DNA of 64,000 nt from Aureliella helgolandensis (GTDB lineage Bacteria; Planctomycetota; Planctomycetia; Pirellulales; Pirellulaceae): contig NZ_CP036298.1 in NCBI RefSeq assembly GCF_007752135.1, positions 372,001 through 436,000 of the forward strand, in the 5' to 3' direction. Positions within the stretch are counted from its first letter, which is position 1, and the number at the start of each line of letters is the position of its first letter. Shown here piece after piece: positions 1 to 64,000 of this stretch. Under the pieces are notes generated by a model that worked only from the letters and a program-made list of their open reading frames with translations, was not told where the DNA came from and ran no database searches. Position numbers and translations under genes: made by a program.

Positions 1-1341
1 CATGCCGTGATTGCTGTAGTGAGGGAAATGCCAGAAAAGAGCTTCCCGGGAGCAGGCTGTCTCTCCAGTGAGAAGCGGAGCGAGGCTAATCCCATCAGTG
101 ACAGGGGGCGGAGCTGCGATACCGGTTAGCTCGGCAAGGGTTGGGTAGATGTCGGTACTGATGACTGGAACCTCACAGACGTTTTGGCTCAACGCTACGT
201 GAGGTGATTTGATGATCATGGGGATTCGGATACCTCCTTCGTACAACCAGCCTTTTCCGCCCCTCAGGGGAAGATTGGAGGTTGAGAATGCCCGATCTAG
301 ATTCGCAGGCGATATGCTTCTGCGAGGATTTCCGAAGTTGGCGGCAGACATGCCACCGTTGTCGGACGTGAACACAATGATCGTGTTGTCCTCCAGCTCG
401 AGAGATTCCAGCTTTGCCAGCAGTCTGCCTAAACTCTGGTCGATGGACTCGACCATGGCAGCGAATTGAGCATTGTCTTGATGTTGCTTGACTTTCACGG
501 TTCGCTCGGGGAGCACTTTAAAGCCCTCCCAGTCGCTGTTCGCGGCTCGTCGATCGAGCTGTGCGCGCGTTAGAGGGACCAGTGCGTCGGGATTGCCTTC
601 CAGTAGAAATGAGGGCTTTGGAGACGGTGCACGTCGCGCAAGTCGCTGCTGATACTTGTCGACCAAATCCAGTCGCCCTTCGATGGGATCGTGGACCGCA
701 AAATGAGCGAGGTAAAGGAAGAAGGGTTGGTCGCCGCTCGATTCGATGAATCGTTCCGCTTCTTCTGTAAGAGTATCGGTCAGGTAGGCGCCGTCCGATC
801 GGTCGAGTCCCTCCATGGCGTAGGGAGCGTAGTACCCCGCTTTGGGCCATCCCTTGTTCCACTGTGGTATACGCACGTCAAAGCCATGTTGTGTCGGATC
901 GTTCGGGGATTCCCCCAAATGCCATTTTCCGAAGTGACCGGTGCGATAGCCACAGGAACGGAGTAGTTCTGCAAGCGTGATTTCGCTGGCTGGCAACGCT
1001 TGAAGGGAGCGGACGTTCTGCAAGCGTTGGAAGGGAAAGTCTTTGCGACCAGGTAACCAGTCGGTCAACTGCAATCGCGCCGGATACTTGCCGGTCAAGA
1101 TACTAGCCCGACTGGGAGAGCATACATGGCACGTCGCGTAGGCTTGCGTGAATCGCGTTCCCTGACTGGCCAGACGGTCAATGTTGGGAGTTTCATGGAA
1201 GCTGGAGCCGTAGCACCCCACATCGCTCCAGCCGAGGTCGTCGACCAAGAAGAGAACGACGTTCGGCAGACGCTCCATCCCATGGATTTCATATTGCGAA
1301 CAGCAAATCGTTGCTAGGATCAATAACCGAAATACTGACAT
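1..1341 (-). CDS. Sulfatase, Cys-type (family S1), 3'-truncated by window edge
   Basis: Hydrolyses sulfate esters, most likely of exported polysaccharides. The reading frame starts at the ATG at 1341 and stays open to base 1 (447 codons visible, no stop), so the C-terminus lies outside the window. After a short N-terminal signal-like stretch (MSVFRLLILATICC) comes the metal-binding LVDDLGW, then the formylglycine motif C-S-P-S-R followed by ASILTGKYP, then FTSDNGG and NLPLRGGKGWLYEGG, all typical of arylsulfatases. The last visible residues (WHFPHYSNHG) match the conserved C-terminal sulfatase region. A Cys in the first motif position implies maturation by a formylglycine-generating enzyme or an anaerobic maturase; neither is in the window. 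It is divergent from the lipoprotein gene at 1469. Exact substrate is unknown. Confidence 0.93.
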   Translation of the reverse strand, partial: MSVFRLLILATICCSQYEIHGMERLPNVVLFLVDDLGWSDVGCYGSSFHETPNIDRLASQGTRFTQAYATCHVCSPSRASILTGKYPARLQLTDWLPGRKDFPFQRLQNVRSLQALPASEITLAELLRSCGYRTGHFGKWHLGESPNDPTQHGFDVRIPQWNKGWPKAGYYAPYAMEGLDRSDGAYLTDTLTEEAERFIESSGDQPFFLYLAHFAVHDPIEGRLDLVDKYQQRLARRAPSPKPSFLLEGNPDALVPLTRAQLDRRAANSDWEGFKVLPERTVKVKQHQDNAQFAAMVESIDQSLGRLLAKLESLELEDNTIIVFTSDNGGMSAANFGNPRRSISPANLDRAFSTSNLPLRGGKGWLYEGGIRIPMIIKSPHVALSQNVCEVPVISTDIYPTLAELTGIAAPPPVTDGISLAPLLTGETACSREALFWHFPHYSNHGM

Positions 1342-1468
1342 GTCATTGACATTCCTATTCTTGTGGGCAAGAGTGGGGAGGCAATCGCATTCTAACTCAG
1401 TGACGGTCAGTAGAGGGGATGGTCTTTTGAGTCGCACGGACTACCGCGCACATGCCGGGGAGAGAAAG

Positions 1469-2746
1469 TTGAAGATTTCTAGTTGTGTACGTCTGGTAGC
1501 GAGCCTTATTGGTGTGGTGGGCGTCATGGTGTCAGGTTGCCAAGAGAGCGCCCGCGAGGAAAACGGTCAGGGGCCGCAGTATGTCTCTCAGGGACCTCCA
1601 GGAGAAGTGGCTACGGTTCAGCCAATCGACGAAGCGGGGCCGACGCTTCGACTGAGTGAGTTCGCACCCGCTACCAAACTCCGCACCGAATCGCACTTGT
1701 TAACCCATGCTAGCCAGCCAGTGGTGGATGTGCACTCGCATTTGTGGTTTCGCACCAAACGCACCCCTGAGGAACTCGATGAATTCGTCAAGCTCATGGA
1801 TCGCAATCATATTTCGGTCGTGATCAGTCTCGATGCGCGCTTGGGGGACCGTATTGATGAGCATTTGAAATTACTGTGGACCGACTACAAGGATCGCTTT
1901 GCTGCTTTCACCAATATTAATTGGCAGGGGGAGGGGCAGGAGGACGACCCCGCGAGTTGGGATTGTCAACGCGAGGATTTCGCACATCGAATGGTGCTGG
2001 GGCTCGAGGATGCAGCCGCGCGCGGTATCAGTGGAGTGAAAGTGTTCAAAGCATTTGGGCTCAAGTATCGCAATCCGGACGGGAGTCTGATCGCAATTGA
2101 CGATGTTCGATTCGATCCGATCTGGGAGGCTTGCGGGCGACTTGGATTGCCAATCCTCATTCACACGGCCGACCCGAGTGCTTTTTTTGACCCGATCGAC
2201 TCAAAAAATGAGCGAATCGAAGAGTTGTCGAGGCATCCCGACTGGCATTTTCCGGCGGATCGATTTCCCCGTCGTGAAGAGTTGCATGCGGCTCGTGAAC
2301 GACTGTTCGCTCGGCACCGAGGAACCACGTTTATTGCAGCCCATTTGGGGAACGATGGAGAGGATCTGAAGGAAACGGCGCGGATGCTCGAGGAGCACCC
2401 GAATGTGGTGGTCGAGTTTGCTTCGCGCATTTCGGAACTCGGTCGCCAGCCCTACACGGCACGAGACTTTCTGGTTGCGTACCAAGACCGTGTCCTGTTC
2501 GGAACCGATGGGCCTTGGCCCGAGGCCCGCTACCATTTGTATTGGAGGTTCTTAGAGACTCGTGACGAGTATTTTCCGTACTCGGAATACCCGGTCCCTC
2601 CCCAGGGATTTTGGCAGATCTACGGTGTCGACCTGCCGCCGCCCGTGCTGGAGAAGATCTATCACGGGAACGCGGCGCGGATCATTCCGGGGATCCGCGA
2701 ACGGCTCGAAAAGAATACTTCTTCTGGAGAGTTTGGCGAGCGTTAA
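1469..2746 (+). CDS. Lipoprotein amidohydrolase (amidohydrolase 2 family, TIM barrel)
   Basis: Predicted membrane-anchored metal-dependent hydrolase or decarboxylase of the amidohydrolase-related family (PF04909 type). An in-frame ATG exists at 1340, but it overlaps the divergent sulfatase start. I prefer the TTG at 1469 because it has a GGGGAGAG site 4 bases upstream and gives a clean lipoprotein signal, hydrophobic core then lipobox VSGC, so 425 aa. Metal-site motifs follow: VDVHSHLWF (HxH) near the start of the barrel, a VKVFKAFG strand, LPILIHTADP, FIAAHLGND, and RVLFGTDGPWP near the end with the catalytic-type Asp. The neighbouring MFS transporter is 112 bp downstream on the same strand and may be co-transcribed. 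Substrate is not deducible. Confidence 0.82.
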   Translation: MKISSCVRLVASLIGVVGVMVSGCQESAREENGQGPQYVSQGPPGEVATVQPIDEAGPTLRLSEFAPATKLRTESHLLTHASQPVVDVHSHLWFRTKRTPEELDEFVKLMDRNHISVVISLDARLGDRIDEHLKLLWTDYKDRFAAFTNINWQGEGQEDDPASWDCQREDFAHRMVLGLEDAAARGISGVKVFKAFGLKYRNPDGSLIAIDDVRFDPIWEACGRLGLPILIHTADPSAFFDPIDSKNERIEELSRHPDWHFPADRFPRREELHAARERLFARHRGTTFIAAHLGNDGEDLKETARMLEEHPNVVVEFASRISELGRQPYTARDFLVAYQDRVLFGTDGPWPEARYHLYWRFLETRDEYFPYSEYPVPPQGFWQIYGVDLPPPVLEKIYHGNAARIIPGIRERLEKNTSSGEFGER

Positions 2747-2858
2747 TTTTTCATGCAAGTGCTCAGAGCGAACCATTCAGACCTTGGAGGAGTCACCCTT
2801 GGGTGATACACCTTGGTGGATTGCTCGATAACTATTTGCGTAAAAGGTTCCATGATTC

Positions 2859-4166
2859 ATGACGAGAGCTGAAAGCAGTGCGACGGCGCCCGAGCAGCGA
2901 AGGTTTGAACGCATCGTCGTGTTACTCTTAGCAGCGGTGCAATTCACCACCATCGTGGACTTTATGATTGTAATGCCCCTAGGGCCGCAACTCATGCGGA
3001 CTCTGGAGATTGGTCCTGCCGAGTTCGCCCTGATTGTTTCTTCCTACACCTTTGCCGCTGGGGTGGCGGGTTTGATTGCCGCAGCGGTGGTCGATCGTTT
3101 CTCGCGCAGAGCCGCATTTTTGTTTCTTTTCGCTGGCTTCTTGCTGGGAACCCTGTGCTGTGCATTTGCACCGAACTACCAAGCCTTGGTCGTAGCTCGC
3201 ATTGTGACTGGCGGATTTGGTGGAATTCTGGGCGGGATTACGATGGCCATCATCGGTGATGTTTTCCCCGAGGAGCGACGGGGGCGAGCCACCGGCTCCC
3301 TGATGACCGGATTCGCCTTGGCCTCCGTGGCGGGAGTTCCTTTGGGGCTGGTGATTGGGACCAATTTCGGTTGGCACATGCCCTTTATCGCTTTAGCCAT
3401 GGGGGGCCTGCCTGTGCTGGGACTGGCGTGGTACGCACTTCCACCGCTGAACTCGCATGTCGATCAAGTCCAAGCCAGGCCGTTGCGTTCGCTGCGCGAC
3501 ACTTTCACGCACCGTGATCACCTGAATGCGTTCGCTCTGATTGTAACATTGATGATTAGCAGCTTTACCGTGTTTCCGTTTCTCAGCCCCTACTTGGTGA
3601 GTAACGTGGGAATGACCGAACAGCAATTGCCTTTAGTGTACATAGCGGGTGGCTTATTGACCTTGTTTGCCGCGCCAATCGTAGGCCGGCTGGCAGATCA
3701 ATTTGGCAAGCTGAGAGTTTACCGCTGGGTTGCTCCGTTGTCTGCCTTGATGTTTCTTACGATCACGCACCTGCCCGAGGGGCGTGTGTTGCTTGCAATC
3801 TGTGTCTTCGGAGCGTTGATGGTTTGCAATGTGGGACGTATGATTCCCGCGATGGCCATGGTGACCAGTAGTGTCGCCCCTCAGCGTCGCGGAGCCTTCC
3901 TAAGCGCCAACTCTTCGATTCAGCACATGGCTAGTGGCATCGGTGCTTATGGCGGGGGATTGCTGGTCACGCAGGCAGCCGATGGGAGGATCGAGCATTT
4001 TGGCACTATTGGTTGGATCTCCGCTGGGGCGACCTTATTGACAATTGTGCTGGCTGGCAGAGTTCGAATCGTAGTGGAGGAACCGATTTCGGCTGAAGAG
4101 ATTTGCTTGGAAGCGGCGGCCGAAGCGAGCGTGGATGCTGGCGAACCCTTGGCCGGAGTGCACTGA
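2859..4166 (+). CDS. MFS transporter (DHA1-like)
   Basis: 435-aa polytopic membrane protein of the major facilitator superfamily, probably a proton-driven exporter or sugar/drug transporter. About twelve hydrophobic segments are visible. The first begins at VVLLLAAVQFTTIVDFMIVMP, and the loop 2-3 region has VVDRFSRR. The motif-C-like segment GGFGGILGGITMAIIGDVFP-EERRGRATG is typical of DHA1 efflux-type members, and a second half begins near AFALIVTLMISSFTVFPFL. The C-terminus is acidic and cytoplasmic (EEPISAEEICLEAAAEAS). It is convergent with panC, separated by only 31 bp. No regulator is adjacent, so substrate is unknown. Confidence 0.9.
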   Translation: MTRAESSATAPEQRRFERIVVLLLAAVQFTTIVDFMIVMPLGPQLMRTLEIGPAEFALIVSSYTFAAGVAGLIAAAVVDRFSRRAAFLFLFAGFLLGTLCCAFAPNYQALVVARIVTGGFGGILGGITMAIIGDVFPEERRGRATGSLMTGFALASVAGVPLGLVIGTNFGWHMPFIALAMGGLPVLGLAWYALPPLNSHVDQVQARPLRSLRDTFTHRDHLNAFALIVTLMISSFTVFPFLSPYLVSNVGMTEQQLPLVYIAGGLLTLFAAPIVGRLADQFGKLRVYRWVAPLSALMFLTITHLPEGRVLLAICVFGALMVCNVGRMIPAMAMVTSSVAPQRRGAFLSANSSIQHMASGIGAYGGGLLVTQAADGRIEHFGTIGWISAGATLLTIVLAGRVRIVVEEPISAEEICLEAAAEASVDAGEPLAGVH

Positions 4167-4197
4167 ATTGTTCGTGCGGTCACTGCCCGTCCGAACG

Positions 4198-5043
4198 TCA
4201 GTCGTCTAGGACCAAGTTGTCGATGAGCCGAGTGGGACCAACATGGGCGGCGATCAGAGCGACGGCAGGTCGGTCGAGTAGGGTGAGATCCGCTAGGCTA
4301 TCGCGATCGACGATGCGGGCGTAGTCAATGCGGTCGACGCCAGCGTCGTACAAGATGGTTTCCATTTGCTTCTCCAGCGTAGCGATGGCGGTCTGTCCGT
4401 TTGCTGCCTCAGCCTTTACGTGCGACAGGGCCTTCCATAAGCCGAGTGCCGCATGCCGTTTTTCGGGACTCAGGTAACGATTCCGACTGCTCATGGCCAA
4501 TCCGTCGGGTTCCCGAACCGTCTCGCAGCCCTCGATACGGATGGGGACGTTCAAGTCATTAGCCATATGCCGAATCACCGCCAATTGTTGGTAATCCTTC
4601 TGGCCGAAATAGGCGATCGTTGCGGGGACGATCTGAAATAGTTTGAGGACGATGGTCACGACCCCCTGATAGTGTCCAGGTCGACGCACCCCTTCCAGTG
4701 GTTCTGCGATGGCTGGGGGCTGGACCGAGCTGGAGAATCCCTCGGGGTACATTCGCTCGCGCGGCGGAGTGAAGACCATGTCGACCCCTAGCTGTTTGAG
4801 TTGCAGCAAGTCCTCCTGCAGTGTTCTCGGGTAGCGTCCGAAGTCTTCCTGGGGACCGAATTGGGTGGGATTAACGAAAATGGTAACGACGGTGATATCG
4901 CACTCCTGTCGGCTTCGTTCGGCGAGTGACAGGTGTCCGGCATGCAGGGCACCCATGGTCGGAATCAGGCCGATACGCAATCCCTCGCGTCGCCAGTGAT
5001 CGGTGTGCGCATAGGCTTCGGTGGGGGTTTCGACTATCTTCAC
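4198..5043 (-). CDS. panC: Pantothenate synthetase
   Basis: Joins pantoate and beta-alanine using ATP, the last step of pantothenate (vitamin B5) synthesis, in the cytoplasm. The 281-aa length is standard. Visible motifs are IPTMGALHAGHLSL (the HIGH-like nucleotide-binding motif), FVNPTQFGPQEDFGRYPR, the pantoate-binding RRPGHYQGV, YFGQKDYQQLAVI and the KMSKS-like AMSSRNRYLSPE. The ATG at 5043 gives the normal N-terminus. It stands alone: panB and panD are not next to it. The gene is convergent with the MFS gene and divergent from the phosphodiesterase at 5253. Confidence 0.97.
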   Translation of the reverse strand: MKIVETPTEAYAHTDHWRREGLRIGLIPTMGALHAGHLSLAERSRQECDITVVTIFVNPTQFGPQEDFGRYPRTLQEDLLQLKQLGVDMVFTPPRERMYPEGFSSSVQPPAIAEPLEGVRRPGHYQGVVTIVLKLFQIVPATIAYFGQKDYQQLAVIRHMANDLNVPIRIEGCETVREPDGLAMSSRNRYLSPEKRHAALGLWKALSHVKAEAANGQTAIATLEKQMETILYDAGVDRIDYARIVDRDSLADLTLLDRPAVALIAAHVGPTRLIDNLVLDD

Positions 5044-5252
5044 GGATCAAATTCCAAGTATATTGTGGCGTTGGCAAAAATTACGTGTGGGCGGAAACGG
5101 GGGATGCCTGGACCTGTGGTGCGACGCGTTCTGGGGTCCGTCCCCGTGAACGGTATCCGGCACCTGTAGCTGCCGCCCGAATCCTTGACTTGCTCGCCGG
5201 CTGTCGTTGGCGTTGCGATCGTACGTGTGACTGAATTGAAGATTGTAATCGG

Positions 5253-6560
5253 ATGAGTAAAGTTTGCGTAATCAATGTTGTGGGCTTGACGCAAAAATTG
5301 GTGGAGCATGCGCCGCGCATTGCCTCGGTGGGAAAGGCTCACGGCTGGCAAAGCCCCTACCCGGCGGTTACCTGTACGTCCCAGGCGACGATGTTAACTG
5401 GGCTCAGCCCACGGGAGCATGGTATCGTGGGCAACGGCTGGTATTTCCGCGACACGGGGGAGATTCGTTTTTGGCAACAGTCGAATCGCTTGATGGCGGG
5501 GGAGAAACTGTACGAAGGTGTACCGACTGCAAAAATGTTCTGGTGGTTCAATCAGGGGGCACCTGTCACGTGGTTTGCCACGCCCAAGCCCTACTATGGG
5601 AGCGATGGCTCCAAAGCGTTTGGGATTCTTGACAAGACGGAGTGTGATTTGACTACGGAGCTGGGCGAATTTCCCTTCTTCAGCTTTTGGGGGCCCAAGG
5701 CTGGCTTGCCGAGTTCGGACTGGATCGCCCGAGCTTCTGCACTGGTGATGCGCCGGAAGCGACCAGAATTGACGATGGTTTATCTTCCGCACCTCGACTA
5801 CGATTTTCAGCGTCTACCGATTCATGACCCGGAGCGCGTGCGCGAGGTCGATCGATGTGCGGGGATGGTCATTGACGCTGCGGAGGATATAGGTGCGACT
5901 CCCATCGTGGTTTCCGAGTACGGTCTCGTGCCGGTTTCCAGGCCAGTTGAGATTAATCGAGCGCTGCGCCGCGCGGGTTTGCTGGAGGTGCGAGATGGGC
6001 CCTTTGGCGAAACACTGATGACGATGGATTCCAAAGCCTTTGCGGTGGTAGACCATCAGTTGGCTCATATCTACATCAACGATGTCCGGTGTACGGCCGA
6101 GGTACGGCGCATCGTGGAGGATTTGCCAGGTGTTGCATCCGTGGTGGAACCGGGGGAGCTTCAGCTCGATCACGCACGCAGTGGAGAGCTCATCGCCCTG
6201 GCAAACGACGACGCATGGTTCGTCTACTACTACTGGTTAGACGATCGGAGGGCACCCGATTTTGCGACATCCGTTGACATTCATCGCAAGCCAGGATACG
6301 ACCCTTGCGAATTGTTCATGACCTCTCCGTTGCGGGCGGCGGCTCGGCTGCTGCAAAAGAAACTGGGGATGCGATACCGCATGGACGTTATTCCCCTCGA
6401 CCCCAGCCTGGTAAAGGGGAGCCATGGTTTGCGTCCAAGTGATTCCGAGGGGGCAGTCATTGTCGGGCCAGATGCCCCGACAGACATGCGCGACTTTAAA
6501 GCTTATGTCCGTCGTCTACTTGCCAGCTCCAAAGTTGGCCCAACTGGCCGCCAACCGTGA
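5253..6560 (+). CDS. Alkaline phosphatase superfamily phosphodiesterase (ebo-cluster type)
   Basis: 435-aa cytoplasmic protein of the type I phosphodiesterase/nucleotide pyrophosphatase fold. The nucleophile region is AVTCTSQATMLTGLSPREHG, followed by GNGWYFRDTGE. Later segments are LVYLPHLDYDFQR, VVVSEYGLVPVSRPVEINRAL, FAVVDHQLAHIYI, WFVYYYWLDD and DIHRKPGYDPCELF. This series matches the phosphatase-superfamily protein of bacterial and algal ebo (EDB) clusters, as I remember that family. Compared with classical family members the first metal Asp is replaced (VINVVG) and SDHG is SEYG, so metal coordination may differ. None of the other ebo genes is in the window. Its 3' end overlaps the convergent WD40 gene by 65 bp. 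Confidence 0.82.
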   Translation: MSKVCVINVVGLTQKLVEHAPRIASVGKAHGWQSPYPAVTCTSQATMLTGLSPREHGIVGNGWYFRDTGEIRFWQQSNRLMAGEKLYEGVPTAKMFWWFNQGAPVTWFATPKPYYGSDGSKAFGILDKTECDLTTELGEFPFFSFWGPKAGLPSSDWIARASALVMRRKRPELTMVYLPHLDYDFQRLPIHDPERVREVDRCAGMVIDAAEDIGATPIVVSEYGLVPVSRPVEINRALRRAGLLEVRDGPFGETLMTMDSKAFAVVDHQLAHIYINDVRCTAEVRRIVEDLPGVASVVEPGELQLDHARSGELIALANDDAWFVYYYWLDDRRAPDFATSVDIHRKPGYDPCELFMTSPLRAAARLLQKKLGMRYRMDVIPLDPSLVKGSHGLRPSDSEGAVIVGPDAPTDMRDFKAYVRRLLASSKVGPTGRQP

Positions 6561-9366
6561 CGCGTTTTCCATCCGCCGATGGAGCGGCGGAGTAGATCGC
6601 ATTTTCGGCTCCGCTGAACACTCGGATCTGCTTTCCGTCGTCCGCATTGTAAAGCCGCACGGAACCGTCGGCGGCGGTAGCAATGAACTGAGTGGTTTGA
6701 CCCAGATAGTGCACTGAGGTCACCTCTTTACTGAATCCGGCAATCGTCCGTTGCTGTTCCCCGGTGTCGGCGCTCCATACCTTGATGGAATTGTCCGCGC
6801 TCGCAGTTGCCAGTTGTTGGCCATTGTTCTGCCAATCGACAGCTAGGACGTGGTGAGAGTGCCCTTCGAATGCACGAATCATTTCGCCCGACTCGACATC
6901 GAACAAGCGGCAAAGTTTGTCGGCTCCGCCCGAGGCAAGCCAGCGGCCATCCGGGGAGAAGCGTAGGCTCAGCACGCTATCGCTGTGAGCTTGTCCCAAG
7001 TCCTTGAGGACTTCGCCGGTCGACACCTCGAGCAATTGAATGTCCCCAAAGCGGCTTGGCGGGCCACTTCCGATCGCCAGTTTTTGGTCATCAGGTGAGA
7101 AGTCTAGGGCGGTGATGCGGTCGCTGAATGGAGATTCGTCGGCGGTGCCGATAACCCGCTCCAGCTGCCAGGGAAGTGCTAAATTCCAGGCAAGAACGCG
7201 TCCGTCGACCGTTAGGGCCAGTAGGTCCGAACCCTTTGCAGACGGCTGCAGCTCGGCAAGACTGCTGGTTGCGCCCAACAGGTTTACAATGGGGCGTCCC
7301 GTTTGGGTGTCATAGACTCGAACCACGTTGTCCGTGCTTGCCATGATGATCCGCTGGCGATCGTGGCTGAATTGACAAGCGATCTGAGCCAGTGGAGCGG
7401 GTTGCTGAGCCAACTGTTCGACGGCAGCTTGCTTTTCCGTCAATCGCTCACTCTCGAGGGAGACGAGAGATTCCATTTCTGGGATGCGCGCCGCGGCGCG
7501 TTCAGCACTGTCGGTGGATGTGGCTAGGGCTTGTTCTCGGTTGGCCAATTCTTCTTGGGCAAGCTTTTGTTTTGCACTGGCTTCCTCGGCGGCCTTCTTC
7601 TTGGCTTCCAGCTCGGCGGTAACCGTCTCGACCTGCTTCATCGCCGCAGCCACAGCCGCCTGGGCGGAGGCGAGAGCCGCTTCGGTATCGCTTACGCCGG
7701 TTTGGGCAGTCGCCAGCTCCGCATCTTTGGTCTTCAGTTCCTCTGCAGCTTTGTCCCGGGCCTCTTGGACTTTGACTCGGGCGGCCTCTTCCGCTTCAGA
7801 AGCGGTCTTCAGGGTCGGCACCTGTGCCGTATATTTTTCGACTAAGAACTTTTGGCGAGCTGCGTCGCTCTCCGCCATTGTTAAGCGTTGGGATTGAACG
7901 TAGTCCTTGTCTAGGCTACATACCTTTTCGCCACTCTCCAGACTCCAGAGTTGACTGACTCCCGTTTCCAGCGTGCTTGCAAGTAGAGCACCATCCAGGC
8001 TGAGTGTGAGGAAACGGCAGGCACCCGCCGCTGGGAACTCTTTCACTAGCGATAGAGTCGTTAAGTCGAGAACTTGCAGTACACCACTCTTGAGTGCAAT
8101 AGCCAAAAGTGGTGTTGGTGCGGTGACTGCGTCCAGTGCGGTAATCTCCTCCGGCAATTCAAGCCATTGAAGAGAGAGTGTAAGTGCTTGTTCCTGTTGA
8201 GATCCTTGGTCACCTGTGTGAGCGAAGGAGAGCGGCTTGCCGGTCGGGTCCTGGATCGATAGTTTGGCAAGTTTTCCAGCGTCTGATCTCGCGAGTACGT
8301 GCTCCCCGACACTCAGCAAGCGTTGAATCTGTGGGGTGTTCTCCGGCAGTTGGAGGCGACTAGCCTGGTAGGTGGTGGCCGTCGTTAAGGACACTGCACC
8401 AGATGCATCGCATGAGAGCAAATGATCCTCCGAAACCCAGCCTAATGCCGTTATGGGCGAGCTGTGAGACTTGAGGAAGCGGTGAGATTGCCCCGATTGC
8501 AGATCGACGACCTCTAAACTAGATTCGCCCGTTGCGTAAGCGAGGCGGGAGTTGTTGGGGGAGAGGGTGGCCATCGTGACACCAGAGGGTAGGCCTGCTA
8601 GATGCTGTACGGCATTGGTTTGTCGTCGCCAAAGTTTTACACTCCGGTAGCCGCCAGTTGCTAGTCGCTGGCTGTCATGGCTGAAAGCAAGCGAGTGAAC
8701 AATGTCAAAATGTGAAGCGTCGAGCGGCTTGCCGTCGGAGAGTTTCAGCGAGGGGTCGATGAGTGTTTGTCGAGGAGTTGTCTCAGTAGGAGTTTGTTGA
8801 TCAATGAGCTCTACACGATTGCCGCGGCCGACGGCTAGAAGATTGCCGTCTGCTGAGGTCGCCGAAGCGTAGATGGGGTTGAGTTCGGCTGGCATTCGCG
8901 TCCAACTCGTACTGGTGGAGGTGGACGAGGTTGAGTCGAGTGCTCCTTGCGCGATCCATGCTTGCAACAATTGCAATTGTTCTGCAGTCAATGGTTTGGC
9001 TCCCACCGTGTTATCTTCCGGAGGCATCAAACCCTCTGAGTCGTCCGTTACGCGTGTGAGCAAGTAGCTCTCCTCCAGGTTGGATGCCATCACCGCCGCG
9101 CCCGAGTCGCCACCCAGCATGAGGCTTGCGTGGGACTCAAGATTGAGGCCTCCTTCAGCCTTTTTGGCGTTATGGCAGGCCAGGCAGTTTTGCGAGAGGA
9201 GTGGGAAGATCTCCTGCCGGAAGTCAACTGACGCGGCAGGGGCCGGCTTTTCAGGAGCTTCATCCGCGGCCCAGGCGGGCTGCGATAAGAACGCAAGGTC
9301 CGTTGCAGCTAGCAAGACTAGTGCATAGCAACCGGTGGAGAGCAAACGCTCGCAATAGAATTTCAT
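6496..9366 (-). CDS. WD40 repeat protein with N-terminal cytochrome c-like domain
   Basis: 956-aa exported protein, last gene of module A. An in-frame TTG at 9432 exists, but the ATG at 9366 directly precedes the signal peptide (hydrophobic stretch ending AWA-AD), and a promoter-like -10 covers the upstream codon. Residues about 47-135 form a planctomycete cytochrome c-like domain with CLACH (heme-type CXXCH, C61/C64/H65) and the GGDSG and LMPPED motifs. Two groups of WD40 repeats (roughly 140-490 and 650-956) flank a long Ala/Glu/Lys-rich coiled coil (about 490-640). WD signatures include SGGADKLCRLFDVESGE and ATASADNSIKVWSADTGE. It probably is a periplasmic scaffold or electron carrier. Function is inferred only from architecture. 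Confidence 0.87.
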   Translation of the reverse strand: MKFYCERLLSTGCYALVLLAATDLAFLSQPAWAADEAPEKPAPAASVDFRQEIFPLLSQNCLACHNAKKAEGGLNLESHASLMLGGDSGAAVMASNLEESYLLTRVTDDSEGLMPPEDNTVGAKPLTAEQLQLLQAWIAQGALDSTSSTSTSTSWTRMPAELNPIYASATSADGNLLAVGRGNRVELIDQQTPTETTPRQTLIDPSLKLSDGKPLDASHFDIVHSLAFSHDSQRLATGGYRSVKLWRRQTNAVQHLAGLPSGVTMATLSPNNSRLAYATGESSLEVVDLQSGQSHRFLKSHSSPITALGWVSEDHLLSCDASGAVSLTTATTYQASRLQLPENTPQIQRLLSVGEHVLARSDAGKLAKLSIQDPTGKPLSFAHTGDQGSQQEQALTLSLQWLELPEEITALDAVTAPTPLLAIALKSGVLQVLDLTTLSLVKEFPAAGACRFLTLSLDGALLASTLETGVSQLWSLESGEKVCSLDKDYVQSQRLTMAESDAARQKFLVEKYTAQVPTLKTASEAEEAARVKVQEARDKAAEELKTKDAELATAQTGVSDTEAALASAQAAVAAAMKQVETVTAELEAKKKAAEEASAKQKLAQEELANREQALATSTDSAERAAARIPEMESLVSLESERLTEKQAAVEQLAQQPAPLAQIACQFSHDRQRIIMASTDNVVRVYDTQTGRPIVNLLGATSSLAELQPSAKGSDLLALTVDGRVLAWNLALPWQLERVIGTADESPFSDRITALDFSPDDQKLAIGSGPPSRFGDIQLLEVSTGEVLKDLGQAHSDSVLSLRFSPDGRWLASGGADKLCRLFDVESGEMIRAFEGHSHHVLAVDWQNNGQQLATASADNSIKVWSADTGEQQRTIAGFSKEVTSVHYLGQTTQFIATAADGSVRLYNADDGKQIRVFSGAENAIYSAAPSADGKRVTVGGQLGQLWSWQVDDGHKL

Positions 9367-9431
9367 GGAAATATCGGCGGGTGCAAGTGGAGGAAGGCGG
9401 GGAGAGTCGGAGGTGTCGAACCTCTTGTTCA

Positions 9432-9461
9432 ATTGTAATTCAAAATCAAGTGATTTGTCAC
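9432..9461 (-). promoter_or_regulatory. Candidate sigma70-type promoter for the WD40/cytochrome c gene
   Basis: On the minus strand there is GTGACA (9456-9461), an 18-base spacer and TACAAT (9432-9437), each hexamer one mismatch from consensus. Transcription would begin near 9425, giving an untranslated leader of about 60 bases before the ATG at 9366. It would let this gene be expressed separately from the rest of module A. Confidence 0.35.
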
Positions 9462-9928
9462 AGATTGGTACTGGGTTTGTTGTGCCGACAAGTCTGCGGC
9501 ACTCCTATGTTTTTCAGTTTGTTCCTCATGTTTTGGCGAGAAATGCATTCCCCTTGAGGCGCTGTCTCTCGAATGATTCGGGAGCTTGTCCGATCGCGCA
9601 CGCTTGAGGGATTGCTCTCTAGCAGGTGCCCACGTCGGCGCGTTGTGCGACGTGGACGCGGTCGGTAGCCAGCCGAAGAGGCGGGCGAGTTTCGTGTTTG
9701 TCGCGCGATGCTAGGTGGCACGAGCAATGTGCGGGCTGCGGCTGACTCGGGGAGCCTCGCTTCGCCCTCCGGATGGGGACACTTCGAAACTCTTGTCTTT
9801 CCGGTTTATCGAGTTCGTTGCATTTTTAGGCGAACGCTAAGCTCGCACCCTCGAAACGAACACTAGTCGCCGCGCATCCGGCTTTACTTGAGCCACGGAG
9901 TGCAGCTTCGACAAAGCGGAGCGCGTGG
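9462..9928. other. Intergenic stretch without a recognisable gene
   Basis: The stretch between the WD40 gene promoter and the end of the PPC gene holds no reading frame with family resemblance. It contains one copy of a short dispersed element (9819-9846, listed separately). The rest shows no clear hairpin terminator or repeat to me. Confidence 0.5.
9819..9846. repeat. Short dispersed element, copy 1
   Basis: About 26-28 bases with the core ATTTTTAG-GC-GAACGCTAAGCTC. A second, near-identical copy lies at 38204-38231 (core ATTTTTAG-TT-GAACGCT-AGCTC), also intergenic and next to the other DUF1501-module. Both are 3' or 5' of module genes. Function is unknown. Confidence 0.45.
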
Positions 9929-11956
9929 CTACGGCGCAGCTGGCGTGATACGCACCCGCTGTGGTAGCGTGGGGATCCAGGTCGTGAGCTCTTTTTCTTC
10001 CCATTTGATCTTGGTTTCGTTCTGCAACCAGAAAGTGAATTCACCTATCGGTGCATCAGCTGCTACAACCAACTCAATGGTACCCTCGGACTGCGCGGCG
10101 GCAATGGTGACGTCAGCCACCGAGGTCTTAGGAGGTAAATGCTGGGGACGGAAAAGGCAGTCGGCTTGCCCTCCTGGCTGACGATGGAGTTGGATGGGAA
10201 TCGATAACTTACCACCTTGAGCAACCTCCAGTATTTCCTGGGAACCAAGCTGCGCTGAAAGAGGGGCCGCTTCGGAAGAGTTTGCTCCGATCCATAACTC
10301 GGAAGTCAATCGGGAACGCACTGAGTTGTGCACCGGAGATGCGGCCCAGACAATCGTGGCTGGCTGGGCAATTGCGGCGGTGTTCGCGTCGCTCTGGCTG
10401 TGCCCATGGATTTGCACCGGACCCATCCAGGCCGTGGATTCGGCGGCACGAAATAGGGTTAAGGAGCCTTCGCTACCGTTCTCTGGTATGACAATCGGTG
10501 GCGCTAACAGTCCGTCAGGTAATCCCTCTGCGGACACTTCAACGGCACCACTAAATCCATGCTTGCGGACGACAAGGATACGAATGGTTTCCGCTCCTTC
10601 GGTCAGTAGGTTGGATCCGAAAGGATGAGACGCAGCTGGGTTGTTGGTGAGGGAGTTGCGGTAGGCCAGCAATTCAAAATCCGGATGTAGGGGAGTTGCG
10701 CTCACTCGGAATTGTGTGGCTTCAGCGGGACGGCTCCCACTTTCGTTGTCGCGCAGCTCCAGTTGGTAGGTCCCGTCGGCTGGGGCAGTCCACACGAATT
10801 GAGGATCACGCCTCGTGAGTTTAACAGCTGCGTCGCCAATTTGAGGCGCATCGTCCTGTTGGGTAATTCGCGTGGGCTGCGCTGCGGTATTGGTGTCCTG
10901 AGAGGCTGGCAACTGGTAAAGGATCAAATTGGGGTCTGTCAACTGACCATAGGCGGCCGAGGAAACTTCGATCCACAAGGGTTGCGCTTGTGTGGCCCTG
11001 AAGTCGAAGGTTGTTTGGTTGAGATCGCTCTGCAGTTGAAAGGGAATCGCAAACGGTGGGGTTTGCGAGTTGGCGAGCACCTGCTCAGTGGCGATCGAGT
11101 GCGCAGCGATTTGGTCTATATGGAAACTTGTCGCCGTGCCTTCCAGCGTGGGGCGGAGGAGTTGGTCGAGCTCCATTGGGGATGGCGGTGCCTTCCCGCT
11201 ATCAATTTTGTGTTCTAGTGCGTAGGCATACTCAACTCCGCCGCCAAAGAGGAAGTCATGCACGGCTAGATAGTATTCACCTGCCTCTTGCGTCTGGTAG
11301 CTGATTTCTGCTGGCCAGCTCCCGGTGGCGCGGGAGCGAGATAGTTCCTCACTTTGCGGAGAGAGGAGACTAAGTGTGGGAGTGGCAAGTGAATCGAGCG
11401 CTTGTGCATAGCAACTGACGCGGAGAGTTTCACCAGCGGATAGGCTGATGCGGTAGTAATTTCTCTTTTGCGGCTGGCAATGCGCCACAATAATCTTGTC
11501 GGTTAGCAATTCTTGAGAGGATAGGTCTTGGGAGGTCAAGAGAGTCGAGTGATCGGCGGAGATCTTCACGACTGGCTGTTGGGTGATGACCAAGGCCCGC
11601 GGGTTGCTGACCCCCAAGCGTCCAACAGCGCGCACTTCGCAAATACCGGCTGGAGCCTGAGGTGGAATGGTGACCTTAAAAATCCCACTGGGCGCTGCCG
11701 GTTCGCTAGGATTTTCCGCTGGCGTGCTCCCCTGCTCCGCGTTGATTCCTGGGGTTGAAAATAGGAGCTTCTGAAGGTCGCCGGTATGCTCGCCCGCTGC
11801 GATACTCAGCTCAATTTGAGAACCCGCTTGCGCGACCGCTTGAGAAAGTGCTCGTACTTCAATCGATGGAATCTGTGCACATAGGCTGGTGGTGGTCTGG
11901 TGCAGTGCCATGAAAAGCAGCGCAGCACAGGGCAGTGAACGGAAATTCAGATTCAT
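9929..11956 (-). CDS. Exported protein with two prepeptidase (PPC) domains
   Basis: 675 aa from the ATG at 11956; the frame is open further upstream but only this start gives a signal peptide (CAALLFMALHQTTTSLCAQ). An immunoglobulin-like N-terminal region precedes a first PPC-type domain (about residues 155-250, YYRISLSAGETLRVSCYAQ ... AGEYYLAVHD) and a second one (about 300-450, FDFRATQAQPLWIEVSSA ... DGTYQLELRDNESG). A beta-sandwich C-terminus (IPIQLHRQPGGQADC, TIELVVAADAPIGEFTFWLQ) follows. PPC domains are secreted carbohydrate- or protein-binding modules; no catalytic motif is visible. It sits 319 bp downstream of the DUF1549 gene in module A and resembles the protein at 32841-34352 of module B. 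Confidence 0.83.
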   Translation of the reverse strand: MNLNFRSLPCAALLFMALHQTTTSLCAQIPSIEVRALSQAVAQAGSQIELSIAAGEHTGDLQKLLFSTPGINAEQGSTPAENPSEPAAPSGIFKVTIPPQAPAGICEVRAVGRLGVSNPRALVITQQPVVKISADHSTLLTSQDLSSQELLTDKIIVAHCQPQKRNYYRISLSAGETLRVSCYAQALDSLATPTLSLLSPQSEELSRSRATGSWPAEISYQTQEAGEYYLAVHDFLFGGGVEYAYALEHKIDSGKAPPSPMELDQLLRPTLEGTATSFHIDQIAAHSIATEQVLANSQTPPFAIPFQLQSDLNQTTFDFRATQAQPLWIEVSSAAYGQLTDPNLILYQLPASQDTNTAAQPTRITQQDDAPQIGDAAVKLTRRDPQFVWTAPADGTYQLELRDNESGSRPAEATQFRVSATPLHPDFELLAYRNSLTNNPAASHPFGSNLLTEGAETIRILVVRKHGFSGAVEVSAEGLPDGLLAPPIVIPENGSEGSLTLFRAAESTAWMGPVQIHGHSQSDANTAAIAQPATIVWAASPVHNSVRSRLTSELWIGANSSEAAPLSAQLGSQEILEVAQGGKLSIPIQLHRQPGGQADCLFRPQHLPPKTSVADVTIAAAQSEGTIELVVAADAPIGEFTFWLQNETKIKWEEKELTTWIPTLPQRVRITPAAP

Positions 11957-12275
11957 GGAGGGGTCGGCAGGTGGATGACGTGGTGGGATGACGTGGTGGG
12001 ATGGATATGGGGGCTGCGGCAAGGATTCGTTGGTTGCGGGGGGCACAAATCGTGGGGTGAGCTTAGTACGAGTGATATACCTCTTTCCAAACGCGCTAAA
12101 CCTGGCTGTATGGCAATGACAAAGAGCTAAGGCTTCGTGCATTGCTTGATTCCAGGGCTTCGTTGTTCTAAACCCGTAGCAAGGCTACTCAACCCGCAAG
12201 CTGTTGAGGCTTAGTCCCCGCGGACTGGGCCGAACCCCACCGGCATGCAGGCCGAAAGCTTAGGCTAGACGATCA
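11957..12275. other. Intergenic stretch with a 13-bp tandem repeat
   Basis: 319 bases between two same-strand genes of module A. It contains two direct copies of GGATGACGTGGTG (11973-11985 and 11986-11998) followed by GGATGG, just upstream of the PPC gene start. A perfect 12-base palindrome, ATCACTAGTGAT (12272-12283), covers the stop codon of the upstream DUF1549 gene. No gene is recognisable. Confidence 0.5.
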
Positions 12276-14840
12276 CTAGTGATTGAAGACAAACTCTTTG
12301 CTGTTGAGAACCGCCCACACGAGGTCTTCGTACGCTTGACGCAGTTGGTCAGACTTGTTTTCCAAGTACTGAACTGCTGTTTGCAATTCGACCGCCGTGG
12401 GACGCCGGCTGAACGCAGACAGATACAATTGCTCCACATTGCGAGCGACTCCATCGGAGCTGTTGGCGTAGTTGGCTGCCAACCCAGCATCGTCGGAAAG
12501 TTTGGATTGAATTTCTTTGGAGTTCAGCAGATGCAAACTCTGTGCAAGTGTAGTTTCCTGGGAACGCTCGCATTCACAGGCCGTGGCTGAATCGGGTTGG
12601 CCGAAGACATCCAAAAAGTAGGAATTGAAGCTTGTGTCTGGAAGGCTCACTGCCCTGGTACCGACTGGCATGCCAGCGTAGGACGTGTGGGTTAAGAGGA
12701 CTTCGTCGACGGCATCCAAGAGTACTTCTGCGGAAAGTCGCTTCGGGTAGTACCGCGCGTAACTGTGGTCCCCCAAGTTATGTTCGTTTGCATCAGAGCT
12801 GCGACGATAGGTATTGGAAGTACAGATGAGCCGCATCAACGCCTTCAGATCGTATCCGCTTGAGGCGAAGGATTCTGCCAGGGCATCTAGTAGTTCGGGG
12901 TTCGAAGGGGGGTTGGTAACCCGCATGTCGTCTTCTGGCTCCACCATACCGACGGCAAAGAAGTGTTTCCAGTAGCGATTGACCAGTGCCCTCGCGAAGT
13001 AAGGATTGTCATGCGCAACCATCCAGTCGACTAGATTTTCACGCGGATCGTCCAGCTCTGCAATCGGCTCCGGTTCCGCATCGAGTCCTACAGGAGGGAG
13101 CGGTGCGCCCGTCTTGGGGTGTGGAGCGCTAGCGCCACCGACACGGGATACGAAACGAGGTTGTTCGGGGGTGGGACCCTCTTTGCGAGTGACTTTGGAG
13201 AAGAAGGCGACCATTTGGAAATAGTCGGTCTGGCTCCATTTTTCGAACGGGTGGTGGTGGCAATTGGCACACTGCAGACGTTGACCGAGAAACAGTTGGG
13301 CAGCATCTTCAACCCGCGCCTCGGCAGTGGTAACTTCGCTCAACCAAGCCACGGCTGGGTTGGTCTCCATTGAACCGGTTGCAGTGAGGATATCACGCAC
13401 CAATTGATCGTAGGGCTTATTGTCTTGAAAGCTGGATCTCAACCAATCATGAAAGGCGTAGGCAGCGAACTGTTGCCCGGGGGTGTCGTGGCGATTCCGC
13501 AGAATCGCGCTCCATTTTTTGGCAAAGAACTCTGCGTGGGCGGTGCTTGCCAACAAGCGTTCGACCAAGCTCTCAACCTTGTTAGGATCGCTGCTTTCAA
13601 GGTAGGCGAGCGATTCGGCGGCAGTCGGCAATCGGCCACACAGGTCCAGGGTTACGCGTCGAATGAAGGTTGAGTCATCGCATGCCTGCGAAGGTGGGAT
13701 TCCCAATGTTTTCAGTTTGTCGAAGACGAAGCTATCGACCAAATTGATTGGTGTCGGCCAGGTTTCGATGGTTACCCCCAGTGGAATGCTCGCCCGAAAT
13801 ACAGCGACTTGACCTTGGTAGCGCGCCATAATGGCGACGTCGCCGGGGTTCTGTCCAAGTTGTACCAAACCGCGTTGATCGACTTGTGCAAGTTCGGAGT
13901 TGTTCGATTCAAAGAGCGCGGTTCGGGTAATGTCTTCGATCGATCCGTCTGAATAGTGGGCCAGCACCGCTAATTGCTGAGACTCGCCGCGTTCCAGTCG
14001 CCGCTCTGTTGGCAGCATTTCCACATGGGTGACTACCGGATCTGCATCGCTTCCGTAGGGCATGCCGCTACCGATCCAACGCTGCAGGATACGGTACTCG
14101 GGTGAATCGATTTGGATTCTCTGCCCGCCCCCATGAGGCGATTCGTTGGTGGCCTTTTGCAGGAGCAAACTTCTGGCGGGGACGGCCGGGAACACGCGGC
14201 GACCTCGCGATTCGTGCACTAGATGCTCGTAGTCCTCGCGTGGTTCAAATCCGAGCAGAGACAGCTTGAAACCAGCTTGCCCAGCAGCCTTGCCATGGCA
14301 TCCACCGCCATTGCAGCCGTATTTGGTGAAGATTGGGGTGACTTGATTGGGGAAATTGACTGGCTGTGTCTCCTCCACGCCAGTCACGTGGATCGGCAAG
14401 CTAGCGGAGAGCGTTTCGGCTCCACTCGATTCCACGGCGTCCGATTGAGGATTTGTCCACGTAGCAACTAGTTCTCCAGCACCGGAGGCCAATGGTATAA
14501 CGTAGCCCGTGTCATCCACACTCGCCAGATGAGGCGGAACGACTTGGTAGGTGACCGCGCGCGTCGCGTCGCGCTGCTGAACCTGGCCATCCTCCGAACG
14601 GGCGTTGAGCGTGAGTTGCAATTGCCAACGGGCATCGCGTCCTACGAGATGTAGCCCCGGAGGCACCTCAAGCTCGGGTGCTGGGGGGGAAGTGACGGGA
14701 GGCTGGGGAGGGGCGGTGTGAGGAGTGTTGAATTCGAGACGCACCGTTTCCGCAGTTGCAGCCGCGACCGGCCTCACGGGACCCGAGATCCATGACGATC
14801 CCAGGTACATCGCGAAGCCGAGCAGGAGTGTTTTGTGCAT
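12276..14840 (-). CDS. DUF1549/DUF1553 protein with cytochrome c-like and Ig-like domains (module A)
   Basis: 854-aa exported protein. A signal peptide and a Pro-rich linker lead to an Ig-like (Big2-type) region (about 60-150). The cytochrome c-like domain follows: YGCNGGGCHGKAAGQAGFKLSLLGF, a CX4CH heme-type site. A second Big2-type region has HYSDGSIEDITR. DUF1549 (VDSFVFDKLKTLGIPPS, FIRRVTLDLCGRLPT) and DUF1553 (NPYFARALVNRYWKHFFAVG, VTNPPSNPELLDALAESF) come next. A second heme-like site, CANCHHHPFEKW, lies between them. The start ATG overlaps the upstream DUF1501 stop in TAATG, so the two are translationally coupled. These families are abundant in planctomycetes; the biochemical role is unproven, probably exported redox or polysaccharide metabolism. 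Confidence 0.92.
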   Translation of the reverse strand: MHKTLLLGFAMYLGSSWISGPVRPVAAATAETVRLEFNTPHTAPPQPPVTSPPAPELEVPPGLHLVGRDARWQLQLTLNARSEDGQVQQRDATRAVTYQVVPPHLASVDDTGYVIPLASGAGELVATWTNPQSDAVESSGAETLSASLPIHVTGVEETQPVNFPNQVTPIFTKYGCNGGGCHGKAAGQAGFKLSLLGFEPREDYEHLVHESRGRRVFPAVPARSLLLQKATNESPHGGGQRIQIDSPEYRILQRWIGSGMPYGSDADPVVTHVEMLPTERRLERGESQQLAVLAHYSDGSIEDITRTALFESNNSELAQVDQRGLVQLGQNPGDVAIMARYQGQVAVFRASIPLGVTIETWPTPINLVDSFVFDKLKTLGIPPSQACDDSTFIRRVTLDLCGRLPTAAESLAYLESSDPNKVESLVERLLASTAHAEFFAKKWSAILRNRHDTPGQQFAAYAFHDWLRSSFQDNKPYDQLVRDILTATGSMETNPAVAWLSEVTTAEARVEDAAQLFLGQRLQCANCHHHPFEKWSQTDYFQMVAFFSKVTRKEGPTPEQPRFVSRVGGASAPHPKTGAPLPPVGLDAEPEPIAELDDPRENLVDWMVAHDNPYFARALVNRYWKHFFAVGMVEPEDDMRVTNPPSNPELLDALAESFASSGYDLKALMRLICTSNTYRRSSDANEHNLGDHSYARYYPKRLSAEVLLDAVDEVLLTHTSYAGMPVGTRAVSLPDTSFNSYFLDVFGQPDSATACECERSQETTLAQSLHLLNSKEIQSKLSDDAGLAANYANSSDGVARNVEQLYLSAFSRRPTAVELQTAVQYLENKSDQLRQAYEDLVWAVLNSKEFVFNH

Positions 14841-16207
14841 TAAATCAACTCACTTACTGGGCTGGCATCGACGAGGTACTGGGGGCGACCGGTCGGATCG
14901 ACGATGGCGGTAGTGGCCGTATCAATCCCAAGGTTGTGATACAGTGTGGCGATGATTTCTTGGACATCCACGGGGCGTTCTGTGGCGTGTTCGCCGAGAC
15001 GGTTGGTGGCACCGATGGCCTGTCCGGCGCGAATGCCTCCCCCGGCAATGTAGGCGCAACTTACTTGCGACCAGTGGTCTCGTCCGGCACTGGCGTTAAT
15101 CTTTGGGGTGCGTCCGAATTCTCCCCAGACCACGACGGTCACATCATCGAGAATGCCTCGTTGGTCGAGGTCACTGATCAAGGCGCTGAGGCATTGATCG
15201 AGCTTGGTTCCATGATCACGGACGAGGTCAAAATTTTGGCCGTGGCTATCCCATCGACCGTAGCTGAGGCTGACGCAGCGGGCTCCGGCTTCGACCAAGC
15301 GACGCGCGATGAGGAGATGGTCGTTGCACGTTGGGGCACCATCGTACTGATACTTGTAAGGTTTTCCGTCACCATAGCGTTCAACGACTGCGGGGTCCTC
15401 TTGGGTTAGATCGAGAGCATCGAGCAATTTACTACTGGTTAGGACATCTAAGGCACGTTGGCCAAACGCGTCCATGCCTGCCATCATGCCGGAGGTGTCG
15501 ATGTCGCGGCGAAGGTTGTCGAGGCTCGACAGCAATGCGCGGCGGTCGCGGAGGCGTTCGAGCGAAATGTCATTGAGTTTCATGTTGTCCATGCCCGGGC
15601 CATCGGGCTTGAACGGGGCGTAGCTGGTACCTAAAAATCCAGGCGTACCGGCGTCGGACCAAGGCGCGTGTTTGGCGGGGGCGGCTAGGCCAACGTAGGC
15701 GGGAACTGCCGGGTCAACGGCACCCTGCAATTTGGCGGCTGCGGAGCCAATAGAGGGGCGTCCCCCGAGGGCTTGCATCTCGGTGGAAATCCAGCCGGTC
15801 AAGCACTGAGACGATTCATGCCGATCCTTGCAACCGACGACCGATCGAATCACGGCAGCCTTGTCCATCATGGCAGCCAGTTTGGGGAACACCTCGCAAA
15901 TTTGGATGCCTGGCACATTGGTGGGAATTGGACGAAACTCGCCACGGATCTCCGAAGGTGCCTCGGTCTTGATTTCCCACATGTCCTGGTGGGGTGGTCC
16001 CCCTGCCAGAAAGACATTGATGACCGCTTTATGTCCCAGTCCCGTAGTGCTCGATGGCGCCGAGCCTGCTGCCTGCTGCGATTCCGCCCGCAGGATGCTC
16101 GATAGTCCCAATCCACTGCCGCCGAAGGTCAGCCCTCCGATGGTTAGGAAACTGCGTCTGGAAAGTCCGCCACAGAGGCGATCCGGCTTGCCATACAATG
16201 TGAGCAT
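14840..16207 (-). CDS. DUF1501 protein, Tat-exported (module A)
   Basis: 455 aa, sulfatase-like alkaline phosphatase fold family of planctomycetes. A twin-arginine signal (LSRRSFLTIGGLTFGGSG) shows export in folded form. Family motifs are FLAGGPPHQDMWEIK, PEIRGEFRPIPTNVPGIQICE, FPKLAAMMDKAAVIRSV, SLSYGRWDSHGQNFD, VVVWGEFGRTPKIN and AGRDHW near the C-terminus. It is the first gene of module A and overlaps the DUF1549 gene by one base. The partner relation DUF1501-DUF1549 is conserved in this phylum; the substrate is unknown. Confidence 0.93.
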   Translation of the reverse strand: MLTLYGKPDRLCGGLSRRSFLTIGGLTFGGSGLGLSSILRAESQQAAGSAPSSTTGLGHKAVINVFLAGGPPHQDMWEIKTEAPSEIRGEFRPIPTNVPGIQICEVFPKLAAMMDKAAVIRSVVGCKDRHESSQCLTGWISTEMQALGGRPSIGSAAAKLQGAVDPAVPAYVGLAAPAKHAPWSDAGTPGFLGTSYAPFKPDGPGMDNMKLNDISLERLRDRRALLSSLDNLRRDIDTSGMMAGMDAFGQRALDVLTSSKLLDALDLTQEDPAVVERYGDGKPYKYQYDGAPTCNDHLLIARRLVEAGARCVSLSYGRWDSHGQNFDLVRDHGTKLDQCLSALISDLDQRGILDDVTVVVWGEFGRTPKINASAGRDHWSQVSCAYIAGGGIRAGQAIGATNRLGEHATERPVDVQEIIATLYHNLGIDTATTAIVDPTGRPQYLVDASPVSELI

Positions 16208-16380
16208 AGCGATACCAATTCGGTAGAAGGTGGGAGTGGGAGGTGGGAGGCGGAATATCTACTATTCGCTTGCTCTATTGTGTGCATAAGTCCCCGTAAG
16301 ATGCAAGCCTCTATCCCTGCATTCCCCTACCCATTCTTTCCGTTAGGCTCCTGTTCTCTACCCATGACAAAGGATTTCTC

Positions 16381-17319
16381 ATGCCTCCTGAGCCTAAAAC
16401 TGCGACCGCTCTGTACCGCGAGGTCGCGGGCGCGGCATGGCTTGGGTTGTCGATCGATTTGATGCTGGGAATTGTGAAATTGGTAGGAGGCATCCTAGGG
16501 CACTCGTTCGGCTTGATCGCTGATGCCGTAAATTCAATCGGTGATGTGATTTCGACGGTGGTGGTTCTTTTTGCCCTTCGCGTTGCCCAGCGTCCGCCCG
16601 ATGACGAGCATCCCTACGGACACACGCGGGCCGAGGGCATTGCTGCATCCAATGTGGCAATCCTAATTATCATTTCCGCTCTATTCGTCGGATGGGAAGC
16701 TGTACAGCGTTTTTCTGAGCAGCATGAGATCCCTCCCGTCTGGACGCTTTGGATAGCTGCTGCCAACATCGTGATTAAAGAATCGCTCTATCACTACAAG
16801 GTACGGGTCGGCAAGCGCACCGGCTCAGCGGCCATCATCGCCAATGCTTGGGACCACCGCAGCGACGCACTCTGCGCGCTTGCCGTGTTGTTGGGATTGG
16901 CGGCGATCCGATTGGGAGGCCAGGACTTCATGTGGGCTGACGAGGCCGCATCACTGTTTGTCGTGGTAGCCATCGTCGGGTCGGGAATCCAGCTCTTCCG
17001 TAGCAGTGCCAATGAGCTCATGGACGTGCAAGCGGCGCCAGCGGTTGTCTCGGAGATCCGAGATGCGGCCATCAAGGTGTCCGGTGTCAAGAATGTGGAG
17101 AAGCTGTGGGTGCGGAAGTCGGGGCTAGAGTACTTCGCCGATATTCATATTCAAGTCGACGAGTATTTAACGGTCGCTGAAGGTCATCGGATCGGCCATC
17201 ACGTGAAGGACTGCTTGCTGCACGACTTTGCAGCACTTCGCGACGTGTTGGTGCACCTCGAACCGTTTGTGGAAAGCGACGTTGGAGCACCCACTGTAGG
17301 TCGTGCGACGAGCGAGTGA
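16381..17319 (+). CDS. Cation diffusion facilitator transporter, probably Mn(II)-type
   Basis: 312-aa inner-membrane divalent metal/proton antiporter. It has six predicted membrane segments, then a cytoplasmic C-terminal domain (about 215-300) with the usual GVKNVEKLWVRKSG and ADIHIQVDEYLTVAEGHRIGH. The metal site in helix 2 reads ADAVNSIGD (D48, N51, D55, i.e. NxxxD). Helix 5 reads AWDHRSDAL (D158, D162, i.e. DxxxD). Zinc exporters usually carry HxxxD in helix 5, so the substitution points to Mn(II), possibly Fe(II). It is a single gene between module A and the signalling block. Confidence 0.92.
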   Translation: MPPEPKTATALYREVAGAAWLGLSIDLMLGIVKLVGGILGHSFGLIADAVNSIGDVISTVVVLFALRVAQRPPDDEHPYGHTRAEGIAASNVAILIIISALFVGWEAVQRFSEQHEIPPVWTLWIAAANIVIKESLYHYKVRVGKRTGSAAIIANAWDHRSDALCALAVLLGLAAIRLGGQDFMWADEAASLFVVVAIVGSGIQLFRSSANELMDVQAAPAVVSEIRDAAIKVSGVKNVEKLWVRKSGLEYFADIHIQVDEYLTVAEGHRIGHHVKDCLLHDFAALRDVLVHLEPFVESDVGAPTVGRATSE

Positions 17320-17403
17320 TGTGTTAGGTGCAGTGTCGTGTCGTGTTTAGTGGAGTCGTGTGCTTCTGATACGGGAGGCCTGTGTGTCGTCGCCCCTGCT
17401 CTG

Positions 17404-17460
17404 CTTGCTAGCGTGAGCGTCGCCGTGCTTTTCGCGACGACTGGCATCGATGCTAGCAAG
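17404..17460. other. Long imperfect inverted repeat between convergent genes
   Basis: Outer arms CTTGCTAGC (17404-17412) and GCTAGCAAG (17452-17460) are perfectly complementary. Inside them are a second pair, CGTCGC (17418-17423) and GCGACG (17434-17439), around a 10-base loop. It lies between the CDF gene (+) and the REC-GGDEF gene (-). No run of T follows on either strand, so it is a structured element or a factor-assisted terminator more than a classic intrinsic one. Confidence 0.55.
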
Positions 17461-17495
17461 TTCCTCAGGCTCAAAACGGAAATAAGGCTCGCTGG

Positions 17496-18866
17496 TTAGA
17501 TGTTGCCAATGTCTCGCAACAAGGATAGCAACGCTCGGCGTTCGATCATCCCCAAGGGGACTCCGTTCTCGTCGACCACTACGCTACGAAGCATTGGGGT
17601 GCGCTGTAGGGTTTGCCAGATTTGGTCGGCGGTTGTTTCGGGAGTAAATCGAGCGATGTTGCAATTCATTAGATCACGTAAAGGGGTGTCTAGCTCTTTG
17701 CGTGAAGCCATGGCATTGAGGTAGTCGCGTTCCGAGACCATGCCGACCAATTGCTGGTTTTGATTGACAACACAAGCGCTGTCGGCATTAGAAGCCAGGA
17801 AGGATGCCAGACTGGTGCGAAAGGATTCTTGTTCTCCGTAGATGGCAATTGAAGTCGTCATGAGCTTGTCGGCTGTGGTGCCCTTCAAGTCAGTGAGATG
17901 GCTTTCGACCGATAGATCGCAAGTCTGCAGTTGTTGACGTTGGAGACTTGAGTAGCTTTGGGTTCGGTCGCGTCCCTCGCTTTTGGCTGCCAACAGGGCC
18001 CGGTCTGCTTGTTCAAGTAGAGCGGTGAGGTTTTCACAATGCCCCAACAAGGGACTGACTCCCATGGTCGTTCGTACCATCATCTTGGCACCGATCACAT
18101 CGGCGGATCGGCTAGCGATCCGATTCCGCAGTTCCTCGGCAAATTGCACCGCTTGTGGCTCTTCGTAATCGGTGAGGAAAAGGCAGAACTCATCGCCTCC
18201 CAGACGCCCCGCGAGCTCCTGGTGCTGGCACATTTCCTTGATGATGCTACCCACCAATCGCAGGACCTCGTCCCCTACGGCGTGCCCGTATTCGTCGTTG
18301 TACTGTTTGAAGAGATCGATGTCCATCATCAGGCATGAAGCGGGGCGGTTGCGCGCCATGGCTGCTTCAATGGCCGTTTGGCTTCGTTCCACAAAGGTCC
18401 GGCGGTTCAATAGACCGGTCAATCCATCGATTTCAGCAAGTTCGGTTTGGATTTGGAGCTGGCGAATCGCGTTTTCGGCATTCTGGATTCTGGCGAGAAA
18501 CTCGTCTTCCTGAATGGGTTTGGACAGGAAGTCGTTGGCACCAGCAGCCATCGCTTCGGAGAGGTCGTCTCCTGAATCGCGTGAAGTTGCTATGAGGATA
18601 TAGACATGTTCATTGCAAAGTTTCGCTCGGATGGACCGACATAAATCGAGCCCCGACATCTCGGGCATATTCCAATCGGTGACCACAATCGGCGGGCAAT
18701 CGAATTCAGCTGCAGACCAGGCTCGAATTCCGTCCTCAGCTTGAGCGACCTGGTAACCAGATAATTCAAGCCATGCAGACATTAGCTTTCTTGTCGTGGG
18801 ATGATCATCCACAACAAGCACTTGCGGCCGTTTCATGCCGGTTACAGGATCAACAGACATCTGCAT
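17496..18866 (-). CDS. Response regulator with GGDEF and paired CBS domains
   Basis: About 456-aa cytoplasmic output protein predicted to make c-di-GMP from two GTP. Receiver domain at about 12-128 with phospho-acceptor D64 (VVTDWNMPEMSG) and Lys in LSKP. Diguanylate cyclase domain at about 145-305 with the intact active site RLGGDEF (GGDEF at 223-227) and DIDLFKQYND. The usual inhibitory RxxD site upstream of GGDEF is replaced by QHQE, so product inhibition is probably lost. Two CBS motifs (about 335-455) suggest adenine nucleotide sensing. The start is uncertain: ATG at 18866 or 18860, or TTG at 18872; all overlap the end of the HD-GYP gene, so translation is coupled. Last gene of the signalling block. 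Confidence 0.92.
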   Translation of the reverse strand: MQMSVDPVTGMKRPQVLVVDDHPTTRKLMSAWLELSGYQVAQAEDGIRAWSAAEFDCPPIVVTDWNMPEMSGLDLCRSIRAKLCNEHVYILIATSRDSGDDLSEAMAAGANDFLSKPIQEDEFLARIQNAENAIRQLQIQTELAEIDGLTGLLNRRTFVERSQTAIEAAMARNRPASCLMMDIDLFKQYNDEYGHAVGDEVLRLVGSIIKEMCQHQELAGRLGGDEFCLFLTDYEEPQAVQFAEELRNRIASRSADVIGAKMMVRTTMGVSPLLGHCENLTALLEQADRALLAAKSEGRDRTQSYSSLQRQQLQTCDLSVESHLTDLKGTTADKLMTTSIAIYGEQESFRTSLASFLASNADSACVVNQNQQLVGMVSERDYLNAMASRKELDTPLRDLMNCNIARFTPETTADQIWQTLQRTPMLRSVVVDENGVPLGMIERRALLSLLRDIGNI

Positions 18867-19962
18867 GCTCAAGCTGTACTTTTACGATATCGGAAACTCT
18901 ATTTAAAAATGCAGCAACGATGCGAGGATCAAAATGGGATCCACTTTCTTCGTCCAGGATGCTTAAGCATTGGTCTAACGAAAATGCTTTCTTGTAGGGG
19001 CGACGGCTACTCAACGCATCAAAGACATCTGCCACTGCAGTGATTCGTCCCTCCAGCGGAATGTTTTCACCACTCAGGCCCAGTGGATATCCCGTTCCGT
19101 CCCACCATTCGTGATGCGTTAATGCGATCGTGCGTGCCAAGGTGAGAGTCGGTGAACTGCAGACTTCCATGATCTGAGCACCAATGACCGCATGATTGGC
19201 CAACGACAGATTGAATTCGGTCGAAGGGGCACCCAGTACTTGGCCACCATATCCGCAGTGCTTTTGAATTTTGTCGATTTCCTCTTCGTTCAGCTTCCCT
19301 TCTTTTCGAAGGATGGAATCAGGAATTCCGATCTTTCCGACATCGTGAAGGGTCGCCGCTTGCTGCAGCCTTGCAATATGCTCTGGAGGCATTCCCAATT
19401 CATCCGCAATAATCGCCGCATATTTTCCAACGCGGACAATATGAGCGCCGGTGTCGCTATCGCGAAACTCGGCCGCGCGGGCCAAGCAGTGAATCAGTTC
19501 ATTTTGCGATTGCTCCAGTTCCACAGTACGCTGGTCGACCTGGGCTCGCAAATCGTCCTCGTAAGATTTCACCAGTAGGCTGTTGCGAACGCGCGGAAGC
19601 AATTCATCGACGTCGATCGGCTTAGTCAAGAAGTCGGTGGCTCCCAATCGGAGCGCTTGATTCTTTAGGTCGCGGCTATCGGCACCTGTAAGGATAAGGA
19701 TAGGTAGTCGCTGGGTTTCTGGTTCCGCCCGCAACGCTTGTAGGATCTCTAAGCCACTGATGCCCGGCATCATGATGTCGAGCAGTAACACGTCAGGATT
19801 CGCATTACGGATCGCAGTCAATGCTTCCGCTGGATCGGACAAAGTGATGAAGTTGAGATATCCAGCTGTCTCAAGGTGAGCACGCGCAACCCTAATGTTA
19901 ATTGGGATGTCGTCAATGATCATAATCGTTGACGACGTCAATTCGCTGATGGTGGCGAGCAT
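18850..19962 (-). CDS. Response regulator with HD-GYP domain
   Basis: 370-aa protein predicted to hydrolyse c-di-GMP when its receiver is phosphorylated. Receiver domain at 10-130 with D62 (VLLLDIMMPGISG) and K in FLTKPID. A short coiled linker (QVDQRTVELEQSQNELI) joins the HD-GYP domain (about 155-360) with HD in TLHDVGKIGIPD (206-207), the HHEWWDGTGYP signature (283-293) and the following LSGENIPLEGRI and VADVFDALSS. All metal ligands appear present. It is 98 bp downstream of the hybrid kinase gene and overlaps the GGDEF regulator, so enzymes of opposite effect are made together. Confidence 0.94.
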   Translation of the reverse strand: MLATISELTSSTIMIIDDIPINIRVARAHLETAGYLNFITLSDPAEALTAIRNANPDVLLLDIMMPGISGLEILQALRAEPETQRLPILILTGADSRDLKNQALRLGATDFLTKPIDVDELLPRVRNSLLVKSYEDDLRAQVDQRTVELEQSQNELIHCLARAAEFRDSDTGAHIVRVGKYAAIIADELGMPPEHIARLQQAATLHDVGKIGIPDSILRKEGKLNEEEIDKIQKHCGYGGQVLGAPSTEFNLSLANHAVIGAQIMEVCSSPTLTLARTIALTHHEWWDGTGYPLGLSGENIPLEGRITAVADVFDALSSRRPYKKAFSLDQCLSILDEESGSHFDPRIVAAFLNRVSDIVKVQLEHADVC

Positions 19963-20060
19963 CTTGGGCCTACGAGTCCCGAAAGCGGAAGAGATTCGAA
20001 TGTTGTTCTTGGGATGTAGTGAACACTAGCTCAGAGTTCGAGGGGATGCGGTGAAATGAT

Positions 20061-22553
20061 TCAACATACTTGGGGAGTGGCTGTAATTTGTTGGGTCAAT
20101 TCGCCCAGCACAGCCAAGGATTCTTCGATGTCGGTCAGGTTTTCTTCTTTGGCTGCATCCCAGAGGTGGACTGATGGATCGGTTAGAGCGGCAAATCCGG
20201 CTGTACCCCCAGCCCCCTTCAGCCCATGCGCTAACTGAGTTAAGGCTTCGAAATCTCGCTTGACATAGGCCGTCTGCATATCGTGCACATGACTATTGAG
20301 GAAACCCACAAATTCTTCCACAATCTCTTGGTAGATCGGGATCTCCAGAGGTAGGGTGGATTTGAGTTGTGCGGGAGAGTACTTAGCGGAACTTGGCGGT
20401 GTGACAGGCTCAGAGGTGGGAGGGGGGAGATTGGCGACCGAGCCAGGTTTACCCTGGCAAAGCAAATTGCGAACGGTGCTTAGCAAGACGGCGGCCCGAA
20501 TCGGTTTGGTCAAGTAATTCGAGCAACCGGCGGCCAAGCACTTCTCTTCATCCCCTTTCATGGCGTGTGCGGTGAGAGCTAGGATGGGGGTTGTGATTCC
20601 CTCCTCTCGGATTTTGGATGCTGCGGTATATCCGTCCATCACGGGCATTTGCATATCCATCACAATCAGGTCAAACGGCTCGCGCCGCGCCGTCTGGACT
20701 CCCAGCCAGCCGTTTTCGGCAGTCGTTACCGAAACGCCCGCATCCTCCAGCATGATCTTCACCAGCTTGCGATTGATCTCGCCATCTTCAACCAGCAGGA
20801 CTGAACTCGCGGGCAAGCGAATTGTTTCGACGGGGATAGAGTCGAGAGTCCCCATCAGAGCATCAGCAGGCGGAGCGACGAGCAAGTCCACGTTGTGGAG
20901 TGGACCTGTCTTCACCTTCAAAATAAAGACACTCCCCTGCCCTTCCTGGCTCTCTACCTGCAGCTCACCTCCAAGTGCCGATGATAACCTGCGAGAAATA
21001 GCCAGACCCAAGCCGGTGCCACCATAGCGTCTAGTGACTGAGTTGTCGGCTTGGGCGAATTGGCTGAAGATCCGCGATTGCTTTTCGCTAGGAATGCCAA
21101 TACCAGTATCGATGACTCGAATCGTTAACGTTTCAGTGGAAGGGTCGAGTTCGGCATTGATCCTCACAGATCCTTCAACCGTGAATTTGATCGCATTGCC
21201 CACTAGATTCATCAGCAATTGTCGTAGCCGTCCGCCGTCGGTTACGATCGATTCGGGAACTTTGCTCTTCCACTCATATCGCAGCTCCAGTCCCTTTTGT
21301 TGTGCTTGCGCTCGCATTACGCTGACGACTTGGTTCAGCACATCGTGGGGTGAGCAAGGAGAGAGTTCGACCTCCAATTGTCCTGCTTCGATCTTGGAAA
21401 GATCCAAAATGTCATTGATCAAGGCCAGTAGGTGCTGACCACTGGAGGAGATTGTTTCCAGGTAGTCTTGGCGGAGTGCTGGATCCGCACTGGCGGAGGA
21501 TTGAGTCAGAAGTTCGGCAAAACCCAGGATGCCGTTGAGAGGTGTGCGGATTTCGTGACTCATGTTCGCAAGAAATTCGCTCTTCGCTCGACTGGCCGCT
21601 TCTGCTTCATCGCGAGCGACTACCAAAGCGTCTTGCACGATTTGGCGATTTTCGATTTCCTGTGTCAATTGTGCGGTGCGTTGTTGCACGCGATCCTCTA
21701 GGCGGTTGTTCGCCGATTGCAGGGCTGCTTTGGAAGATTGGATTTCGTCCAGCATGCTGTTGAAGGTGACGCCCAGTTCGCCCAATTCGTCGTTGGACTG
21801 TGGGGAGACCCGGATCGCAAAGTCTTTTCCCTCCTTTACCGATTTTGCTGCAAGGGCTAAATCCTTAACCGGCTCTGAAATGGAGCGTTGCAGCAGGAAC
21901 GACATCGCCCCAGCGCCTGCCAAGGATAGTAGCATGATCCCAGCGCCAATCAGTAAATAGCGACGAATATGAGCGTATAGATCCGACATGTTGGCCAACA
22001 CGTAAATGGATCCGATCTGCTCTTGCTCATCGGTGATTGGATGAAAGACTTCGATGCCCTTGTCTGTGATGCGATAACCGCTGGGGAGTGATTCCGTTTG
22101 GCGAACTGCAGAATTGGGGGTGGAGCTGAACTCTGCAAATAATTTTCCCGTGTCGTCATACACGCACACGTATTCGACTGTTGGATACATTGCCATTGAA
22201 GCAAGTAGTTCACCGGCGGCTGCCTGGTCCTGAAATGTCAGCACACCGGTGCTATTGAACGCCAGCATCTTGGCTTGGGATTCCAACTGGTCGACTTTGG
22301 ATTGGCGAATAAACTGCAAGTCATGTGCGGCCATACCAGCAAAGCCGATAAGCAGTGCAAGTACCGCCGAGGTGGAGGCAAGGATAAAGAGCTTGGTCTT
22401 AATCGACACATTGCGCAGCAACTGGGACGGTGTTTTCGGGACGAAGTGATGCGACGTCTTTGAATGGCAATCGCTCAAGATATCAGGGGCTTTGGCTAGG
22501 GCTATGGGGTTGCATTCTAGTTCCTTGGCGTAGTAATCTCGCGTCCATTGCAA
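20061..22553 (-). CDS. Hybrid sensor histidine kinase, CHASE8-like sensor, HAMP, REC and Hpt
   Basis: 830-aa inner-membrane kinase. TM1 about 53-77; periplasmic region 78-197 whose pattern AKMLAFNSTGVLTFQD ... YVCVYDDTGKLFAEF looks like the CHASE8 sensor of YfiN; TM2 about 198-222; HAMP to about 275; coiled coil; HisKA with H333 (SHEIRTPLNGILGF); HATPase with NAIKFT, DTGIGI and GGTGLGLAISRRL; receiver with VMDMQMPVMDGY; C-terminal Hpt with LAHGLKGAGGTAGF. Phosphate would pass H-D-H and then to the two downstream regulators. The start overlaps the YfiR-like gene by 71 bp; a later GTG at 22409 just before TM1 is an alternative. In YfiBNR the CHASE8 protein is a cyclase held off by YfiR; here it is a kinase. 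Confidence 0.92.
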   Translation of the reverse strand: MQWTRDYYAKELECNPIALAKAPDILSDCHSKTSHHFVPKTPSQLLRNVSIKTKLFILASTSAVLALLIGFAGMAAHDLQFIRQSKVDQLESQAKMLAFNSTGVLTFQDQAAAGELLASMAMYPTVEYVCVYDDTGKLFAEFSSTPNSAVRQTESLPSGYRITDKGIEVFHPITDEQEQIGSIYVLANMSDLYAHIRRYLLIGAGIMLLSLAGAGAMSFLLQRSISEPVKDLALAAKSVKEGKDFAIRVSPQSNDELGELGVTFNSMLDEIQSSKAALQSANNRLEDRVQQRTAQLTQEIENRQIVQDALVVARDEAEAASRAKSEFLANMSHEIRTPLNGILGFAELLTQSSASADPALRQDYLETISSSGQHLLALINDILDLSKIEAGQLEVELSPCSPHDVLNQVVSVMRAQAQQKGLELRYEWKSKVPESIVTDGGRLRQLLMNLVGNAIKFTVEGSVRINAELDPSTETLTIRVIDTGIGIPSEKQSRIFSQFAQADNSVTRRYGGTGLGLAISRRLSSALGGELQVESQEGQGSVFILKVKTGPLHNVDLLVAPPADALMGTLDSIPVETIRLPASSVLLVEDGEINRKLVKIMLEDAGVSVTTAENGWLGVQTARREPFDLIVMDMQMPVMDGYTAASKIREEGITTPILALTAHAMKGDEEKCLAAGCSNYLTKPIRAAVLLSTVRNLLCQGKPGSVANLPPPTSEPVTPPSSAKYSPAQLKSTLPLEIPIYQEIVEEFVGFLNSHVHDMQTAYVKRDFEALTQLAHGLKGAGGTAGFAALTDPSVHLWDAAKEENLTDIEESLAVLGELTQQITATPQVC

Positions 22554-23088
22554 GTTGTTTACGTTTCGCTTCCTCTAGGTTGATCTCAAATTGAATCTGC
22601 CCATTGGATTCCACGAAGTTGACCACGGTCCCGTTGGGACGCGAGGAGGATTCGGTAACGGTCAAAACCGAAGTTTCTTGCAATCGCCCCATCAGGGCGG
22701 CGATATCGACTGGAAAGATCGTTGCGGACACAAACAGCAGATCGCAGTCTGTCAGCTCGACATCGAGCACGGACTGGTAGTAGATGACCTTGATAGGCCG
22801 GTCGTGTACCGTCCGCTTGCCGGCGATCTTCTCCAGGCTGCTGCGAACTCCGGCGGATCCAACAATTCCAATCCGAAATTCCGGATGGAGGGCGAACTCT
22901 TGGGCGGGCCACTGAGTAAAACGCCCAAAGCTATAGAGATAGACAGCCTTAATGTTGTCTGCCTTGGCGATTTTCAGAATTGCAGCTTGTTCGGGCGACG
23001 TCGTGGTGGCCTCTTGGCCAGTCGCCCAGGCAGCAAAACACAAGATTCCCAGCAGCGATGCGAACAATCGAAGTGCTGCGGAAAGCAT
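22483..23088 (-). CDS. YfiR-like periplasmic protein (DUF4154)
   Basis: 201-aa protein with a signal peptide (LRLFASLLGILCFAAWATGQ) and the whole DUF4154 domain: KAVYLYSFGRFTQWP at the start, IGIVGSAGV, the KVIYYQS strand, CDLLFVSATI, and the end signature VNFVESNGQIQFEINLEEAKRKQLAMDARLL. In Pseudomonas, YfiR is a periplasmic repressor that binds the sensor domain of YfiN and responds to redox or envelope signals. Here it is 114 bp downstream of a TonB-dependent receptor and overlaps the kinase gene, so it most likely controls that kinase. No Cys pair is seen in the mature domain apart from a single Cys in DCDLLF, so disulfide switching as in Pseudomonas is unlikely. Confidence 0.9.
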   Translation of the reverse strand: MLSAALRLFASLLGILCFAAWATGQEATTTSPEQAAILKIAKADNIKAVYLYSFGRFTQWPAQEFALHPEFRIGIVGSAGVRSSLEKIAGKRTVHDRPIKVIYYQSVLDVELTDCDLLFVSATIFPVDIAALMGRLQETSVLTVTESSSRPNGTVVNFVESNGQIQFEINLEEAKRKQLAMDARLLRQGTRMQPHSPSQSP

Positions 23089-23202
23089 CTTGCTACGACT
23101 CCACAGCGTGAGAGGGAATTCGATTGGAGCTAGGCATCAAGGAAGAACGCTCTCCCGATTTACTACCAGAGGATAGGTTCCCGTTTACCAAGCGGGAGAT
23201 AC

Positions 23203-25404
23203 TCAATAGCGTAAACCGACCATGCCGTAGAACTCACGCTGTACGTTTGTAGCGATATTGCTGGTAAAAGCGTCGTTGCCAAATTCAGGATGATCAATGT
23301 CGAGCAGATTTCGGCCGACTAGCGAAATTTCGCAGTAGCTGCTCGGGCTCCAAGCCAACCGCACATCGGCCGTGTTGTAGCTTGGGATTTGTTGGGCACG
23401 CAGGTTATCGACATAACGCCACATCACATCGAGCGTCGTTTGGTGGGCGAAGTTCCACGAAGACTGGAGGTAGACTTGATTGTTGGGGCTGCTGTCTACG
23501 TTGGTACCATCGCTTGACAGTTTCTCCCTCAAGCTGGTGTACGCTCCATAGAGTCGCCACCCGTCTCGAATCTGATAGTTGGTCGCTAATTCGAAGCCGT
23601 AGCTACGTCCTTCTCCGTCGTTGGCAATATTCAACGGTAGGAAGTAGGCCGGGATCGTGGCGTCCAAATAGGGAGTCCCGCGAGTCACGGATTGCAAATC
23701 GTTGTAATTAAAATAGAAGGCGGCTGCGTCCCAAGAAAAACGCTGTGTTGGCTGCGAACGCATACCAATTTCCCAAGCATCCAAGTTTTCGGACGCAAAG
23801 TCGTGGTTGCCAGTAAACAGGGGGAACACTCCCGGAGCGGCAGGTTGGGAGAGCATGGCTAAACGGACATCGTCCCCGACTCGCGTCGGAGAGCGTACCG
23901 CATGAGAGTAGGAGCCCCAAATTGATTGGCTTTCCGTAGGAGTCCATAGCAACCGAGCGGTGGGCTGAAATTCAAACGGAGTGTAATCGCTATGGATGAA
24001 TTTGGCTCCAGTCGTGAAATACAGCTCATCCTCTCGCAGGGTGATCTCATCTTGAACGAAATAGCTGAACAGATCGACCGAGCGTCGATCTGGGCTGAAA
24101 GTCAGAAAGAGAGGTGAGTTTTCAATCCTGTCGCGGGAATTCCGATATCCAGCTCCCCAAATAAAAGCATGCCTCTCAAACCAACTAAATCGATGTTGGA
24201 AATCGATGTCTAAGGTATCGCGGTCTTCGCGAAACTTTTTGGCTTTGTAAGTCCGCTCGGTCCGATCGTAGTAGGCTTGAATCGACCAGTCGCTATCTTC
24301 GCCAGTGGATTGGGTGTACCGCAACAACGTGTTCCAGCCAGCCAGGGCGGCATCATCCACTAGGTTCTCGGAGAAGGGAGTCAACGCGGCCGGGTAAATA
24401 TTCTCACGGCCTGTCGTTCCATCGTAGGCGTCGCCTTGGAACGTCCAACCGGAGTCGCTATCGGGTTGCCAGTCGGCGCGAAAGCCACCGCGTCCCATTC
24501 GCCAATCATCGTGAGCTTGACCGTCGGGGACGTAACCGCGGTCATGCTCATGCCATTTCCCGTAAACTCGCATGTCAACGCCACTTTGGGTTCTCCAACC
24601 GTGGCGGGCACTGGTGAATCCACGCTGTTCGGTTCCGGCTCCCGCTTCCACGTAGGTGCCATGCGTCTCTGAAGCGTTTTTGGTGATGATGTTGATGACC
24701 CCATTGACCGCGTTGGCACCCCATACACTTGCACCTGGGCCACGCGAGACCTCAATCCGTTCGACGTCCTCCAACAATAAATCTTGGACGTCCCAAAAGG
24801 TTCCTCCGAACATGGGGGTGTAAACGGTCCGGCCGTCAATTTGCACCAGCAGCTTATTGGCAAATCGGCCGTTGGAACCACGAATGCTGACCGCCCATTT
24901 ATTGGCATCAATCGCCGCTACCTGTACCCCAGGGGCCATCCGTAGTACATCGGGAATCGTACGCGCCCCAGAGCGACGGATCATTTCATTGGAGATGACA
25001 AAAATCGCAGCCGGAGACCGGCCAACGGTGCTCTTCTGGCGACTCACCGATGTCACTTCGGTTTGCAGTGCCGGAGCGGTAGCATGGCTACGGACACTGA
25101 CATTGGCCAGTTCACCCACATCTTTGTCTGCCATGTCCAGCAGGGAGTCGAGCTCATCCTCGTCCTCGTCAATATTCTCCGCTACTTCGGTTGGATTTTC
25201 CTCTGCGACCCCAAGATTTTGAGGATTCCAGGCGGCGCCCGTTGGTCCTGCACTCGATGCAGTGGGGGCATTCCCGGCGAAAATCCCCAGTGCCACAGAT
25301 TCTTTGAGAAGGTCTTGAGCATGCAGCTGCTCGCTCTCAAGCATCGCAGGCGCAAGTAGCAGGGTCGCAAATATCAGGCTTCGGTTGGCAAGCAACGTAT
25401 TCAA
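23203..25404 (-). CDS. TonB-dependent outer-membrane receptor
   Basis: 733-aa receptor, first gene of the signalling block. The start is TTG at 25404, supported by AAGGA seven bases upstream. After the signal peptide (LLLAPAMLESEQLHAQ) there is an acidic stretch (NIDEDEDELDSLLDM) and then the plug domain (about 110-235). Plug motifs include SPAAIFVISNEMIRRSGA, IPDVLRMAPGVQVA, VSIRGSNGRFANKLLVQIDG and GPGASVWGANAVNGVINIITK. The 22-strand barrel ends in an aromatic residue (FYGMVGLRY). The subfamily resembles colicin I/vitamin B12-type receptors, often next to YfiR-like genes. Its ligand is unknown; no TonB/ExbBD genes are in the window. Confidence 0.93.
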   Translation of the reverse strand: MNTLLANRSLIFATLLLAPAMLESEQLHAQDLLKESVALGIFAGNAPTASSAGPTGAAWNPQNLGVAEENPTEVAENIDEDEDELDSLLDMADKDVGELANVSVRSHATAPALQTEVTSVSRQKSTVGRSPAAIFVISNEMIRRSGARTIPDVLRMAPGVQVAAIDANKWAVSIRGSNGRFANKLLVQIDGRTVYTPMFGGTFWDVQDLLLEDVERIEVSRGPGASVWGANAVNGVINIITKNASETHGTYVEAGAGTEQRGFTSARHGWRTQSGVDMRVYGKWHEHDRGYVPDGQAHDDWRMGRGGFRADWQPDSDSGWTFQGDAYDGTTGRENIYPAALTPFSENLVDDAALAGWNTLLRYTQSTGEDSDWSIQAYYDRTERTYKAKKFREDRDTLDIDFQHRFSWFERHAFIWGAGYRNSRDRIENSPLFLTFSPDRRSVDLFSYFVQDEITLREDELYFTTGAKFIHSDYTPFEFQPTARLLWTPTESQSIWGSYSHAVRSPTRVGDDVRLAMLSQPAAPGVFPLFTGNHDFASENLDAWEIGMRSQPTQRFSWDAAAFYFNYNDLQSVTRGTPYLDATIPAYFLPLNIANDGEGRSYGFELATNYQIRDGWRLYGAYTSLREKLSSDGTNVDSSPNNQVYLQSSWNFAHQTTLDVMWRYVDNLRAQQIPSYNTADVRLAWSPSSYCEISLVGRNLLDIDHPEFGNDAFTSNIATNVQREFYGMVGLRY

Positions 25405-25884
25405 GCGGGCATCCTTGCCAATTCATTCTAGATTGCTGATCTCTTGCATCTCTTAGGGGGTGCATCGGGTGGGGCGGCCAGATCGCATTCTCTTTTTGCG
25501 CCGAATATGCCTATTTTGAAATCTGAATGTGAAAGTCTAAGGGTTGTTCGGCATGGTGAACGCCACTCGGCATGCTCAGAGCGGTCGCTCTCAATGCAAG
25601 GCGCCCATCGCGTCCGTCATGGCGGCGGCTGGCCAGCGTTTATTTTTTCCTGCAGGCGAGAATGCTAGTATAAGCGTGAAGCGACACCTGCCGTCAGTTG
25701 ACGCCGGTAGCTGCGCGAAAAGGGTAGAGGCATTGCTCGAAAGCAACTTCTCGGGCTGGCTGGACGAGCCAGTCCGCGCTTGGCAACTTGCCGCGTAGAA
25801 ATGCCAACGCTCTCGTCCCGCCAGCTGGATCCGCTGCTGGCTACGCGTTTGTCCAGTAAGGAGCGTGGCCGGCGGTTGAGTGGT
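25405..25884. other. Intergenic region upstream of the signalling block
   Basis: 480 bases between purN (stop at 25885) and the TonB-dependent receptor. It must carry the promoter of the five-gene block. On the minus strand I see TAGAAT close to the receptor gene (about 25426-25431) but no matching -35, so I do not call a promoter. Short open frames here show no family resemblance. No strong hairpin is evident after purN. Confidence 0.5.
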
Positions 25885-26511
25885 TTAAATGATCGCATGG
25901 ACGTGAACGACTCGCCCACGTACTTCGACACGCTCTTCGGCGATAGCGGCAATGGCTTCGGGCAGGAGTTGGCATTCCAGTTCAAAGACTCGGTTTTGCA
26001 GGCTGTCCGAGGTGTCGGTATCGTAGACCGCGCAGGCGCGCTGGGCGATGATGGGGCCGTGGTCGTACTCGTTGTCGACAAAGTGGACGGTGCATCCGGA
26101 TGTCTTAACGCCGTATTCAACGGCGCGTTGATGAACTCGTTTGCCGTAGTATCCCTGACCGCAAAACGAAGGGATCAGTGAGGGATGAATGTTAATGACG
26201 CGGTTTTCATACTCGGGAGCGATCAGGAGATGCTCGACATATCCGCCCATTACAAGTAATTGCACATCGTGTTCCTGGCACAGATCGAAAATGCGTGCGG
26301 AGTGTTCTTGGGCGGTGGCAAAATCCTTGCGTGAAACAATTTGAGTTGGAATGCTGGCTGCCCGGGCATGCTTCAAGCCCTGCGCATCGGGATTGCTACT
26401 GATTACCAGTTGGAAATCAACGGGAAGTTCCCTTGCCAATTGCCAATCGATCAGATTCTTGAGTGTCGTTCCACCCCCAGATATCAGAACAGCGATGCGA
26501 AGTTTTTGCAT
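25885..26511 (-). CDS. purN: Phosphoribosylglycinamide formyltransferase
   Basis: Transfers formyl from 10-formyl-THF to glycinamide ribonucleotide, third step of purine synthesis. 208 aa from the ATG at 26511; an upstream in-frame start at 26586 would only add a repeat-encoded, Ser-rich tail (SSSIRSSIRGN). Motifs: LRIAVLISGGGTTLKNLID (phosphate loop, GGGT in place of the usual GxGSN), the catalytic NIHPSLIPSF (Asn and His), and the catalytic Asp in VHFVDNEYDHGPII. The loop FCGQGYYGKRVHQRAVEYG is normal. It lies 137 bp downstream of ileS on the same strand and may be transcribed with it. Confidence 0.93.
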   Translation of the reverse strand: MQKLRIAVLISGGGTTLKNLIDWQLARELPVDFQLVISSNPDAQGLKHARAASIPTQIVSRKDFATAQEHSARIFDLCQEHDVQLLVMGGYVEHLLIAPEYENRVINIHPSLIPSFCGQGYYGKRVHQRAVEYGVKTSGCTVHFVDNEYDHGPIIAQRACAVYDTDTSDSLQNRVFELECQLLPEAIAAIAEERVEVRGRVVHVHAII

Positions 26512-26532
26512 GAGGAGCCTACGTGGATTGCC

Positions 26533-26556
26533 GCGAATGGATGAGCGAATGGATGA
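26533..26556. repeat. Two tandem copies of a 12-bp unit
   Basis: GCGAATGGATGA occurs twice head-to-tail immediately upstream of the purN start and is followed by GG. It looks like a small local duplication in the ileS-purN spacer. Confidence 0.7.
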
Positions 26557-26647
26557 GGAGGAGTGCGAGGTTGGCTGTGCAGTCACCGACTGGCGGGGGT
26601 GAACGCAGAGCGCGAAAACGCAGGGTTTCTTGCCTGCCGACTCCGTC

Positions 26648-29600
26648 TTAAACCACCTCGATCCCCAAGCTTATGGAATGCCCGGCGACTTCAAAAGTTT
26701 GGCACTCCATTGCGGGAGGGGCTGAGTCCTGACGGAATTCAACAGCTAGCGTCTCCCCCACAATATAGTCTTTGTTCTCGAGCAGTGCGGCGGTTAGCTC
26801 AGAATCTTGGCAATCGAGGTGGATAATAATCCGATCGGTAAATTGGCAATCGCGTTGTTTTCGTAGGTCTTGAATCAAACGCACTACGTCGCGGGCCATG
26901 CCCTCGCGCAGTAACGCCGGGGTTAAATCGGTGGAGAGAACAACCACGCAGTACTTACCTTGGGCGGCGGTCCAACCGCTTTTGGCTTGCAACCGCACTT
27001 CCAACTCTTCGTGGTCGAACTTGAGCGTTTCGCTGCCGAGTGCAATTTGCACGTAACCTTGGCTCGCCATGTCGCTCACCAATTGAGCTCCATCGGCTGC
27101 AGCTAGAGCGGCCTTGAGGGCTGGCAATTGCTTGCCGACGCGGGGCCCCAGCTTTTTGAAGTTGGGCAAGACTTGGTACTGAATGTAGGGGCTGTTGCCC
27201 GCGTTGTAGGCTACTTCCTTGACGTTCAGCTCTTCGCACACAATACCGTTGTGTTCGGTCAGCCAAGCCATGTGTTCGTCGCTGGCCAAGCTCACTTCGA
27301 CCCGTGAGAGTGGTTGACGGACCTTCAGCTTTGCATCCATCCGAGCACTGCGTCCCAGGGAGGCGACCTCCTGCAAAACTTGCATGCGGGCGCTCAAGAC
27401 CGCGTCACAGCGGTCGGGCGTCAGGGCGGGATAGTCGCATAAATGCACGCTTTCGCGAACGCGACCCCGGACCGATTCGGTCAGCGTCTGCCACATCAAT
27501 TCCGAGACGAACGGCACGAACGGAGCGATCAGTTTCGAGAGCTGGATGAGCACTTCGTACAAAGTCCAGTAGGCATCCGCCTTGTCGACACTCTCGGTGG
27601 CATTGGCCTTGCCCCAATAGCGATCGCGACTGCGGCGAACGTACCAGTTGCTGAGCTCATTGACCAGCGAGGTGATTTGTTGGCAAGCGCCGAAGCTATC
27701 ATAGCGATCCATCCGTGCGATGACTTCACCAGTGGTCATCGACAGCTCGCTAAGAATCCAGCGATCGAGTTCGGCGCGTTGCTCCACGGGGCGGTAGGAG
27801 GCGGCTTGGGAGAGCTCCTCGCGCGCGAGTTGGTCGAGTTGCCCATTGATTTCCGAAGGTCCGGCGAATTGATCGATCTCGGCGTAGATCGTAAAGAAGC
27901 TCAGGACGTTCCACATGCGCAAGAGGAATTCGGGGATGCTATCGCGAATGGCTCGCTCGGAGTAGATGATCGAACTCCAGGGCGGCTGATTGGCGAAGAA
28001 GTACCATCGCAGGGCATCGGCGCCGTGATTGTCGAAGATTTCTTGAGGGCTGCGATAATTGCGCAGGCTCTTGGACATCTTTCCAGTCTTGGAAACGTAT
28101 TTCTTGCCGAGTGCCTGGCGCGCTTCATCCTCGGTCAAGAAGCGTTGCTTGCCATCCTTACTCTCGTACCATTCGGCCAGCATGAGCCCCAATACGATGC
28201 AATTTCGGTAGGGGTGTGGGAATTTCTGCGAGTCTTGTTGACCGAGCTGTTCGCCAAACAGCATCGTGCTGATAGCCAGTTGGCTGTAAAACCAACCACG
28301 TGTCTGGTCGATGGCTTCGCTGATGAAGTCGGCGGGAAACGCTTTCTCGAAGCGGTCTTTGTTTTGGTGCGGGTAGCCCCATTGCGCGAAAGGCATGGCG
28401 CCGGAATCATACCAGCAGTCGATGACCTCGGTCACGCGGCGCATGCGTGCACCGGGGGCGAAGGGGGAATCGTAAGTAATGGCATCGATGTACGGCTTGT
28501 GGACTTTGAGATCCTCCGCCAAATCGGGATTCTCCGCTTTGGCCTTTTCCCAGATCTCGGTACCGGTGCGACCTGGTTTGGACAGCACCTCTTCGTAACT
28601 GCTGACCGCTTCTCGTCGGCCGGTCTCCTCGCACTCCCAAATCGGCAGAGGAGTTCCCCAGTAGCGTTCGCGCGAGAGGGCCCAGTCCACGTTGCTTTCC
28701 AAGAATTTTCCAAAGCGTCCGTCGCGAATGTTCTCCGGGGACCAGCCGATCTTCGAGTTGTTCTCCAGCATCTGGTCGCGGAAGTCGGTGGTCCGGATGA
28801 ACCAGCTCTCGCGCGGATACTGGATCAATGGATCTTCCTGGGCACGCCAGCAGAAGGGGTAGTCGTGCAGATATTGATCGAGCAGCAATAGGCGTCCCGA
28901 TTCCTTCAGCTCTCGTGAAATGGCCTTGTCCGCATCCTTGACCCACACCCCTTCGTGTTGAGGGCAGTCGGAAGTGAACTTGCCATCTGGGCCGACTGCA
29001 CACAGCAGCGCGGGTACGTCGCCAGTGGTTTCAAACTTGGCAAGTTCTTTGGCGAAGACGTCGTAGTCAACTTCACCAAACGCCGGGGCGATATGGACCA
29101 GCCCGGTACCGCTGTCGAGCGTCACAAAGTCGGCGGCTAAGACTCGCCAGTACAGATGGGCTTGGCCCCCGCTGACGAGCTCTCCTTGGGCATCAGCCCA
29201 CTTGGCATGGTAGGTATCGAGGGGAGGTTGGTAGCGCATGCCGACCAATTCCGAACCGGGCAGAGTTCGGATCACCTGCCAGGTTTGTTTGACTTTTTCA
29301 GCCAAGGAATCGACGAGTGCGGAAGCGACGATTAGCTCTTCCTCCGAGTCCTCGACCCGACAGACGGCGTATTCGATCTCAGGATGAACTGCGGCGTACA
29401 TGTTGCTTGGAAGAGTCCAAGGTGTTGTGGTCCAGACCACCAAAGAGGTTTGTGGGGAATCGACCAGTGGGAATTTGACAAACACGCTCGGATCGGCGAC
29501 TTCGCGGTAGCCCTGCCCTACCTCGCCCGCAGAAAGTGCGGTACCGCCTTGAGCCCACCACCAGACGATTTTATGGCCGCGATAGAGCAAGCCTTGGTCG

Positions 29601-30100
29601 AAGAGTTTTTTGAGGGACCACCAGACGCTTTCCACGTAACTTTGGTGGTAGGTCACGTAGGCTTCGCTGAGGTCGATCCAGAAGCCGAGACGCTCGGTCA
29701 GCACCTCCCAGTCTTGCATGTACTTCCACACACTTTGCTGGCATTTTTGGATAAAGGGTTCGATGCCGTAACGCTCGATCTCCTCTTTGCTGTGGATGCC
29801 AAGCTCTTTGCAGACCTCGACCTCGACCGGCAAACCGTGGGTGTCCCAGCCCGCCTTGCGTTCGCACAGGTAGCCCCGCATGGTTTTGTAGCGAGGGAAC
29901 AGGTCCTTGATAGCTCGGGTGAGGCAGTGTCCCGGATGCGGTAGCCCGTTGGCGGTAGGAGGCCCTTCGTAGAAGACAAACGACTCGGCGCCGGCCCGCT
30001 GCTGCAGACTTTTCTCGTAAATCTCGTTCTGTTTCCAGAATTCGAGCATTTTGACTTCTTGTTCCGGGAACCGAACTTGAGTGCTAACGGCTTTGAACAT
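26648..30100 (-). CDS. ileS: Isoleucyl-tRNA synthetase (IleRS2-like)
   Basis: 1150-aa class I synthetase that charges tRNA-Ile. The HIGH motif is in [16 protein letters not shown], followed by [13 protein letters not shown]. The editing domain shows [16 protein letters not shown] and [31 protein letters not shown] and [14 protein letters not shown] precede [15 protein letters not shown]. The anticodon-binding region contains [15 protein letters not shown]. The length, the [10 protein letters not shown] and SLRNY variants and the absence of the C-terminal zinc CxxC pairs of classical bacterial IleRS place it with the eukaryote-like IleRS2 group. Members of that group are generally insensitive to mupirocin. 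The start at 30100 gives the normal MFKAV N-terminus. Confidence 0.96.
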
Positions 30101-30482
30101 TGTGGAGCTTGGAGAAAGAGTCGAATGGTGGAAATTTGAGGTAAGTGCCGAGCGATCCCTAGTGAGTCGTGCTTGATGTGCCAGCCACTCCTGGGGCCCG
30201 TGCCAACGAGTTGCAGGCTTGTCCGGTGGTCAACGCTTGGGTGCAGCTAGGACTCGCACCGCCCCCGTCATGTTCATGTCGGCAACATGCTGGCAGTAGG
30301 AAGACTGATTTTGGTCGGGGAAGCAGCTCCCTCCAAGGGTACTTTGCCCCGATTGCGGCGATTCAGCCATGTTTGAGGGGCCGACTGCTGTTTTTTTGAG
30401 GGGGCTAATGACGTAAAATCGCATTCCCGCGACAGAAATGGCTTCCATTTCCCTACTCCTCTCAAGAGATATAGCGATAAAA
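30101..30482. other. Divergent intergenic region between ileS and the LOG-family gene
   Basis: 382 bases holding the promoters for both genes. I see no T-box leader features upstream of ileS (no specifier stem with the conserved T-box sequence). A run of seven T at about 30393-30399 has no convincing hairpin before it. TAAAAT at 30414-30419 is a possible -10 for the + strand gene, without a good -35. Confidence 0.45.
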
Positions 30483-31574
30483 ATGTCGGATGCTGCTGAA
30501 TTCGAAGAATTCCCTGAGGCTCAAGGTGAAGATGTCAAGGAACGGCCGCAACCGGCGGATGAACCGGCGGACATTGATTTATCGGGGCCACAGCGGGCCG
30601 ATTTGTTGGCGATGATGCAGCGAACGATTGTTCGACTCGAGAAAGATGGGACCAGTCGGGGGGATTTGAAAATTCTCAACAGCACCTTGCGGGAACTGCG
30701 ATACGCCTTCAAGGTCTTTCAGCCCTACCGACGTCGCCGCAAAGTGACGGTGTTTGGCTCGGCGCGCACGCGACCGGAACAGGCCTCCTACCAGCAAGCG
30801 GTTGAGTTCGGGCGGGCCATGTCGAGGCACGGCTGGATGACGATTACCGGAGCCGGTGGTGGGATCATGGAAGCGGGCCATGTGGGCGCGGGCAAGGAGT
30901 TCTCCATGGGACTCAATATCATGCTGCCCTTCGAACAGAGCTCCAATGCAGTGATCCACGGCGATCCTAAATTGGTAACGATGAAGTACTTTTTCACCCG
31001 CAAGCTGATGTTCGTCAAGGAATGCAGCGCCGTCGTTTCGCTGCCGGGCGGATTCGGTACGCTCGATGAAACCGCCGAGACTTTAACGCTGCTGCAAACC
31101 GGGAAGCAGACAATGTTGCCCGTGGTTTTGCTCGACGCGCCCGGGGGAGATTACTGGAGGCATTTTGGAACGTTCATCGACCAAACACTGCTTCGCGATG
31201 GCATGATCAGCCCCGAAGATCGTGCACTGTATATGATCACCAATAGCGTTCAGGCCGCCGTTGACGAAGTTCTCAATTTCTACCGTGTCTATCACAGCAT
31301 GCGGTATGTGCGAGATACGCTCGTTCTGCGAGTTAGTCAGAAGTTGGGCGAAGCAGAAGTATCCCAACTGAATGAAGATTTTTCGGACATCCTGGTCGAA
31401 GGGAAGATTGAGCAAGTCCCCGCCTTGCCTGAAGAAGCCAACGAACCGGAACTGGCTGACTTGGCGCGTTTGACCCTCAGATTTGATCGCAAGCAACTCG
31501 GAAGATTGCGGATGCTGATCAACGCCATCAACGCGACTTGCCCCGGTTGCGATGTGTCGCCTTCGTCCAGCTAG
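30483..31574 (+). CDS. LOG/TIGR00730 family Rossmann-fold protein with C-terminal extension
   Basis: 363 aa from the ATG at 30483 (an upstream GTG/ATG-type start at 30438 adds only 15 residues of no resemblance). The core (about 85-280) is the lysine decarboxylase-like LOG fold, with KVTVFGSAR, WMTITGAGGGIMEA and the defining PGGFGTLDE followed by ETLTLLQTGK. LOG proteins are nucleoside 5'-monophosphate phosphoribohydrolases; cytokinin-activating members are the best known, but bacterial homologues act on AMP-like nucleotides. An acidic N-terminal 75 residues and a further 85 residues at the C-terminus (DTLVLRVSQKLGEAEVSQLNEDF onward) are unusual compared with the about 190-aa family core. 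Monocistronic by position. Confidence 0.88.
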   Translation: MSDAAEFEEFPEAQGEDVKERPQPADEPADIDLSGPQRADLLAMMQRTIVRLEKDGTSRGDLKILNSTLRELRYAFKVFQPYRRRRKVTVFGSARTRPEQASYQQAVEFGRAMSRHGWMTITGAGGGIMEAGHVGAGKEFSMGLNIMLPFEQSSNAVIHGDPKLVTMKYFFTRKLMFVKECSAVVSLPGGFGTLDETAETLTLLQTGKQTMLPVVLLDAPGGDYWRHFGTFIDQTLLRDGMISPEDRALYMITNSVQAAVDEVLNFYRVYHSMRYVRDTLVLRVSQKLGEAEVSQLNEDFSDILVEGKIEQVPALPEEANEPELADLARLTLRFDRKQLGRLRMLINAINATCPGCDVSPSSS

Positions 31575-31592
31575 AGTTGCTCGCGGAAGCAT

Positions 31593-31625
31593 AAAAAACG
31601 CCGGAACTGGTAGGTTTCCGGCGTT
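31593..31625 (-). terminator. Intrinsic terminator of the PEP-CTERM gene
   Basis: Arms AACGCCGGAA (31597-31606) and TTCCGGCGTT (31616-31625) pair perfectly over ten bases around a 9-base loop. Read on the minus strand the stem is followed by a T run (TTTTTT at 31598-31593). It sits 30 bases after the PEP-CTERM stop codon, and 23 bases past the convergent LOG gene on the other strand. Confidence 0.88.
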
Positions 31626-31654
31626 GAGATCTGATGATTTGTCTGTTCTAGACT

Positions 31655-32455
31655 CTAGGCGGGGGAGCGACGACGGACGAATCCGATGCAACCCGCAGTG
31701 AGGCTGAGTAGGGCCAGTGAAGAGGGTTCGGGAACTGCCGCTACACCAACAAGTGTGCCGGTATAGGTTTGACTGCCTTCTACTGTAGGCTCGCTAGTTG
31801 GGCCAAAGGTGTACGGAAGTGTGACGGCGACCGGAATCGTTAGCGTGGCAATTCCACCGCTGACCGAATAGGTCCCTGTGCCGGCCGCAACATTCAATCC
31901 CGTACCAGCAAGAGTGCCAGCATTGGTGAAGTCGATTGAGTTTCCTGCAGTCAATGCAGTGGAATAAACATCGATGATGCCTGAATTAAAGCCAAAGGTC
32001 TGGCCCGAAACCGCAAAGGATCCGCCGGTAACAGATGTGGAGGCGGCCGCAATGTTGAAATCGACGTTCCGCATCTTGCCATTGGTTAGAATTGCATCGA
32101 TCCGAATTCCATAGTCTCCCGCAGAGGCTGGTTCAGTGGGCACGATATCGTCCGATGGCAGCCAATTGCCGTTCACATTCGCATCCACATTGGAGCTTAA
32201 AAACGTGATGCTCAGTGGGTTGAGGAGATCCGAGACATCTACTGTAATCGCGCCGCCATAGCTGGTAATTAAGCTGTTGGCGCCTTGAGCAGTATAAGCG
32301 AACGTATTGTTAACAGGGTCTCCGACCGTTGTGCTACCGGCTAACGTCAAGCTACTTCTGGCCGCGTCCAGGGTGAACACGAGCTCATCTGCCATCGCTG
32401 TTTGCAGGGAACTCCCGATCAAGAGAGTACACATCAGGTACCGCATGAGGATCAT
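31655..32455 (-). CDS. PEP-CTERM sorting domain protein
   Basis: 266-aa exported protein. The ATG at 32455 is chosen because GGAGAG lies seven bases upstream; a TTG at 32470 would put that site inside the gene. Signal peptide about 1-20 (YLMCTLLIGSSLQTAMA). The body is Ser/Thr/Gly/Ala-rich, all-beta in character and without Cys until the end. The C-terminus is a classical PEP-CTERM anchor: VPEPSSLALLSLTAGCIGF then RRR. Such proteins are cut and sorted by exosortase and usually become extracellular matrix or surface material; no exosortase is in this window. No catalytic motif is visible. Confidence 0.9.
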   Translation of the reverse strand: MILMRYLMCTLLIGSSLQTAMADELVFTLDAARSSLTLAGSTTVGDPVNNTFAYTAQGANSLITSYGGAITVDVSDLLNPLSITFLSSNVDANVNGNWLPSDDIVPTEPASAGDYGIRIDAILTNGKMRNVDFNIAAASTSVTGGSFAVSGQTFGFNSGIIDVYSTALTAGNSIDFTNAGTLAGTGLNVAAGTGTYSVSGGIATLTIPVAVTLPYTFGPTSEPTVEGSQTYTGTLVGVAAVPEPSSLALLSLTAGCIGFVRRRSPA

Positions 32456-32840
32456 TACAAAGCTCTCCAAATAGTTACCGAAAAACGAATTTAAACCAGT
32501 TCTAACGGTAATTCGGCTCGGTCGGTGTAACTAGGTTCTAAATCCAAATTTTGGTGCTAAATATCGCGGCGAAACTGATTAATGGCGTTGTTTCCCACCA
32601 ATGGTGGTGCGATCGGTGTTTTATCCCTCCTTTGAACTAGCTCGGCACACTCTGCCGGCTGGCAGTAGTGTCGCAACCGTTTCAGACAGGTAACCTGCTG
32701 CGGTTCTCTGGGACGATGTGGTTCACTGAGAGGAAGAGCCGCTGCCGCAAAACCGCGAATTGATTCCATTGCGGCGAAGCGGCAGCTGAACCGGCGTGGC
32801 TTGCCAGGCCGGGTTGCATTATTAACACGCTGGCTCGGGG
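32456..32840. other. Intergenic region upstream of the PEP-CTERM gene
   Basis: About 385 bases, AT-richer near the PEP-CTERM start. Two related minus-strand words, TTAGAACC (around 32534) and TTAGAACTGG (around 32497), lie about 35 bases apart and could be a regulator site. A 70-codon open frame here (32557-32769) shows no family resemblance. Confidence 0.35.
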
Positions 32841-34352
32841 CTAGGGGGCGGCGGTCACGCTCAACCAGAGAGGTAATGAGTTGGGTGCCCCGATGGCCTG
32901 TGGCGTGGGATTTTCGGACTGAGCCGTCGCCTGGAACCGGACCGGACCTTGGAATGGTTTCAGGCCCGTTAGTTTGAGCGTGACTTTGCTAGCCGAATCT
33001 TTACCATGGGTCGAGACAACACTGGTGCATTGCAAGTGTTCATTCGGTTCAGCTAGAGAGATTTCGATATCGGGAGTGAAGCCGTGTTCCCGTTCGATGT
33101 TCACGACCCAATCCGTCTCCTTCCCAACCACGACTGAGATGAGTTCGCTGGCGACGGTGGCGGAGAAGCTAGCGGGACGCTCCTCGATCAGAAGGTGGTA
33201 ACGGTAGCCCTCATCTCCAGAGCGGTGGAAATCGCTGACGGCGACGGTGAAATCGCCATCGGCGGGCGCTTCCCAATTCAGTACGGGATCGGGTTCCTTA
33301 TTCACATCGTCGGCGGTGGCCAATTTCTTTCCTGAAGCATCGAGAATCGACAGGACAGGGTCGAGGTACGAGCCGAATTCACGGGCCAAGACTTCCATGC
33401 GATAGTGCCGCTTCGCCATGGCCGGAAAGCGGATATAGTCGGTTTGCTTGGGGCGCGAGATGCAACCTGCAAGATGGGCTGGGAGAGCAACGGCCAGCGC
33501 TGTTTCTAGTTCGGAGTGCTCGCCTTCTGCCAGCGGAATGTGCTCACCGGCAAGTTCCGCCTGACGCTCAAAGTGGAGCGTATTTTCAAAGGGGGACGGT
33601 TTGGAATCGAGGCGCAGGCGGTAGACCCAATTGCTACCTCCGCCGAAGGCGATGGTGCTGTTGGGAGTGGCTGGAAAGCCAAACACGCGGACTAGGAATC
33701 GACCATCGTGGGGAGCCTGAAACTCCAGGTAGGGATCGAGCCCGACGTGGTCGATATTCTCGGAGATAACGAAACCGCGACTATCGAGGAATTGCACATT
33801 GGCATCTACGGGGCTAGCCAGCCACTTGGCCGAATCGACCGTAGCGGCGACGAGTTCCCCTTGCTTGAGGTCTACTGAGTACAGATCAACGTCCCCGTTT
33901 TTGTTGAGGATGCCGTGGAGAGTGCGGGGGAGTTCAGGGATTGGGAGAGCCGTTTCGACGCGATCATTGGGCTCCGCTTCGCTGGCTTCGGGAAAGGAGC
34001 CGACGAGGAAGGGGCGGGCTGCAGACGCTCCATCGGCGTGATGCAATCGCATCCAGCGCACTCCGGGTGGAGCATCGGCGGCGATGTTCGCTTGCAGCTT
34101 TCCAGGGTCGGTTCCGCAGCTCCATGAGATGCCATCGTCGTCGGACCAGACCTCGACCGGCCAGGTGGGGAATTTACCTGTGGCGGTAACATCGACGGTC
34201 GTACCGGCTTGCCCTCCGGAAGGGAACAGTAGAGTCAACTCGGGTTTTTCGGCAGCTCGCAGGCTGCCGAGGAAGCCAGTGACGAGCAATAGGCAGCTAC
34301 ATAGCAGAGTGCATCTGGTGCGAATCATTCCGCCGCGCATGTGCATTGTCAT
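32841..34352 (-). CDS. Exported prepeptidase (PPC) domain protein (module B)
   Basis: 503 aa with a signal peptide (CTLLCSCLLLVTGFLGSLRAA; the start may be any of the Met residues 1-9). An Ig-like N-terminal domain (LTLLFPSGGQAGTTVDVTATG) is followed by a PPC-type domain (about 125-250, EAEPNDRVETALPIP ... GDVDLYSVDLKQGELVAATV ... DGRFLVRVFGFP). A second PPC-like domain comes next (about 290-390, DYIRFPAMAKRHYRMEVLA ... DGDFTVAVSDFHRSGDEGYRY). The C-terminus is a beta sandwich. It is 50 bp downstream of the DUF1501 gene and is the counterpart of the module A protein at 9929-11956. Likely a secreted binding protein. Confidence 0.85.
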   Translation of the reverse strand: MTMHMRGGMIRTRCTLLCSCLLLVTGFLGSLRAAEKPELTLLFPSGGQAGTTVDVTATGKFPTWPVEVWSDDDGISWSCGTDPGKLQANIAADAPPGVRWMRLHHADGASAARPFLVGSFPEASEAEPNDRVETALPIPELPRTLHGILNKNGDVDLYSVDLKQGELVAATVDSAKWLASPVDANVQFLDSRGFVISENIDHVGLDPYLEFQAPHDGRFLVRVFGFPATPNSTIAFGGGSNWVYRLRLDSKPSPFENTLHFERQAELAGEHIPLAEGEHSELETALAVALPAHLAGCISRPKQTDYIRFPAMAKRHYRMEVLAREFGSYLDPVLSILDASGKKLATADDVNKEPDPVLNWEAPADGDFTVAVSDFHRSGDEGYRYHLLIEERPASFSATVASELISVVVGKETDWVVNIEREHGFTPDIEISLAEPNEHLQCTSVVSTHGKDSASKVTLKLTGLKPFQGPVRFQATAQSENPTPQAIGAPNSLPLWLSVTAAP

Positions 34353-34402
34353 TTCTATCCGGGGGCGTAGGTGGGCGGTGATGGTTTCGGTTGGGGCCAG
34401 CG

Positions 34403-35719
34403 CTACATCAGCTCACTGATCGGCGTATGGTCGCTCACGAGGTGAGCGGGGCGGCCGGATGGTGTGTGGTAGATCTTGTTCGGATCGATCCCCAGCTTGC
34501 GATAGACTGTGGAAACGTAGTTTTCGGGAGACAGGACCCGTTCGACCGCGGCGTGGCCCTGACGATCGGTGGCCCCAATGACTTGCCCACCTCGGCTTCC
34601 ACCGCCAGCAAACAGAATGCTCATCGCGTTGGCCCAGTGATCACGGCCTGGTGTCGATTCACCCGAGAGGGTGCTAATCTTGGGTGTGCGTCCGAACTCG
34701 CCTAGGGCGATTACCATGGTGGTTTCGAGCAGGCCGCGTTGGTCCAAATCGCTAATCAGCGCAGCTACGGTTTGGTCCCAAGTGGGAAGTCGTTTCGACA
34801 ACACATTGAATATGTCGCGGTGGTGATCCCAGCCTCCGTCGTAGAGTGTCACGAAGGGAACTCCGGCTTCCACTAGACGCCGCGCCATCAAGGCCCGTTG
34901 CCCAAAGCCGTTGCGACCGTACGCGTCGCGAACGGCCTCTGGTTCGCTGTGGATATCAAAGGCCTTCTGTGCTTCAGGGGCCATGATCAAGTTGTAGCCC
35001 TGTTGGACATTCTCATCGTAGCCCGTTACGGGATCGTTGGCTTGAGGATCTCCGTAGCGTGGCAGTCGATCGACCAGTTGGCGTAGGTCGCGACGCGATT
35101 GGAAGCGGTCGGGGGGAAGGTCTCGTGGGAGTTCGACATCCCTCACGTGAAAGTCTTTGTGGTTAGGGTCGTTGGCCACCACGAACGGTGCGTACTTGGC
35201 TCCTAGGAAGTTGGGCCCGCCGGAGCGCGACATGTTCGGCATCGAAAAATAGCTAGGCAGTCCATGGGGAGCCTGGCGTTCGTAGGCCGCTACGGAGCCC
35301 AAGCTGGGGTGGAAGCTGACGAAGGCACCACATCCCACAGGGATCCGAGGCGGTGCACCGGTCATCATGTAATGATTTCCGGAGCCATGATTGGCTTGGT
35401 TGTGCCGCACCGAGCGAATGAGCGAGTACTTGTCTGCAATTTTGGCCAATTGCGGCAAGTGTTCACAAATTTGCATCCCCGGAACGTTGGTGTTGATCGG
35501 TCGAAACTCACCGCGGATCTCCATGGGAGCTTCGGGCTTGAGGTCGAAGGTCTCTAGGTGCGATGGTCCGCCGTCCATCCAAATCAAAATGCAATTTGAT
35601 TTTGGTTGGTCGTTACCGGGAGCCTCTGCAGCCGCCGCGCGCCGCAGGGCGAGCAGATCTACAAAGCTACCACCGGCCAATCCGGCGAGTCCTAATTGCA
35701 AACAAGTTCGGCGATGCAT
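34403..35719 (-). CDS. DUF1501 protein, Tat-exported (module B)
   Basis: 438 aa with a twin-arginine-type signal (MHRRTCLQLGLAGLAGGSF). Family motifs: CILIWMDGGPSHLETFDLKP, PMEIRGEFRPINTNVPGMQICEHLPQLAK in two blocks, RSVRHNQANHGSGNHYMMTG, FVTLYDGGWDHHRDIF, MVIALGEFGRTPKI and GRDHWANAMS, then the C-terminal GRPAHLV. It starts 13 bp after the stop of the DUF1549/DUF1553 gene. In module A the order of the same two families is reversed. Predicted periplasmic; function of the family is not established. Confidence 0.93.
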   Translation of the reverse strand: MHRRTCLQLGLAGLAGGSFVDLLALRRAAAAEAPGNDQPKSNCILIWMDGGPSHLETFDLKPEAPMEIRGEFRPINTNVPGMQICEHLPQLAKIADKYSLIRSVRHNQANHGSGNHYMMTGAPPRIPVGCGAFVSFHPSLGSVAAYERQAPHGLPSYFSMPNMSRSGGPNFLGAKYAPFVVANDPNHKDFHVRDVELPRDLPPDRFQSRRDLRQLVDRLPRYGDPQANDPVTGYDENVQQGYNLIMAPEAQKAFDIHSEPEAVRDAYGRNGFGQRALMARRLVEAGVPFVTLYDGGWDHHRDIFNVLSKRLPTWDQTVAALISDLDQRGLLETTMVIALGEFGRTPKISTLSGESTPGRDHWANAMSILFAGGGSRGGQVIGATDRQGHAAVERVLSPENYVSTVYRKLGIDPNKIYHTPSGRPAHLVSDHTPISELM

Positions 35720-35732
35720 GGTACACCTTCAG

Positions 35733-38003
35733 CTAGTCTAAGTACAAAAATTCTGGCGAATTCACCATCGACCACATTAGGTCTTCAATCAGCTTGCGGC
35801 GGTCGACGTCGGGTGCTGAAAACTCGGGGAGCAAAGCAGTCACTTCCGCAGCGTCTGCAGGGCGACTAAAGATGGTCAAGTAAAGCTCTTGAACGATACT
35901 CTCAGCGTCTCGATCCGACGCAGCCAACGCTTGGCAGCGACCACCATCGCTCGTAATGCGGTTCTGAATGTGGTTGGCATTCATCAAATGCAAGGCCTGC
36001 GTCATGGTGGCTGAGGTGGCTCGTTCGCATGGTGGGTCTTGATTGGGGTCGGGTCGGCCAAAGGCGTCTAGCAGTTCAGAACTGGCACGTACCGTCCACA
36101 ACTCCATCGCCCGCGTGCTCGATGGCAAGCCGCTAAAGCTCTCCGGCTGTCCCGTGATATCGGACAGCGCGTCGGAAACGACTTCTGCCCGGAGACGCTT
36201 CCGGTAGTGCCGAGAAAAATTGCGATTGTCGGCTAAGTTGGTAGCATTGGGTTGTGAGGAGAGGGCGTAGGTCTGGCTGGTGAGAATGGTGTGTAGGAGT
36301 TGCTTGTTGTCGTAGCCGACGTCTTGGAAGTGTTTTGCTAAGGCCGTCAGGAGCGGTTCGTTGCTGGGTGGGTTGGTAGCGCGGAGGTCATCGACAGGGT
36401 CTACGATTCCAACGCCCATCAGCTCGGCCCACAATCGATTGACCGCTACGCGGGCAAACGTAGGATTTTCCGGTGCGGTCATCCAATCTGCCAAAGCAAT
36501 CCGTGGATCTTCATCCTCTGCCAACTCAGCGACTTCACCAAACAGGGGCTTGGGTGGCAACACTTCGCCGGTGAGCGGATGTCGGACTTCTCCGCGAGAC
36601 TTGTTGAACACGATCTCTTCGCTACCGGAAATTGGGGGCGACAGTCCAGTTCCCTTGTAGCCAACTTTGGCGAAATGGGCTGCCATGCCATAGAAATCGG
36701 CTTGTCCGTATATTTCGAAGGGGTGCTGATGGCACTTGGCACACTCCATGCGCAAGCCTAAGAACAGCTGGCTGACCATCGTGGTGATCTCGTCGGGTGA
36801 GCGACGATCCCGAAAGATGGTGACGGCACCGTTGCGCCAGGTACTGCCTTGGGCGGTGACCAGCTGCCGCGCGAATTCGTCGTGCGGCAAGTTGCGACGG
36901 AATGCACTGCGAAGCCAACTGTCTAGGCTGTAGGTGGTCTTGATCCCCACGCGATATGGGTTGGGGCGCAGAAGATCTGCCCACTTATTCGCCCAGAAAT
37001 CGGCGTATTCGGGGCGGTTGAGCACTTCAGTCACCCACCGAGAACGCTTTTCGGGATCGGCATCCTGCAAGAATCGCGTGATCTCATCGGCGGTGGGGAG
37101 GCGGCCGATAGCGTCAAGGTAGACTCGGCGCAGGTACTGCGTATCGGTGCACGGATCGCTGGGGAGGATATTCAGTGTGGCCAGCTTCTGGTGGACCAGA
37201 GAGTCGATGAAGTTGGCTCGCGGCAATTCTTCGTAGCGCTCGGGCTCGATTTTATCAGGCCGCGGGACTGCGGTACTCCAGGTAGCAATCATCCCCATGT
37301 AACGCGCCATGATCGTCGCCTCGCCAGGGAGCATGCCGGCTTGCAGTTGTCCGTTGGCATCGACCGACACCACCGCAGCCTCGTTCGACTGGTAGGCGCA
37401 CATCCGCGTAACATCGCGCGTGGAACCATCGCTGTAGGTTGCGGTTACCGTCAGAGCTTGCGCCTGTCCAGCCTGGAGCGAGTGAGGATCGGGAGAGGTT
37501 TGGATGCTAACTAATACCGGGTCCGTCGGCGTGGTGCGTTGCGTACCGGAGCGAATCCAGCTGAGCAGAAGCTGGTAATCTTCATCCTCTTCGGTGAATC
37601 GAATGCCGCCGCCGTGAGGAAGTTGCCCGGTGGCTTTGGTGAGCAGCAGACTCTCGTGCGGGGCGGCGGGCGAGAGCCGGCGGCCACGCGTGTTCTTGAC
37701 GATGGAATCGTAGTCCATGTTGGCGTCAAAGCCGAGTAGAGACAGCTCAAATCCGTTTTGTCCTCGAGCTTTTCCATGGCAGGGGCCAGCGTTGCAACCG
37801 CGCGCCGTAAGGATCGGCTGAATGTCCAGCTCAAATTTGAGAGGCGGATTCGTCTCCGAGGATGCTCCTGGTCGCTCGTCCAGGCGAGGCTCGGCTGCTT
37901 GGACGGCGAGCGCGCAGAGGATGATTCCAGCCAGCATTGCAAGTCCGGCGAGAGGTTTCCTGCGTGTTAGCACGGCTGCGATGCGGTCTGGCGGTTGAGA
38001 CAT
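35733..38003 (-). CDS. DUF1549/DUF1553 protein with cytochrome c-like domain (module B)
   Basis: 756 aa from the ATG at 38003; the frame opens earlier (38054) but this start gives a normal signal peptide (LAMLAGIILCALAVQAAEP). Cytochrome c-like domain with RGCNAGPCHGKARGQNGFELSLLGF (CX4CH) and HGGGIRF; a Big2-type insert with ATYSDGSTRDVTR; DUF1549 with FIDSLVHQKLATLNILPSD and RRVYLDAIGRLPT; a CAKCHQHPFEIYG site (CXXCH); DUF1553 with NPTFARVAVNRLWAELMGVG, ATNPPSNEPLLTAL and the C-terminal LYLTIFSRPAD and VNSPEFLY. Lacks the Pro-rich N-terminal Ig region of the module A paralogue. First gene of module B. Confidence 0.93.
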   Translation of the reverse strand: MSQPPDRIAAVLTRRKPLAGLAMLAGIILCALAVQAAEPRLDERPGASSETNPPLKFELDIQPILTARGCNAGPCHGKARGQNGFELSLLGFDANMDYDSIVKNTRGRRLSPAAPHESLLLTKATGQLPHGGGIRFTEEDEDYQLLLSWIRSGTQRTTPTDPVLVSIQTSPDPHSLQAGQAQALTVTATYSDGSTRDVTRMCAYQSNEAAVVSVDANGQLQAGMLPGEATIMARYMGMIATWSTAVPRPDKIEPERYEELPRANFIDSLVHQKLATLNILPSDPCTDTQYLRRVYLDAIGRLPTADEITRFLQDADPEKRSRWVTEVLNRPEYADFWANKWADLLRPNPYRVGIKTTYSLDSWLRSAFRRNLPHDEFARQLVTAQGSTWRNGAVTIFRDRRSPDEITTMVSQLFLGLRMECAKCHQHPFEIYGQADFYGMAAHFAKVGYKGTGLSPPISGSEEIVFNKSRGEVRHPLTGEVLPPKPLFGEVAELAEDEDPRIALADWMTAPENPTFARVAVNRLWAELMGVGIVDPVDDLRATNPPSNEPLLTALAKHFQDVGYDNKQLLHTILTSQTYALSSQPNATNLADNRNFSRHYRKRLRAEVVSDALSDITGQPESFSGLPSSTRAMELWTVRASSELLDAFGRPDPNQDPPCERATSATMTQALHLMNANHIQNRITSDGGRCQALAASDRDAESIVQELYLTIFSRPADAAEVTALLPEFSAPDVDRRKLIEDLMWSMVNSPEFLYLD

Positions 38004-38175
38004 CGGCACTCTTGCGAGAGGGAGGGGAGCGGCGGGGTGCTGGGCGCGCACCAATGACTGGCGCTTGTTCGAGCCATAGTTGGCGAGCCAGCCAGGGAGG
38101 CTGAACTAGGGTAGGCGGGGATTGGGGAGGGGATCAACGCGTCGGGAGGGCCGTACGGCGCTCTCCATACCGTTC

Positions 38176-38184
38176 ATTATAGCA
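38176..38184 (-). promoter_or_regulatory. Extended -10 promoter of module B
   Basis: On the minus strand the sequence reads TG-C-TATAAT: a perfect -10 hexamer (38176-38181) with the extended TGn element. No good -35 lies 17 bases upstream, as expected for an extended -10 promoter. Transcription would start near 38169, giving a leader of about 165 bases before the DUF1549 gene. Confidence 0.5.
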
Positions 38185-38203
38185 TAGCGGATTGTCCGTT
38201 GGC

Positions 38204-38231
38204 CTGCAATTTTTAGTTGAACGCTAGCTCT
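38204..38231. repeat. Short dispersed element, copy 2
   Basis: CTGCAATTTTTAG-TTGAACGCTAGCTC, closely matching 9819-9846 over about 26 bases with two substitutions and two one-base gaps. It lies just upstream of the module B promoter. Confidence 0.45.
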
Positions 38232-38285
38232 GGACCTTGGTAGTTTAACGCCTGATGTCAAAAATTTCATCTCTAGCGTTCCAAC
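38216..38285. other. Inverted repeat in the module B/glycine-zipper intergenic region
   Basis: GAACGCTAG (38219-38227) and CTAGCGTTC (38273-38281) are perfect complements; allowing one bulged base the pairing extends to AGTTG / CAACT, about 13 pairs, around a 45-base AT-rich loop. The left arm is part of the dispersed element. The remaining intergenic sequence (38004-38463) holds the minus-strand promoter and no gene I recognise. Confidence 0.5.
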
Positions 38286-38463
38286 TGTCGATCCTCTACA
38301 AGAGAAGAGGCCAGTGGCGGGAAAATGCCTAGCTATAGCCCTTAAGTGGGGCGAGGAGCATTGTCCCGATCATTTGCGCAGGCATGTGCGGCTGAAGTTG
38401 GCCGCGAGCGACGCGACTGTGCCGGACGGAACCCCCGAAAATTATTGCTGCGAGTAAGACGGT

Positions 38464-39156
38464 ATGAACAAGCATTTTACGCTAGCTGTGGTCGTGGTTT
38501 TCGCCTGTTCCAACGTGGCGTGGGGGCAGCGAACGAATACCACCGGAGGCGCCGCCGTCGGAGGTGCCGCAGGGGCGATTATTGGTGGTATTATCGGGCA
38601 TCAGAACGATGAGACCCCAGAGGGAGCCTTGATCGGTGGCGCGGTTGGCGCAATCACCGGTGGTTTGCTCGGACGGGCCAAAGACAATCAAATTACAGAA
38701 CAGCAATACCGTCAGCAGCAAGCCTACTACCAGGGCCAGCAACAGGCCTACGCACAGCAGCAGGTTATTGCGGAAACTGGCGTCAATATTAATGACGTGG
38801 TCAACATGTCCCGCAGTGGCTTGAATGAGACCTTGATCTTGAATCACATCCAGGCCAAGGGAGTGCAGCGACGTTTGGAGGTCAGTGAGATTATTGCCTT
38901 GCACCAGCAAGGGGTCAGCGATGTTGTGATTTCAGCAATGCAGTCAGCGCCCCTAGCGGCTCAACTGGCCGCGCCGCGCACTGTCTCTCAACCTCCGGTT
39001 GTGGTGCAACAGCCCCGCGTCGTCGTGCAGGAACCCGTCATTTATCAGCGTCCACCAGTGATGGTGCATGAGTACTATCGCCCCTATCCGGTCTACTACG
39101 GACATGGCCATCGTCATGGGCATCACCGATCCTCTTCGATTCATATCGGTTTTTAG
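38464..39156 (+). CDS. Exported glycine-zipper protein
   Basis: 230 aa. A signal peptide (LAVVVVFACSNVAWG-Q) is followed by two glycine-zipper hairpins, GGAAVGGAAGAIIGGIIG and EGALIGGAVGAITGGLLG, which usually insert in or associate with the outer membrane. A Gln/Tyr-rich linker (QQYRQQQAYYQGQQQAYAQQQ) follows, then a compact helical region (NINDVVNMSRSGLNETLILNHIQ ... VSEIIALHQQGVSDVVISAMQ), and a Pro/Val- then His-rich tail (YYGHGHRHGHHRSSS) that could bind metal. The family is common in planctomycetes and is not characterised. Divergent from module B. Confidence 0.82.
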   Translation: MNKHFTLAVVVVFACSNVAWGQRTNTTGGAAVGGAAGAIIGGIIGHQNDETPEGALIGGAVGAITGGLLGRAKDNQITEQQYRQQQAYYQGQQQAYAQQQVIAETGVNINDVVNMSRSGLNETLILNHIQAKGVQRRLEVSEIIALHQQGVSDVVISAMQSAPLAAQLAAPRTVSQPPVVVQQPRVVVQEPVIYQRPPVMVHEYYRPYPVYYGHGHRHGHHRSSSIHIGF

Positions 39157-39242
39157 GCTGAGTTGCCCACCGCAGCGATGAGCTGGAGTAAGCTAAGGGA
39201 TCTACCACCTACCATCAACAAGTGTGTATCCCGAGGTTCATC

Positions 39243-40166
39243 ATGCAGCGAGAGTATTTGTCGCGTCGCGCGTTCGTTGGTTCTGCTTCTGCCCTCGCCT
39301 TGCTGGCGGCTGCTCCGCAGCGTGCCGTCCTGGCTGGAGAGGTTTCTCATTCGTCACCACCCAGGCGAATGTTCAAGACGCTCAAGATCGGCATGGTGCG
39401 TGTCGAGGGGGATCTGACCACCAAGTTCAAGGCCGCTAAACGCGCGGGATTTGATGGGATTGAGCTGAATAGCCCAGGTATCGACGTCGAGGCAACCAAG
39501 GCTGCGATCGCTGAAACCGGACTCGTCGTTGACGGCTCCGTGTGTAGCACGCACTGGAATATTCGGCATTCTAGTCCCGACGCGGCTGTCCGAGCTCAAG
39601 CCCTGGCAGATCTGCAGACCGCACTTCGAGAGACGCATGCCGTGGGAGGTCATACGGTGCTGTTGGTGGTCGGTAAGGGGGAGGACGGTACCGAGGAGGA
39701 GGTCTGGCAGCGCTCCATCGCCAATATTCGCCAAGCGCTGCCGCTGTGCGGTGAATTGGGAATGACGATCGCCATCGAAAATGTTTGGAATCAGTTCCTA
39801 TATACCCACGATGGTCCAGACGATCAAACAGCTGACAAGTTCGTGAAGTACGTGGACGAATTCGACTCCCCTTGGGTAGGTATGCAGTTCGACATTGGCA
39901 ATCACTGGAAATACGGAGACCCTGCCAGCTGGATTCGCCAGCTGGGGCGTCGAGTCGTGAAGCTCGACATCAAGGGGTTCAGTCGCGCCGAGCAAAAGTT
40001 TGCCGACATTACGGAGGATGACTTGCCTTGGGCCGAGGTGCGAAAAGCACTGGATGACATCAATTTTCACGGCTGGGTCGCAGCCGAAGTTGGCGGAGGC
40101 GATGAAGAGCGGTTGGGGAAGATTGCTAAACAGATTGACAATGCATTGAATCTGAGTCCCGGCTAG
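39243..40166 (+). CDS. Tat-exported sugar phosphate isomerase/epimerase-like TIM barrel
   Basis: 307 aa from the ATG at 39243, which directly precedes a twin-arginine signal (LSRRAFVGSASALALLAAAP). The AP endonuclease 2/xylose isomerase-like barrel shows GFDGIELNSPG, HWNIRHSSPD, GGHTVLLVVG, GMTIAIENVWNQFL (metal Glu), VGMQFDIGNHWKYGDP (Asp/His), VVKLDIKGFSR and WVAAEVGGGDE (final Glu). Exported members of this family are typical of planctomycetes and probably act on sugars or cyclitols in the periplasm. A hairpin terminator follows 21 bp after the stop. Confidence 0.88.
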   Translation: MQREYLSRRAFVGSASALALLAAAPQRAVLAGEVSHSSPPRRMFKTLKIGMVRVEGDLTTKFKAAKRAGFDGIELNSPGIDVEATKAAIAETGLVVDGSVCSTHWNIRHSSPDAAVRAQALADLQTALRETHAVGGHTVLLVVGKGEDGTEEEVWQRSIANIRQALPLCGELGMTIAIENVWNQFLYTHDGPDDQTADKFVKYVDEFDSPWVGMQFDIGNHWKYGDPASWIRQLGRRVVKLDIKGFSRAEQKFADITEDDLPWAEVRKALDDINFHGWVAAEVGGGDEERLGKIAKQIDNALNLSPG

Positions 40167-40187
40167 AAGCTCTCCGGCTTGAAAGCG

Positions 40188-40213
40188 AAGTGGGCCCGCC
40201 CACGCTTGTTTTC
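40188..40213 (+). terminator. Probable intrinsic terminator after the TIM-barrel gene
   Basis: AAG-TGGG (40188-40194) pairs with CCCA-CTT across a CCCG loop, with two unpaired bases on the 3' side, then TTGTTTTC (40206-40213). Position 22 bases after the stop codon supports a terminator role. Confidence 0.5.
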
Positions 40214-40646
40214 GCGAGTGATCGTGGCTGGCCGGCACGGCGCAGTGCGCTACGCTTTGCTATCCCCAACGCGACTCGGCAATCGGTTTGTGGCGAGCGA
40301 CCGTCTGGCGTGGTCGTTGGCCAGATGCGGGGCGGCGGAGCAAGCACTGCGAAAGTTGGCCATAACGAGATCGGCCGTAACGGTATCGGTCGCTAGTTCT
40401 GTAGGACTTAGCCGCCAGGCATCGCGATGTCATTCCTTGAGGGGTGGGCAACGCAGTCCAGCTTTTTCATCAGAAATGTTGGAGCGAGGATTTGAAGGCA
40501 CCCACCGCCCCGCTGCGCTCGAGGCGCGGCGGCTCTGGGATTGGAGGACCGGCTGCTGCTTCTCGCAACCACTATCGAAGGCTATTGCACATGGAGGGGA
40601 GGATTGTTGTGGCAGTGCTCGGTCGACATCCGCAGGGAGTCGTCGC
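40214..40646. other. Intergenic stretch before the glycosyltransferase gene
   Basis: About 430 bases. The glycosyltransferase frame stays open through it, but codons before 40647 show no family resemblance and are followed by a good ribosome site and the first membrane helix. It contains GCTACGCTTTGC (40249-40260), also found at 48056-48067; otherwise nothing recognisable. Confidence 0.45.
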
Positions 40647-41777
40647 ATGTTGACCATTCTTTTTGCAGCTTGTCTCGTCCTGCTTGCAGCCTTGCCCGCT
40701 TGGCTTACATTTCGCAATTTGCCACTGTTCCAACCTCTTGCTCCACTGCTCGAGTCGGATCGTGCGCCAGCCGTCTCGGTGTTGATCCCTGCCCGCAATG
40801 AGGCAGCGGGAATCGAGGAGGCAATCACGCGAGTGCTGGAAAGTCGCGGCGTGCGGATTGAGCTGCTCGTCATGGACGACCACTCGGCAGATCAGACCGC
40901 CAGTCTAGTCGCTCAACGGGCCTCTGAAGATTCGCGAGTGCGGTTGCTGTTGGCGCCCGAGTTGCCCGCCGGTTGGAATGGCAAGCAGCACGCCTGCTGG
41001 CATCTCGCGCAAGCGGCGCAGTTCGAGTTTCTGTTGTTCGTGGATGCGGATGTTCGTCTGGCCACCGATGCAATTGCGCGTTTGGTGGCAAGGCTGCAGG
41101 GATCGGACGTTTCGCTGCTGAGCGGTTTTCCCCATCAGGAAACGGAGACCTGGCTAGAAAAATTGCTGATCCCAATGATGCATTTCGTACTGCTTGGCTA
41201 TTTGCCGCTAGACCAGATGCGAGCCAATACACAGCCAGGTTTTGGAGCTGGGTGCGGGCAGCTCTTTCTGGCTCGACGTCAAGACTACTTTGACTCAGGC
41301 GGCCATCGTGGCATCCAATCGTCGCGGCATGATGGATTGAAATTGCCCCGAGCGTTTCGAGCGGCTGGATTCAAAACAGATGTGTGCAATGCTGAGGATA
41401 TCGCGCGGGTTAGGATGTACGCGTCGGCCGCGGCCGTCGTTCAAGGCCTGTTGAAAAATGCAACGGAGGGGATCGCCAACGATCGATTGATTGGCCCTTT
41501 CACCGTACTGTTGGCGGGGGGCAGCGTGTTACCGATTCTCTCGCTACCCCACGCGATCCAACATGGCTGGAACTCGATTGCGGTGGCACTGCTCGCACTG
41601 GCAACCCTGCTGAGCTTTCTGCCGCGGGCCTTGATCGCTCTACGGTTGGGGCAATCTTGGCTGGGAGTGGTGCTGCAACCGCTCGCAGTGGCGGTGTTTC
41701 TCGGAATCCAGTGGTGGGCATTCTTGCGGGCAAAGTTGGGGAGGGAGGCTGTCGCGTGGCGTGGGCGCAACGCGTAG
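40647..41777 (+). CDS. Glycosyltransferase family 2, membrane-bound (HpnB/carotenoid-type)
   Basis: 376 aa from the ATG at 40647, with GGGAG 8-9 bases upstream. One N-terminal helix (LTILFAACLVLLAALPAWL) anchors a GT-A domain: SVLIPARNEAAGIEEAI, LLVMDDHSADQTASLV, PAGWNGKQHACW, FLLFVDADVRLA (metal DxD), and GCGQLFLARRQDYFDSGGH with RHDGLKLPRAFR. Three or so C-terminal helices follow. The PAGWxGK and DADV patterns resemble hopanoid-associated HpnB and carotenoid glycosyltransferases, so a lipid or terpenoid acceptor is likely. No hopanoid or carotenoid genes are adjacent. It is convergent with the transglutaminase gene, 47 bp apart. Confidence 0.87.
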   Translation: MLTILFAACLVLLAALPAWLTFRNLPLFQPLAPLLESDRAPAVSVLIPARNEAAGIEEAITRVLESRGVRIELLVMDDHSADQTASLVAQRASEDSRVRLLLAPELPAGWNGKQHACWHLAQAAQFEFLLFVDADVRLATDAIARLVARLQGSDVSLLSGFPHQETETWLEKLLIPMMHFVLLGYLPLDQMRANTQPGFGAGCGQLFLARRQDYFDSGGHRGIQSSRHDGLKLPRAFRAAGFKTDVCNAEDIARVRMYASAAAVVQGLLKNATEGIANDRLIGPFTVLLAGGSVLPILSLPHAIQHGWNSIAVALLALATLLSFLPRALIALRLGQSWLGVVLQPLAVAVFLGIQWWAFLRAKLGREAVAWRGRNA

Positions 41778-41824
41778 TGCGGTGCGCGGTAGGATGCTCT
41801 ATCAACCAGTTGTTGCTGGGCGTC

Positions 41825-42955
41825 CTAAGGGGCCGCTTCTTCGGAGCGATTTGCAGCGCCATTGAGATCTGGTGCGGGGATGGCGGCCGCGTCCCCCAGT
41901 AGCTGCCGAACGAACTCAACACGTGGGGTACCCTTCCCCAGCACTTTCTTCGAGGACAGATAGTCCGCCAAGTAGCGTTGGACTTCGGTTTGCTCAGGAA
42001 CTTTGAAGCGATCTCCTTTCTGCAGGATGGGGAGGTACTCAGGCATGGAGCCGAAGTTTCGCGTGCCGGCGACTTGGCAGGGGAACCAGTAGCCTTGGCC
42101 CTCTTTGTCTTCCAGGTAGAATTCGGGGTAGCAGTGGTTGGGTAGCCACACGCAGCGGGCTGGCACGCGCGCCGCACGGCAAAGTGCCACAAACGTGCTG
42201 GTCATCTCTTCGCAATCACCCGTCCCGTCGCGCAGCGCCTCGCGCACCGTCTTGAGATCTCCGCGTTCGTAGGCGATATTCTCGCGCACCCAATCGTACA
42301 TCATCTCGATCTTTTTCCAGTCGGTCAGCGGCTCGCTGGCCTCAATTTCCTTGACGATCTTGCGTATCTCGGAGATTGACGATTCGATGAACGGGCTATC
42401 CTTGATGTAGAGCCCTAGATCGCGACGAATGCGTCGCGGAATCACGAATTCAGTAGTTTCCTCGGGGCCAACAATATGGCTCTTTTGAATACGCACCCGA
42501 ATGGTGCCTTCGACGGTCGAATTGCCTGGGATGACCGGTGCAAACATCAGGAGCTGCTGATTCCCTCCTGGCAATTCGCGGAAGTCATGGCGGAAATTAG
42601 CGGGCATGTTGACCTGCAAAATTTCAACCGTCTGTTCGGGCCAAGGAGTGGGGAAGACCGTGGTGGCAAGCGTGCTGAGCATGTTGCCCGACCCGGAAGT
42701 GACTTTGACTCCTATGAGCATTTCGAGGGTTTTCGGGGCGACCATTTGCAGCGGGGCGGGCGCATCGGTTTCCGCGTTGTCGGTTTCCGACGCGAGGGGC
42801 CTGGCACCCGCCTCACTGCCAGATTCCGAGATACTTTGAGCCAGAGCCGGACGCTGAGCAAAAGTCAGTAGGGTGGAGCAAAGCATGGCCACCAGGAAGA
42901 GCTGGCGTTGGAGGTGGATGGGGTGGGCCGAGGCCCTTGCAATACAGAATGGCAT
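41825..42955 (-). CDS. Exported transglutaminase-like cysteine protease domain protein
   Basis: 376 aa. Signal peptide in the first 40 residues (LFLVAMLCSTLLTFAQRPALAQ; Met24 at 42886 is an alternative start). The first half is a beta domain. The transglutaminase-like core has WVRENIAYERGD, the catalytic Cys in GTGDCEEMTSTFVALCRAARVPAR, the His in LPNHCYPEFYLED, and GQGYWFPCQVAGT where the acidic residue would fall. Planctomycete homologues are periplasmic and may cleave or crosslink peptides. It is one of two transglutaminase-fold proteins in the window and has no adjacent same-strand partner. Confidence 0.87.
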   Translation of the reverse strand: MPFCIARASAHPIHLQRQLFLVAMLCSTLLTFAQRPALAQSISESGSEAGARPLASETDNAETDAPAPLQMVAPKTLEMLIGVKVTSGSGNMLSTLATTVFPTPWPEQTVEILQVNMPANFRHDFRELPGGNQQLLMFAPVIPGNSTVEGTIRVRIQKSHIVGPEETTEFVIPRRIRRDLGLYIKDSPFIESSISEIRKIVKEIEASEPLTDWKKIEMMYDWVRENIAYERGDLKTVREALRDGTGDCEEMTSTFVALCRAARVPARCVWLPNHCYPEFYLEDKEGQGYWFPCQVAGTRNFGSMPEYLPILQKGDRFKVPEQTEVQRYLADYLSSKKVLGKGTPRVEFVRQLLGDAAAIPAPDLNGAANRSEEAAP

Positions 42956-43420
42956 GCGGAAACCTGCTCTATGCGGTAAGTGGAATCAGTTTGAACCGTG
43001 GAAGGAGGCCCTTGCCTGGGCCCAATACCACGCTCAAGGGGGAATTGCAGACGATGGCTGGTGTGAAGCTAGTGCATCATTCATTCCAAAGGCGCCTACT
43101 ATTTTGATCCAACTGGCTTCAAACGCAAAATTTGGCGTCGAAATACGGCTTCGTGCAGTGGGAGCGTACCGAAAGAAGGAGGCGGCTGCGCTTCAGTTCT
43201 GGCTGCCAGCGTGGCAATTTCGTTCCAGCACCTGTGGCATCCCAGGGGGAGATTGCTTGGGTGGCCCGCTCCCAGGCCGAGGGCCAGGGAGCGTGATTGG
43301 CAGGGGAACTTGAGAGGGATAGAGGTCGATAGCCGGTTTTGCGACGTGTTTACGCTGCTGTGCGTTGAGGCTGACCTTAAATGCAACCCGCAACACAGGC
43401 GTCCGTATTCAGAATTCGGT
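42956..43420. other. Intergenic stretch with a strong GC hairpin
   Basis: 465 bases between two minus-strand genes. CGCTCCC (43267-43273) and GGGAGCG (43287-43293) pair fully, and inside an A-A mismatch GGCC (43275-43278) pairs with GGCC (43282-43285) around GAG. No T run follows on either strand, so its role (attenuation, stability, protein site) is open. No gene is recognisable. Confidence 0.55.
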
Positions 43421-43696
43421 TTAGGTCGTCGGAGTGATCGTGCTCATCGGAGGACTAATGGTACCCTCATTGAAGCTCTCGACAGGATATTCGTTGCCGT
43501 AGTAGATGTTGCTACCGTTCAATCCGCTGTCGTAGCTGCCATAGCCGGCGGAGTTTTCGCAGCCGACGCAGCCAGGCGCGGGGGCCGGTGGCAGGGTGGC
43601 GCAGTTCGTGTTGCAAGGAGCTCCCCGGCGGAGTGGAAGCCAACCGCATCCAGAGCTGAAAAGGCAGACAATTCCGAGTATGGCGATCTTTTTCAT
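43421..43696 (-). CDS. Small Cys-rich lipoprotein
   Basis: 91 aa. The ATG at 43696 has GAGGG about seven bases upstream. A lipoprotein signal ends at the lipobox FSSGC (C17). The mature part carries four further Cys as CNTNC and CVGC, then a Tyr/Ser/Gly/Asn-rich tail (SAGYGSYDSGLNGSNIYYG) and a Thr/Pro end. Lipid anchoring and low complexity suggest a surface or periplasmic structural peptide; the paired Cys could bind metal or form disulfides. No homologous family is known to me. Confidence 0.75.
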   Translation of the reverse strand: MKKIAILGIVCLFSSGCGWLPLRRGAPCNTNCATLPPAPAPGCVGCENSAGYGSYDSGLNGSNIYYGNEYPVESFNEGTISPPMSTITPTT

Positions 43697-44085
43697 TGTG
43701 TTTCCCTCGTGTTCAAGTAACGTAGCAAAGTTTCAACAATCGGTAGGATCCCTAACTACCCGTTGAACTCTACAACCTGTCTAGGGATGTGCAAACGAAA
43801 CATGTTGAAAATAAACAACATAGTCGTGCGATTCGTTGCAGTTTTCCCTCGTCACCGCCTAGTGCGAAGTGGCATATTCCCTAGAATCCAATCCACCGCT
43901 TTTGTGAGTCTGTTCACTAACTACCGACAGCAATTTGGTCCCCGTATGCTCGTCAGTCCGTATTCCTATGGGGGAACCGACGACGATCATTCGATGATTC
44001 GAAAACGGGCATTGCGAGTTTTATTTCTTCGGTAGTTTTAGTTCTCAGTGATCGGCGTCAAGCGCTGAGAGTCGGGTAAGTAGGA
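43697..44085. other. AT-rich divergent intergenic region
   Basis: Nearly 400 bases upstream of the small lipoprotein (-) and the Tat hydrolase (+). A 90-codon open frame (43763-44035) lacks family resemblance or a ribosome site. An inverted repeat, TCTCAGTG (44043-44050) with CGCTGAGA (44063-44070), lies immediately before the candidate -10 at 44089 and could be an operator. Confidence 0.45.
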
Positions 44086-44094
44086 TGATATAAA
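44086..44094 (+). promoter_or_regulatory. Candidate extended -10 promoter of the Tat hydrolase gene
   Basis: TG-A-TATAAA with the hexamer at 44089-44094. The upstream inverted repeat (44043-44070) covers the -35 position. The start point would be near 44101, which argues against an ATG at 44094 and for the ATG at 44247. Confidence 0.35.
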
Positions 44095-44246
44095 TGTTCG
44101 AGCGGTTGAGAGTCCAAACTCGCAGATCCCAGTCTCACTCCCTGCGACGACGCGTTGCATTCTGCAGCGATGCGTCTCTACCGAGCGGTGATCAGCCTGA
44201 GAAAGCGTCACTGAGGATCGGTCGGGCCGGCTCGTCTGACGCTCAG

Positions 44247-45203
44247 ATGACTCGGCGCCATTTTGCCAGCTGGGCTGCTGCGGCAGCCTGTGCCGGACTC
44301 GTTGTTCAACCCGCTGCTCCCGTGTTGGCGCAGGAATGTCCCCAGCACGCTTTTTGGGAGATCAATTCACGGCGTCTGCCCGAGTGTTTCTCGGCTAGCG
44401 TGATGGATCACTTGGAATTTCGCGAATATCGCAGCGGATATCGTGAAATCGCTTCGATGCCTAGTTTTCTCGAGGATTGCCGCACCGGCGGCTACGAACG
44501 TGTGCTGCTCTACGTCCATGGAAATTGGATGCCGGAATGCGACGCCCGTGCGAGAGCCCAGCGAGTTTTTCAGGCCGTCACGGCGCAGAGTCCCAGTCCC
44601 ATTTGCTTCGTCGCCTACAGTTGGCCGAGTGAACGCAAGCATGGATTTGCGCGGGATGTGATTGGTAAGAAATCACGCATCGATGCCGATTCGATGTACC
44701 TCGCGAATGTCTTAACGCAGATGCCGATGGAGCTCCCGCTGGGCGCTCTGGGGTACAGTTTTGGGGCACCCGTGACTTGTGGCGCATTGCAGTTACTGGG
44801 GGGAGGCTCCTTGGCGGGACTCGCGCTGCCCGCCCCCACTACACGGCCGAGTTCAATCCGTTTGAGTCTAATGGCCCCTGCCTTCGATCAAGAGTCCTTT
44901 TCACTCAATGGACGCTATCGAAAGACGCTCGAAATTGTGGAGCAAGTGGTGAATCTCTACAATTCCGACGATCCCATTCTGCGTCGCTTTCGATTTTTTG
45001 ACCGCGAGTCGGCACCGGTGGCTGCTGGCTTTTCAGGCTTGCGGGTTTCCCGCTTGAATGACGGACGGAGCACCGCACAGATGGAAGCTCATGAAATAAT
45101 TCGCCAATACGATTGTCGGGTCATTGGACGAACGCACGATGAGCTCGACTACTATACTTGCAGCGGCGTGCGTTACGCGATTCAGAATATCTTGGGTTTT
45201 TAG
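44247..45203 (+). CDS. Tat-exported alpha/beta hydrolase (DUF900-like)
   Basis: 318 aa from the ATG at 44247, which directly precedes a twin-arginine signal (MTRRHFASWAAAAACAGLVVQ ending PVLAQ); the frame is open from 44094 but that part has no resemblance. Hydrolase features: RVLLYVHGNWMPECDA (HG oxyanion strand), CFVAYSWPSERKHG, nucleophile elbow LGYSFGAP (Ser), LMAPAFDQESF with an Asp, and a late His in the segment near IGRTHDEL. Probably an esterase or lipase of the periplasm. The next gene begins 17 bp after the stop, suggesting an operon with the aminotransferase and the FAD protein. Confidence 0.78.
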   Translation: MTRRHFASWAAAAACAGLVVQPAAPVLAQECPQHAFWEINSRRLPECFSASVMDHLEFREYRSGYREIASMPSFLEDCRTGGYERVLLYVHGNWMPECDARARAQRVFQAVTAQSPSPICFVAYSWPSERKHGFARDVIGKKSRIDADSMYLANVLTQMPMELPLGALGYSFGAPVTCGALQLLGGGSLAGLALPAPTTRPSSIRLSLMAPAFDQESFSLNGRYRKTLEIVEQVVNLYNSDDPILRRFRFFDRESAPVAAGFSGLRVSRLNDGRSTAQMEAHEIIRQYDCRVIGRTHDELDYYTCSGVRYAIQNILGF

Positions 45204-45220
45204 AGGTCAGGAGTCAATTG

Positions 45221-46114
45221 TTGGTGGATTCGATTGCCTGGTACAACCATGAATGGCTTCCAGCTGCCCAGGCGACTTTGCCCTTAGATGATGTAGGGGT
45301 GCTTCAAGGCGCCGTGCTGGTGGAGCGGCTGAGAACCGTCCGCGGTGAGCCGCTCGACGTGGAACAGCATCTGAGCCGCATGCAATTCGGTTGTGAGCTT
45401 CTCGAAATTCACCCGCCCCGTGGCCGGGATTGGATAGGCCTCCTCGGCGAGGTAGTTCGGGAGTGCGCAAGTCGCAATCGAGCGGTCTTTGGGGCCCAGG
45501 ATTTCTCCTTGGTGGTGATTGTGACTCCCGGACGGATCGGGGAATCTCCTCGCCTGCCTACCATGATTGTGCATGCCGCTCCCATTCGCTGGCCACAACT
45601 GAAATCGTTTTATCGTGTGGGGCAGCCGTTGATTGTGGCGAATACTCGCAACGTCCCCCAGGAATGCTGGCTTCCGCAGCTGAAGACTCGCTCGCGTTTG
45701 CACTATTATCTCGCCGACAGCGAAGCTGCTGAGCTGGCACAGCCATGGGGCGGAGCTGTTCTGCTGGATCTGGCGGGGAACCTTACAGAGACCTCCATGG
45801 CCAACCTGCTGGTGGTGGAGGGGAAACGCATCGTCAGCCCGCCACTGAATTCGATCCTGCATGGTGTGAGCCTAACGCGTACTCTGCGTTTGGCGGTGGA
45901 AATGGAGTACGATGTAGCTCTTGAGCAATTGTCGAGCGAGCGAGCTCAGGCCGCCGACGAGATTCTGTTGTGTGGTTCTACGGGCTGCTTGTGGCCAGCG
46001 GCCAGTTTGGAGGATCGCATTTTTGATGATCCAGTTCGGCGACCGGTATTTCAGCACTTGAGTCGCGCATGGTGCGACGACATCAGTCTGGATTATGTGC
46101 AGCAAGCCAGCTGA
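45221..46114 (+). CDS. Class IV aminotransferase family protein (PLP fold type IV)
   Basis: About 297 aa. AGGAG (45209-45213) is followed by TTG at 45221 and GTG at 45224; either fits, while a far upstream start at 45158 would overlap the previous gene. Fold type IV motifs are present: GAVLVERLRTVRGEPLDVEQHLSRM, an LKTRSRLHYYLAD segment whose Lys should bind PLP, GGAVLLDLAGNLTETSMANLLVVEG, the GVSLTRTLRLA phosphate-binding loop, and ADEILLCGSTGCLWP. This covers branched-chain and D-amino acid aminotransferases and 4-amino-4-deoxychorismate lyase; I cannot choose among them. Confidence 0.87.
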   Translation: MVDSIAWYNHEWLPAAQATLPLDDVGVLQGAVLVERLRTVRGEPLDVEQHLSRMQFGCELLEIHPPRGRDWIGLLGEVVRECASRNRAVFGAQDFSLVVIVTPGRIGESPRLPTMIVHAAPIRWPQLKSFYRVGQPLIVANTRNVPQECWLPQLKTRSRLHYYLADSEAAELAQPWGGAVLLDLAGNLTETSMANLLVVEGKRIVSPPLNSILHGVSLTRTLRLAVEMEYDVALEQLSSERAQAADEILLCGSTGCLWPAASLEDRIFDDPVRRPVFQHLSRAWCDDISLDYVQQAS

Positions 46115-46168
46115 TAAATTGCCTGAGTCCATTACGAATTATTTTTTGCGTGAAGAGTGGTTGTTGAG

Positions 46169-47290
46169 ATGGTGAGTTCGGAGATTGTCCGCATTGAGAA
46201 TGTAGAAGCCCTGCAGCGACTCTTTCATGAGCAACCACATCAGATTCTGCCGGTCGGCAATCGCACGAAACTGGATTTGACGCAATCTTCCGCCACGGGA
46301 TCGACGGTGATGTGTGACTTGTCCGCTTGGGCCGGCGTGACCATCTACGATCCCTCGGAGTTCTTGATCACCGCTCAGGCTGGAACTCGCTTGTCAGACA
46401 TTCAGGCTCGATTAGCAGAGTATGGGCAATTCCTTCCCTGTGACCCGCCTGGGATCGAAGCGGGTGCGACGTTGGGCGGAGCGGTCGCCAGCGGTCTCAA
46501 TGGTCCGGGCCGCCTGCTCTACGGCAGCCTGCGAGATTTCGTGATGGAGGTCGTGTTTGTCGACGGCTTAGGGAATCTCGTGCACGGAGGCGGGAAAGTC
46601 GTGAAGAACGCGGCGGGATTCGACTTTCCCAAACTCATGGTCGGTTCCCTGGGACGCATGGGAGTCATGACCGAAATTACCCTGAAAGTCCTTCCCAAGC
46701 CACAGTGTCTAGCCAGTTGCCGCCTGACCCTGGCAAGCCTGGACGAGTGCTATGCGGTATCGCAGACGTTGCTGGGGCAACCGCTGCCGATCGCGGCGAT
46801 CGATTTTCTCATGACAGCACCCACCGAGCCTACGTTGCAGGTCCGTTTCGCTGGACCAGCAGCCAGTTTGCCGAAAGTGCTCGAGCGTGCTAAGTCGCTG
46901 GTTGATGCAGCGGGGGTGGAGGGGCAATGGACAGCCATTACAGATTCCGCCGAGGAGCAGAGGCTGTGGAATGAGCGTGGGTTTGCCGGCGCTCAGGTGC
47001 GGGTGGGAGTCGACGGGCCACATCTGTTGGAATTGCAGCAGAGTTTAGGGGAAGATGCCGGCATCGAGCTCACACGCTGCACCGGGGCTGGGACGGAAGC
47101 CTGGTATCGATGCTCTGTAAAGGGACTCGAAACCTTGGATCACGCGTTGTCGGCTGCGAAATTGACCGGCCTAAAGATTCCCTTTTGCCCCTACCAGCTT
47201 CCACTGTTGGGCGACCGGCAGTGGACCGTGGGGGCAACTCGCGTTCAGCGAGCAATGGATCCCGCACAGCGTTTCTTGGCTTACAATTGA
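46169..47290 (+). CDS. FAD-binding oxidoreductase, glycolate oxidase GlcE-like
   Basis: 373 aa from the ATG at 46169 (a GTG at 46157 is possible). The FAD-binding PCMH domain shows LPVGNRTKLDL, TITAQAGT-type segment FLITAQAGTRLSDIQ, LPCDPPGIEAGATLGGAVASG, the GPGRLLYGSLRDFVMEV core, and GGGKVVKNAAGFDFPKLMVGS, which are GlcE signatures. The short C-terminal half is also GlcE-like, without the GlcD substrate cap. GlcE normally works with GlcD and the iron-sulfur GlcF to oxidise glycolate; neither is adjacent. It is 54 bp downstream of the aminotransferase gene, on the same strand. Confidence 0.88.
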   Translation: MVSSEIVRIENVEALQRLFHEQPHQILPVGNRTKLDLTQSSATGSTVMCDLSAWAGVTIYDPSEFLITAQAGTRLSDIQARLAEYGQFLPCDPPGIEAGATLGGAVASGLNGPGRLLYGSLRDFVMEVVFVDGLGNLVHGGGKVVKNAAGFDFPKLMVGSLGRMGVMTEITLKVLPKPQCLASCRLTLASLDECYAVSQTLLGQPLPIAAIDFLMTAPTEPTLQVRFAGPAASLPKVLERAKSLVDAAGVEGQWTAITDSAEEQRLWNERGFAGAQVRVGVDGPHLLELQQSLGEDAGIELTRCTGAGTEAWYRCSVKGLETLDHALSAAKLTGLKIPFCPYQLPLLGDRQWTVGATRVQRAMDPAQRFLAYN

Positions 47291-47302
47291 CCCCGTGATT
47301 TT

Positions 47303-47339
47303 TGCTATAGTGGACCCTATGCGAAGTGAGGATAGGGTC
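47303..47339 (+). promoter_or_regulatory. Candidate extended -10 with a 5' leader hairpin
   Basis: TG-C-TATAGT (-10 at 47306-47311), then GACCCTAT (47313-47320) and ATAGGGTC (47332-47339), an 8-pair perfect stem with an 11-base loop. If the -10 is used, the hairpin sits at the 5' end of the transcript of the zinc-ribbon gene at 47446. Alternatively the stem ends the GlcE-like transcript, though no T run follows. Confidence 0.35.
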
Positions 47340-47445
47340 GCCTGTCGCCCTGCTCTAGAAAGAATTGCCGACGGGACGTGGAGCCTACGCTTCGAATCTA
47401 TCTGCTATTTTTCGATCAATCCTAAATCATAGGAATGAGGCATCG

Positions 47446-47967
47446 ATGGAAGAACGTAAGATCAACCCTGGCCATGCCGGGATTCGCTCGGTGCTCCGCT
47501 GGCTGGGACCGGCTCTAGTGTGTTGCGGTGCAATTCTCACTGCGATTGGACTGATTAGCTTCTTCGCCTCCTTTGGTAGTTTTGGCATGCCACGCTACTT
47601 TTGGTGTGCTTTCCTCGGGATGCCCATGATGGCTGGGGGAGTCGCGTTGACCAAGGTTGCCTATTTTGGAGCGATCGCGCGTTACATGGCCGCGGAAACT
47701 GCGCCGGTCGGTAAGGATACCTTCAACTACATGGCACGGGAGACGCAGGGAGGTGTACGAGACATTGCAGCGGCGATCAAAGAAGGTATTGCCGGGGGAG
47801 AAAAAGTGTGCTCCCAGTGCGATCGTAAGAATGATCCAGATGCAGCCTTTTGCGATCAGTGTGGTGGAACCCTGGTGGCGGCGAAGCGTTGTTCGGCCTG
47901 CTCTGCCATGAATGACGTCCATGCAAGGTTTTGCGATCGTTGCGGCGGCCAGTTGAGTGCCGAGTGA
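47446..47967 (+). CDS. Membrane protein with C-terminal double zinc ribbon
   Basis: 173 aa; the ATG at 47446 has AATGAGG upstream. Two membrane helices (about 18-48 and 52-72; LVCCGAILTAIGLISFFASF and FLGMPMMAGGVALTKVAYF) are followed by an amphipathic linker. A cytoplasmic double zinc ribbon follows: CSQCDRKNDPDAAFCDQCGG and CSACSAMNDVHARFCDRCGG, eight Cys in CxxC-CxxC pairs. Such DZR domains bind protein partners or nucleic acids. No partner can be named. Confidence 0.83.
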   Translation: MEERKINPGHAGIRSVLRWLGPALVCCGAILTAIGLISFFASFGSFGMPRYFWCAFLGMPMMAGGVALTKVAYFGAIARYMAAETAPVGKDTFNYMARETQGGVRDIAAAIKEGIAGGEKVCSQCDRKNDPDAAFCDQCGGTLVAAKRCSACSAMNDVHARFCDRCGGQLSAE

Positions 47968-48070
47968 AGGTGGCTGAAGGTGTGTCTGCTCTTGCCAGGA
48001 ACTGAGGCCGCTGAACTCTGACGCGTCGCGGTCTACCGGCTACGGGCTGTGGGGGGCTACGCTTTGCGCA

Positions 48071-48108
48071 TAAAAAAAGTGCAGCCTAGTCTGCGACTTG
48101 GATGCACT
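48071..48108 (-). terminator. Probable terminator of the DUF3467 gene
   Basis: AAGTGCA (48076-48082) pairs with TGCACTT (48102-48108). On the minus strand the stem is followed by a run of T (48077-48071). It lies about 40 bases after the DUF3467 stop codon. Confidence 0.6.
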
Positions 48109-48146
48109 TATGAATCGAGCGTTAGTTCGATGGGCAACCGGTTTCT

Positions 48147-48509
48147 TTAACCTTGTTGCTGAACTTTGAGCCGCTTTTGGATATCCGTTTCGAGGACTCC
48201 AAAGACCGCTTCATGGCGTTGCACCGACATTTGAAGTGCGGCCAACAGACGCTTGGCTGTGTAGAAGTTCAAGATAACGCGTTGGTTAACGTGAATTGGG
48301 TCCTTGGGAACACCCACGGGTTGTGGGTTCAGTCCAAAGTCGACAATCAACTCTTCAGGCGATCCTGTAACGCGGCAGAAATTTGCATAGGCGGTATTCG
48401 CATGCGAATCATCCACTTGGACTTGGACCGGTTGTGATTGTTGCTGCGGAGTAGCAGGTGCGGCGGCTGCCGTGTCTTGGTCCGCGGTGTTTTGATCTGT
48501 GTCTGCCAT
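48147..48509 (-). CDS. DUF3467 domain protein
   Basis: 120 aa. The ATG at 48509 has AAGGAAAGG eight bases upstream, which decides against the TTG two codons earlier. An Ala/Gln/Asp-rich N-terminus (about 1-32) is followed by the family domain: TAYANFCRVTGSPEELIVDFGLNPQ, HVNQRVILNFYTAKRLLAALQMSVQRHEAVFG. DUF3467 proteins are small cytoplasmic proteins in many bacteria with no established function; structural similarity to gas-vesicle or phage proteins is not evident. A terminator follows, and the upstream operon ends 137 bp away, so it is its own unit. Confidence 0.9.
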   Translation of the reverse strand: MADTDQNTADQDTAAAAPATPQQQSQPVQVQVDDSHANTAYANFCRVTGSPEELIVDFGLNPQPVGVPKDPIHVNQRVILNFYTAKRLLAALQMSVQRHEAVFGVLETDIQKRLKVQQQG

Positions 48510-48645
48510 GTGCAAAACCTTTCCTTGAGCTGTGTTACAGCGATTTACAGTACTGGCGATGAAGCCGATACCTAAAAGTTAACAGTTGTAGTAGTTTTGG
48601 GAAGTTGTTTGGGAGACGCGTGGCTCGCAAGGAGGTCAATTAAAT

Positions 48646-50886
48646 TTACATTTCGAGTCTGAATGTGCGTGCGCAGAATCTGTAAATTCTCCATCCTATC
48701 GATTTCCAACCTACGTAAATCTTGGCTTGTCCTCGATAGCCGCTGCGAAGTGACACGTCAACATCTTCAAGGGGAACGCGAGCTTGGTAAGATGTACTGA
48801 TGGGGCGCATGCGCCCCGACTCGTCCATCTCGGTGTCGAGTCGACCACCGGCCTGAAGGGCTAGGTTCTCCGGAGAGATTCGCATCTCCATTTTCGATAT
48901 CTTCTCTATCTTGCCAGAAAACGTCTCCAATCTGGCAGAATCTATTTTGATATCGACCTCGATTTCCTCGTGCACTAGGTCGATATCGTGCTGATCGACA
49001 ACTAGTACCGCTTCCATTCGGTTTGGATCGCCTACGAAACAAAGGAGGTCTGATTGCGAAAAAACGGCATCTTGGTTTTTGTCGTCAAACGGGTTGCCGC
49101 TCCACATGGGGAGTTGCTCTTCGATCTCTGCCGCTTTCGGAGCCGGCTTATTGGGACCGGGCAGAATGACTCCATCCGCTTTGGATTTAATGTGCAACTG
49201 TTGCATTTTTTCCCAATGTTGGTCGACCAGCTGTTGTTTGGAGGCCACCAGTTCCTTTTGGGTTTTGATTTGAGCTTGGGCTTGAAGATCGGAGTTCTTC
49301 TGATCGATGTATCCCGCCAGACGCACCTGGGCAATCTCCAGCTCGCTGGTGAGTTGCGCGAGACGGTAGCGCATTTCCAGGCTCTCCAACTCCGCGATGG
49401 TCTCGCCGGTTTGTACCCGATCGCCTGGCTTCTTATTCCAGGAGACCAATCGCCCGGGAACCATGGCGAAGACCTGCTTGGCGTCCTGGGGTTGGATCTC
49501 GACGGCGCAGTCCACGTGGTAGGGGAGCGGAATCCAGCAAATGCCAACGATGGCAGCTGCAGCAACGGCCAAGCTGGTTAGAACGTTCTTTCTCTTCATC
49601 TTGCTAGCTCGCCCTGGAGTGCGGAAGAATTTAATGGTTTGCCAAACGGGTTGGATGATCATGCCGGCCAAACCGCTGATCGCGATCAGTCGACCGAGTG
49701 CTTGCAAGCCGTAGGGTTCGAGGACTTTCATCAAGAACATCATGATGGAGAAGACGACGACCCAGCGGTAGATGATCGAGGCGACGGTGTAGAGTGCGAA
49801 CCAGCCTTGCTTCTGATGCGGTAGGAATGGGTTGTCCTGCAATTCAAGTCCGAGACAGTATTTTTGGAACCAGCGTTTGAGGATCTCCGTTGCCTTCTGA
49901 CGCAGGTTGGGGATTTCGAGGATGTCCATCAGGATGTAGTACCCGTCAAATCGCAGCAATGGGTTACCATTGAAGACCACGGTACTGACGGAGCAGATGA
50001 ACATGACCGACAGGCACAGGAAGTTCAGCATTCCTGGCTGGCTGAACCACCACAGGTAGGTGGCGATCGATGCCAAGATCAATTCGACATACATCCCGGC
50101 CGCGCCAATGAAAACGCGATGCCACTTATTCGGAAGCATCCACGAGTCGGAGACGTTGCAGTAGAGGCAGGGTGTGAATACCAGGAACATGAATCCCATC
50201 TCATGGCATTCACCGCCGTAGCGCTTGCAGCTCAAACCGTGCCCGAATTCGTGCAGAACCTTGACGATGCCCATCGTAGCCCCCAACCAGATCCAGTTGT
50301 GGGCAGCAAAGAATTGTTCAAACGTTGGCAGCTTCGTTCGGAACTCCTGAAAATTCACCAACACCAACATGAGGGCGCTCAGGCCAAACATGGAGATCAG
50401 GATCAAGGCCGGGAGGGTAAAGATCCACCAAGTGAATGGATTGAGAAAGTTCAGGATGCGCTCGGGATCAATTCCGCGGAATCGCAAGGCGAAGATGTTC
50501 GCTAGCTTGCCGAGTCGCTCCTTCTTCACTTTCTCGTCACCACGTCGCCGAAGCTGTCTACCCTGGCCGGTGGCTTGGGAGATCACCAGTCCGCTGCGGT
50601 GCAGCATGCCGACGAATTGCTGAAGGTCTTGCAGCGTGATTCGTTGGGGCGCAAATTCTGATTGAAAACGATCTTTGATTTGCTGCAGGCTGGTAAGACC
50701 GTCGAGCATATTGAGGATCGCAAACTCTTCATCGTGGAAGCGATAGTAGTTCAGGCCCACGGGTTCTTTGACGACCCAATAGCTGCGTCCGTGGTAGCGG
50801 TGTTTTTTGGATTCTAAGTCGGGTCGTCGGCGCAGCTGCAGGGGCCGCATCGCGCTGTTGACCAAACTGTCCGCCATCGAAGTCAT
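48646..50886 (-). CDS. PqqD-like / site-2 protease (M50) / HlyD fusion protein
   Basis: 746-aa membrane protein combining three parts. Residues about 28-105 look like a PqqD-type peptide-binding winged helix (YRFHDEEFAILNMLDGLTSLQQI ... FVGMLHRSGLV). Residues about 150-425 are a multi-pass M50 metalloprotease with the zinc motif HEFGH (212-216) and the third ligand in NGNPLLRFDGYY (D314); both look intact. After a helix at about 435-453 comes a HlyD-like membrane-fusion domain (VDCAVEIQPQDAKQVFAMVPGRL, GDRVQTGETIAELES, long coiled hairpin, DGVILPG). It is the last gene of a three-gene operon, 183 bp after the HlyD adaptor. Peptide processing coupled to export is the simplest idea, not proven. 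Confidence 0.9.
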   Translation of the reverse strand: MTSMADSLVNSAMRPLQLRRRPDLESKKHRYHGRSYWVVKEPVGLNYYRFHDEEFAILNMLDGLTSLQQIKDRFQSEFAPQRITLQDLQQFVGMLHRSGLVISQATGQGRQLRRRGDEKVKKERLGKLANIFALRFRGIDPERILNFLNPFTWWIFTLPALILISMFGLSALMLVLVNFQEFRTKLPTFEQFFAAHNWIWLGATMGIVKVLHEFGHGLSCKRYGGECHEMGFMFLVFTPCLYCNVSDSWMLPNKWHRVFIGAAGMYVELILASIATYLWWFSQPGMLNFLCLSVMFICSVSTVVFNGNPLLRFDGYYILMDILEIPNLRQKATEILKRWFQKYCLGLELQDNPFLPHQKQGWFALYTVASIIYRWVVVFSIMMFLMKVLEPYGLQALGRLIAISGLAGMIIQPVWQTIKFFRTPGRASKMKRKNVLTSLAVAAAAIVGICWIPLPYHVDCAVEIQPQDAKQVFAMVPGRLVSWNKKPGDRVQTGETIAELESLEMRYRLAQLTSELEIAQVRLAGYIDQKNSDLQAQAQIKTQKELVASKQQLVDQHWEKMQQLHIKSKADGVILPGPNKPAPKAAEIEEQLPMWSGNPFDDKNQDAVFSQSDLLCFVGDPNRMEAVLVVDQHDIDLVHEEIEVDIKIDSARLETFSGKIEKISKMEMRISPENLALQAGGRLDTEMDESGRMRPISTSYQARVPLEDVDVSLRSGYRGQAKIYVGWKSIGWRIYRFCARTFRLEM

Positions 50887-51069
50887 AGCATTGCTCGTCG
50901 CAGTTAGGCTGAAAAGCTGAAAACAAACAAGGGAAGGGGTTTACGCCAGTGCTTGCAAGCGTGGCAGGCATCGCCAAACCTCACGGAGGGGGCGGTTCCA
51001 GTAGGAGTTCACGCGAGTGTTGGTGTGGCCTACTGGGGGTGTGGCGTGCACGAAGCAAGTTACGAGCTG

Positions 51070-52002
51070 TTAGCGGCGTTGGATTTGTACATCAGCATGC
51101 ATTCCGTCGCGCAGCAGCCAGGGCCCGCCAGGTTGCACACGCTGGTTTTTGACTTTAGCCCAGACCATGACTTCCCCGGCATTCACATACGGGCTGACAA
51201 ATTCAACTTGAGCCTGAAAATCCGCCTTGAATTGGGGGCTGACTCGCACGGAAATCGTCATGGGAGCTCCCTGCAATTCGGATGGAGAAATCTGCTCCAC
51301 GGGAACTTGGGCTTCGATCCGCATTTCGTTCAGGTGCACCAATTTGAGGATTGGTTCCCCGGATCGAATCCATTCACCGCGATCTCGCATGCGTTCGGTG
51401 ATGACTCCTTCGAGCGGAGCGAGAACTTCATAGAGTCCTAGGCGAACTTCGGCGGCATGCAATTTTTCGGCCGAGACATCGGCGGCGAGTTGCTCTTGTT
51501 CTTTTTTGATCCTGGCCACGTCGACTCCCAGACGCCCCTTTTCCTTTTCGAGCTCTGCTCGGCGGCGTTCGGATTCGGAGGATGCGCCTCTGCTCAGCAG
51601 GCTCACGATGTCTTCAAATTCGGCTTGGGACACCTTGTAGGATGCTTCGGCGAATTCGATGTCGGCTACTTGCTTGGCTTGTTTCTTGGCCGCTTCGAGC
51701 TCTTTGGCGGCAACTTGGACTTCCGCAGATTGGATGCGATCGTCGATCTTGATCAAGCGTTCTCCCTCGGCGACGGTTTGGCCTGCCTCAGCAAACATTT
51801 GTTGGATCAAGCCGTCCGCCTGGGCAGCCACCTCGATCTCATGGATGACTTTGACGAGCGCGCCCTCAATGGTAATCGTGGAATCGCTGTAGGTAGCACG
51901 CGAAGGGCTAGCCGAACGCGTTTCTTGACTGAAGGCGGTGGTCGAAAAGCTCACAACGACCAGCGAGCCGACCAACAGCATTATTTTATGGCGAATAGAC
52001 AT
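51070..52002 (-). CDS. HlyD-family periplasmic adaptor protein
   Basis: 310 aa from the ATG at 52002, which begins a signal peptide or anchor (HKIMLLVGSLVVVSFSTTAFSQ); the frame is open upstream through the end of the previous gene and that part is not coding here. The barrel-sandwich half motifs EVAAQADGLIQQMFAEAGQTVAEGERLIKIDD and YEVLAPLEGVITERMRDRGEWIRSGEPILKLV flank an alpha-helical hairpin (about 75-165, rich in Glu/Lys/Ala). A beta-barrel follows (MRIEAQVPVEQI). Adaptors bridge an inner-membrane pump to the outer membrane. Here the neighbours are other HlyD-containing proteins, not a pump. It begins 50 bp after the GAF-HlyD gene. Confidence 0.9.
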   Translation of the reverse strand: MSIRHKIMLLVGSLVVVSFSTTAFSQETRSASPSRATYSDSTITIEGALVKVIHEIEVAAQADGLIQQMFAEAGQTVAEGERLIKIDDRIQSAEVQVAAKELEAAKKQAKQVADIEFAEASYKVSQAEFEDIVSLLSRGASSESERRRAELEKEKGRLGVDVARIKKEQEQLAADVSAEKLHAAEVRLGLYEVLAPLEGVITERMRDRGEWIRSGEPILKLVHLNEMRIEAQVPVEQISPSELQGAPMTISVRVSPQFKADFQAQVEFVSPYVNAGEVMVWAKVKNQRVQPGGPWLLRDGMHADVQIQRR

Positions 52003-52051
52003 GAGTAGCCTTGTATTGATGCAGATGAGGTTGAGGTGGTTTCGAGCTGTG

Positions 52052-54097
52052 CTAGAAAATAACGTTGGCTTGCACCCATTCGATAACTTCGTGGAACCAG
52101 ACAAAGGCTGCCGAACGCCTACCGCAGGTGACATCGGCAATGACCTTCGCTCCAGGTCGTGGGCTGATACCCTCCATGGAATTGGGGTGCACGCGAAGCT
52201 TAACGACTGCCCCCTCGGTGGAATCCAATTCTGCCCGCGCGTGGATGGCATCTATTGACAGCGTCCCCTGGTGATCCACTGAGGGATCGGTGGCTAGGAT
52301 GAAATCGACCGGCAGTGGTTGTCCGCCAGACGCTTCAATCGCTTGATCCAGATACCGCATGCGTTTTTCTGGCATGAGCAACTCGAGCTCGAATTCTCCA
52401 TTGGGATCAGCTACCGTTACCAGGACTTGGCCGGTGACTACCGGGCGTGCACGGAGCATCTTCTTCAAGTCCCAAGTCATGACAATGCCATCGATGGGAC
52501 TGCGAATAGTCAGTTTTTGCTCTTTCTCTTGGAGCAATTCATACTGTTCCAACAGAGCTTTTTCGTGAGCCACGTGTTCTCGACCTTGGTAGGTCAGCTT
52601 GACACGCTCGGCGCGGTCTGCGGCACGGTTCTGAAGTTCTGCGACGGCGACGATTTGCTCGCGGGTTTGGTCTAACTGGCCATTGAGCTCCGAGAGTTGA
52701 ATTTCCAGGTCACGGTTGCGCAGTTTAACGAGTGGCTGTCCCGCCAGGACGGCTTCGCCATGTTCCACGAACACCTCTTCGACTTCACCATCGACATGCG
52801 CGAAAACTTGCCGTTGCGTCTTCGGTTGCAAGGAGCCTTGGGCTTCCAGGTCATGATTGATGTGCACCAGGAACAGGGCCAGTAGGCCGACAGCCAGGAG
52901 GCTCAGCACCGTCATGGTCTTGGGGAAGGTGGAGCCGCGGAAGAGCCAAGTGGCACGCCCGAGCGTCCGCCAGACGGGCATCAGGAACAAGTCGCTGTGG
53001 GTCATGGAATTGTTGAGAGCCCGAGCCGCATGCTCGTAGACTAAATCGCACCGCGAACGCAAGGCTTCGGGGGGGACTTGGCTTTCGATCTGTTCGACGA
53101 TCAAGGCGCCAATGATTTCACGCTTGGAGAGGTCTTCGCGCTGGACTGTTTCCTTGGAGTGCACATCCCCTTCCACGACTTTCTCGGGGCGGCGAATCGG
53201 CAGCACGGCGATGGAGCGCCCGTGGGACAGGTCTACGTAGTCCTCGATCGCTTCTTCGAGCTGCGGGGGGAGGTCTTCCACCGTGCCGTCATACCACAGG
53301 GACTCTCCAGCCGAGACGACGCGAGTGGCTAAGTTGTTGAGGGCTGTCACGATATTCGAGCGATTCTCGATCGTATCCTGTCCGCTAATCGCTTCGACTT
53401 TGCATTTGCGGCCCTTCTGGATGGCCACGCTCACACGGTCGCAACCGATGAGCTGGCGGCCTTCATTGGCAATGGTGAAGGCGGTGTCGCGTTTTTCCAA
53501 ATTGTCATGCACCAAGCGGGCGAAGTGATCGGCCTTTTGCCACATCACTTGCCGGTCGGATACCTTTTGCAAGGTCCGCCCCTTAAGCCACTCTCCAATC
53601 AGGCTGGCCATCTGATCCAGGAAACGCATGTAGCCGCGTTGGATGTTGGGAGCCGAATTGGGGCGTTGGAAGATTTCCACCAAGCCTGCGGTCTGCTTTC
53701 CACCACTCGACAGCGGCGAGACCACCAGCAGGTATTGTGAGGGATTTCCCTCGTCCTGCCCTTCGCCCAGCATCGAGTGGGGTGGTACCAATTCCGATTG
53801 TCCACGCTGATAGAGGCGGGACAGCAATTTGGCATGCTTGGCCGCATCGTCGCTGTGGGCTTCCAGCAGGTTTTGATTGACGTTGATCTGATAGCTTAGC
53901 TTGAGCTGCCCCTCGTCATCGAGCAGCCAAATGGCGCCACCCACGGCAGCCAGGGCGTCGACGATTCGCTTGAGGACAGCCGGGAAGAACTCTTCGCTGG
54001 GGGCGTCGGCTCGCGATAGCTCCGCGATCTCGTTGATCAAGGTGCGGATCTGCTGCTTAGTCTGCTCGACTGTCTCTTGGGAGGGTGTGGAAGCCAT
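52052..54097 (-). CDS. Tandem GAF / transmembrane / HlyD-like protein
   Basis: 681 aa from the ATG at 54097 (MASTPSQETVEQ); open frame upstream is not used. Two GAF-like sensor domains (about 35-170 and 190-345; the first with VGGAIWLLDDEG, NPSQYLLVVSPL, AGLVEIFQRP, the second with LIGCDRVSVAIQKG, GRSIAVLPI, IGALIVEQIE) lie in the cytoplasm. A single helix (394-414, TMTVLSLLAVGLLALFLVHI) leads to a periplasmic HlyD-like part: FAHVDGEVEEVFVEHGEAVLAGQPLVKL, a coiled hairpin, and IRSPIDGIVMTWDLKKML. So a cytoplasmic ligand sensor is joined to a membrane-fusion domain. First gene of the operon. Confidence 0.9.
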   Translation of the reverse strand: MASTPSQETVEQTKQQIRTLINEIAELSRADAPSEEFFPAVLKRIVDALAAVGGAIWLLDDEGQLKLSYQINVNQNLLEAHSDDAAKHAKLLSRLYQRGQSELVPPHSMLGEGQDEGNPSQYLLVVSPLSSGGKQTAGLVEIFQRPNSAPNIQRGYMRFLDQMASLIGEWLKGRTLQKVSDRQVMWQKADHFARLVHDNLEKRDTAFTIANEGRQLIGCDRVSVAIQKGRKCKVEAISGQDTIENRSNIVTALNNLATRVVSAGESLWYDGTVEDLPPQLEEAIEDYVDLSHGRSIAVLPIRRPEKVVEGDVHSKETVQREDLSKREIIGALIVEQIESQVPPEALRSRCDLVYEHAARALNNSMTHSDLFLMPVWRTLGRATWLFRGSTFPKTMTVLSLLAVGLLALFLVHINHDLEAQGSLQPKTQRQVFAHVDGEVEEVFVEHGEAVLAGQPLVKLRNRDLEIQLSELNGQLDQTREQIVAVAELQNRAADRAERVKLTYQGREHVAHEKALLEQYELLQEKEQKLTIRSPIDGIVMTWDLKKMLRARPVVTGQVLVTVADPNGEFELELLMPEKRMRYLDQAIEASGGQPLPVDFILATDPSVDHQGTLSIDAIHARAELDSTEGAVVKLRVHPNSMEGISPRPGAKVIADVTCGRRSAAFVWFHEVIEWVQANVIF

Positions 54098-54663
54098 ATC
54101 AGCCTTCGCGGTGTTGGAGCTCGAACATCCTGTTCCGGTTGTAGAACTGGCTCGAGAGAAAACAAATGGGCGATGAATTCGACAGTAAATGGTCAGAAAG
54201 CGACTGCAAGCTTTCGCTTGATGACTTTCCGTGGTTGCAGGGGGTGGGGCGTCGCCCGTAGCGGTTATACCAATCGCAAGCATGTTTGGGCTGCCAGCAC
54301 TGGGGGGCGAGCCTCGGCTTGGACACCGCAAACTTCCTTAAGTTCCCGCATTTTGAAGGACGAAATAGTGGAGTTCGAACATAAATTGCCTCCTTGCAGA
54401 GGCTGCGTTGATTAATGTTACTACGAAGAGTATAAACAATAGGGCTTGCGGAAGAAAATAGCTAGTTTTCTCGAATTCGGTTTTTAACGGGGAGTCAGGA
54501 TAGGCGAAGTTGTGGGAACTTGCCTGCCGCGACTGGCATCTCAGCTGCCTGTGCCGGGAGGCTACTGCCCCCGCCTGGACCCTCACAGCACCCTTGAACG
54601 GTACCAACGCAGTCTGCCGGTCTCTCCCAGCGTCTCCCTCTCACTTCAACGAAGCACTCCGCC
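54098..54663. other. Divergent control region of the export-like locus
   Basis: 566 bases between the two divergently transcribed GAF-containing genes. The middle (54340-54480) is AT-rich and holds a good + strand promoter (54408-54436). The minus-strand promoter is not obvious to me. Short open frames in this region lack family resemblance. Confidence 0.5.
54408..54436 (+). promoter_or_regulatory. Sigma70-type promoter of the GAF/zinc-site gene
   Basis: TTGATT (54408-54413), exactly 17 bases, then TATAAA (54431-54436). Transcription would start near 54443, giving a leader of about 220 bases before the TTG at 54664. Confidence 0.55.
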
Positions 54664-55653
54664 TTGAAGAATCAAGCTTTGCAGCATGCACTCGAGGAAT
54701 TACCCGGAGAGTCGATTGGTGCGTCGTCTCCTCAGGTCAAGCGATTGGGGGAGTTGGTCGACGGCGAGCTGCCCTTGCAGATGTTTCTGGAGAAGCTCTT
54801 GCCGGAATTGAGCCAGTTACTGGGTGGGCTGGCGGCGGTCGCGTGGATGAAGGCGCAGGGGGCAAGTGGAGCGGTCTTTGGCATCCGCTACCAGATGGAT
54901 GCCTTGTTGGGCTCGATCTCGGAGCAAAAAAAACACGAGCGCTTGGTGCAGTTGGCTTGGCAGCAGAAGCAGCCTCTCCTGGCAGAGCCCGCTAGGCTGG
55001 GGCGCAAGGTTTCGCCGCCAGACGCGGTGCATTCCCCCGATTCAACGCACGTGGCCGACTTGTCGCAGACACCCGGTGGTGCAAATCCCACCTCTTATCC
55101 ACTGCTGTTTGGCCCAATTCTCCATTTGGGAGAGCCGGTGGCGCTGCTGGAGATCGTCTTGGCCGAGCAGGCACAGCCGCTCAGCCAGAAGCAAAGGCAG
55201 TTGTTCCTGCGCGCCATACAACTCATTTGCGAGCGAGTGTATGGAGGGTTGCGTCGTCGCATGACATTGCCAGCCGCTACGCTGGTCCAAGCAGAGGAGC
55301 ACATGCAGCAGCTGACCGAAGAGGTCAAGGTGATTCAGCAACAGATTGTTCGCAGTATTGAGACTCGCCTGCAAACCTTTTTCGGTTGGTCTTTCGCTTC
55401 TCTGGCCGAAAATCAGGCTTTCGCCAAATTGGTCCACCACTTGCTAGATAGCCATGGGCTGCGTGTCGTCTGTCCCGAGTGCGGTCATCCCGCTATTCTG
55501 CGCTGTTTGCGAGCGGGCAACGCGAAGCATGGAGCCTTTGTGTTCGATCACTATCTGGAAACCGGTCGCACCTTCCATGGTGGCCCCACGACAGTTCCAC
55601 TGATTCGAGTTGTTTCTAAGCCAGCCCGCCGCGTTGCGTCAAGTGCTGGGTGA
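54664..55653 (+). CDS. GAF-like protein with C-terminal zinc-type site
   Basis: 329 aa; the start is taken as TTG at 54664 because the N-terminal helix (LPLQMFLEKLLPELSQLLGGLAAVAW) aligns with the first GAF domain of the divergent GAF-HlyD protein, although no ribosome site is clear. Residues about 40-195 match that domain in patches (KHERLVQLAWQQKQPLLAEP against KHAKLLSRLYQRGQSELVPP; NPTSYPLLFGPI against NPSQYLLVVSPL). A helical linker (205-235) follows, then a C-terminal part with C270, C273, C281, H296 and H305 (VVCPECGHPAILRC ... FDHYLETGRTFHGG), probably a zinc site. No membrane helix is seen, so cytoplasmic. I know no named family for the C-terminal part. Confidence 0.8.
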   Translation: MKNQALQHALEELPGESIGASSPQVKRLGELVDGELPLQMFLEKLLPELSQLLGGLAAVAWMKAQGASGAVFGIRYQMDALLGSISEQKKHERLVQLAWQQKQPLLAEPARLGRKVSPPDAVHSPDSTHVADLSQTPGGANPTSYPLLFGPILHLGEPVALLEIVLAEQAQPLSQKQRQLFLRAIQLICERVYGGLRRRMTLPAATLVQAEEHMQQLTEEVKVIQQQIVRSIETRLQTFFGWSFASLAENQAFAKLVHHLLDSHGLRVVCPECGHPAILRCLRAGNAKHGAFVFDHYLETGRTFHGGPTTVPLIRVVSKPARRVASSAG

Positions 55654-55687
55654 ATTCAAGTGTAGGGCGAGAAAGGTAGATTTTTGA

Positions 55688-56530
55688 ATGCAGAAGTCGA
55701 TTGAAGTCGGCTGCAACCTCTCCTATGAGGTTCGGCAGTCCACCGTGTTCCTGTTTCAGATTAGCTGTGCCCTAACACCGCATCAAGTCGTCGATAGTGA
55801 AAGCTTGATTCTGAATCCCAACCTGGCTACCGAGGCCTTCAGTGCTGGGATTGAAGCGAATCGCATGCATCGCGTTGTCGTCGAGCCGTGTGAGTTGAAT
55901 GTTTCCTACCGTGGCAACATCACTTTGACTCCAGAGATTGATGAGCCCGGCGAAGTCAACGAGGCTAGTACCGCTCACATGCCTCCAGAGGTTTTGACTT
56001 ACTTGAACCCAAGCCGCTACTGCGAAAGCGATCTGCTCGGGCGGTTCGCATTTGAAGAGTTCGGCCACCTCTATCGAGGGTACAGCCGAGTTCAAGCGGT
56101 ATGCAATTGGGTTTGCGAGCACCTGGACTATACTCCCGGGAGTACGAACAGCTCAACGACGGCGACGGCGGTCTTATTGCAGCGTGCCGGAGTCTGTCGC
56201 GATTATGCACACCTAGCGATTACACTCTGCCGCGGTCTGGGGATTCCCGCTCGCTACGTAGCCGGCTATGCCGTAAACCTCCAGCCCCCTGACTTTCATG
56301 GATTCATGGAGGCCTTCCTAGGGGATCGGTGGTATTTGTTCGATCCAACTCGACTAAGTCTGGTGAGCGGACTGGTGCGAATTGGAGCGGGGCGGGATGC
56401 GGCCGACGTGGCCATTGCGACGCTCAATGGCGACGCGAGATTGTTGGACCAGCAGGTGTGGGCCAGTGATGTCACCGACCCTGCCGCAGGTGGTGGTGCC
56501 GCACCGGAAAGTGGAATTTCCACAGCCTAG
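55688..56530 (+). CDS. Transglutaminase-like protein (bacterial N-terminal beta domain type)
   Basis: 280 aa without a signal peptide, hence probably cytoplasmic. The N-terminal region (about 1-125) is the beta domain common before bacterial transglutaminase-like cores. The core has the complete triad: Cys in QRAGVCRDYAHLAITLCRGLGIPARYVAGYA, His in DFHGFMEAFLGDRWYLF, and Asp in FDPTRL. PSRYCESDLLG and WVCEHLDYTPGSTN are also family-typical. Members are proteases, amidases or crosslinking enzymes. It follows the GAF/zinc-site gene by 34 bp on the same strand, so the two probably form an operon facing the HlyD operon. Confidence 0.9.
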   Translation: MQKSIEVGCNLSYEVRQSTVFLFQISCALTPHQVVDSESLILNPNLATEAFSAGIEANRMHRVVVEPCELNVSYRGNITLTPEIDEPGEVNEASTAHMPPEVLTYLNPSRYCESDLLGRFAFEEFGHLYRGYSRVQAVCNWVCEHLDYTPGSTNSSTTATAVLLQRAGVCRDYAHLAITLCRGLGIPARYVAGYAVNLQPPDFHGFMEAFLGDRWYLFDPTRLSLVSGLVRIGAGRDAADVAIATLNGDARLLDQQVWASDVTDPAAGGGAAPESGISTA

Positions 56531-56598
56531 CCACTGAATTCATAGTGGACTGGAGCGTTGGTGGGCGATTGGTGGGCGATTGGAACCGCCGAATCTCG

Positions 56599-57309
56599 TT
56601 AAGCCAGTCTGCGCTGGGAGGCTGCGTTCATGGCGCTGAGTTCTTTGAGCAGGATGTCCAAGCTTCGGCCGAGCGTTGCTTGGGGGAGTGAGGGGAAAAT
56701 TGCGGTGCCCCGGGCGACTTGTTCGGTGGCTAGCGGCAGATGGACAAAGCCCACGGGGCGGTGGACCCCACGCGATTGGTACCAGTAGTGGGTTAGGTAC
56801 ATCGTGGCATTGCACAGGAAGGTGCCTGCGTGATAGGAAATTTTCGCCGGGATACCCGATTCTCGCAAAGCATCGGCCCAGCGTGCAAGTGGCATTTGAC
56901 TTCGGAATGCGAGTGGGGCTGACTCGATCAGATTCGGGAGTTCCTGTCCCGCGTCCATCACGCAGCCAGCCACGTTGAGAGCGATGGCCTCTAACTTGAT
57001 GGCGGAGGTGCCAGGGGACTGCCCGAGGTGGAGCACAGCATCGTAATCGGTCTGCAAATCCTCATGCAATTGCTTGCGTAGGGCTGCAAGTTCCACTGGG
57101 TAGCGACGGGTCGTCAATTCCAGGTGGGTGGGGCGATTCTTGAGGAGCTCGACGAGTGCCAGCCAGCTCGAGTTCTGCGGCCATTCGGCGTAGGGTTCGA
57201 AGGCTGTCAGCAAGACGTGCAAGGTAGTGGCGTTCCCAGCCCGAGGTGGGCAAATAAAAGTGGGTGATTGTGACGTCGTCTCCCTACTTTCGAATATTAC
57301 GGTGGCCAC
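56599..57309 (-). CDS. Pyroglutamyl peptidase I-like (peptidase C15)
   Basis: 236 aa, similar in length to Pcp with about 20-30 extra N-terminal residues. It should remove N-terminal pyroglutamate from peptides. The family segments are LLTAFEPYAEWPQNSSW, the Glu in LGQSPGTSAIKLEAIALNVA, the Cys nucleophile in SYHAGTFLCNATMYLTHYW, and the His in VGFVHLPLATEQ, so the Glu-Cys-His triad is complete. The Arg usual in the second motif is absent. The true start could be later than 57309, near VLLTAFEP, since the first 30 residues show no family match. Convergent with the transglutaminase gene. Confidence 0.82.
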   Translation of the reverse strand: MATVIFESRETTSQSPTFICPPRAGNATTLHVLLTAFEPYAEWPQNSSWLALVELLKNRPTHLELTTRRYPVELAALRKQLHEDLQTDYDAVLHLGQSPGTSAIKLEAIALNVAGCVMDAGQELPNLIESAPLAFRSQMPLARWADALRESGIPAKISYHAGTFLCNATMYLTHYWYQSRGVHRPVGFVHLPLATEQVARGTAIFPSLPQATLGRSLDILLKELSAMNAASQRRLA

Positions 57310-57525
57310 CTCGCCACTCCGATGCTCTCAGATTATGGCACACGCTGGCGCGCACTGCGCTCCATTCGCTAGGTTTCTAATGGTTTTTATGGCGCTTGGC
57401 AGCACCGCAGGTGTCGGATTACCATATATTGAGCCGCCTCGGCGAGATTGGCTACCGTCTCACGCACTCCGCATCGCAGGGTTTTGCCTGCTGCAGTGTC
57501 CCGCCTCCAACCTACGAGATTCCTC

Positions 57526-58347
57526 ATGAAACACTGGATTTTTCTAGCAATCACCGCATTGATGTCCTCAGCTAGTCCTCTCATCGCCCAGGACCTGTTC
57601 CCCGATAAGGGCCTCGAAGCGGCGGTGCGACACGAGGTGTACGCCAAACGCTACAACGAGGAACCCTTGACGGTGGATGACGTCAAGAAAATCTCTCAAG
57701 TCAAAGCCAAGTCGAAGGAAATCAAGAGTTTGGAAGGGCTGCAACACTGTGTGGCCATCCAATTGATCGATTTGGAGGACAATCAGATCGAAGATCTCTC
57801 GCCGCTGAAGGGGCTAACGCTACTGCAGTCGATCAATCTGGCGAGCAACAAGATTTCCGACGTCACGCCGCTGGAGAACCTAGAGCGGGTGCAGTATTTG
57901 CAGCTTGAAGGCAACGCGGTGAAGGATATTTCGGCACTTGCCAAAATGAACAACATGCGGTCTCTCTACCTGTCCAAGAACAAGATTGAGCAGATTGGGG
58001 TGGTCAAGGAGTTCAAGAAGGCTTGGTCGCTCTATTTGGCGGAAAATCCCATTCAAGACTTTTCGCCGATTAGCGAGCTGAAATCGCTCGATAATCTCGA
58101 TCTCTCCAGCTGCAAGGTTAAGGACTTGGGCTTTCTGCGGCCCTTGAGTAGCTTGGAGGACCTGCAGCTGTCGAAAAACGAGATCTCGGATATCAGTGTC
58201 CTGATCGAAATGGCCAAAGCGGACACAAAGCGAAATTTTGCTCCGTTTTGGCGTGTTTACTTGAGTGGGAACCCACTCGACAGTGAGGCAGCCAAAGCTC
58301 AACTCGAGTCCTTTCGCGAAACGGGGGCCCGGGTAACGTTGGAGTAG
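57526..58347 (+). CDS. Exported leucine-rich repeat protein
   Basis: 273 aa from the ATG at 57526, start of a signal peptide (WIFLAITALMSSASPLIAQ). After a short cap (LEAAVRHEVYAKRYNEEPLTVDDVKK) there are about seven internalin-like repeats of 22 residues: LEGLQHCVAIQLIDLEDNQI, LKGLTLLQSINLASNKI, LENLERVQYLQLEGNAV, and so on to LRPLSSLEDLQLSKNEI. LRR proteins of this type mediate protein binding in the periplasm or at the surface. It ends 65 bp before ptsI and may share its transcript. Confidence 0.88.
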   Translation: MKHWIFLAITALMSSASPLIAQDLFPDKGLEAAVRHEVYAKRYNEEPLTVDDVKKISQVKAKSKEIKSLEGLQHCVAIQLIDLEDNQIEDLSPLKGLTLLQSINLASNKISDVTPLENLERVQYLQLEGNAVKDISALAKMNNMRSLYLSKNKIEQIGVVKEFKKAWSLYLAENPIQDFSPISELKSLDNLDLSSCKVKDLGFLRPLSSLEDLQLSKNEISDISVLIEMAKADTKRNFAPFWRVYLSGNPLDSEAAKAQLESFRETGARVTLE

Positions 58348-58412
58348 GCCCGGTCAAGGATCGCGTCGGTAGCCAAATTGTAGAATGGAGGCATTTTTGG
58401 TAACTTCTACGC

Positions 58413-60179
58413 ATGCGAAAAGGAATAGCAGTTTCACCTGGCGTTACTATCGGCACTGCATATTGCATCCACGAGGTCTTCGTAGACCCCGCTCGGGCCA
58501 CGCTGCAGCCGCATGAGGTGGCCGGCGAGATTGCGCGATTCGAGAGTGCTCGAAAGCGTTCCATCCAAGATCTGCGCCTGCTGCAACAGAAAGTTGAGCA
58601 GCAAGTCGGCAAGGATGCGGCTGCTATTTTTGCCGTGCATGAGTCGATTCTTCACGACGCGACCGTGGTGGGGAAGGTGCGTGCTTGGATCAGTGACGAA
58701 CGGCTGTCGGCTCAGGCCTCCCTAGCTCGACTGCTGGAGCACTACCGAGAACTTCTCCATAGGTCCGACGACGAATACCTGCGCGATCGACTCGCCGATA
58801 TTCGCGATGTCGTCGAGCGTTTGACCGGCTACCTGAGCGATGCGCTCACCAAAGACTCCGGGTTTTTCTCAGGCCCCATTATCGTCGTTGCCGACGAATT
58901 GCTGCCCAGCCAAGTCGTGATGTTGGGCGATAGTACGGTGCATGGGATCGTTACCCAAGCGGGGAGTCAGACCAGTCATGCGGCGATCATCGCCCGTAGC
59001 CGTGGTATTCCTGCGGTGAGTGGCGTGGCCGGAGTTTTGCGTCAAACCAAGACCGGCGACGTGATCATCGTGGATGGCCGTGAGGGGCACGTGATCGTCA
59101 ATCCCGATCCCGAAGTCCTAACCGCGTACCGCAAGCTCGAGCGTGAATTCTTCGATTTGCGAGATCAGCTGGCAGACAATCGCGACTTGCCCGCTCGCAC
59201 TAAAGATGGGCAGGCATTGGAGTTGTTGGCCAATATCAATGGGGTCGCGGATGCGAAGAGCGCCGTGGCTATGGGGGGATCTGGAATTGGTTTGTATCGT
59301 ACTGAGTACCTCTACCTCACCCATGCAAGCGTGCCTGGCGAAGAGGAGCAACTTGAGATCTACCGCGAGGTGGTGGCAGCCAGCCCAAGTGGTTCTGCAA
59401 CGATTCGGACTTTAGATATTGGTGGGGACAAGACGGTCCCCTTCTTGGGGCGAGAAAAACAAGAGGCGAATCCATTTATGGGGTGGCGAAGCATTCGCCT
59501 CTCCTTTGAGCATCCCAATTTTTTCCTAACGCAAATTCGGGCTATCCTACGAGCGGCAGCACCCGACAAGCCTGGGGATCCTCCCAAGGCGCAAATCCTG
59601 TTTCCGATGGTGACCAATCTCGAAGAATTGCGACGTTTGCGAGCGATCGTGCGCCGAGCCGAGCAGCAATTACTCAACGACGGAAAGGTCTTTGGTAAAG
59701 CGCCATTCGGAATGATGCTGGAGGTTCCGGCCGCCGCCGTCATGATCGATGAACTGGTCAAGTCGGTCGATTTTGTGTCGATTGGCTCCAATGACTTAGT
59801 GCAGTATCTCATGGCTGCCGACCGCGATAATCCCAAAGTAAGCCATCTGTGCCAGCCGCTCTCCCCTGCGGTGTTGCGGGTGCTGGCTGCAGTGGTCCGC
59901 AGTTGCAATCAGGCTGGACGGCCGGTCACGCTATGCGGGGAAATGGCGGGACAGCCTCAGGCGTTTGCTGTGCTGTTGGGCATGGGGTTGCGACGGTTTA
60001 GCATGAGTCCTGCCTTCATTCCCTCGATCAAAGAGCTCGCTTCGCATCTTTCAATTTCTACCGCAGAAAGACTGTTGCACAACGCGCTGAAGCTTTCGAC
60101 CACTCGGCAGATTCGAAGCATGCTCAACAAGGAACTGGCAGCGTTGGCTCCCAACCTGCGTCCGATTCTAATGCAGTAG
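58413..60179 (+). CDS. ptsI: Phosphoenolpyruvate-protein phosphotransferase (PTS enzyme I)
   Basis: 588 aa, the usual length of enzyme I. It takes phosphate from PEP and passes it to HPr. Domains: N-terminal HPr-binding helices (about 25-145), the phosphohistidine domain with H189 in GSQTSHAAIIARSRGIPAVSG, and the PEP-binding barrel from about 260 with GSGIGLYRTEYLYL, FLGREKQEANPFMGWRSIRL, LFPMVTNLEELRRLR, MLEVPAAAVMIDEL, VDFVSIGSNDLVQYLMAADRDN and the acid/base Cys in VTLCGEMAG. No HPr, HPr kinase or sugar permease gene is in the window, so a regulatory or fructose-type PTS role cannot be separated. Confidence 0.95.
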   Translation: MRKGIAVSPGVTIGTAYCIHEVFVDPARATLQPHEVAGEIARFESARKRSIQDLRLLQQKVEQQVGKDAAAIFAVHESILHDATVVGKVRAWISDERLSAQASLARLLEHYRELLHRSDDEYLRDRLADIRDVVERLTGYLSDALTKDSGFFSGPIIVVADELLPSQVVMLGDSTVHGIVTQAGSQTSHAAIIARSRGIPAVSGVAGVLRQTKTGDVIIVDGREGHVIVNPDPEVLTAYRKLEREFFDLRDQLADNRDLPARTKDGQALELLANINGVADAKSAVAMGGSGIGLYRTEYLYLTHASVPGEEEQLEIYREVVAASPSGSATIRTLDIGGDKTVPFLGREKQEANPFMGWRSIRLSFEHPNFFLTQIRAILRAAAPDKPGDPPKAQILFPMVTNLEELRRLRAIVRRAEQQLLNDGKVFGKAPFGMMLEVPAAAVMIDELVKSVDFVSIGSNDLVQYLMAADRDNPKVSHLCQPLSPAVLRVLAAVVRSCNQAGRPVTLCGEMAGQPQAFAVLLGMGLRRFSMSPAFIPSIKELASHLSISTAERLLHNALKLSTTRQIRSMLNKELAALAPNLRPILMQ

Positions 60180-60509
60180 CTTGCGTGGGAATCTCGCTGG
60201 CCTTGTGGCACCGCCAATGCGCTGCCTGTCTCCTCTTCACTTTTTGTGAGGAGTGTTCCGTGCCCACCGGAATCTTTCGGCGCTGTGTCAGAAGGGGTTG
60301 CGCCGCGTCGCAGTGCTTCGTGCAGTGCGTTCTGTGCAGTGCGATGAGCCGCCCTCCGTGGGCTGGCAGCGGGGCTGGGGTTTCGTCTGAGCGAAAATGA
60401 CGAACGGACGAAGTATTAGGGTTAGCACCCACTCCGTCCGTTCCACAATTTTCGGCAACGCTCGCATCGAGGGGCTCTACCCCTCAATGCGCATCATTTC
60501 CTCTTTGGA
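60180..60509. other. Intergenic stretch between convergent genes, with terminator
   Basis: 330 bases without a recognisable gene. The only structure found is the long hairpin at 60402-60443 listed separately. Confidence 0.5.
60402..60443. terminator. Bidirectional terminator-like hairpin
   Basis: GAACGGACG (60402-60410) and CGTCCGTTC (60435-60443) are perfect complements. Inside them AGT pairs with ACT and GGGT (60419-60422) with ACCC (60427-60430) around TAGC, giving a long two-part stem with a small bulge. It is followed by AATTTTC on the + strand and by ATTTTC on the minus strand. It lies between convergent ptsI and the PVC-type fusion gene. Confidence 0.65.
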
Positions 60510-63500
60510 CTAACGCGAGCCAAACACGACGATCTGGTTAAGGTGGAAAATGCCCTTACCATCCAAGCCCACTTTCAGGTATTTACCTCGCGTGCCGGCT
60601 GGCAAATCGATCGAGTACTCGCCCGCAGGCATCTCGCTTTTCCAGACCTGTTTCCAGGCCTTGCCATCGTCCGATACCCAGACCGCTAAATCCTTGGCGC
60701 GTTCGTAGAACTGTGGATTGCGGCGATTCTGAATGTCGATGTGACGAATTTCTGCAGGCGCGGACAGGCGGATGCCGATGGCTGGCGACTGCGTGTCCTG
60801 GTTGGGAGAGTGGAACGCGAACTCGCGCTGATTGGGATCAACAGCGCTTAGGACTAGGTTGGAGTACTTCGTCCAATTGGTGGAAAAATTAGCCCCCAAT
60901 TGCAGTTGAGCATCACGTGAGATCTCAATGAATTCACCATGCTTGCGAAGTTCGCCGACATCTGCGGCTCCCGTTTCAATCCAGCCATCCTCGTGGACGA
61001 CGTATTGATTCTGATCGCTGAGGTATTCGATCAGGTCGAGAAACTCGCTCGGAGCGATGGTCTTCACCAGCCCCTCGGGCATGGAGCTGGCTTTCATCTC
61101 CTTGCGAATTTCAATGTCTTCCTTGGCGATCGTTTCCTCTTTGCCCTTACCGTCTCCGGTTGCGACTCCGAGAGTCAAGGAATCTTCCGTTTCGCTAAGG
61201 ATGAAGCCGGAGATGACTTCACCGTCAATCGTCAGGAGCTGCACCGTTTCATAGCCTTTCGCGATGGTGTCATTGGGCCATAGAACGTTGCGGATAATGT
61301 GTTCGCGGCTATAGCGTGCACCAACGTCGTCTAGGCGAGGGCCAAATGCCTTGCCTTTGTCGCCTATTTGGTGGCAAGCCGCGCAGACGCGATCGAATAC
61401 CACGGAACCGCGCTTGCTATCTCCACCGCGGATACCACTCAAAGTACGAATCGCCGCTTCACGTCGTCGTTGGGATAGTTCGGTGTCTTCGGCTTCCTTG
61501 AGTGGCTTGACGGCTTGCCCTCCGGGACCGGTCGAGAGTTTGTAGTCTTGATAAAACTGCTTAACCTCTTCACCGGAATTGGCGAGAAAGGTGCCTTGGT
61601 CTTCAGCCGCATCAATGGAGGGCTTGAGAGCTTGCAGCGTATGCTCCAGCGTGTAATCGATCCAGTAATCGGTCGGCATCGCCAAGACTTGCAGGGCCAC
61701 TTCTGCCGATTCCGAGGTGGGGATGTAGCTCAGGCCGCGAATGGTCTCTAAGCGGACACGTGGGTGTTCGTCGCGGATTGCACGCTTGAACAGGTCCAAT
61801 GCGGCTGGGTAGCGTTCAATCTCATTGCCCACCGAGTGCACAGCCGCTGCACGTGCGTGGAAATCGGAGGAAGACATGATGCGGTCGATCAATGTCGGAT
61901 CGAGCTGTCGGAAACTCTCTTGCAGCCACATCGCTTCGCAAAGTTGGTTTGCCGAGGTGTTCGGATCTTGGATCCATTGCTTGACGGCACTCAGGACTTC
62001 CGAAGATTCGCGAGCACGTAATTCGCGTCGAGCGCGGTAGCGGGTGCGAGTTTCGTAGGCGGTCAGCTGTTCCAACAATTCCTCGATGGACTTACCGGCT
62101 TGCAGAGTGGGCTCAAGCAGCGGTTTGTCTTTGTAGACCATGCGATAGAGGCGACCGTGTTGGTGGTCGCGATTCGGATCGCGTTGGGAGTATTGCATGT
62201 GCCCGATGAGTGCGTTGCACCAATCGCCAAACCACAAGGCGCCGTCGGGGCCAATTTGTGGATCTACGGGGCGGAAAAACATGTCGGTTGAGCTGAGGAG
62301 GTCGTCGACTCGCTGGCCTGCAAAGCCCGCGGTGTCGGCTTCATCCCCCACGTCGAAGCGTGGCATACCGTGCATATTAATAACGCAGGCATAGATAAAC
62401 TGACCTTGGACGCTGTCCGGGAAATGGCGACTGTACAGGAAGTCGTTGCCCACGGCAGGACGCATGCCTTCGTTGTCGAAAATTGGTCTCAATGTCTTCC
62501 GTGAGGGAACAGCAAAGCCCGACAGAGGGCTGGTCCAATGTTGTTGGGCGTTGGTGCCGTCGCCGATGATTCCCATACCCCAGCGATCGAAGACCATGCA
62601 CCACGGATTGCCGTAGCCGGGGGTGCGGAAGTGGCGGAATTTCCAAGATTGTGGATCGAACACGTAGGCTCCCGAGGGGCCCTTATTGCGGAACGGTCCC
62701 CAAGGTGTCTCGAGGGTAGTGGACATGGAGACCCCTTCGAGCATGTAGAGGAGTCCTCCGTGCGACCACTCCCAGGCACCCATGGCGTGGTGAGTGTCAT
62801 CGGTGGCAATGCCATCGATCAAGTAGTTGACCTCGTCTGCTTGATCATCGCCGTCGGTATCCCGCAAGAAGATGATGCGAGGCTCATCCACGACGAGGAC
62901 CCCGTCCTCATGGAATTCGAATCCGGTAGGGCAAATGAGGCGGTCGTAGAAGGTCTTGCATACATCGGCGCGGCCATCTTTGTCGGTGTCTTCGAAGATC
63001 AAGATTTTATCGCCCGGCTTAGCGGAGCCAGGCAGCCATTGTGGATAGTTCACCATGCAGGAGACCCACAGGCGGCCTTGGGTGTCGAAGGTCATTTGCG
63101 TTGGGTTCGAGAACTCTGGGAAGTCCGCTTCGGAAGCAAAGAGTTGAATTTCAAACCCTTCCGGAACGTTCATTTGAGCCATCGACTCTTCCGGGGTCGG
63201 ATACTCCAGGGTTTTGGGCTCCCGCCATTTGCGGAAGCCTTCGTCACGGGTGCCGAACATCGTTTCTGGAATAAAGACCTCACCGGTTTCCGAATCGTCG
63301 GGGATCTCGGGGACGTCTTTGCCTTCCGCTAGATCCCAGATGTAGCGATCGCGTACGGCCACCATCTTGCGAATCTTTTGGTACTCGCCAGGGAAGGTCT
63401 CGGTGTCCCAAGTGCGGCGGCCGCCGTAGACGTACCAACCGTTGAGCATCCGATAATCTTGGAGGTGCAACCACGATTTGTCGTTGACTGCCTCACGGAT

Positions 63501-64000
63501 TCGGTGGAATGTCGAGACATCCATGCCGACGGGATGAGGTGTTTGGAACAGTTGTTTGTCGAGTTCGGCGGCAATCAAACGATCCCCCTGTTCGTTGGAA
63601 TGCACGCCATTGATGGTGTATTGAGCACCGGCCTCCTCTGCGAAGGCGACCTTGGTCGGCTGGAACAATTCGATATAGGGCAGGTCGAGCTGTTGAGCTA
63701 AGTCACGAACGGCAGCGGAGTATTTTTCGAGTGAGCGATTGTTGCTCTCTCCATCGGGCAAGGTGGCTTTGTCAGTCGCTTCGAAGGCGATGGGGCTGAC
63801 GAGAATGAAACGCGCCTCGCGGCCCGCCTTGGAGTACTTCTGCTTGTAGCGTTCAATCCACTGACCGTATTGGGTTTGGAATTGCTCAATCTCGCTAGCT
63901 GAATCACCGCGAAAGTGTTCATTGAAGCCGAAGAAGCAGAGGAAGAGTTCTGGTCCGAACTCGTCCATTGGATTGTCAATTTCCGTGTAATTGTCCGGCC
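60510..64000 (-). CDS. SGNH hydrolase / PVC-type dehydrogenase / cytochrome c fusion, 5' end outside window
   Basis: At least 1162 residues; the frame stays open past the Met at 63968 to the right edge, so the N-terminus, presumably with a signal peptide, is missing. The visible start (PELFLCFFGFNEHFRG ... YTINGVHSNEQGDRLIAAEL) is an SGNH/GDSL esterase domain with the late Asn/His region. Next is the PVC-type membrane-bound dehydrogenase-like beta propeller (FSNPTQMTFDTQGRLWVSCM, DTDKDGRADVCKTFYD, FRPVDPQIGPDGALWFGDW). Helical HEAT-like repeats follow, then a cytochrome c-like domain with VCAACHQIGDKGKAFGPRLDDVG (CXXCH) and SSMPEGL, and a C-terminal discoidin-like sandwich. This architecture is typical of planctomycetes and probably periplasmic carbohydrate oxidation. 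Confidence 0.92.
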   Translation of the reverse strand, partial: PDNYTEIDNPMDEFGPELFLCFFGFNEHFRGDSASEIEQFQTQYGQWIERYKQKYSKAGREARFILVSPIAFEATDKATLPDGESNNRSLEKYSAAVRDLAQQLDLPYIELFQPTKVAFAEEAGAQYTINGVHSNEQGDRLIAAELDKQLFQTPHPVGMDVSTFHRIREAVNDKSWLHLQDYRMLNGWYVYGGRRTWDTETFPGEYQKIRKMVAVRDRYIWDLAEGKDVPEIPDDSETGEVFIPETMFGTRDEGFRKWREPKTLEYPTPEESMAQMNVPEGFEIQLFASEADFPEFSNPTQMTFDTQGRLWVSCMVNYPQWLPGSAKPGDKILIFEDTDKDGRADVCKTFYDRLICPTGFEFHEDGVLVVDEPRIIFLRDTDGDDQADEVNYLIDGIATDDTHHAMGAWEWSHGGLLYMLEGVSMSTTLETPWGPFRNKGPSGAYVFDPQSWKFRHFRTPGYGNPWCMVFDRWGMGIIGDGTNAQQHWTSPLSGFAVPSRKTLRPIFDNEGMRPAVGNDFLYSRHFPDSVQGQFIYACVINMHGMPRFDVGDEADTAGFAGQRVDDLLSSTDMFFRPVDPQIGPDGALWFGDWCNALIGHMQYSQRDPNRDHQHGRLYRMVYKDKPLLEPTLQAGKSIEELLEQLTAYETRTRYRARRELRARESSEVLSAVKQWIQDPNTSANQLCEAMWLQESFRQLDPTLIDRIMSSSDFHARAAAVHSVGNEIERYPAALDLFKRAIRDEHPRVRLETIRGLSYIPTSESAEVALQVLAMPTDYWIDYTLEHTLQALKPSIDAAEDQGTFLANSGEEVKQFYQDYKLSTGPGGQAVKPLKEAEDTELSQRRREAAIRTLSGIRGGDSKRGSVVFDRVCAACHQIGDKGKAFGPRLDDVGARYSREHIIRNVLWPNDTIAKGYETVQLLTIDGEVISGFILSETEDSLTLGVATGDGKGKEETIAKEDIEIRKEMKASSMPEGLVKTIAPSEFLDLIEYLSDQNQYVVHEDGWIETGAADVGELRKHGEFIEISRDAQLQLGANFSTNWTKYSNLVLSAVDPNQREFAFHSPNQDTQSPAIGIRLSAPAEIRHIDIQNRRNPQFYERAKDLAVWVSDDGKAWKQVWKSEMPAGEYSIDLPAGTRGKYLKVGLDGKGIFHLNQIVVFGSR

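Follow-up and report, generated by a model that had tools for sequence, protein, structure and literature searches.

An adaptor operon of Aureliella helgolandensis as the probable membrane half of a secondary-SecA export module for large LEPR-motif proteins

Introduction

Three consecutive minus-strand genes in a 64,000-nucleotide stretch of the Aureliella helgolandensis genome (hereafter, the window) encode proteins with HlyD-like membrane-fusion domains, raising the question of what such a set of adaptors might export and what would power it. A sequence-only reading of the window described the genes as an export-like operon without a pump, suggested that sensing, peptide processing and export could be physically linked in it, and was aware of no precedent for this precise combination. 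The set was in fact described by Kamneva, Poudel and Ward (2015; PMC4452313), who reported the trio GAF-HlyD, HlyD and M50-HlyD beside a secondary SecA_DEAD ATPase that is missing all or most of the wing/scaffold. In the accessible part of that paper, SecA is proposed as the ATPase and M50 as the pore, some modules have a TolC-type OEP and the module has no ABC component, module parts are sometimes encoded apart, and the broader biological role of the module is termed completely unknown; PqqD, DUF3467, LEPR, cadherin and giant are not mentioned in that part of its main text.

A planctomycete N-terminal export signal, RRLxxExLExRxLLA, was reported by Studholme et al. (2004, as cited in PMC8567305), and eight of the ten longest proteins of Tuwongella immobilis have a signal of this type (PMC8567305). 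As far as the text of PMC8567305 was accessible, its section on the signal names no machine and its main text mentions neither SecA, HlyD nor LEPR. Our literature search found no machine assigned to the signal and no cargo assigned to the module. Based on sequence comparisons, we propose that the locus supplies the membrane and periplasmic components of the type-I-like, secondary-SecA module for export that Kamneva et al. described, with large LEPR-motif proteins as its probable cargo, a reading to which we give a probability of roughly 0.6.

Results

Gene organization and the M50 fusion protein

The first gene (52052–54097, minus strand, 681 aa) encodes a GAF-GAF-single TM-HlyD protein, in which two cytoplasmic GAF domains (Pfam PF01590, E = 1.8e-6; PF13492, 3.6e-6) are separated from a periplasmic membrane-fusion domain (HlyD_3, 2e-8) by a single hydrophobic window at residues 395–413. 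It is followed by a free HlyD/RND-type periplasmic adaptor with an N-terminal hydrophobic segment (51070–52002, minus strand, 310 aa, ATG at 52002; HlyD_3, 1.4e-14), and by a fusion of a PqqD/RRE-like N-terminus, an M50 site-2 protease and an HlyD domain (48646–50886, minus strand, 746 aa; Peptidase_M50, 1.1e-7; HlyD_3, 3.9e-8). The sequence-only reading was thus right about the architecture: HlyD-like domains in three genes in a row, a GAF pair joined to one of them through one helix, and a free adaptor as a separate gene. Foldseek searches with AlphaFold2 models of the 681-aa protein (pLDDT 84.5, pTM 0.39) and the fusion (pLDDT 80.6, pTM 0.52) gave MacA, MexA and AcrA as best matches overall, and, with Pfam, identify the HlyD parts as the family of periplasmic adaptors used in type I secretion. 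A fourth conserved gene, overlooked in the earlier reading, encodes a DUF3467 protein as a module accessory (48147–48509, minus strand, 120 aa counted from ATG; PF11950, 1.4e-24). The divergent gene at 54664–55653 (plus strand, 329 aa), whose membership of the module is uncertain, matched no Pfam or NCBIfam model above cut-off; its cluster (cluster 6) was found in 8 of 80 related loci in addition to the window.

The protease part of the fusion is intact in its motifs, as the earlier reading claimed. Its zinc motif HEFGH (50239–50253, minus strand, residues 212–216) and third zinc ligand region NGNPLLRFDG (49942–49971, minus strand, residues 306–315) provide the HExxH and NPxxxxDG elements of an M50 site-2 protease amid membrane helices, as judged from the alignment and the AlphaFold2 model. 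H212, E213 and H216, as well as N306, N308, P309, D314 and G315, are invariant in an alignment of 33 M50-fusion homologues (A2, which omits locus L084 because of stops in the stretch), and HExxH is kept in 94 of 94 homologues checked. Plasmid homologues vary in the third zinc ligand region (e.g., SPFMRFDG and NPLQRFDS).

The N-terminal domain (50581–50847, minus strand, residues ~14–102) scored weakly against PF05402 (PqqD) as a single sequence (E = 0.012, under cut-off), and 21 of the 33 homologues matched that model at E ≤ 0.05 (best 2.2e-4). A profile of the homologues' N-termini (A4) aligned over positions 14–102 with residues 9–94 of the PqqD structure 3g2b (E = 4.8e-5) and also matched TfuB1 (6jx3_B, E = 0.005). 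The modeled domain has strands at residues 25–31, 34–41 and 46–51, then helices at 52–60, 67–77 and 85–97. Since only adaptor proteins were among the 50 Foldseek matches listed for the whole fusion chain, that search lends neither the PqqD nor the M50 part a fold match of its own. Rather than departing from PqqD, the N-terminus matches it by profile, in agreement with the sequence-only reading.

Conservation of the module and its separate motor

In a neighborhood survey of 80 planctomycete loci kept from 118 confirmed loci (2 of the 80 titled only "bacterium"; the window excluded from all counts), ORF clustering retrieved the M50 fusion from 78 loci, the free HlyD protein from 61 and the GAF-HlyD protein from 59 (clusters 0, 1 and 2), recovery being reduced by the many short contigs and by the loss of some genes to overlapping antisense ORFs. 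The gene order GAF-HlyD, HlyD, M50-HlyD is conserved, often with DUF3467, which was present in 27 of the 68 planctomycete loci whose sequence continues for 800 nt or more past the 3' end of the M50 gene, and in five of the 17 loci on proteobacterial plasmids. The sensor, RRE/PqqD-like fold, intact intramembrane protease and export adaptors form one conserved module, which supports this side of the sequence-only reading. Of the other neighborhood clusters, 8 and 11 resemble antisense shadow ORFs and were excluded from use, and cluster 19 was shared by no more than 4 loci. Query P0003 had no match in the plasmids, and query P0005 yielded no function.

The description of the operon as lacking a pump does not hold for the genome as a whole. 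A secondary SecA-like gene encoding 705 aa lies 3.1 Mb from the module (G000:C1:3546339-3548453), so that the apparent lack of a pump reflects the extent of the window. The encoded protein combines SecA_DEAD and PP_bind, has no SecA_SW match, and is 62% identical to an operon copy of a relative. A divergent BBP7 porin gene adjoins it, a pairing also seen in 7 relatives. Among the 80 loci from other planctomycetes, 13 have the SecA-like gene upstream in the same orientation; it falls within the locus in 12 of the 44 that have at least 6 kb upstream. Because the accessible text of PMC4452313 reports cases of separation, the non-adjacent SecA_DEAD gene does not exclude membership of the module.

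Across 246 Planctomycetota genomes, the M50 fusion (E ≤ 1e-20) was found in 57, and a secondary SecA (an open frame <760 aa at E ≤ 1e-120, plus genomes G002 and G034, counted because the gene adjoins that of the M50 fusion) occurred in 33 of these 57 versus at most 4 of the 189 M50-lacking genomes, a comparison among related genomes that is uncorrected for kinship and in which truncated frames of canonical SecA may account for three of the four cases without M50. SecA-like copies from three relatives (L027, L092 and L093) scored below the NCBIfam SecA2 model cut-offs.

Large proteins with an N-terminal LEPR motif accompany the module

The NCBIfam model NF012209 (LEPR-XLL, named LEPR-8K) scored above cut-off in two of seven N-termini tried, both of the proteobacterial LLSAD type, failed to match any of the three planctomycete and two DUF4347-type N-termini tried at E ≤ 0.01, and gave one match, just above cut-off, in the A. 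helgolandensis genome. Because it was too insensitive in planctomycetes, we built a motif profile (A1) of 18 rows (4 from A. helgolandensis, 9 operon neighbors and 5 proteobacterial), which is thus trained on neighbors of the system. At least two matches to this profile were found in 21 of the 57 genomes with the M50 fusion versus none of the 189 without it (Fisher P = 1.6e-15; 7e-15 without A. helgolandensis; genomes related and kinship uncorrected), and this co-occurrence involves 10 family labels. At E ≤ 0.02, 22 of the 57 M50-bearing genomes had no match and 15 of the 189 M50-lacking genomes had one, where ~4 were expected and the reversed-motif decoy gave 9. The decoy matched singly in 10 of the 246 genomes (1 with M50, 9 without).

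For 12 of the 119 planctomycete motif matches, an M50 or SecA gene is no more than 10 kb away, where 1.04 would be expected, although two of the 12 (both in genome G121) resemble training rows of the profile; the other 107 are unlinked to the system. All 28 matches inspected (16 from A. helgolandensis, 12 system-adjacent) start 15–144 residues past the upstream stop. No motif gene was found in the 64 kb of the window.

Of the 17 proteobacterial plasmid loci, all but L092, L095, L096 and L118 were covered at the N-terminus in question. Eleven of the 17 have, upstream of the operon, a long gene with the motif close to its start, and two (Magnetospirillum L120 and Indioceanicola L123) had no motif in the stretch examined. 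The regular expression was widened after the first N-termini had been inspected, and in its final form matched nothing else in 508 kb of plasmid sequence scanned. Three loci have particular features: the motif gene lies one gene further upstream in L098, in L121 the frame runs off the end of the available sequence, which hides its true start, and the motif precedes the annotated start in L126. The form LEPRxLL(S/N/A)AD was present in all five SecA-type loci read, and LE(P/A)Rxx(F/Y)DA in five of the six loci read that have TolC and no SecA alongside, the exception (L094) having the SecA-class motif. The flavor of the motif thus tends to track the class of the system. Genes for DUF4347 proteins occur on 40 Phaeobacter plasmids; as the M50 search listed ten genera and Phaeobacter was none of them, DUF4347 cargo may have another exporter.

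Discussion

A proposed export route

The co-occurrence of motif and module, and their linkage in two phyla, make it likely that the module is paired with the N-terminal LEPR signal. The proposed cargo proteins, often thousands of residues long, would have no classical signal peptide and be recognized by an N-terminal basic stretch and the motif ExLEPRxLLxAD. We suggest that this leader is bound in the cytoplasm by the PqqD/RRE-like domain of the M50 protein, that the SecA-like ATPase without its wing/scaffold domain threads the chain and so couples energy to export, and that the M50 membrane domain gates the path, cleaves the leader, or both. The three HlyD-bearing proteins would form a periplasmic conduit to the outer membrane, where the channel would be TolC in Proteobacteria and the BBP7 porin is a candidate in Planctomycetes. 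The GAF pair may tie the assembly to a cytoplasmic small-molecule signal.

Three alternatives were weighed. LEPR proteins could use ordinary Sec to traverse the inner membrane, the module processing or anchoring them afterwards, with M50 cleaving the leader as a maturation step and the SecA-like and HlyD parts acting at a later periplasmic or outer-membrane step. Such a route would fit the co-occurrence and linkage data equally well, and a protease kept intact in every homologue checked would suit a maturation role, but it leaves no obvious role for a dedicated SecA-like ATPase, and most LEPR N-termini have no Sec-like hydrophobic core. By simple hydropathy, the maximum over 12 residues was ≤1.8 in 25 of 28 planctomycete motif N-termini (the stretches may include untranslated residues) and in all 9 proteobacterial N-termini measured (of the 11 read), whereas two local controls reached 2.72 and 2.21. 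We consider this alternative unlikely.

More doubtful still is a set of efflux adaptors for small molecules or metals served by an RND or ABC pump from another locus, with M50 and GAF as regulatory parts. Its appeal lies in the Foldseek matches to MacA, MexA and AcrA and in the best NCBIfam model for the free HlyD protein, the RND adaptor TIGR01730 (E = 3.1e-23; 82.2 bits, under the cut-off of 94.9). However, the 892 ORFs of the 80 planctomycete loci contain no ABC signature LSGGQ and no TolC match, and in two phyla the linkage is rather to long genes and a SecA-like ATPase. In the window, where RND families were also searched, 30 further ORFs had no ABC, RND or TolC family at E ≤ 1e-5 (Pfam), in accord with the earlier reading, which had counted consistent linkage to a known exporter against itself. 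With no pump seen beside the genes, we rejected efflux. The window also holds an MFS transporter and a cation-efflux gene, both >30 kb from the module. In the annotated proteobacterial plasmid tables, no ABC gene adjoins the system; L116 has an ABC transporter operon ~8 kb from its M50 gene.

The peptide route raised by the sequence-only reading, taken here as a daptide- or epipeptide-like system that matures and exports a small ribosomal peptide, is very improbable and was rejected. The PqqD/RRE-like fold and the alignment of the daptide protease model NF041824 over residues 28–410 (E = 8.6e-54) speak for it. Against it, that model reached 183.1 of the 300 bits and the epipeptide protease model NF058609 (YydH/LiaK) 51.6 of the 225 bits demanded by their equivalog cut-offs, the clustered neighbors (ORFs ≥70 aa called) include no short precursor gene that recurs, the linked proteobacterial genes are long, and our candidate cargo consists of large proteins with an N-terminal leader motif.

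Returning to export of LEPR proteins by the secondary-SecA module, the 2015 module was a machine without a cargo and the LEPR signal, as reported in the accessible literature, a cargo without a machine; their pairing gives one testable hypothesis. It predicts which surface proteins a module knockout would lose and offers, in the LEPR leader, a possible rule by which exported proteins of planctomycetes and several proteobacteria could be annotated. An exporter that combines a SecA-like motor with an RRE-type domain and a site-2 protease would also be unusual. A broader and more tentative proposal, which we hold at somewhat less than even odds, is a separate Gram-negative secretion class in at least two phyla, with an RRE-read LEPR leader, a SecA-like motor without its own SecY, an M50-adaptor fusion as gate and leader peptidase, a GAF on/off switch and giant cargo, accompanied by a TolC sister class with an LEPRxxFDA leader. 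If true, its cargo would include some of the largest bacterial proteins, and the changed leader of the sister class would show leader-receptor co-evolution.

Comparison with known systems

The daptide protease (NF041824) and YydH/LiaK (NF058609) have an M50 core of the same kind as the fusion described here, and the daptide model also aligns with its PqqD-like region; the fusion differs in its extra HlyD domain, and no peptide precursor was seen among the ORFs called (≥70 aa). Type I secretion systems (HlyB/HlyD/TolC) recognize a C-terminal signal. They share with the module HlyD-type adaptors, TolC in some proteobacterial loci and very large cargo, whereas here no ABC transporter was found, the signal is N-terminal, and M50 and SecA-like parts are present.

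The signal of Studholme et al., as cited in the accessible text of PMC8567305, is the same motif as that of the N-termini studied here, where it is tied to the module, to proteobacterial LEPR-XLL proteins and to DUF4347 proteins; NF012209 catches the LLSAD-type N-termini and misses the planctomycete and DUF4347-type ones tried. All parts of the module of Kamneva et al., as given in the accessible text of PMC4452313, are present in A. helgolandensis, namely M50 with HlyD, GAF with HlyD/biotinyl-lipoyl, a separate HlyD protein and SecA_DEAD without SecA_SW, although the SecA_DEAD gene stands beside the others in their description and far from them here. To that module, as described there, our analysis adds a link to cargo, a putative leader reader and DUF3467.

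The operon and the module it belongs to

In transcription order, the minus-strand operon encodes a GAF-GAF-TM-HlyD protein of 681 aa (52052-54097), a 310-aa HlyD-type adaptor (51070-52002), a 746-aa fusion of PqqD-like, M50 and HlyD domains (48646-50886) and a DUF3467 protein (48147-48509), with successive gaps of 49, 183 and 136 nt. The source genome is a single contig of 8.44 Mb, and its relatives are planctomycetes. The M50 domain probably stays catalytic, since HExxH was kept in all 94 fusion proteins checked (79 from planctomycete loci, that of the window included, 14 from plasmids and one paralogue from the same genome); residues H212, E213, H216, N308, P309, D314 and G315 were invariant in a 33-row alignment. 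No ABC, RND or TolC family was matched at E ≤ 1e-5 in 30 further open reading frames (ORFs) of the window, and no SecA-like gene was seen within its 64 kb. Elsewhere in the window (17496-23088, minus strand), a run of signalling genes for a GGDEF/CBS response regulator, an HD-domain response regulator, a CHASE8 hybrid histidine kinase and a YfiR/HmsC-like protein lies next to a TonB receptor.

A scan of genome contigs yielded 118 relatives, of which we kept the best 80, 78 with titles naming a planctomycete group or genus. ORF clustering of these best 80 of 118 loci found the M50 fusion in 78, the free HlyD in 61, GAF-HlyD in 59 and DUF3467 in 29 (27 of the 68 loci whose sequence continues for 800 nt or more downstream of the fusion gene). 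A SecA-like ATPase of ~660 aa was encoded upstream on the same strand in 13/80 loci, or 12 of the 44 with at least 6 kb upstream, and in one of them (L030) an opposite-strand gene separates it from the operon. BBP7-type porins occurred in eight loci, seven of which also carried the SecA gene. Neither the ABC signature LSGGQ nor a TolC match was found among the 892 ORFs of the best 80 loci. Divergent from the operon in the window, a plus-strand gene (54664-55653) encodes a 329-aa protein that matched no family above its cut-off and whose cluster recurs in 8/80 related loci.

The operon had been read from its sequence as lacking a pump, but the same genome encodes, outside the window, a 705-aa SecA-like ATPase (C1:3546339-3548453) that is 62% identical to one relative's operon copy and has SecA_DEAD, PP_bind and P-loop domains, with no match to SecA_SW. 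As in relatives, a divergent BBP7 porin gene adjoins it (locus L107, 4713-6074, minus strand), a pairing shared with seven relatives, and this porin is a candidate outer-membrane exit in Planctomycetes. Because the SecA-like gene and its BBP7 partner lie far from the trio of GAF-HlyD, free HlyD and M50-HlyD genes, the cluster appears to be split in this genome. A second, diverged trio is present at ~C1:2.32 Mb (locus L091, G000:C1:2312001-2332000, positions 9929-15561, plus strand); its first protein had no GAF match at E ≤ 0.05, and the 20 kb of L091 had no match to SecA, TolC or DUF3467.

The operon genuinely belongs to a module that was published in 2015, and a claim to a new system therefore fails. 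The sequence-only reading had known of no described system with exactly this set; the consulted text of Kamneva, Poudel and Ward 2015 (PMC4452313) describes the same set, an association of secondary SecA_DEAD, GAF-HlyD, HlyD and M50-HlyD in five phyla, and records that an OEP (TolC-type) protein is sometimes present and that module parts can be encoded apart. Our results for 246 Planctomycetota genomes are in line with that text: the M50 fusion, called at E ≤ 1e-20, was found in 57, and a secondary SecA, called by a rule of our own, in 33 of these 57 compared with at most four of the 189 others.

A PqqD-like N-terminus on the M50 fusion

The proposal that the N-terminus of the M50 protein is PqqD-like gained support from its homologues. 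PF05402 matched the single fusion sequence at an E of only 0.012, but it matched 21 of 33 homologues at E ≤ 0.05, the best reaching 2.2e-4. When the N-terminal ~110 residues of 26 homologues were combined into a profile, it matched the PqqD structure 3g2b at 4.8e-5 and TfuB1 (6jx3_B), a leader-binding RRE, at 0.005. The PqqD/RRE fold consists of three strands and then three helices, and the N-terminus of an AlphaFold2 model of the fusion (pLDDT 80.6, pTM 0.52) has three strands, then three helices. Because a Foldseek search with the whole chain gave adaptor proteins only among the 50 matches listed, the PqqD part not being among them, the assignment has sequence support without an independent fold match.

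A leader motif associated with the system

Plasmid searches by tblastn gave 81 records with the M50 fusion and 76 with a proteobacterial relative. Our proteobacterial sample comprised 17 plasmid loci (508 kb in total), eight with a SecA-like ORF and nine with TolC, one locus having both and one neither. The gene directly upstream is often enormous (for example 12,918, 10,518, 8,847 and 16,239 aa, as measured from the annotation). In all 11 loci read, a set outside which fall the N-termini of L092, L095, L096 and L118, the long upstream gene carries a common motif near its start: LEPR or LEAR (or MEPR, IEPR), a hydrophobic pair, an acidic, small or asparagine residue, and alanine. These motif proteins span 1,213 to 16,239 aa. 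The final regular expression, widened once the first motifs had been seen, matched those 11 places only in six frames of the 508 kb, with no match in the fetched stretches of L120 and L123. One more long gene lies between motif gene and operon in L098, and in L121 the fetched stretch ends inside the motif-gene frame. On the reverse strand of L126, WP_343211605.1 (a 24 kb gene) has its annotated start downstream of the motif, but the open frame extends further upstream and includes the motif, so that start may be misplaced.

Motif flavour tends to follow system class in the loci read, with an LLSAD-like form in 5/5 SecA-type loci and an FDA/YDA-like form in 5/6 TolC-without-SecA loci; only L094 departs from this, its fetched stretch having TolC and DUF3467 without SecA, yet a motif of the LLSAD form. 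A point against pairing such motif proteins with the system is that genes for DUF4347, one type of proteobacterial motif protein, occurred on 40 Phaeobacter plasmids, and Phaeobacter is absent from the genera named in the M50 plasmid search. Three alphaproteobacterial plasmids carry SapC-family genes near the SecA-type system (L093 14206-15027; L126 1558-1601; L118 17202-18032, the last judged solely from how its initial residues resemble the L093 protein), a possible further accessory part. Public annotation labels the secondary SecA-like proteins of L093 (15020-17044) and L114 (17177-19093) 'prepilin peptidase', which hides the system in public records. A TolC-class relative on the E. coli plasmid NZ_CP081687.1 (L096) adjoins the gene for a 4,459-aa Ig-like protein, and Citrobacter plasmids gave matches as well.

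An 18-row motif profile run against the 246 Planctomycetota genomes gave 134 matches in 50 of them. At E ≤ 0.02 the motif was found in 35/57 genomes with the M50 fusion versus 15/189 without, and at least two matches in 21/57 versus 0/189, spread over 10 family labels (Fisher 1.6e-15, or 7e-15 with A. helgolandensis left out, kinship ignored in both). A reversed-motif decoy gave single matches in 10/246 genomes, one with M50 and nine without, so most of the 15 motif-positive M50-less genomes may be noise. Against the link, some M50 genomes are without motif matches and some motif genomes without M50. Most planctomycete matches are unlinked to the system. Among the 119 matches in M50 genomes, 12 (from 10 genomes) were no more than 10 kb away from a gene for M50 or secondary SecA, versus 1.04 expected, two of the 12 (both G121) resembling training rows.

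All 28 matches inspected, 16 from A. helgolandensis and the 12 near the system, begin 15-144 residues past an upstream stop codon. Most motif-bearing N-termini lack a hydrophobic core of the Sec type: peak hydropathy in a 12-residue window was at most 1.8 in 25 of these 28 and in all nine proteobacterial ones tried, compared with 2.72 and 2.21 in controls. Studholme et al. 2004, as cited in PMC8567305, proposed this same motif, RRLxxExLExRxLLA, as a signal in R. baltica. The consulted text of PMC8567305 reports 52 T. immobilis genes with a form of the motif, which 8 of that organism's 10 longest proteins carry, and its main text, as consulted, mentions neither SecA nor HlyD.

Proposed mechanism and relation to known systems

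Beyond the observed gene set, its conservation, the separate ATPase and the association of motif and system, we propose that the PqqD/RRE-like domain of the M50 fusion would act as leader reader, since such folds bind leaders elsewhere and the two system classes tend toward two leader flavours. With HlyD domains on three proteins, the adaptor ring may be a mixed one, and a cytoplasmic small molecule may exert control through the two GAF domains. The SecA-like protein would be the motor, as Kamneva et al. (PMC4452313) proposed of the ATPase; a point against this is that the TolC class must be powered in some other way. The same consulted text proposes M50 as the pore, and given the kept HExxH, cleavage of the leader or gating would fit better than a mere pore. 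It calls the module's broader biological role completely unknown, and PqqD, DUF3467, LEPR, cadherin and giant go unmentioned in its main text, as consulted. A link between module and signal was absent from the open-licence literature searched, and pairing this orphan machine with an orphan N-terminal signal makes both testable.
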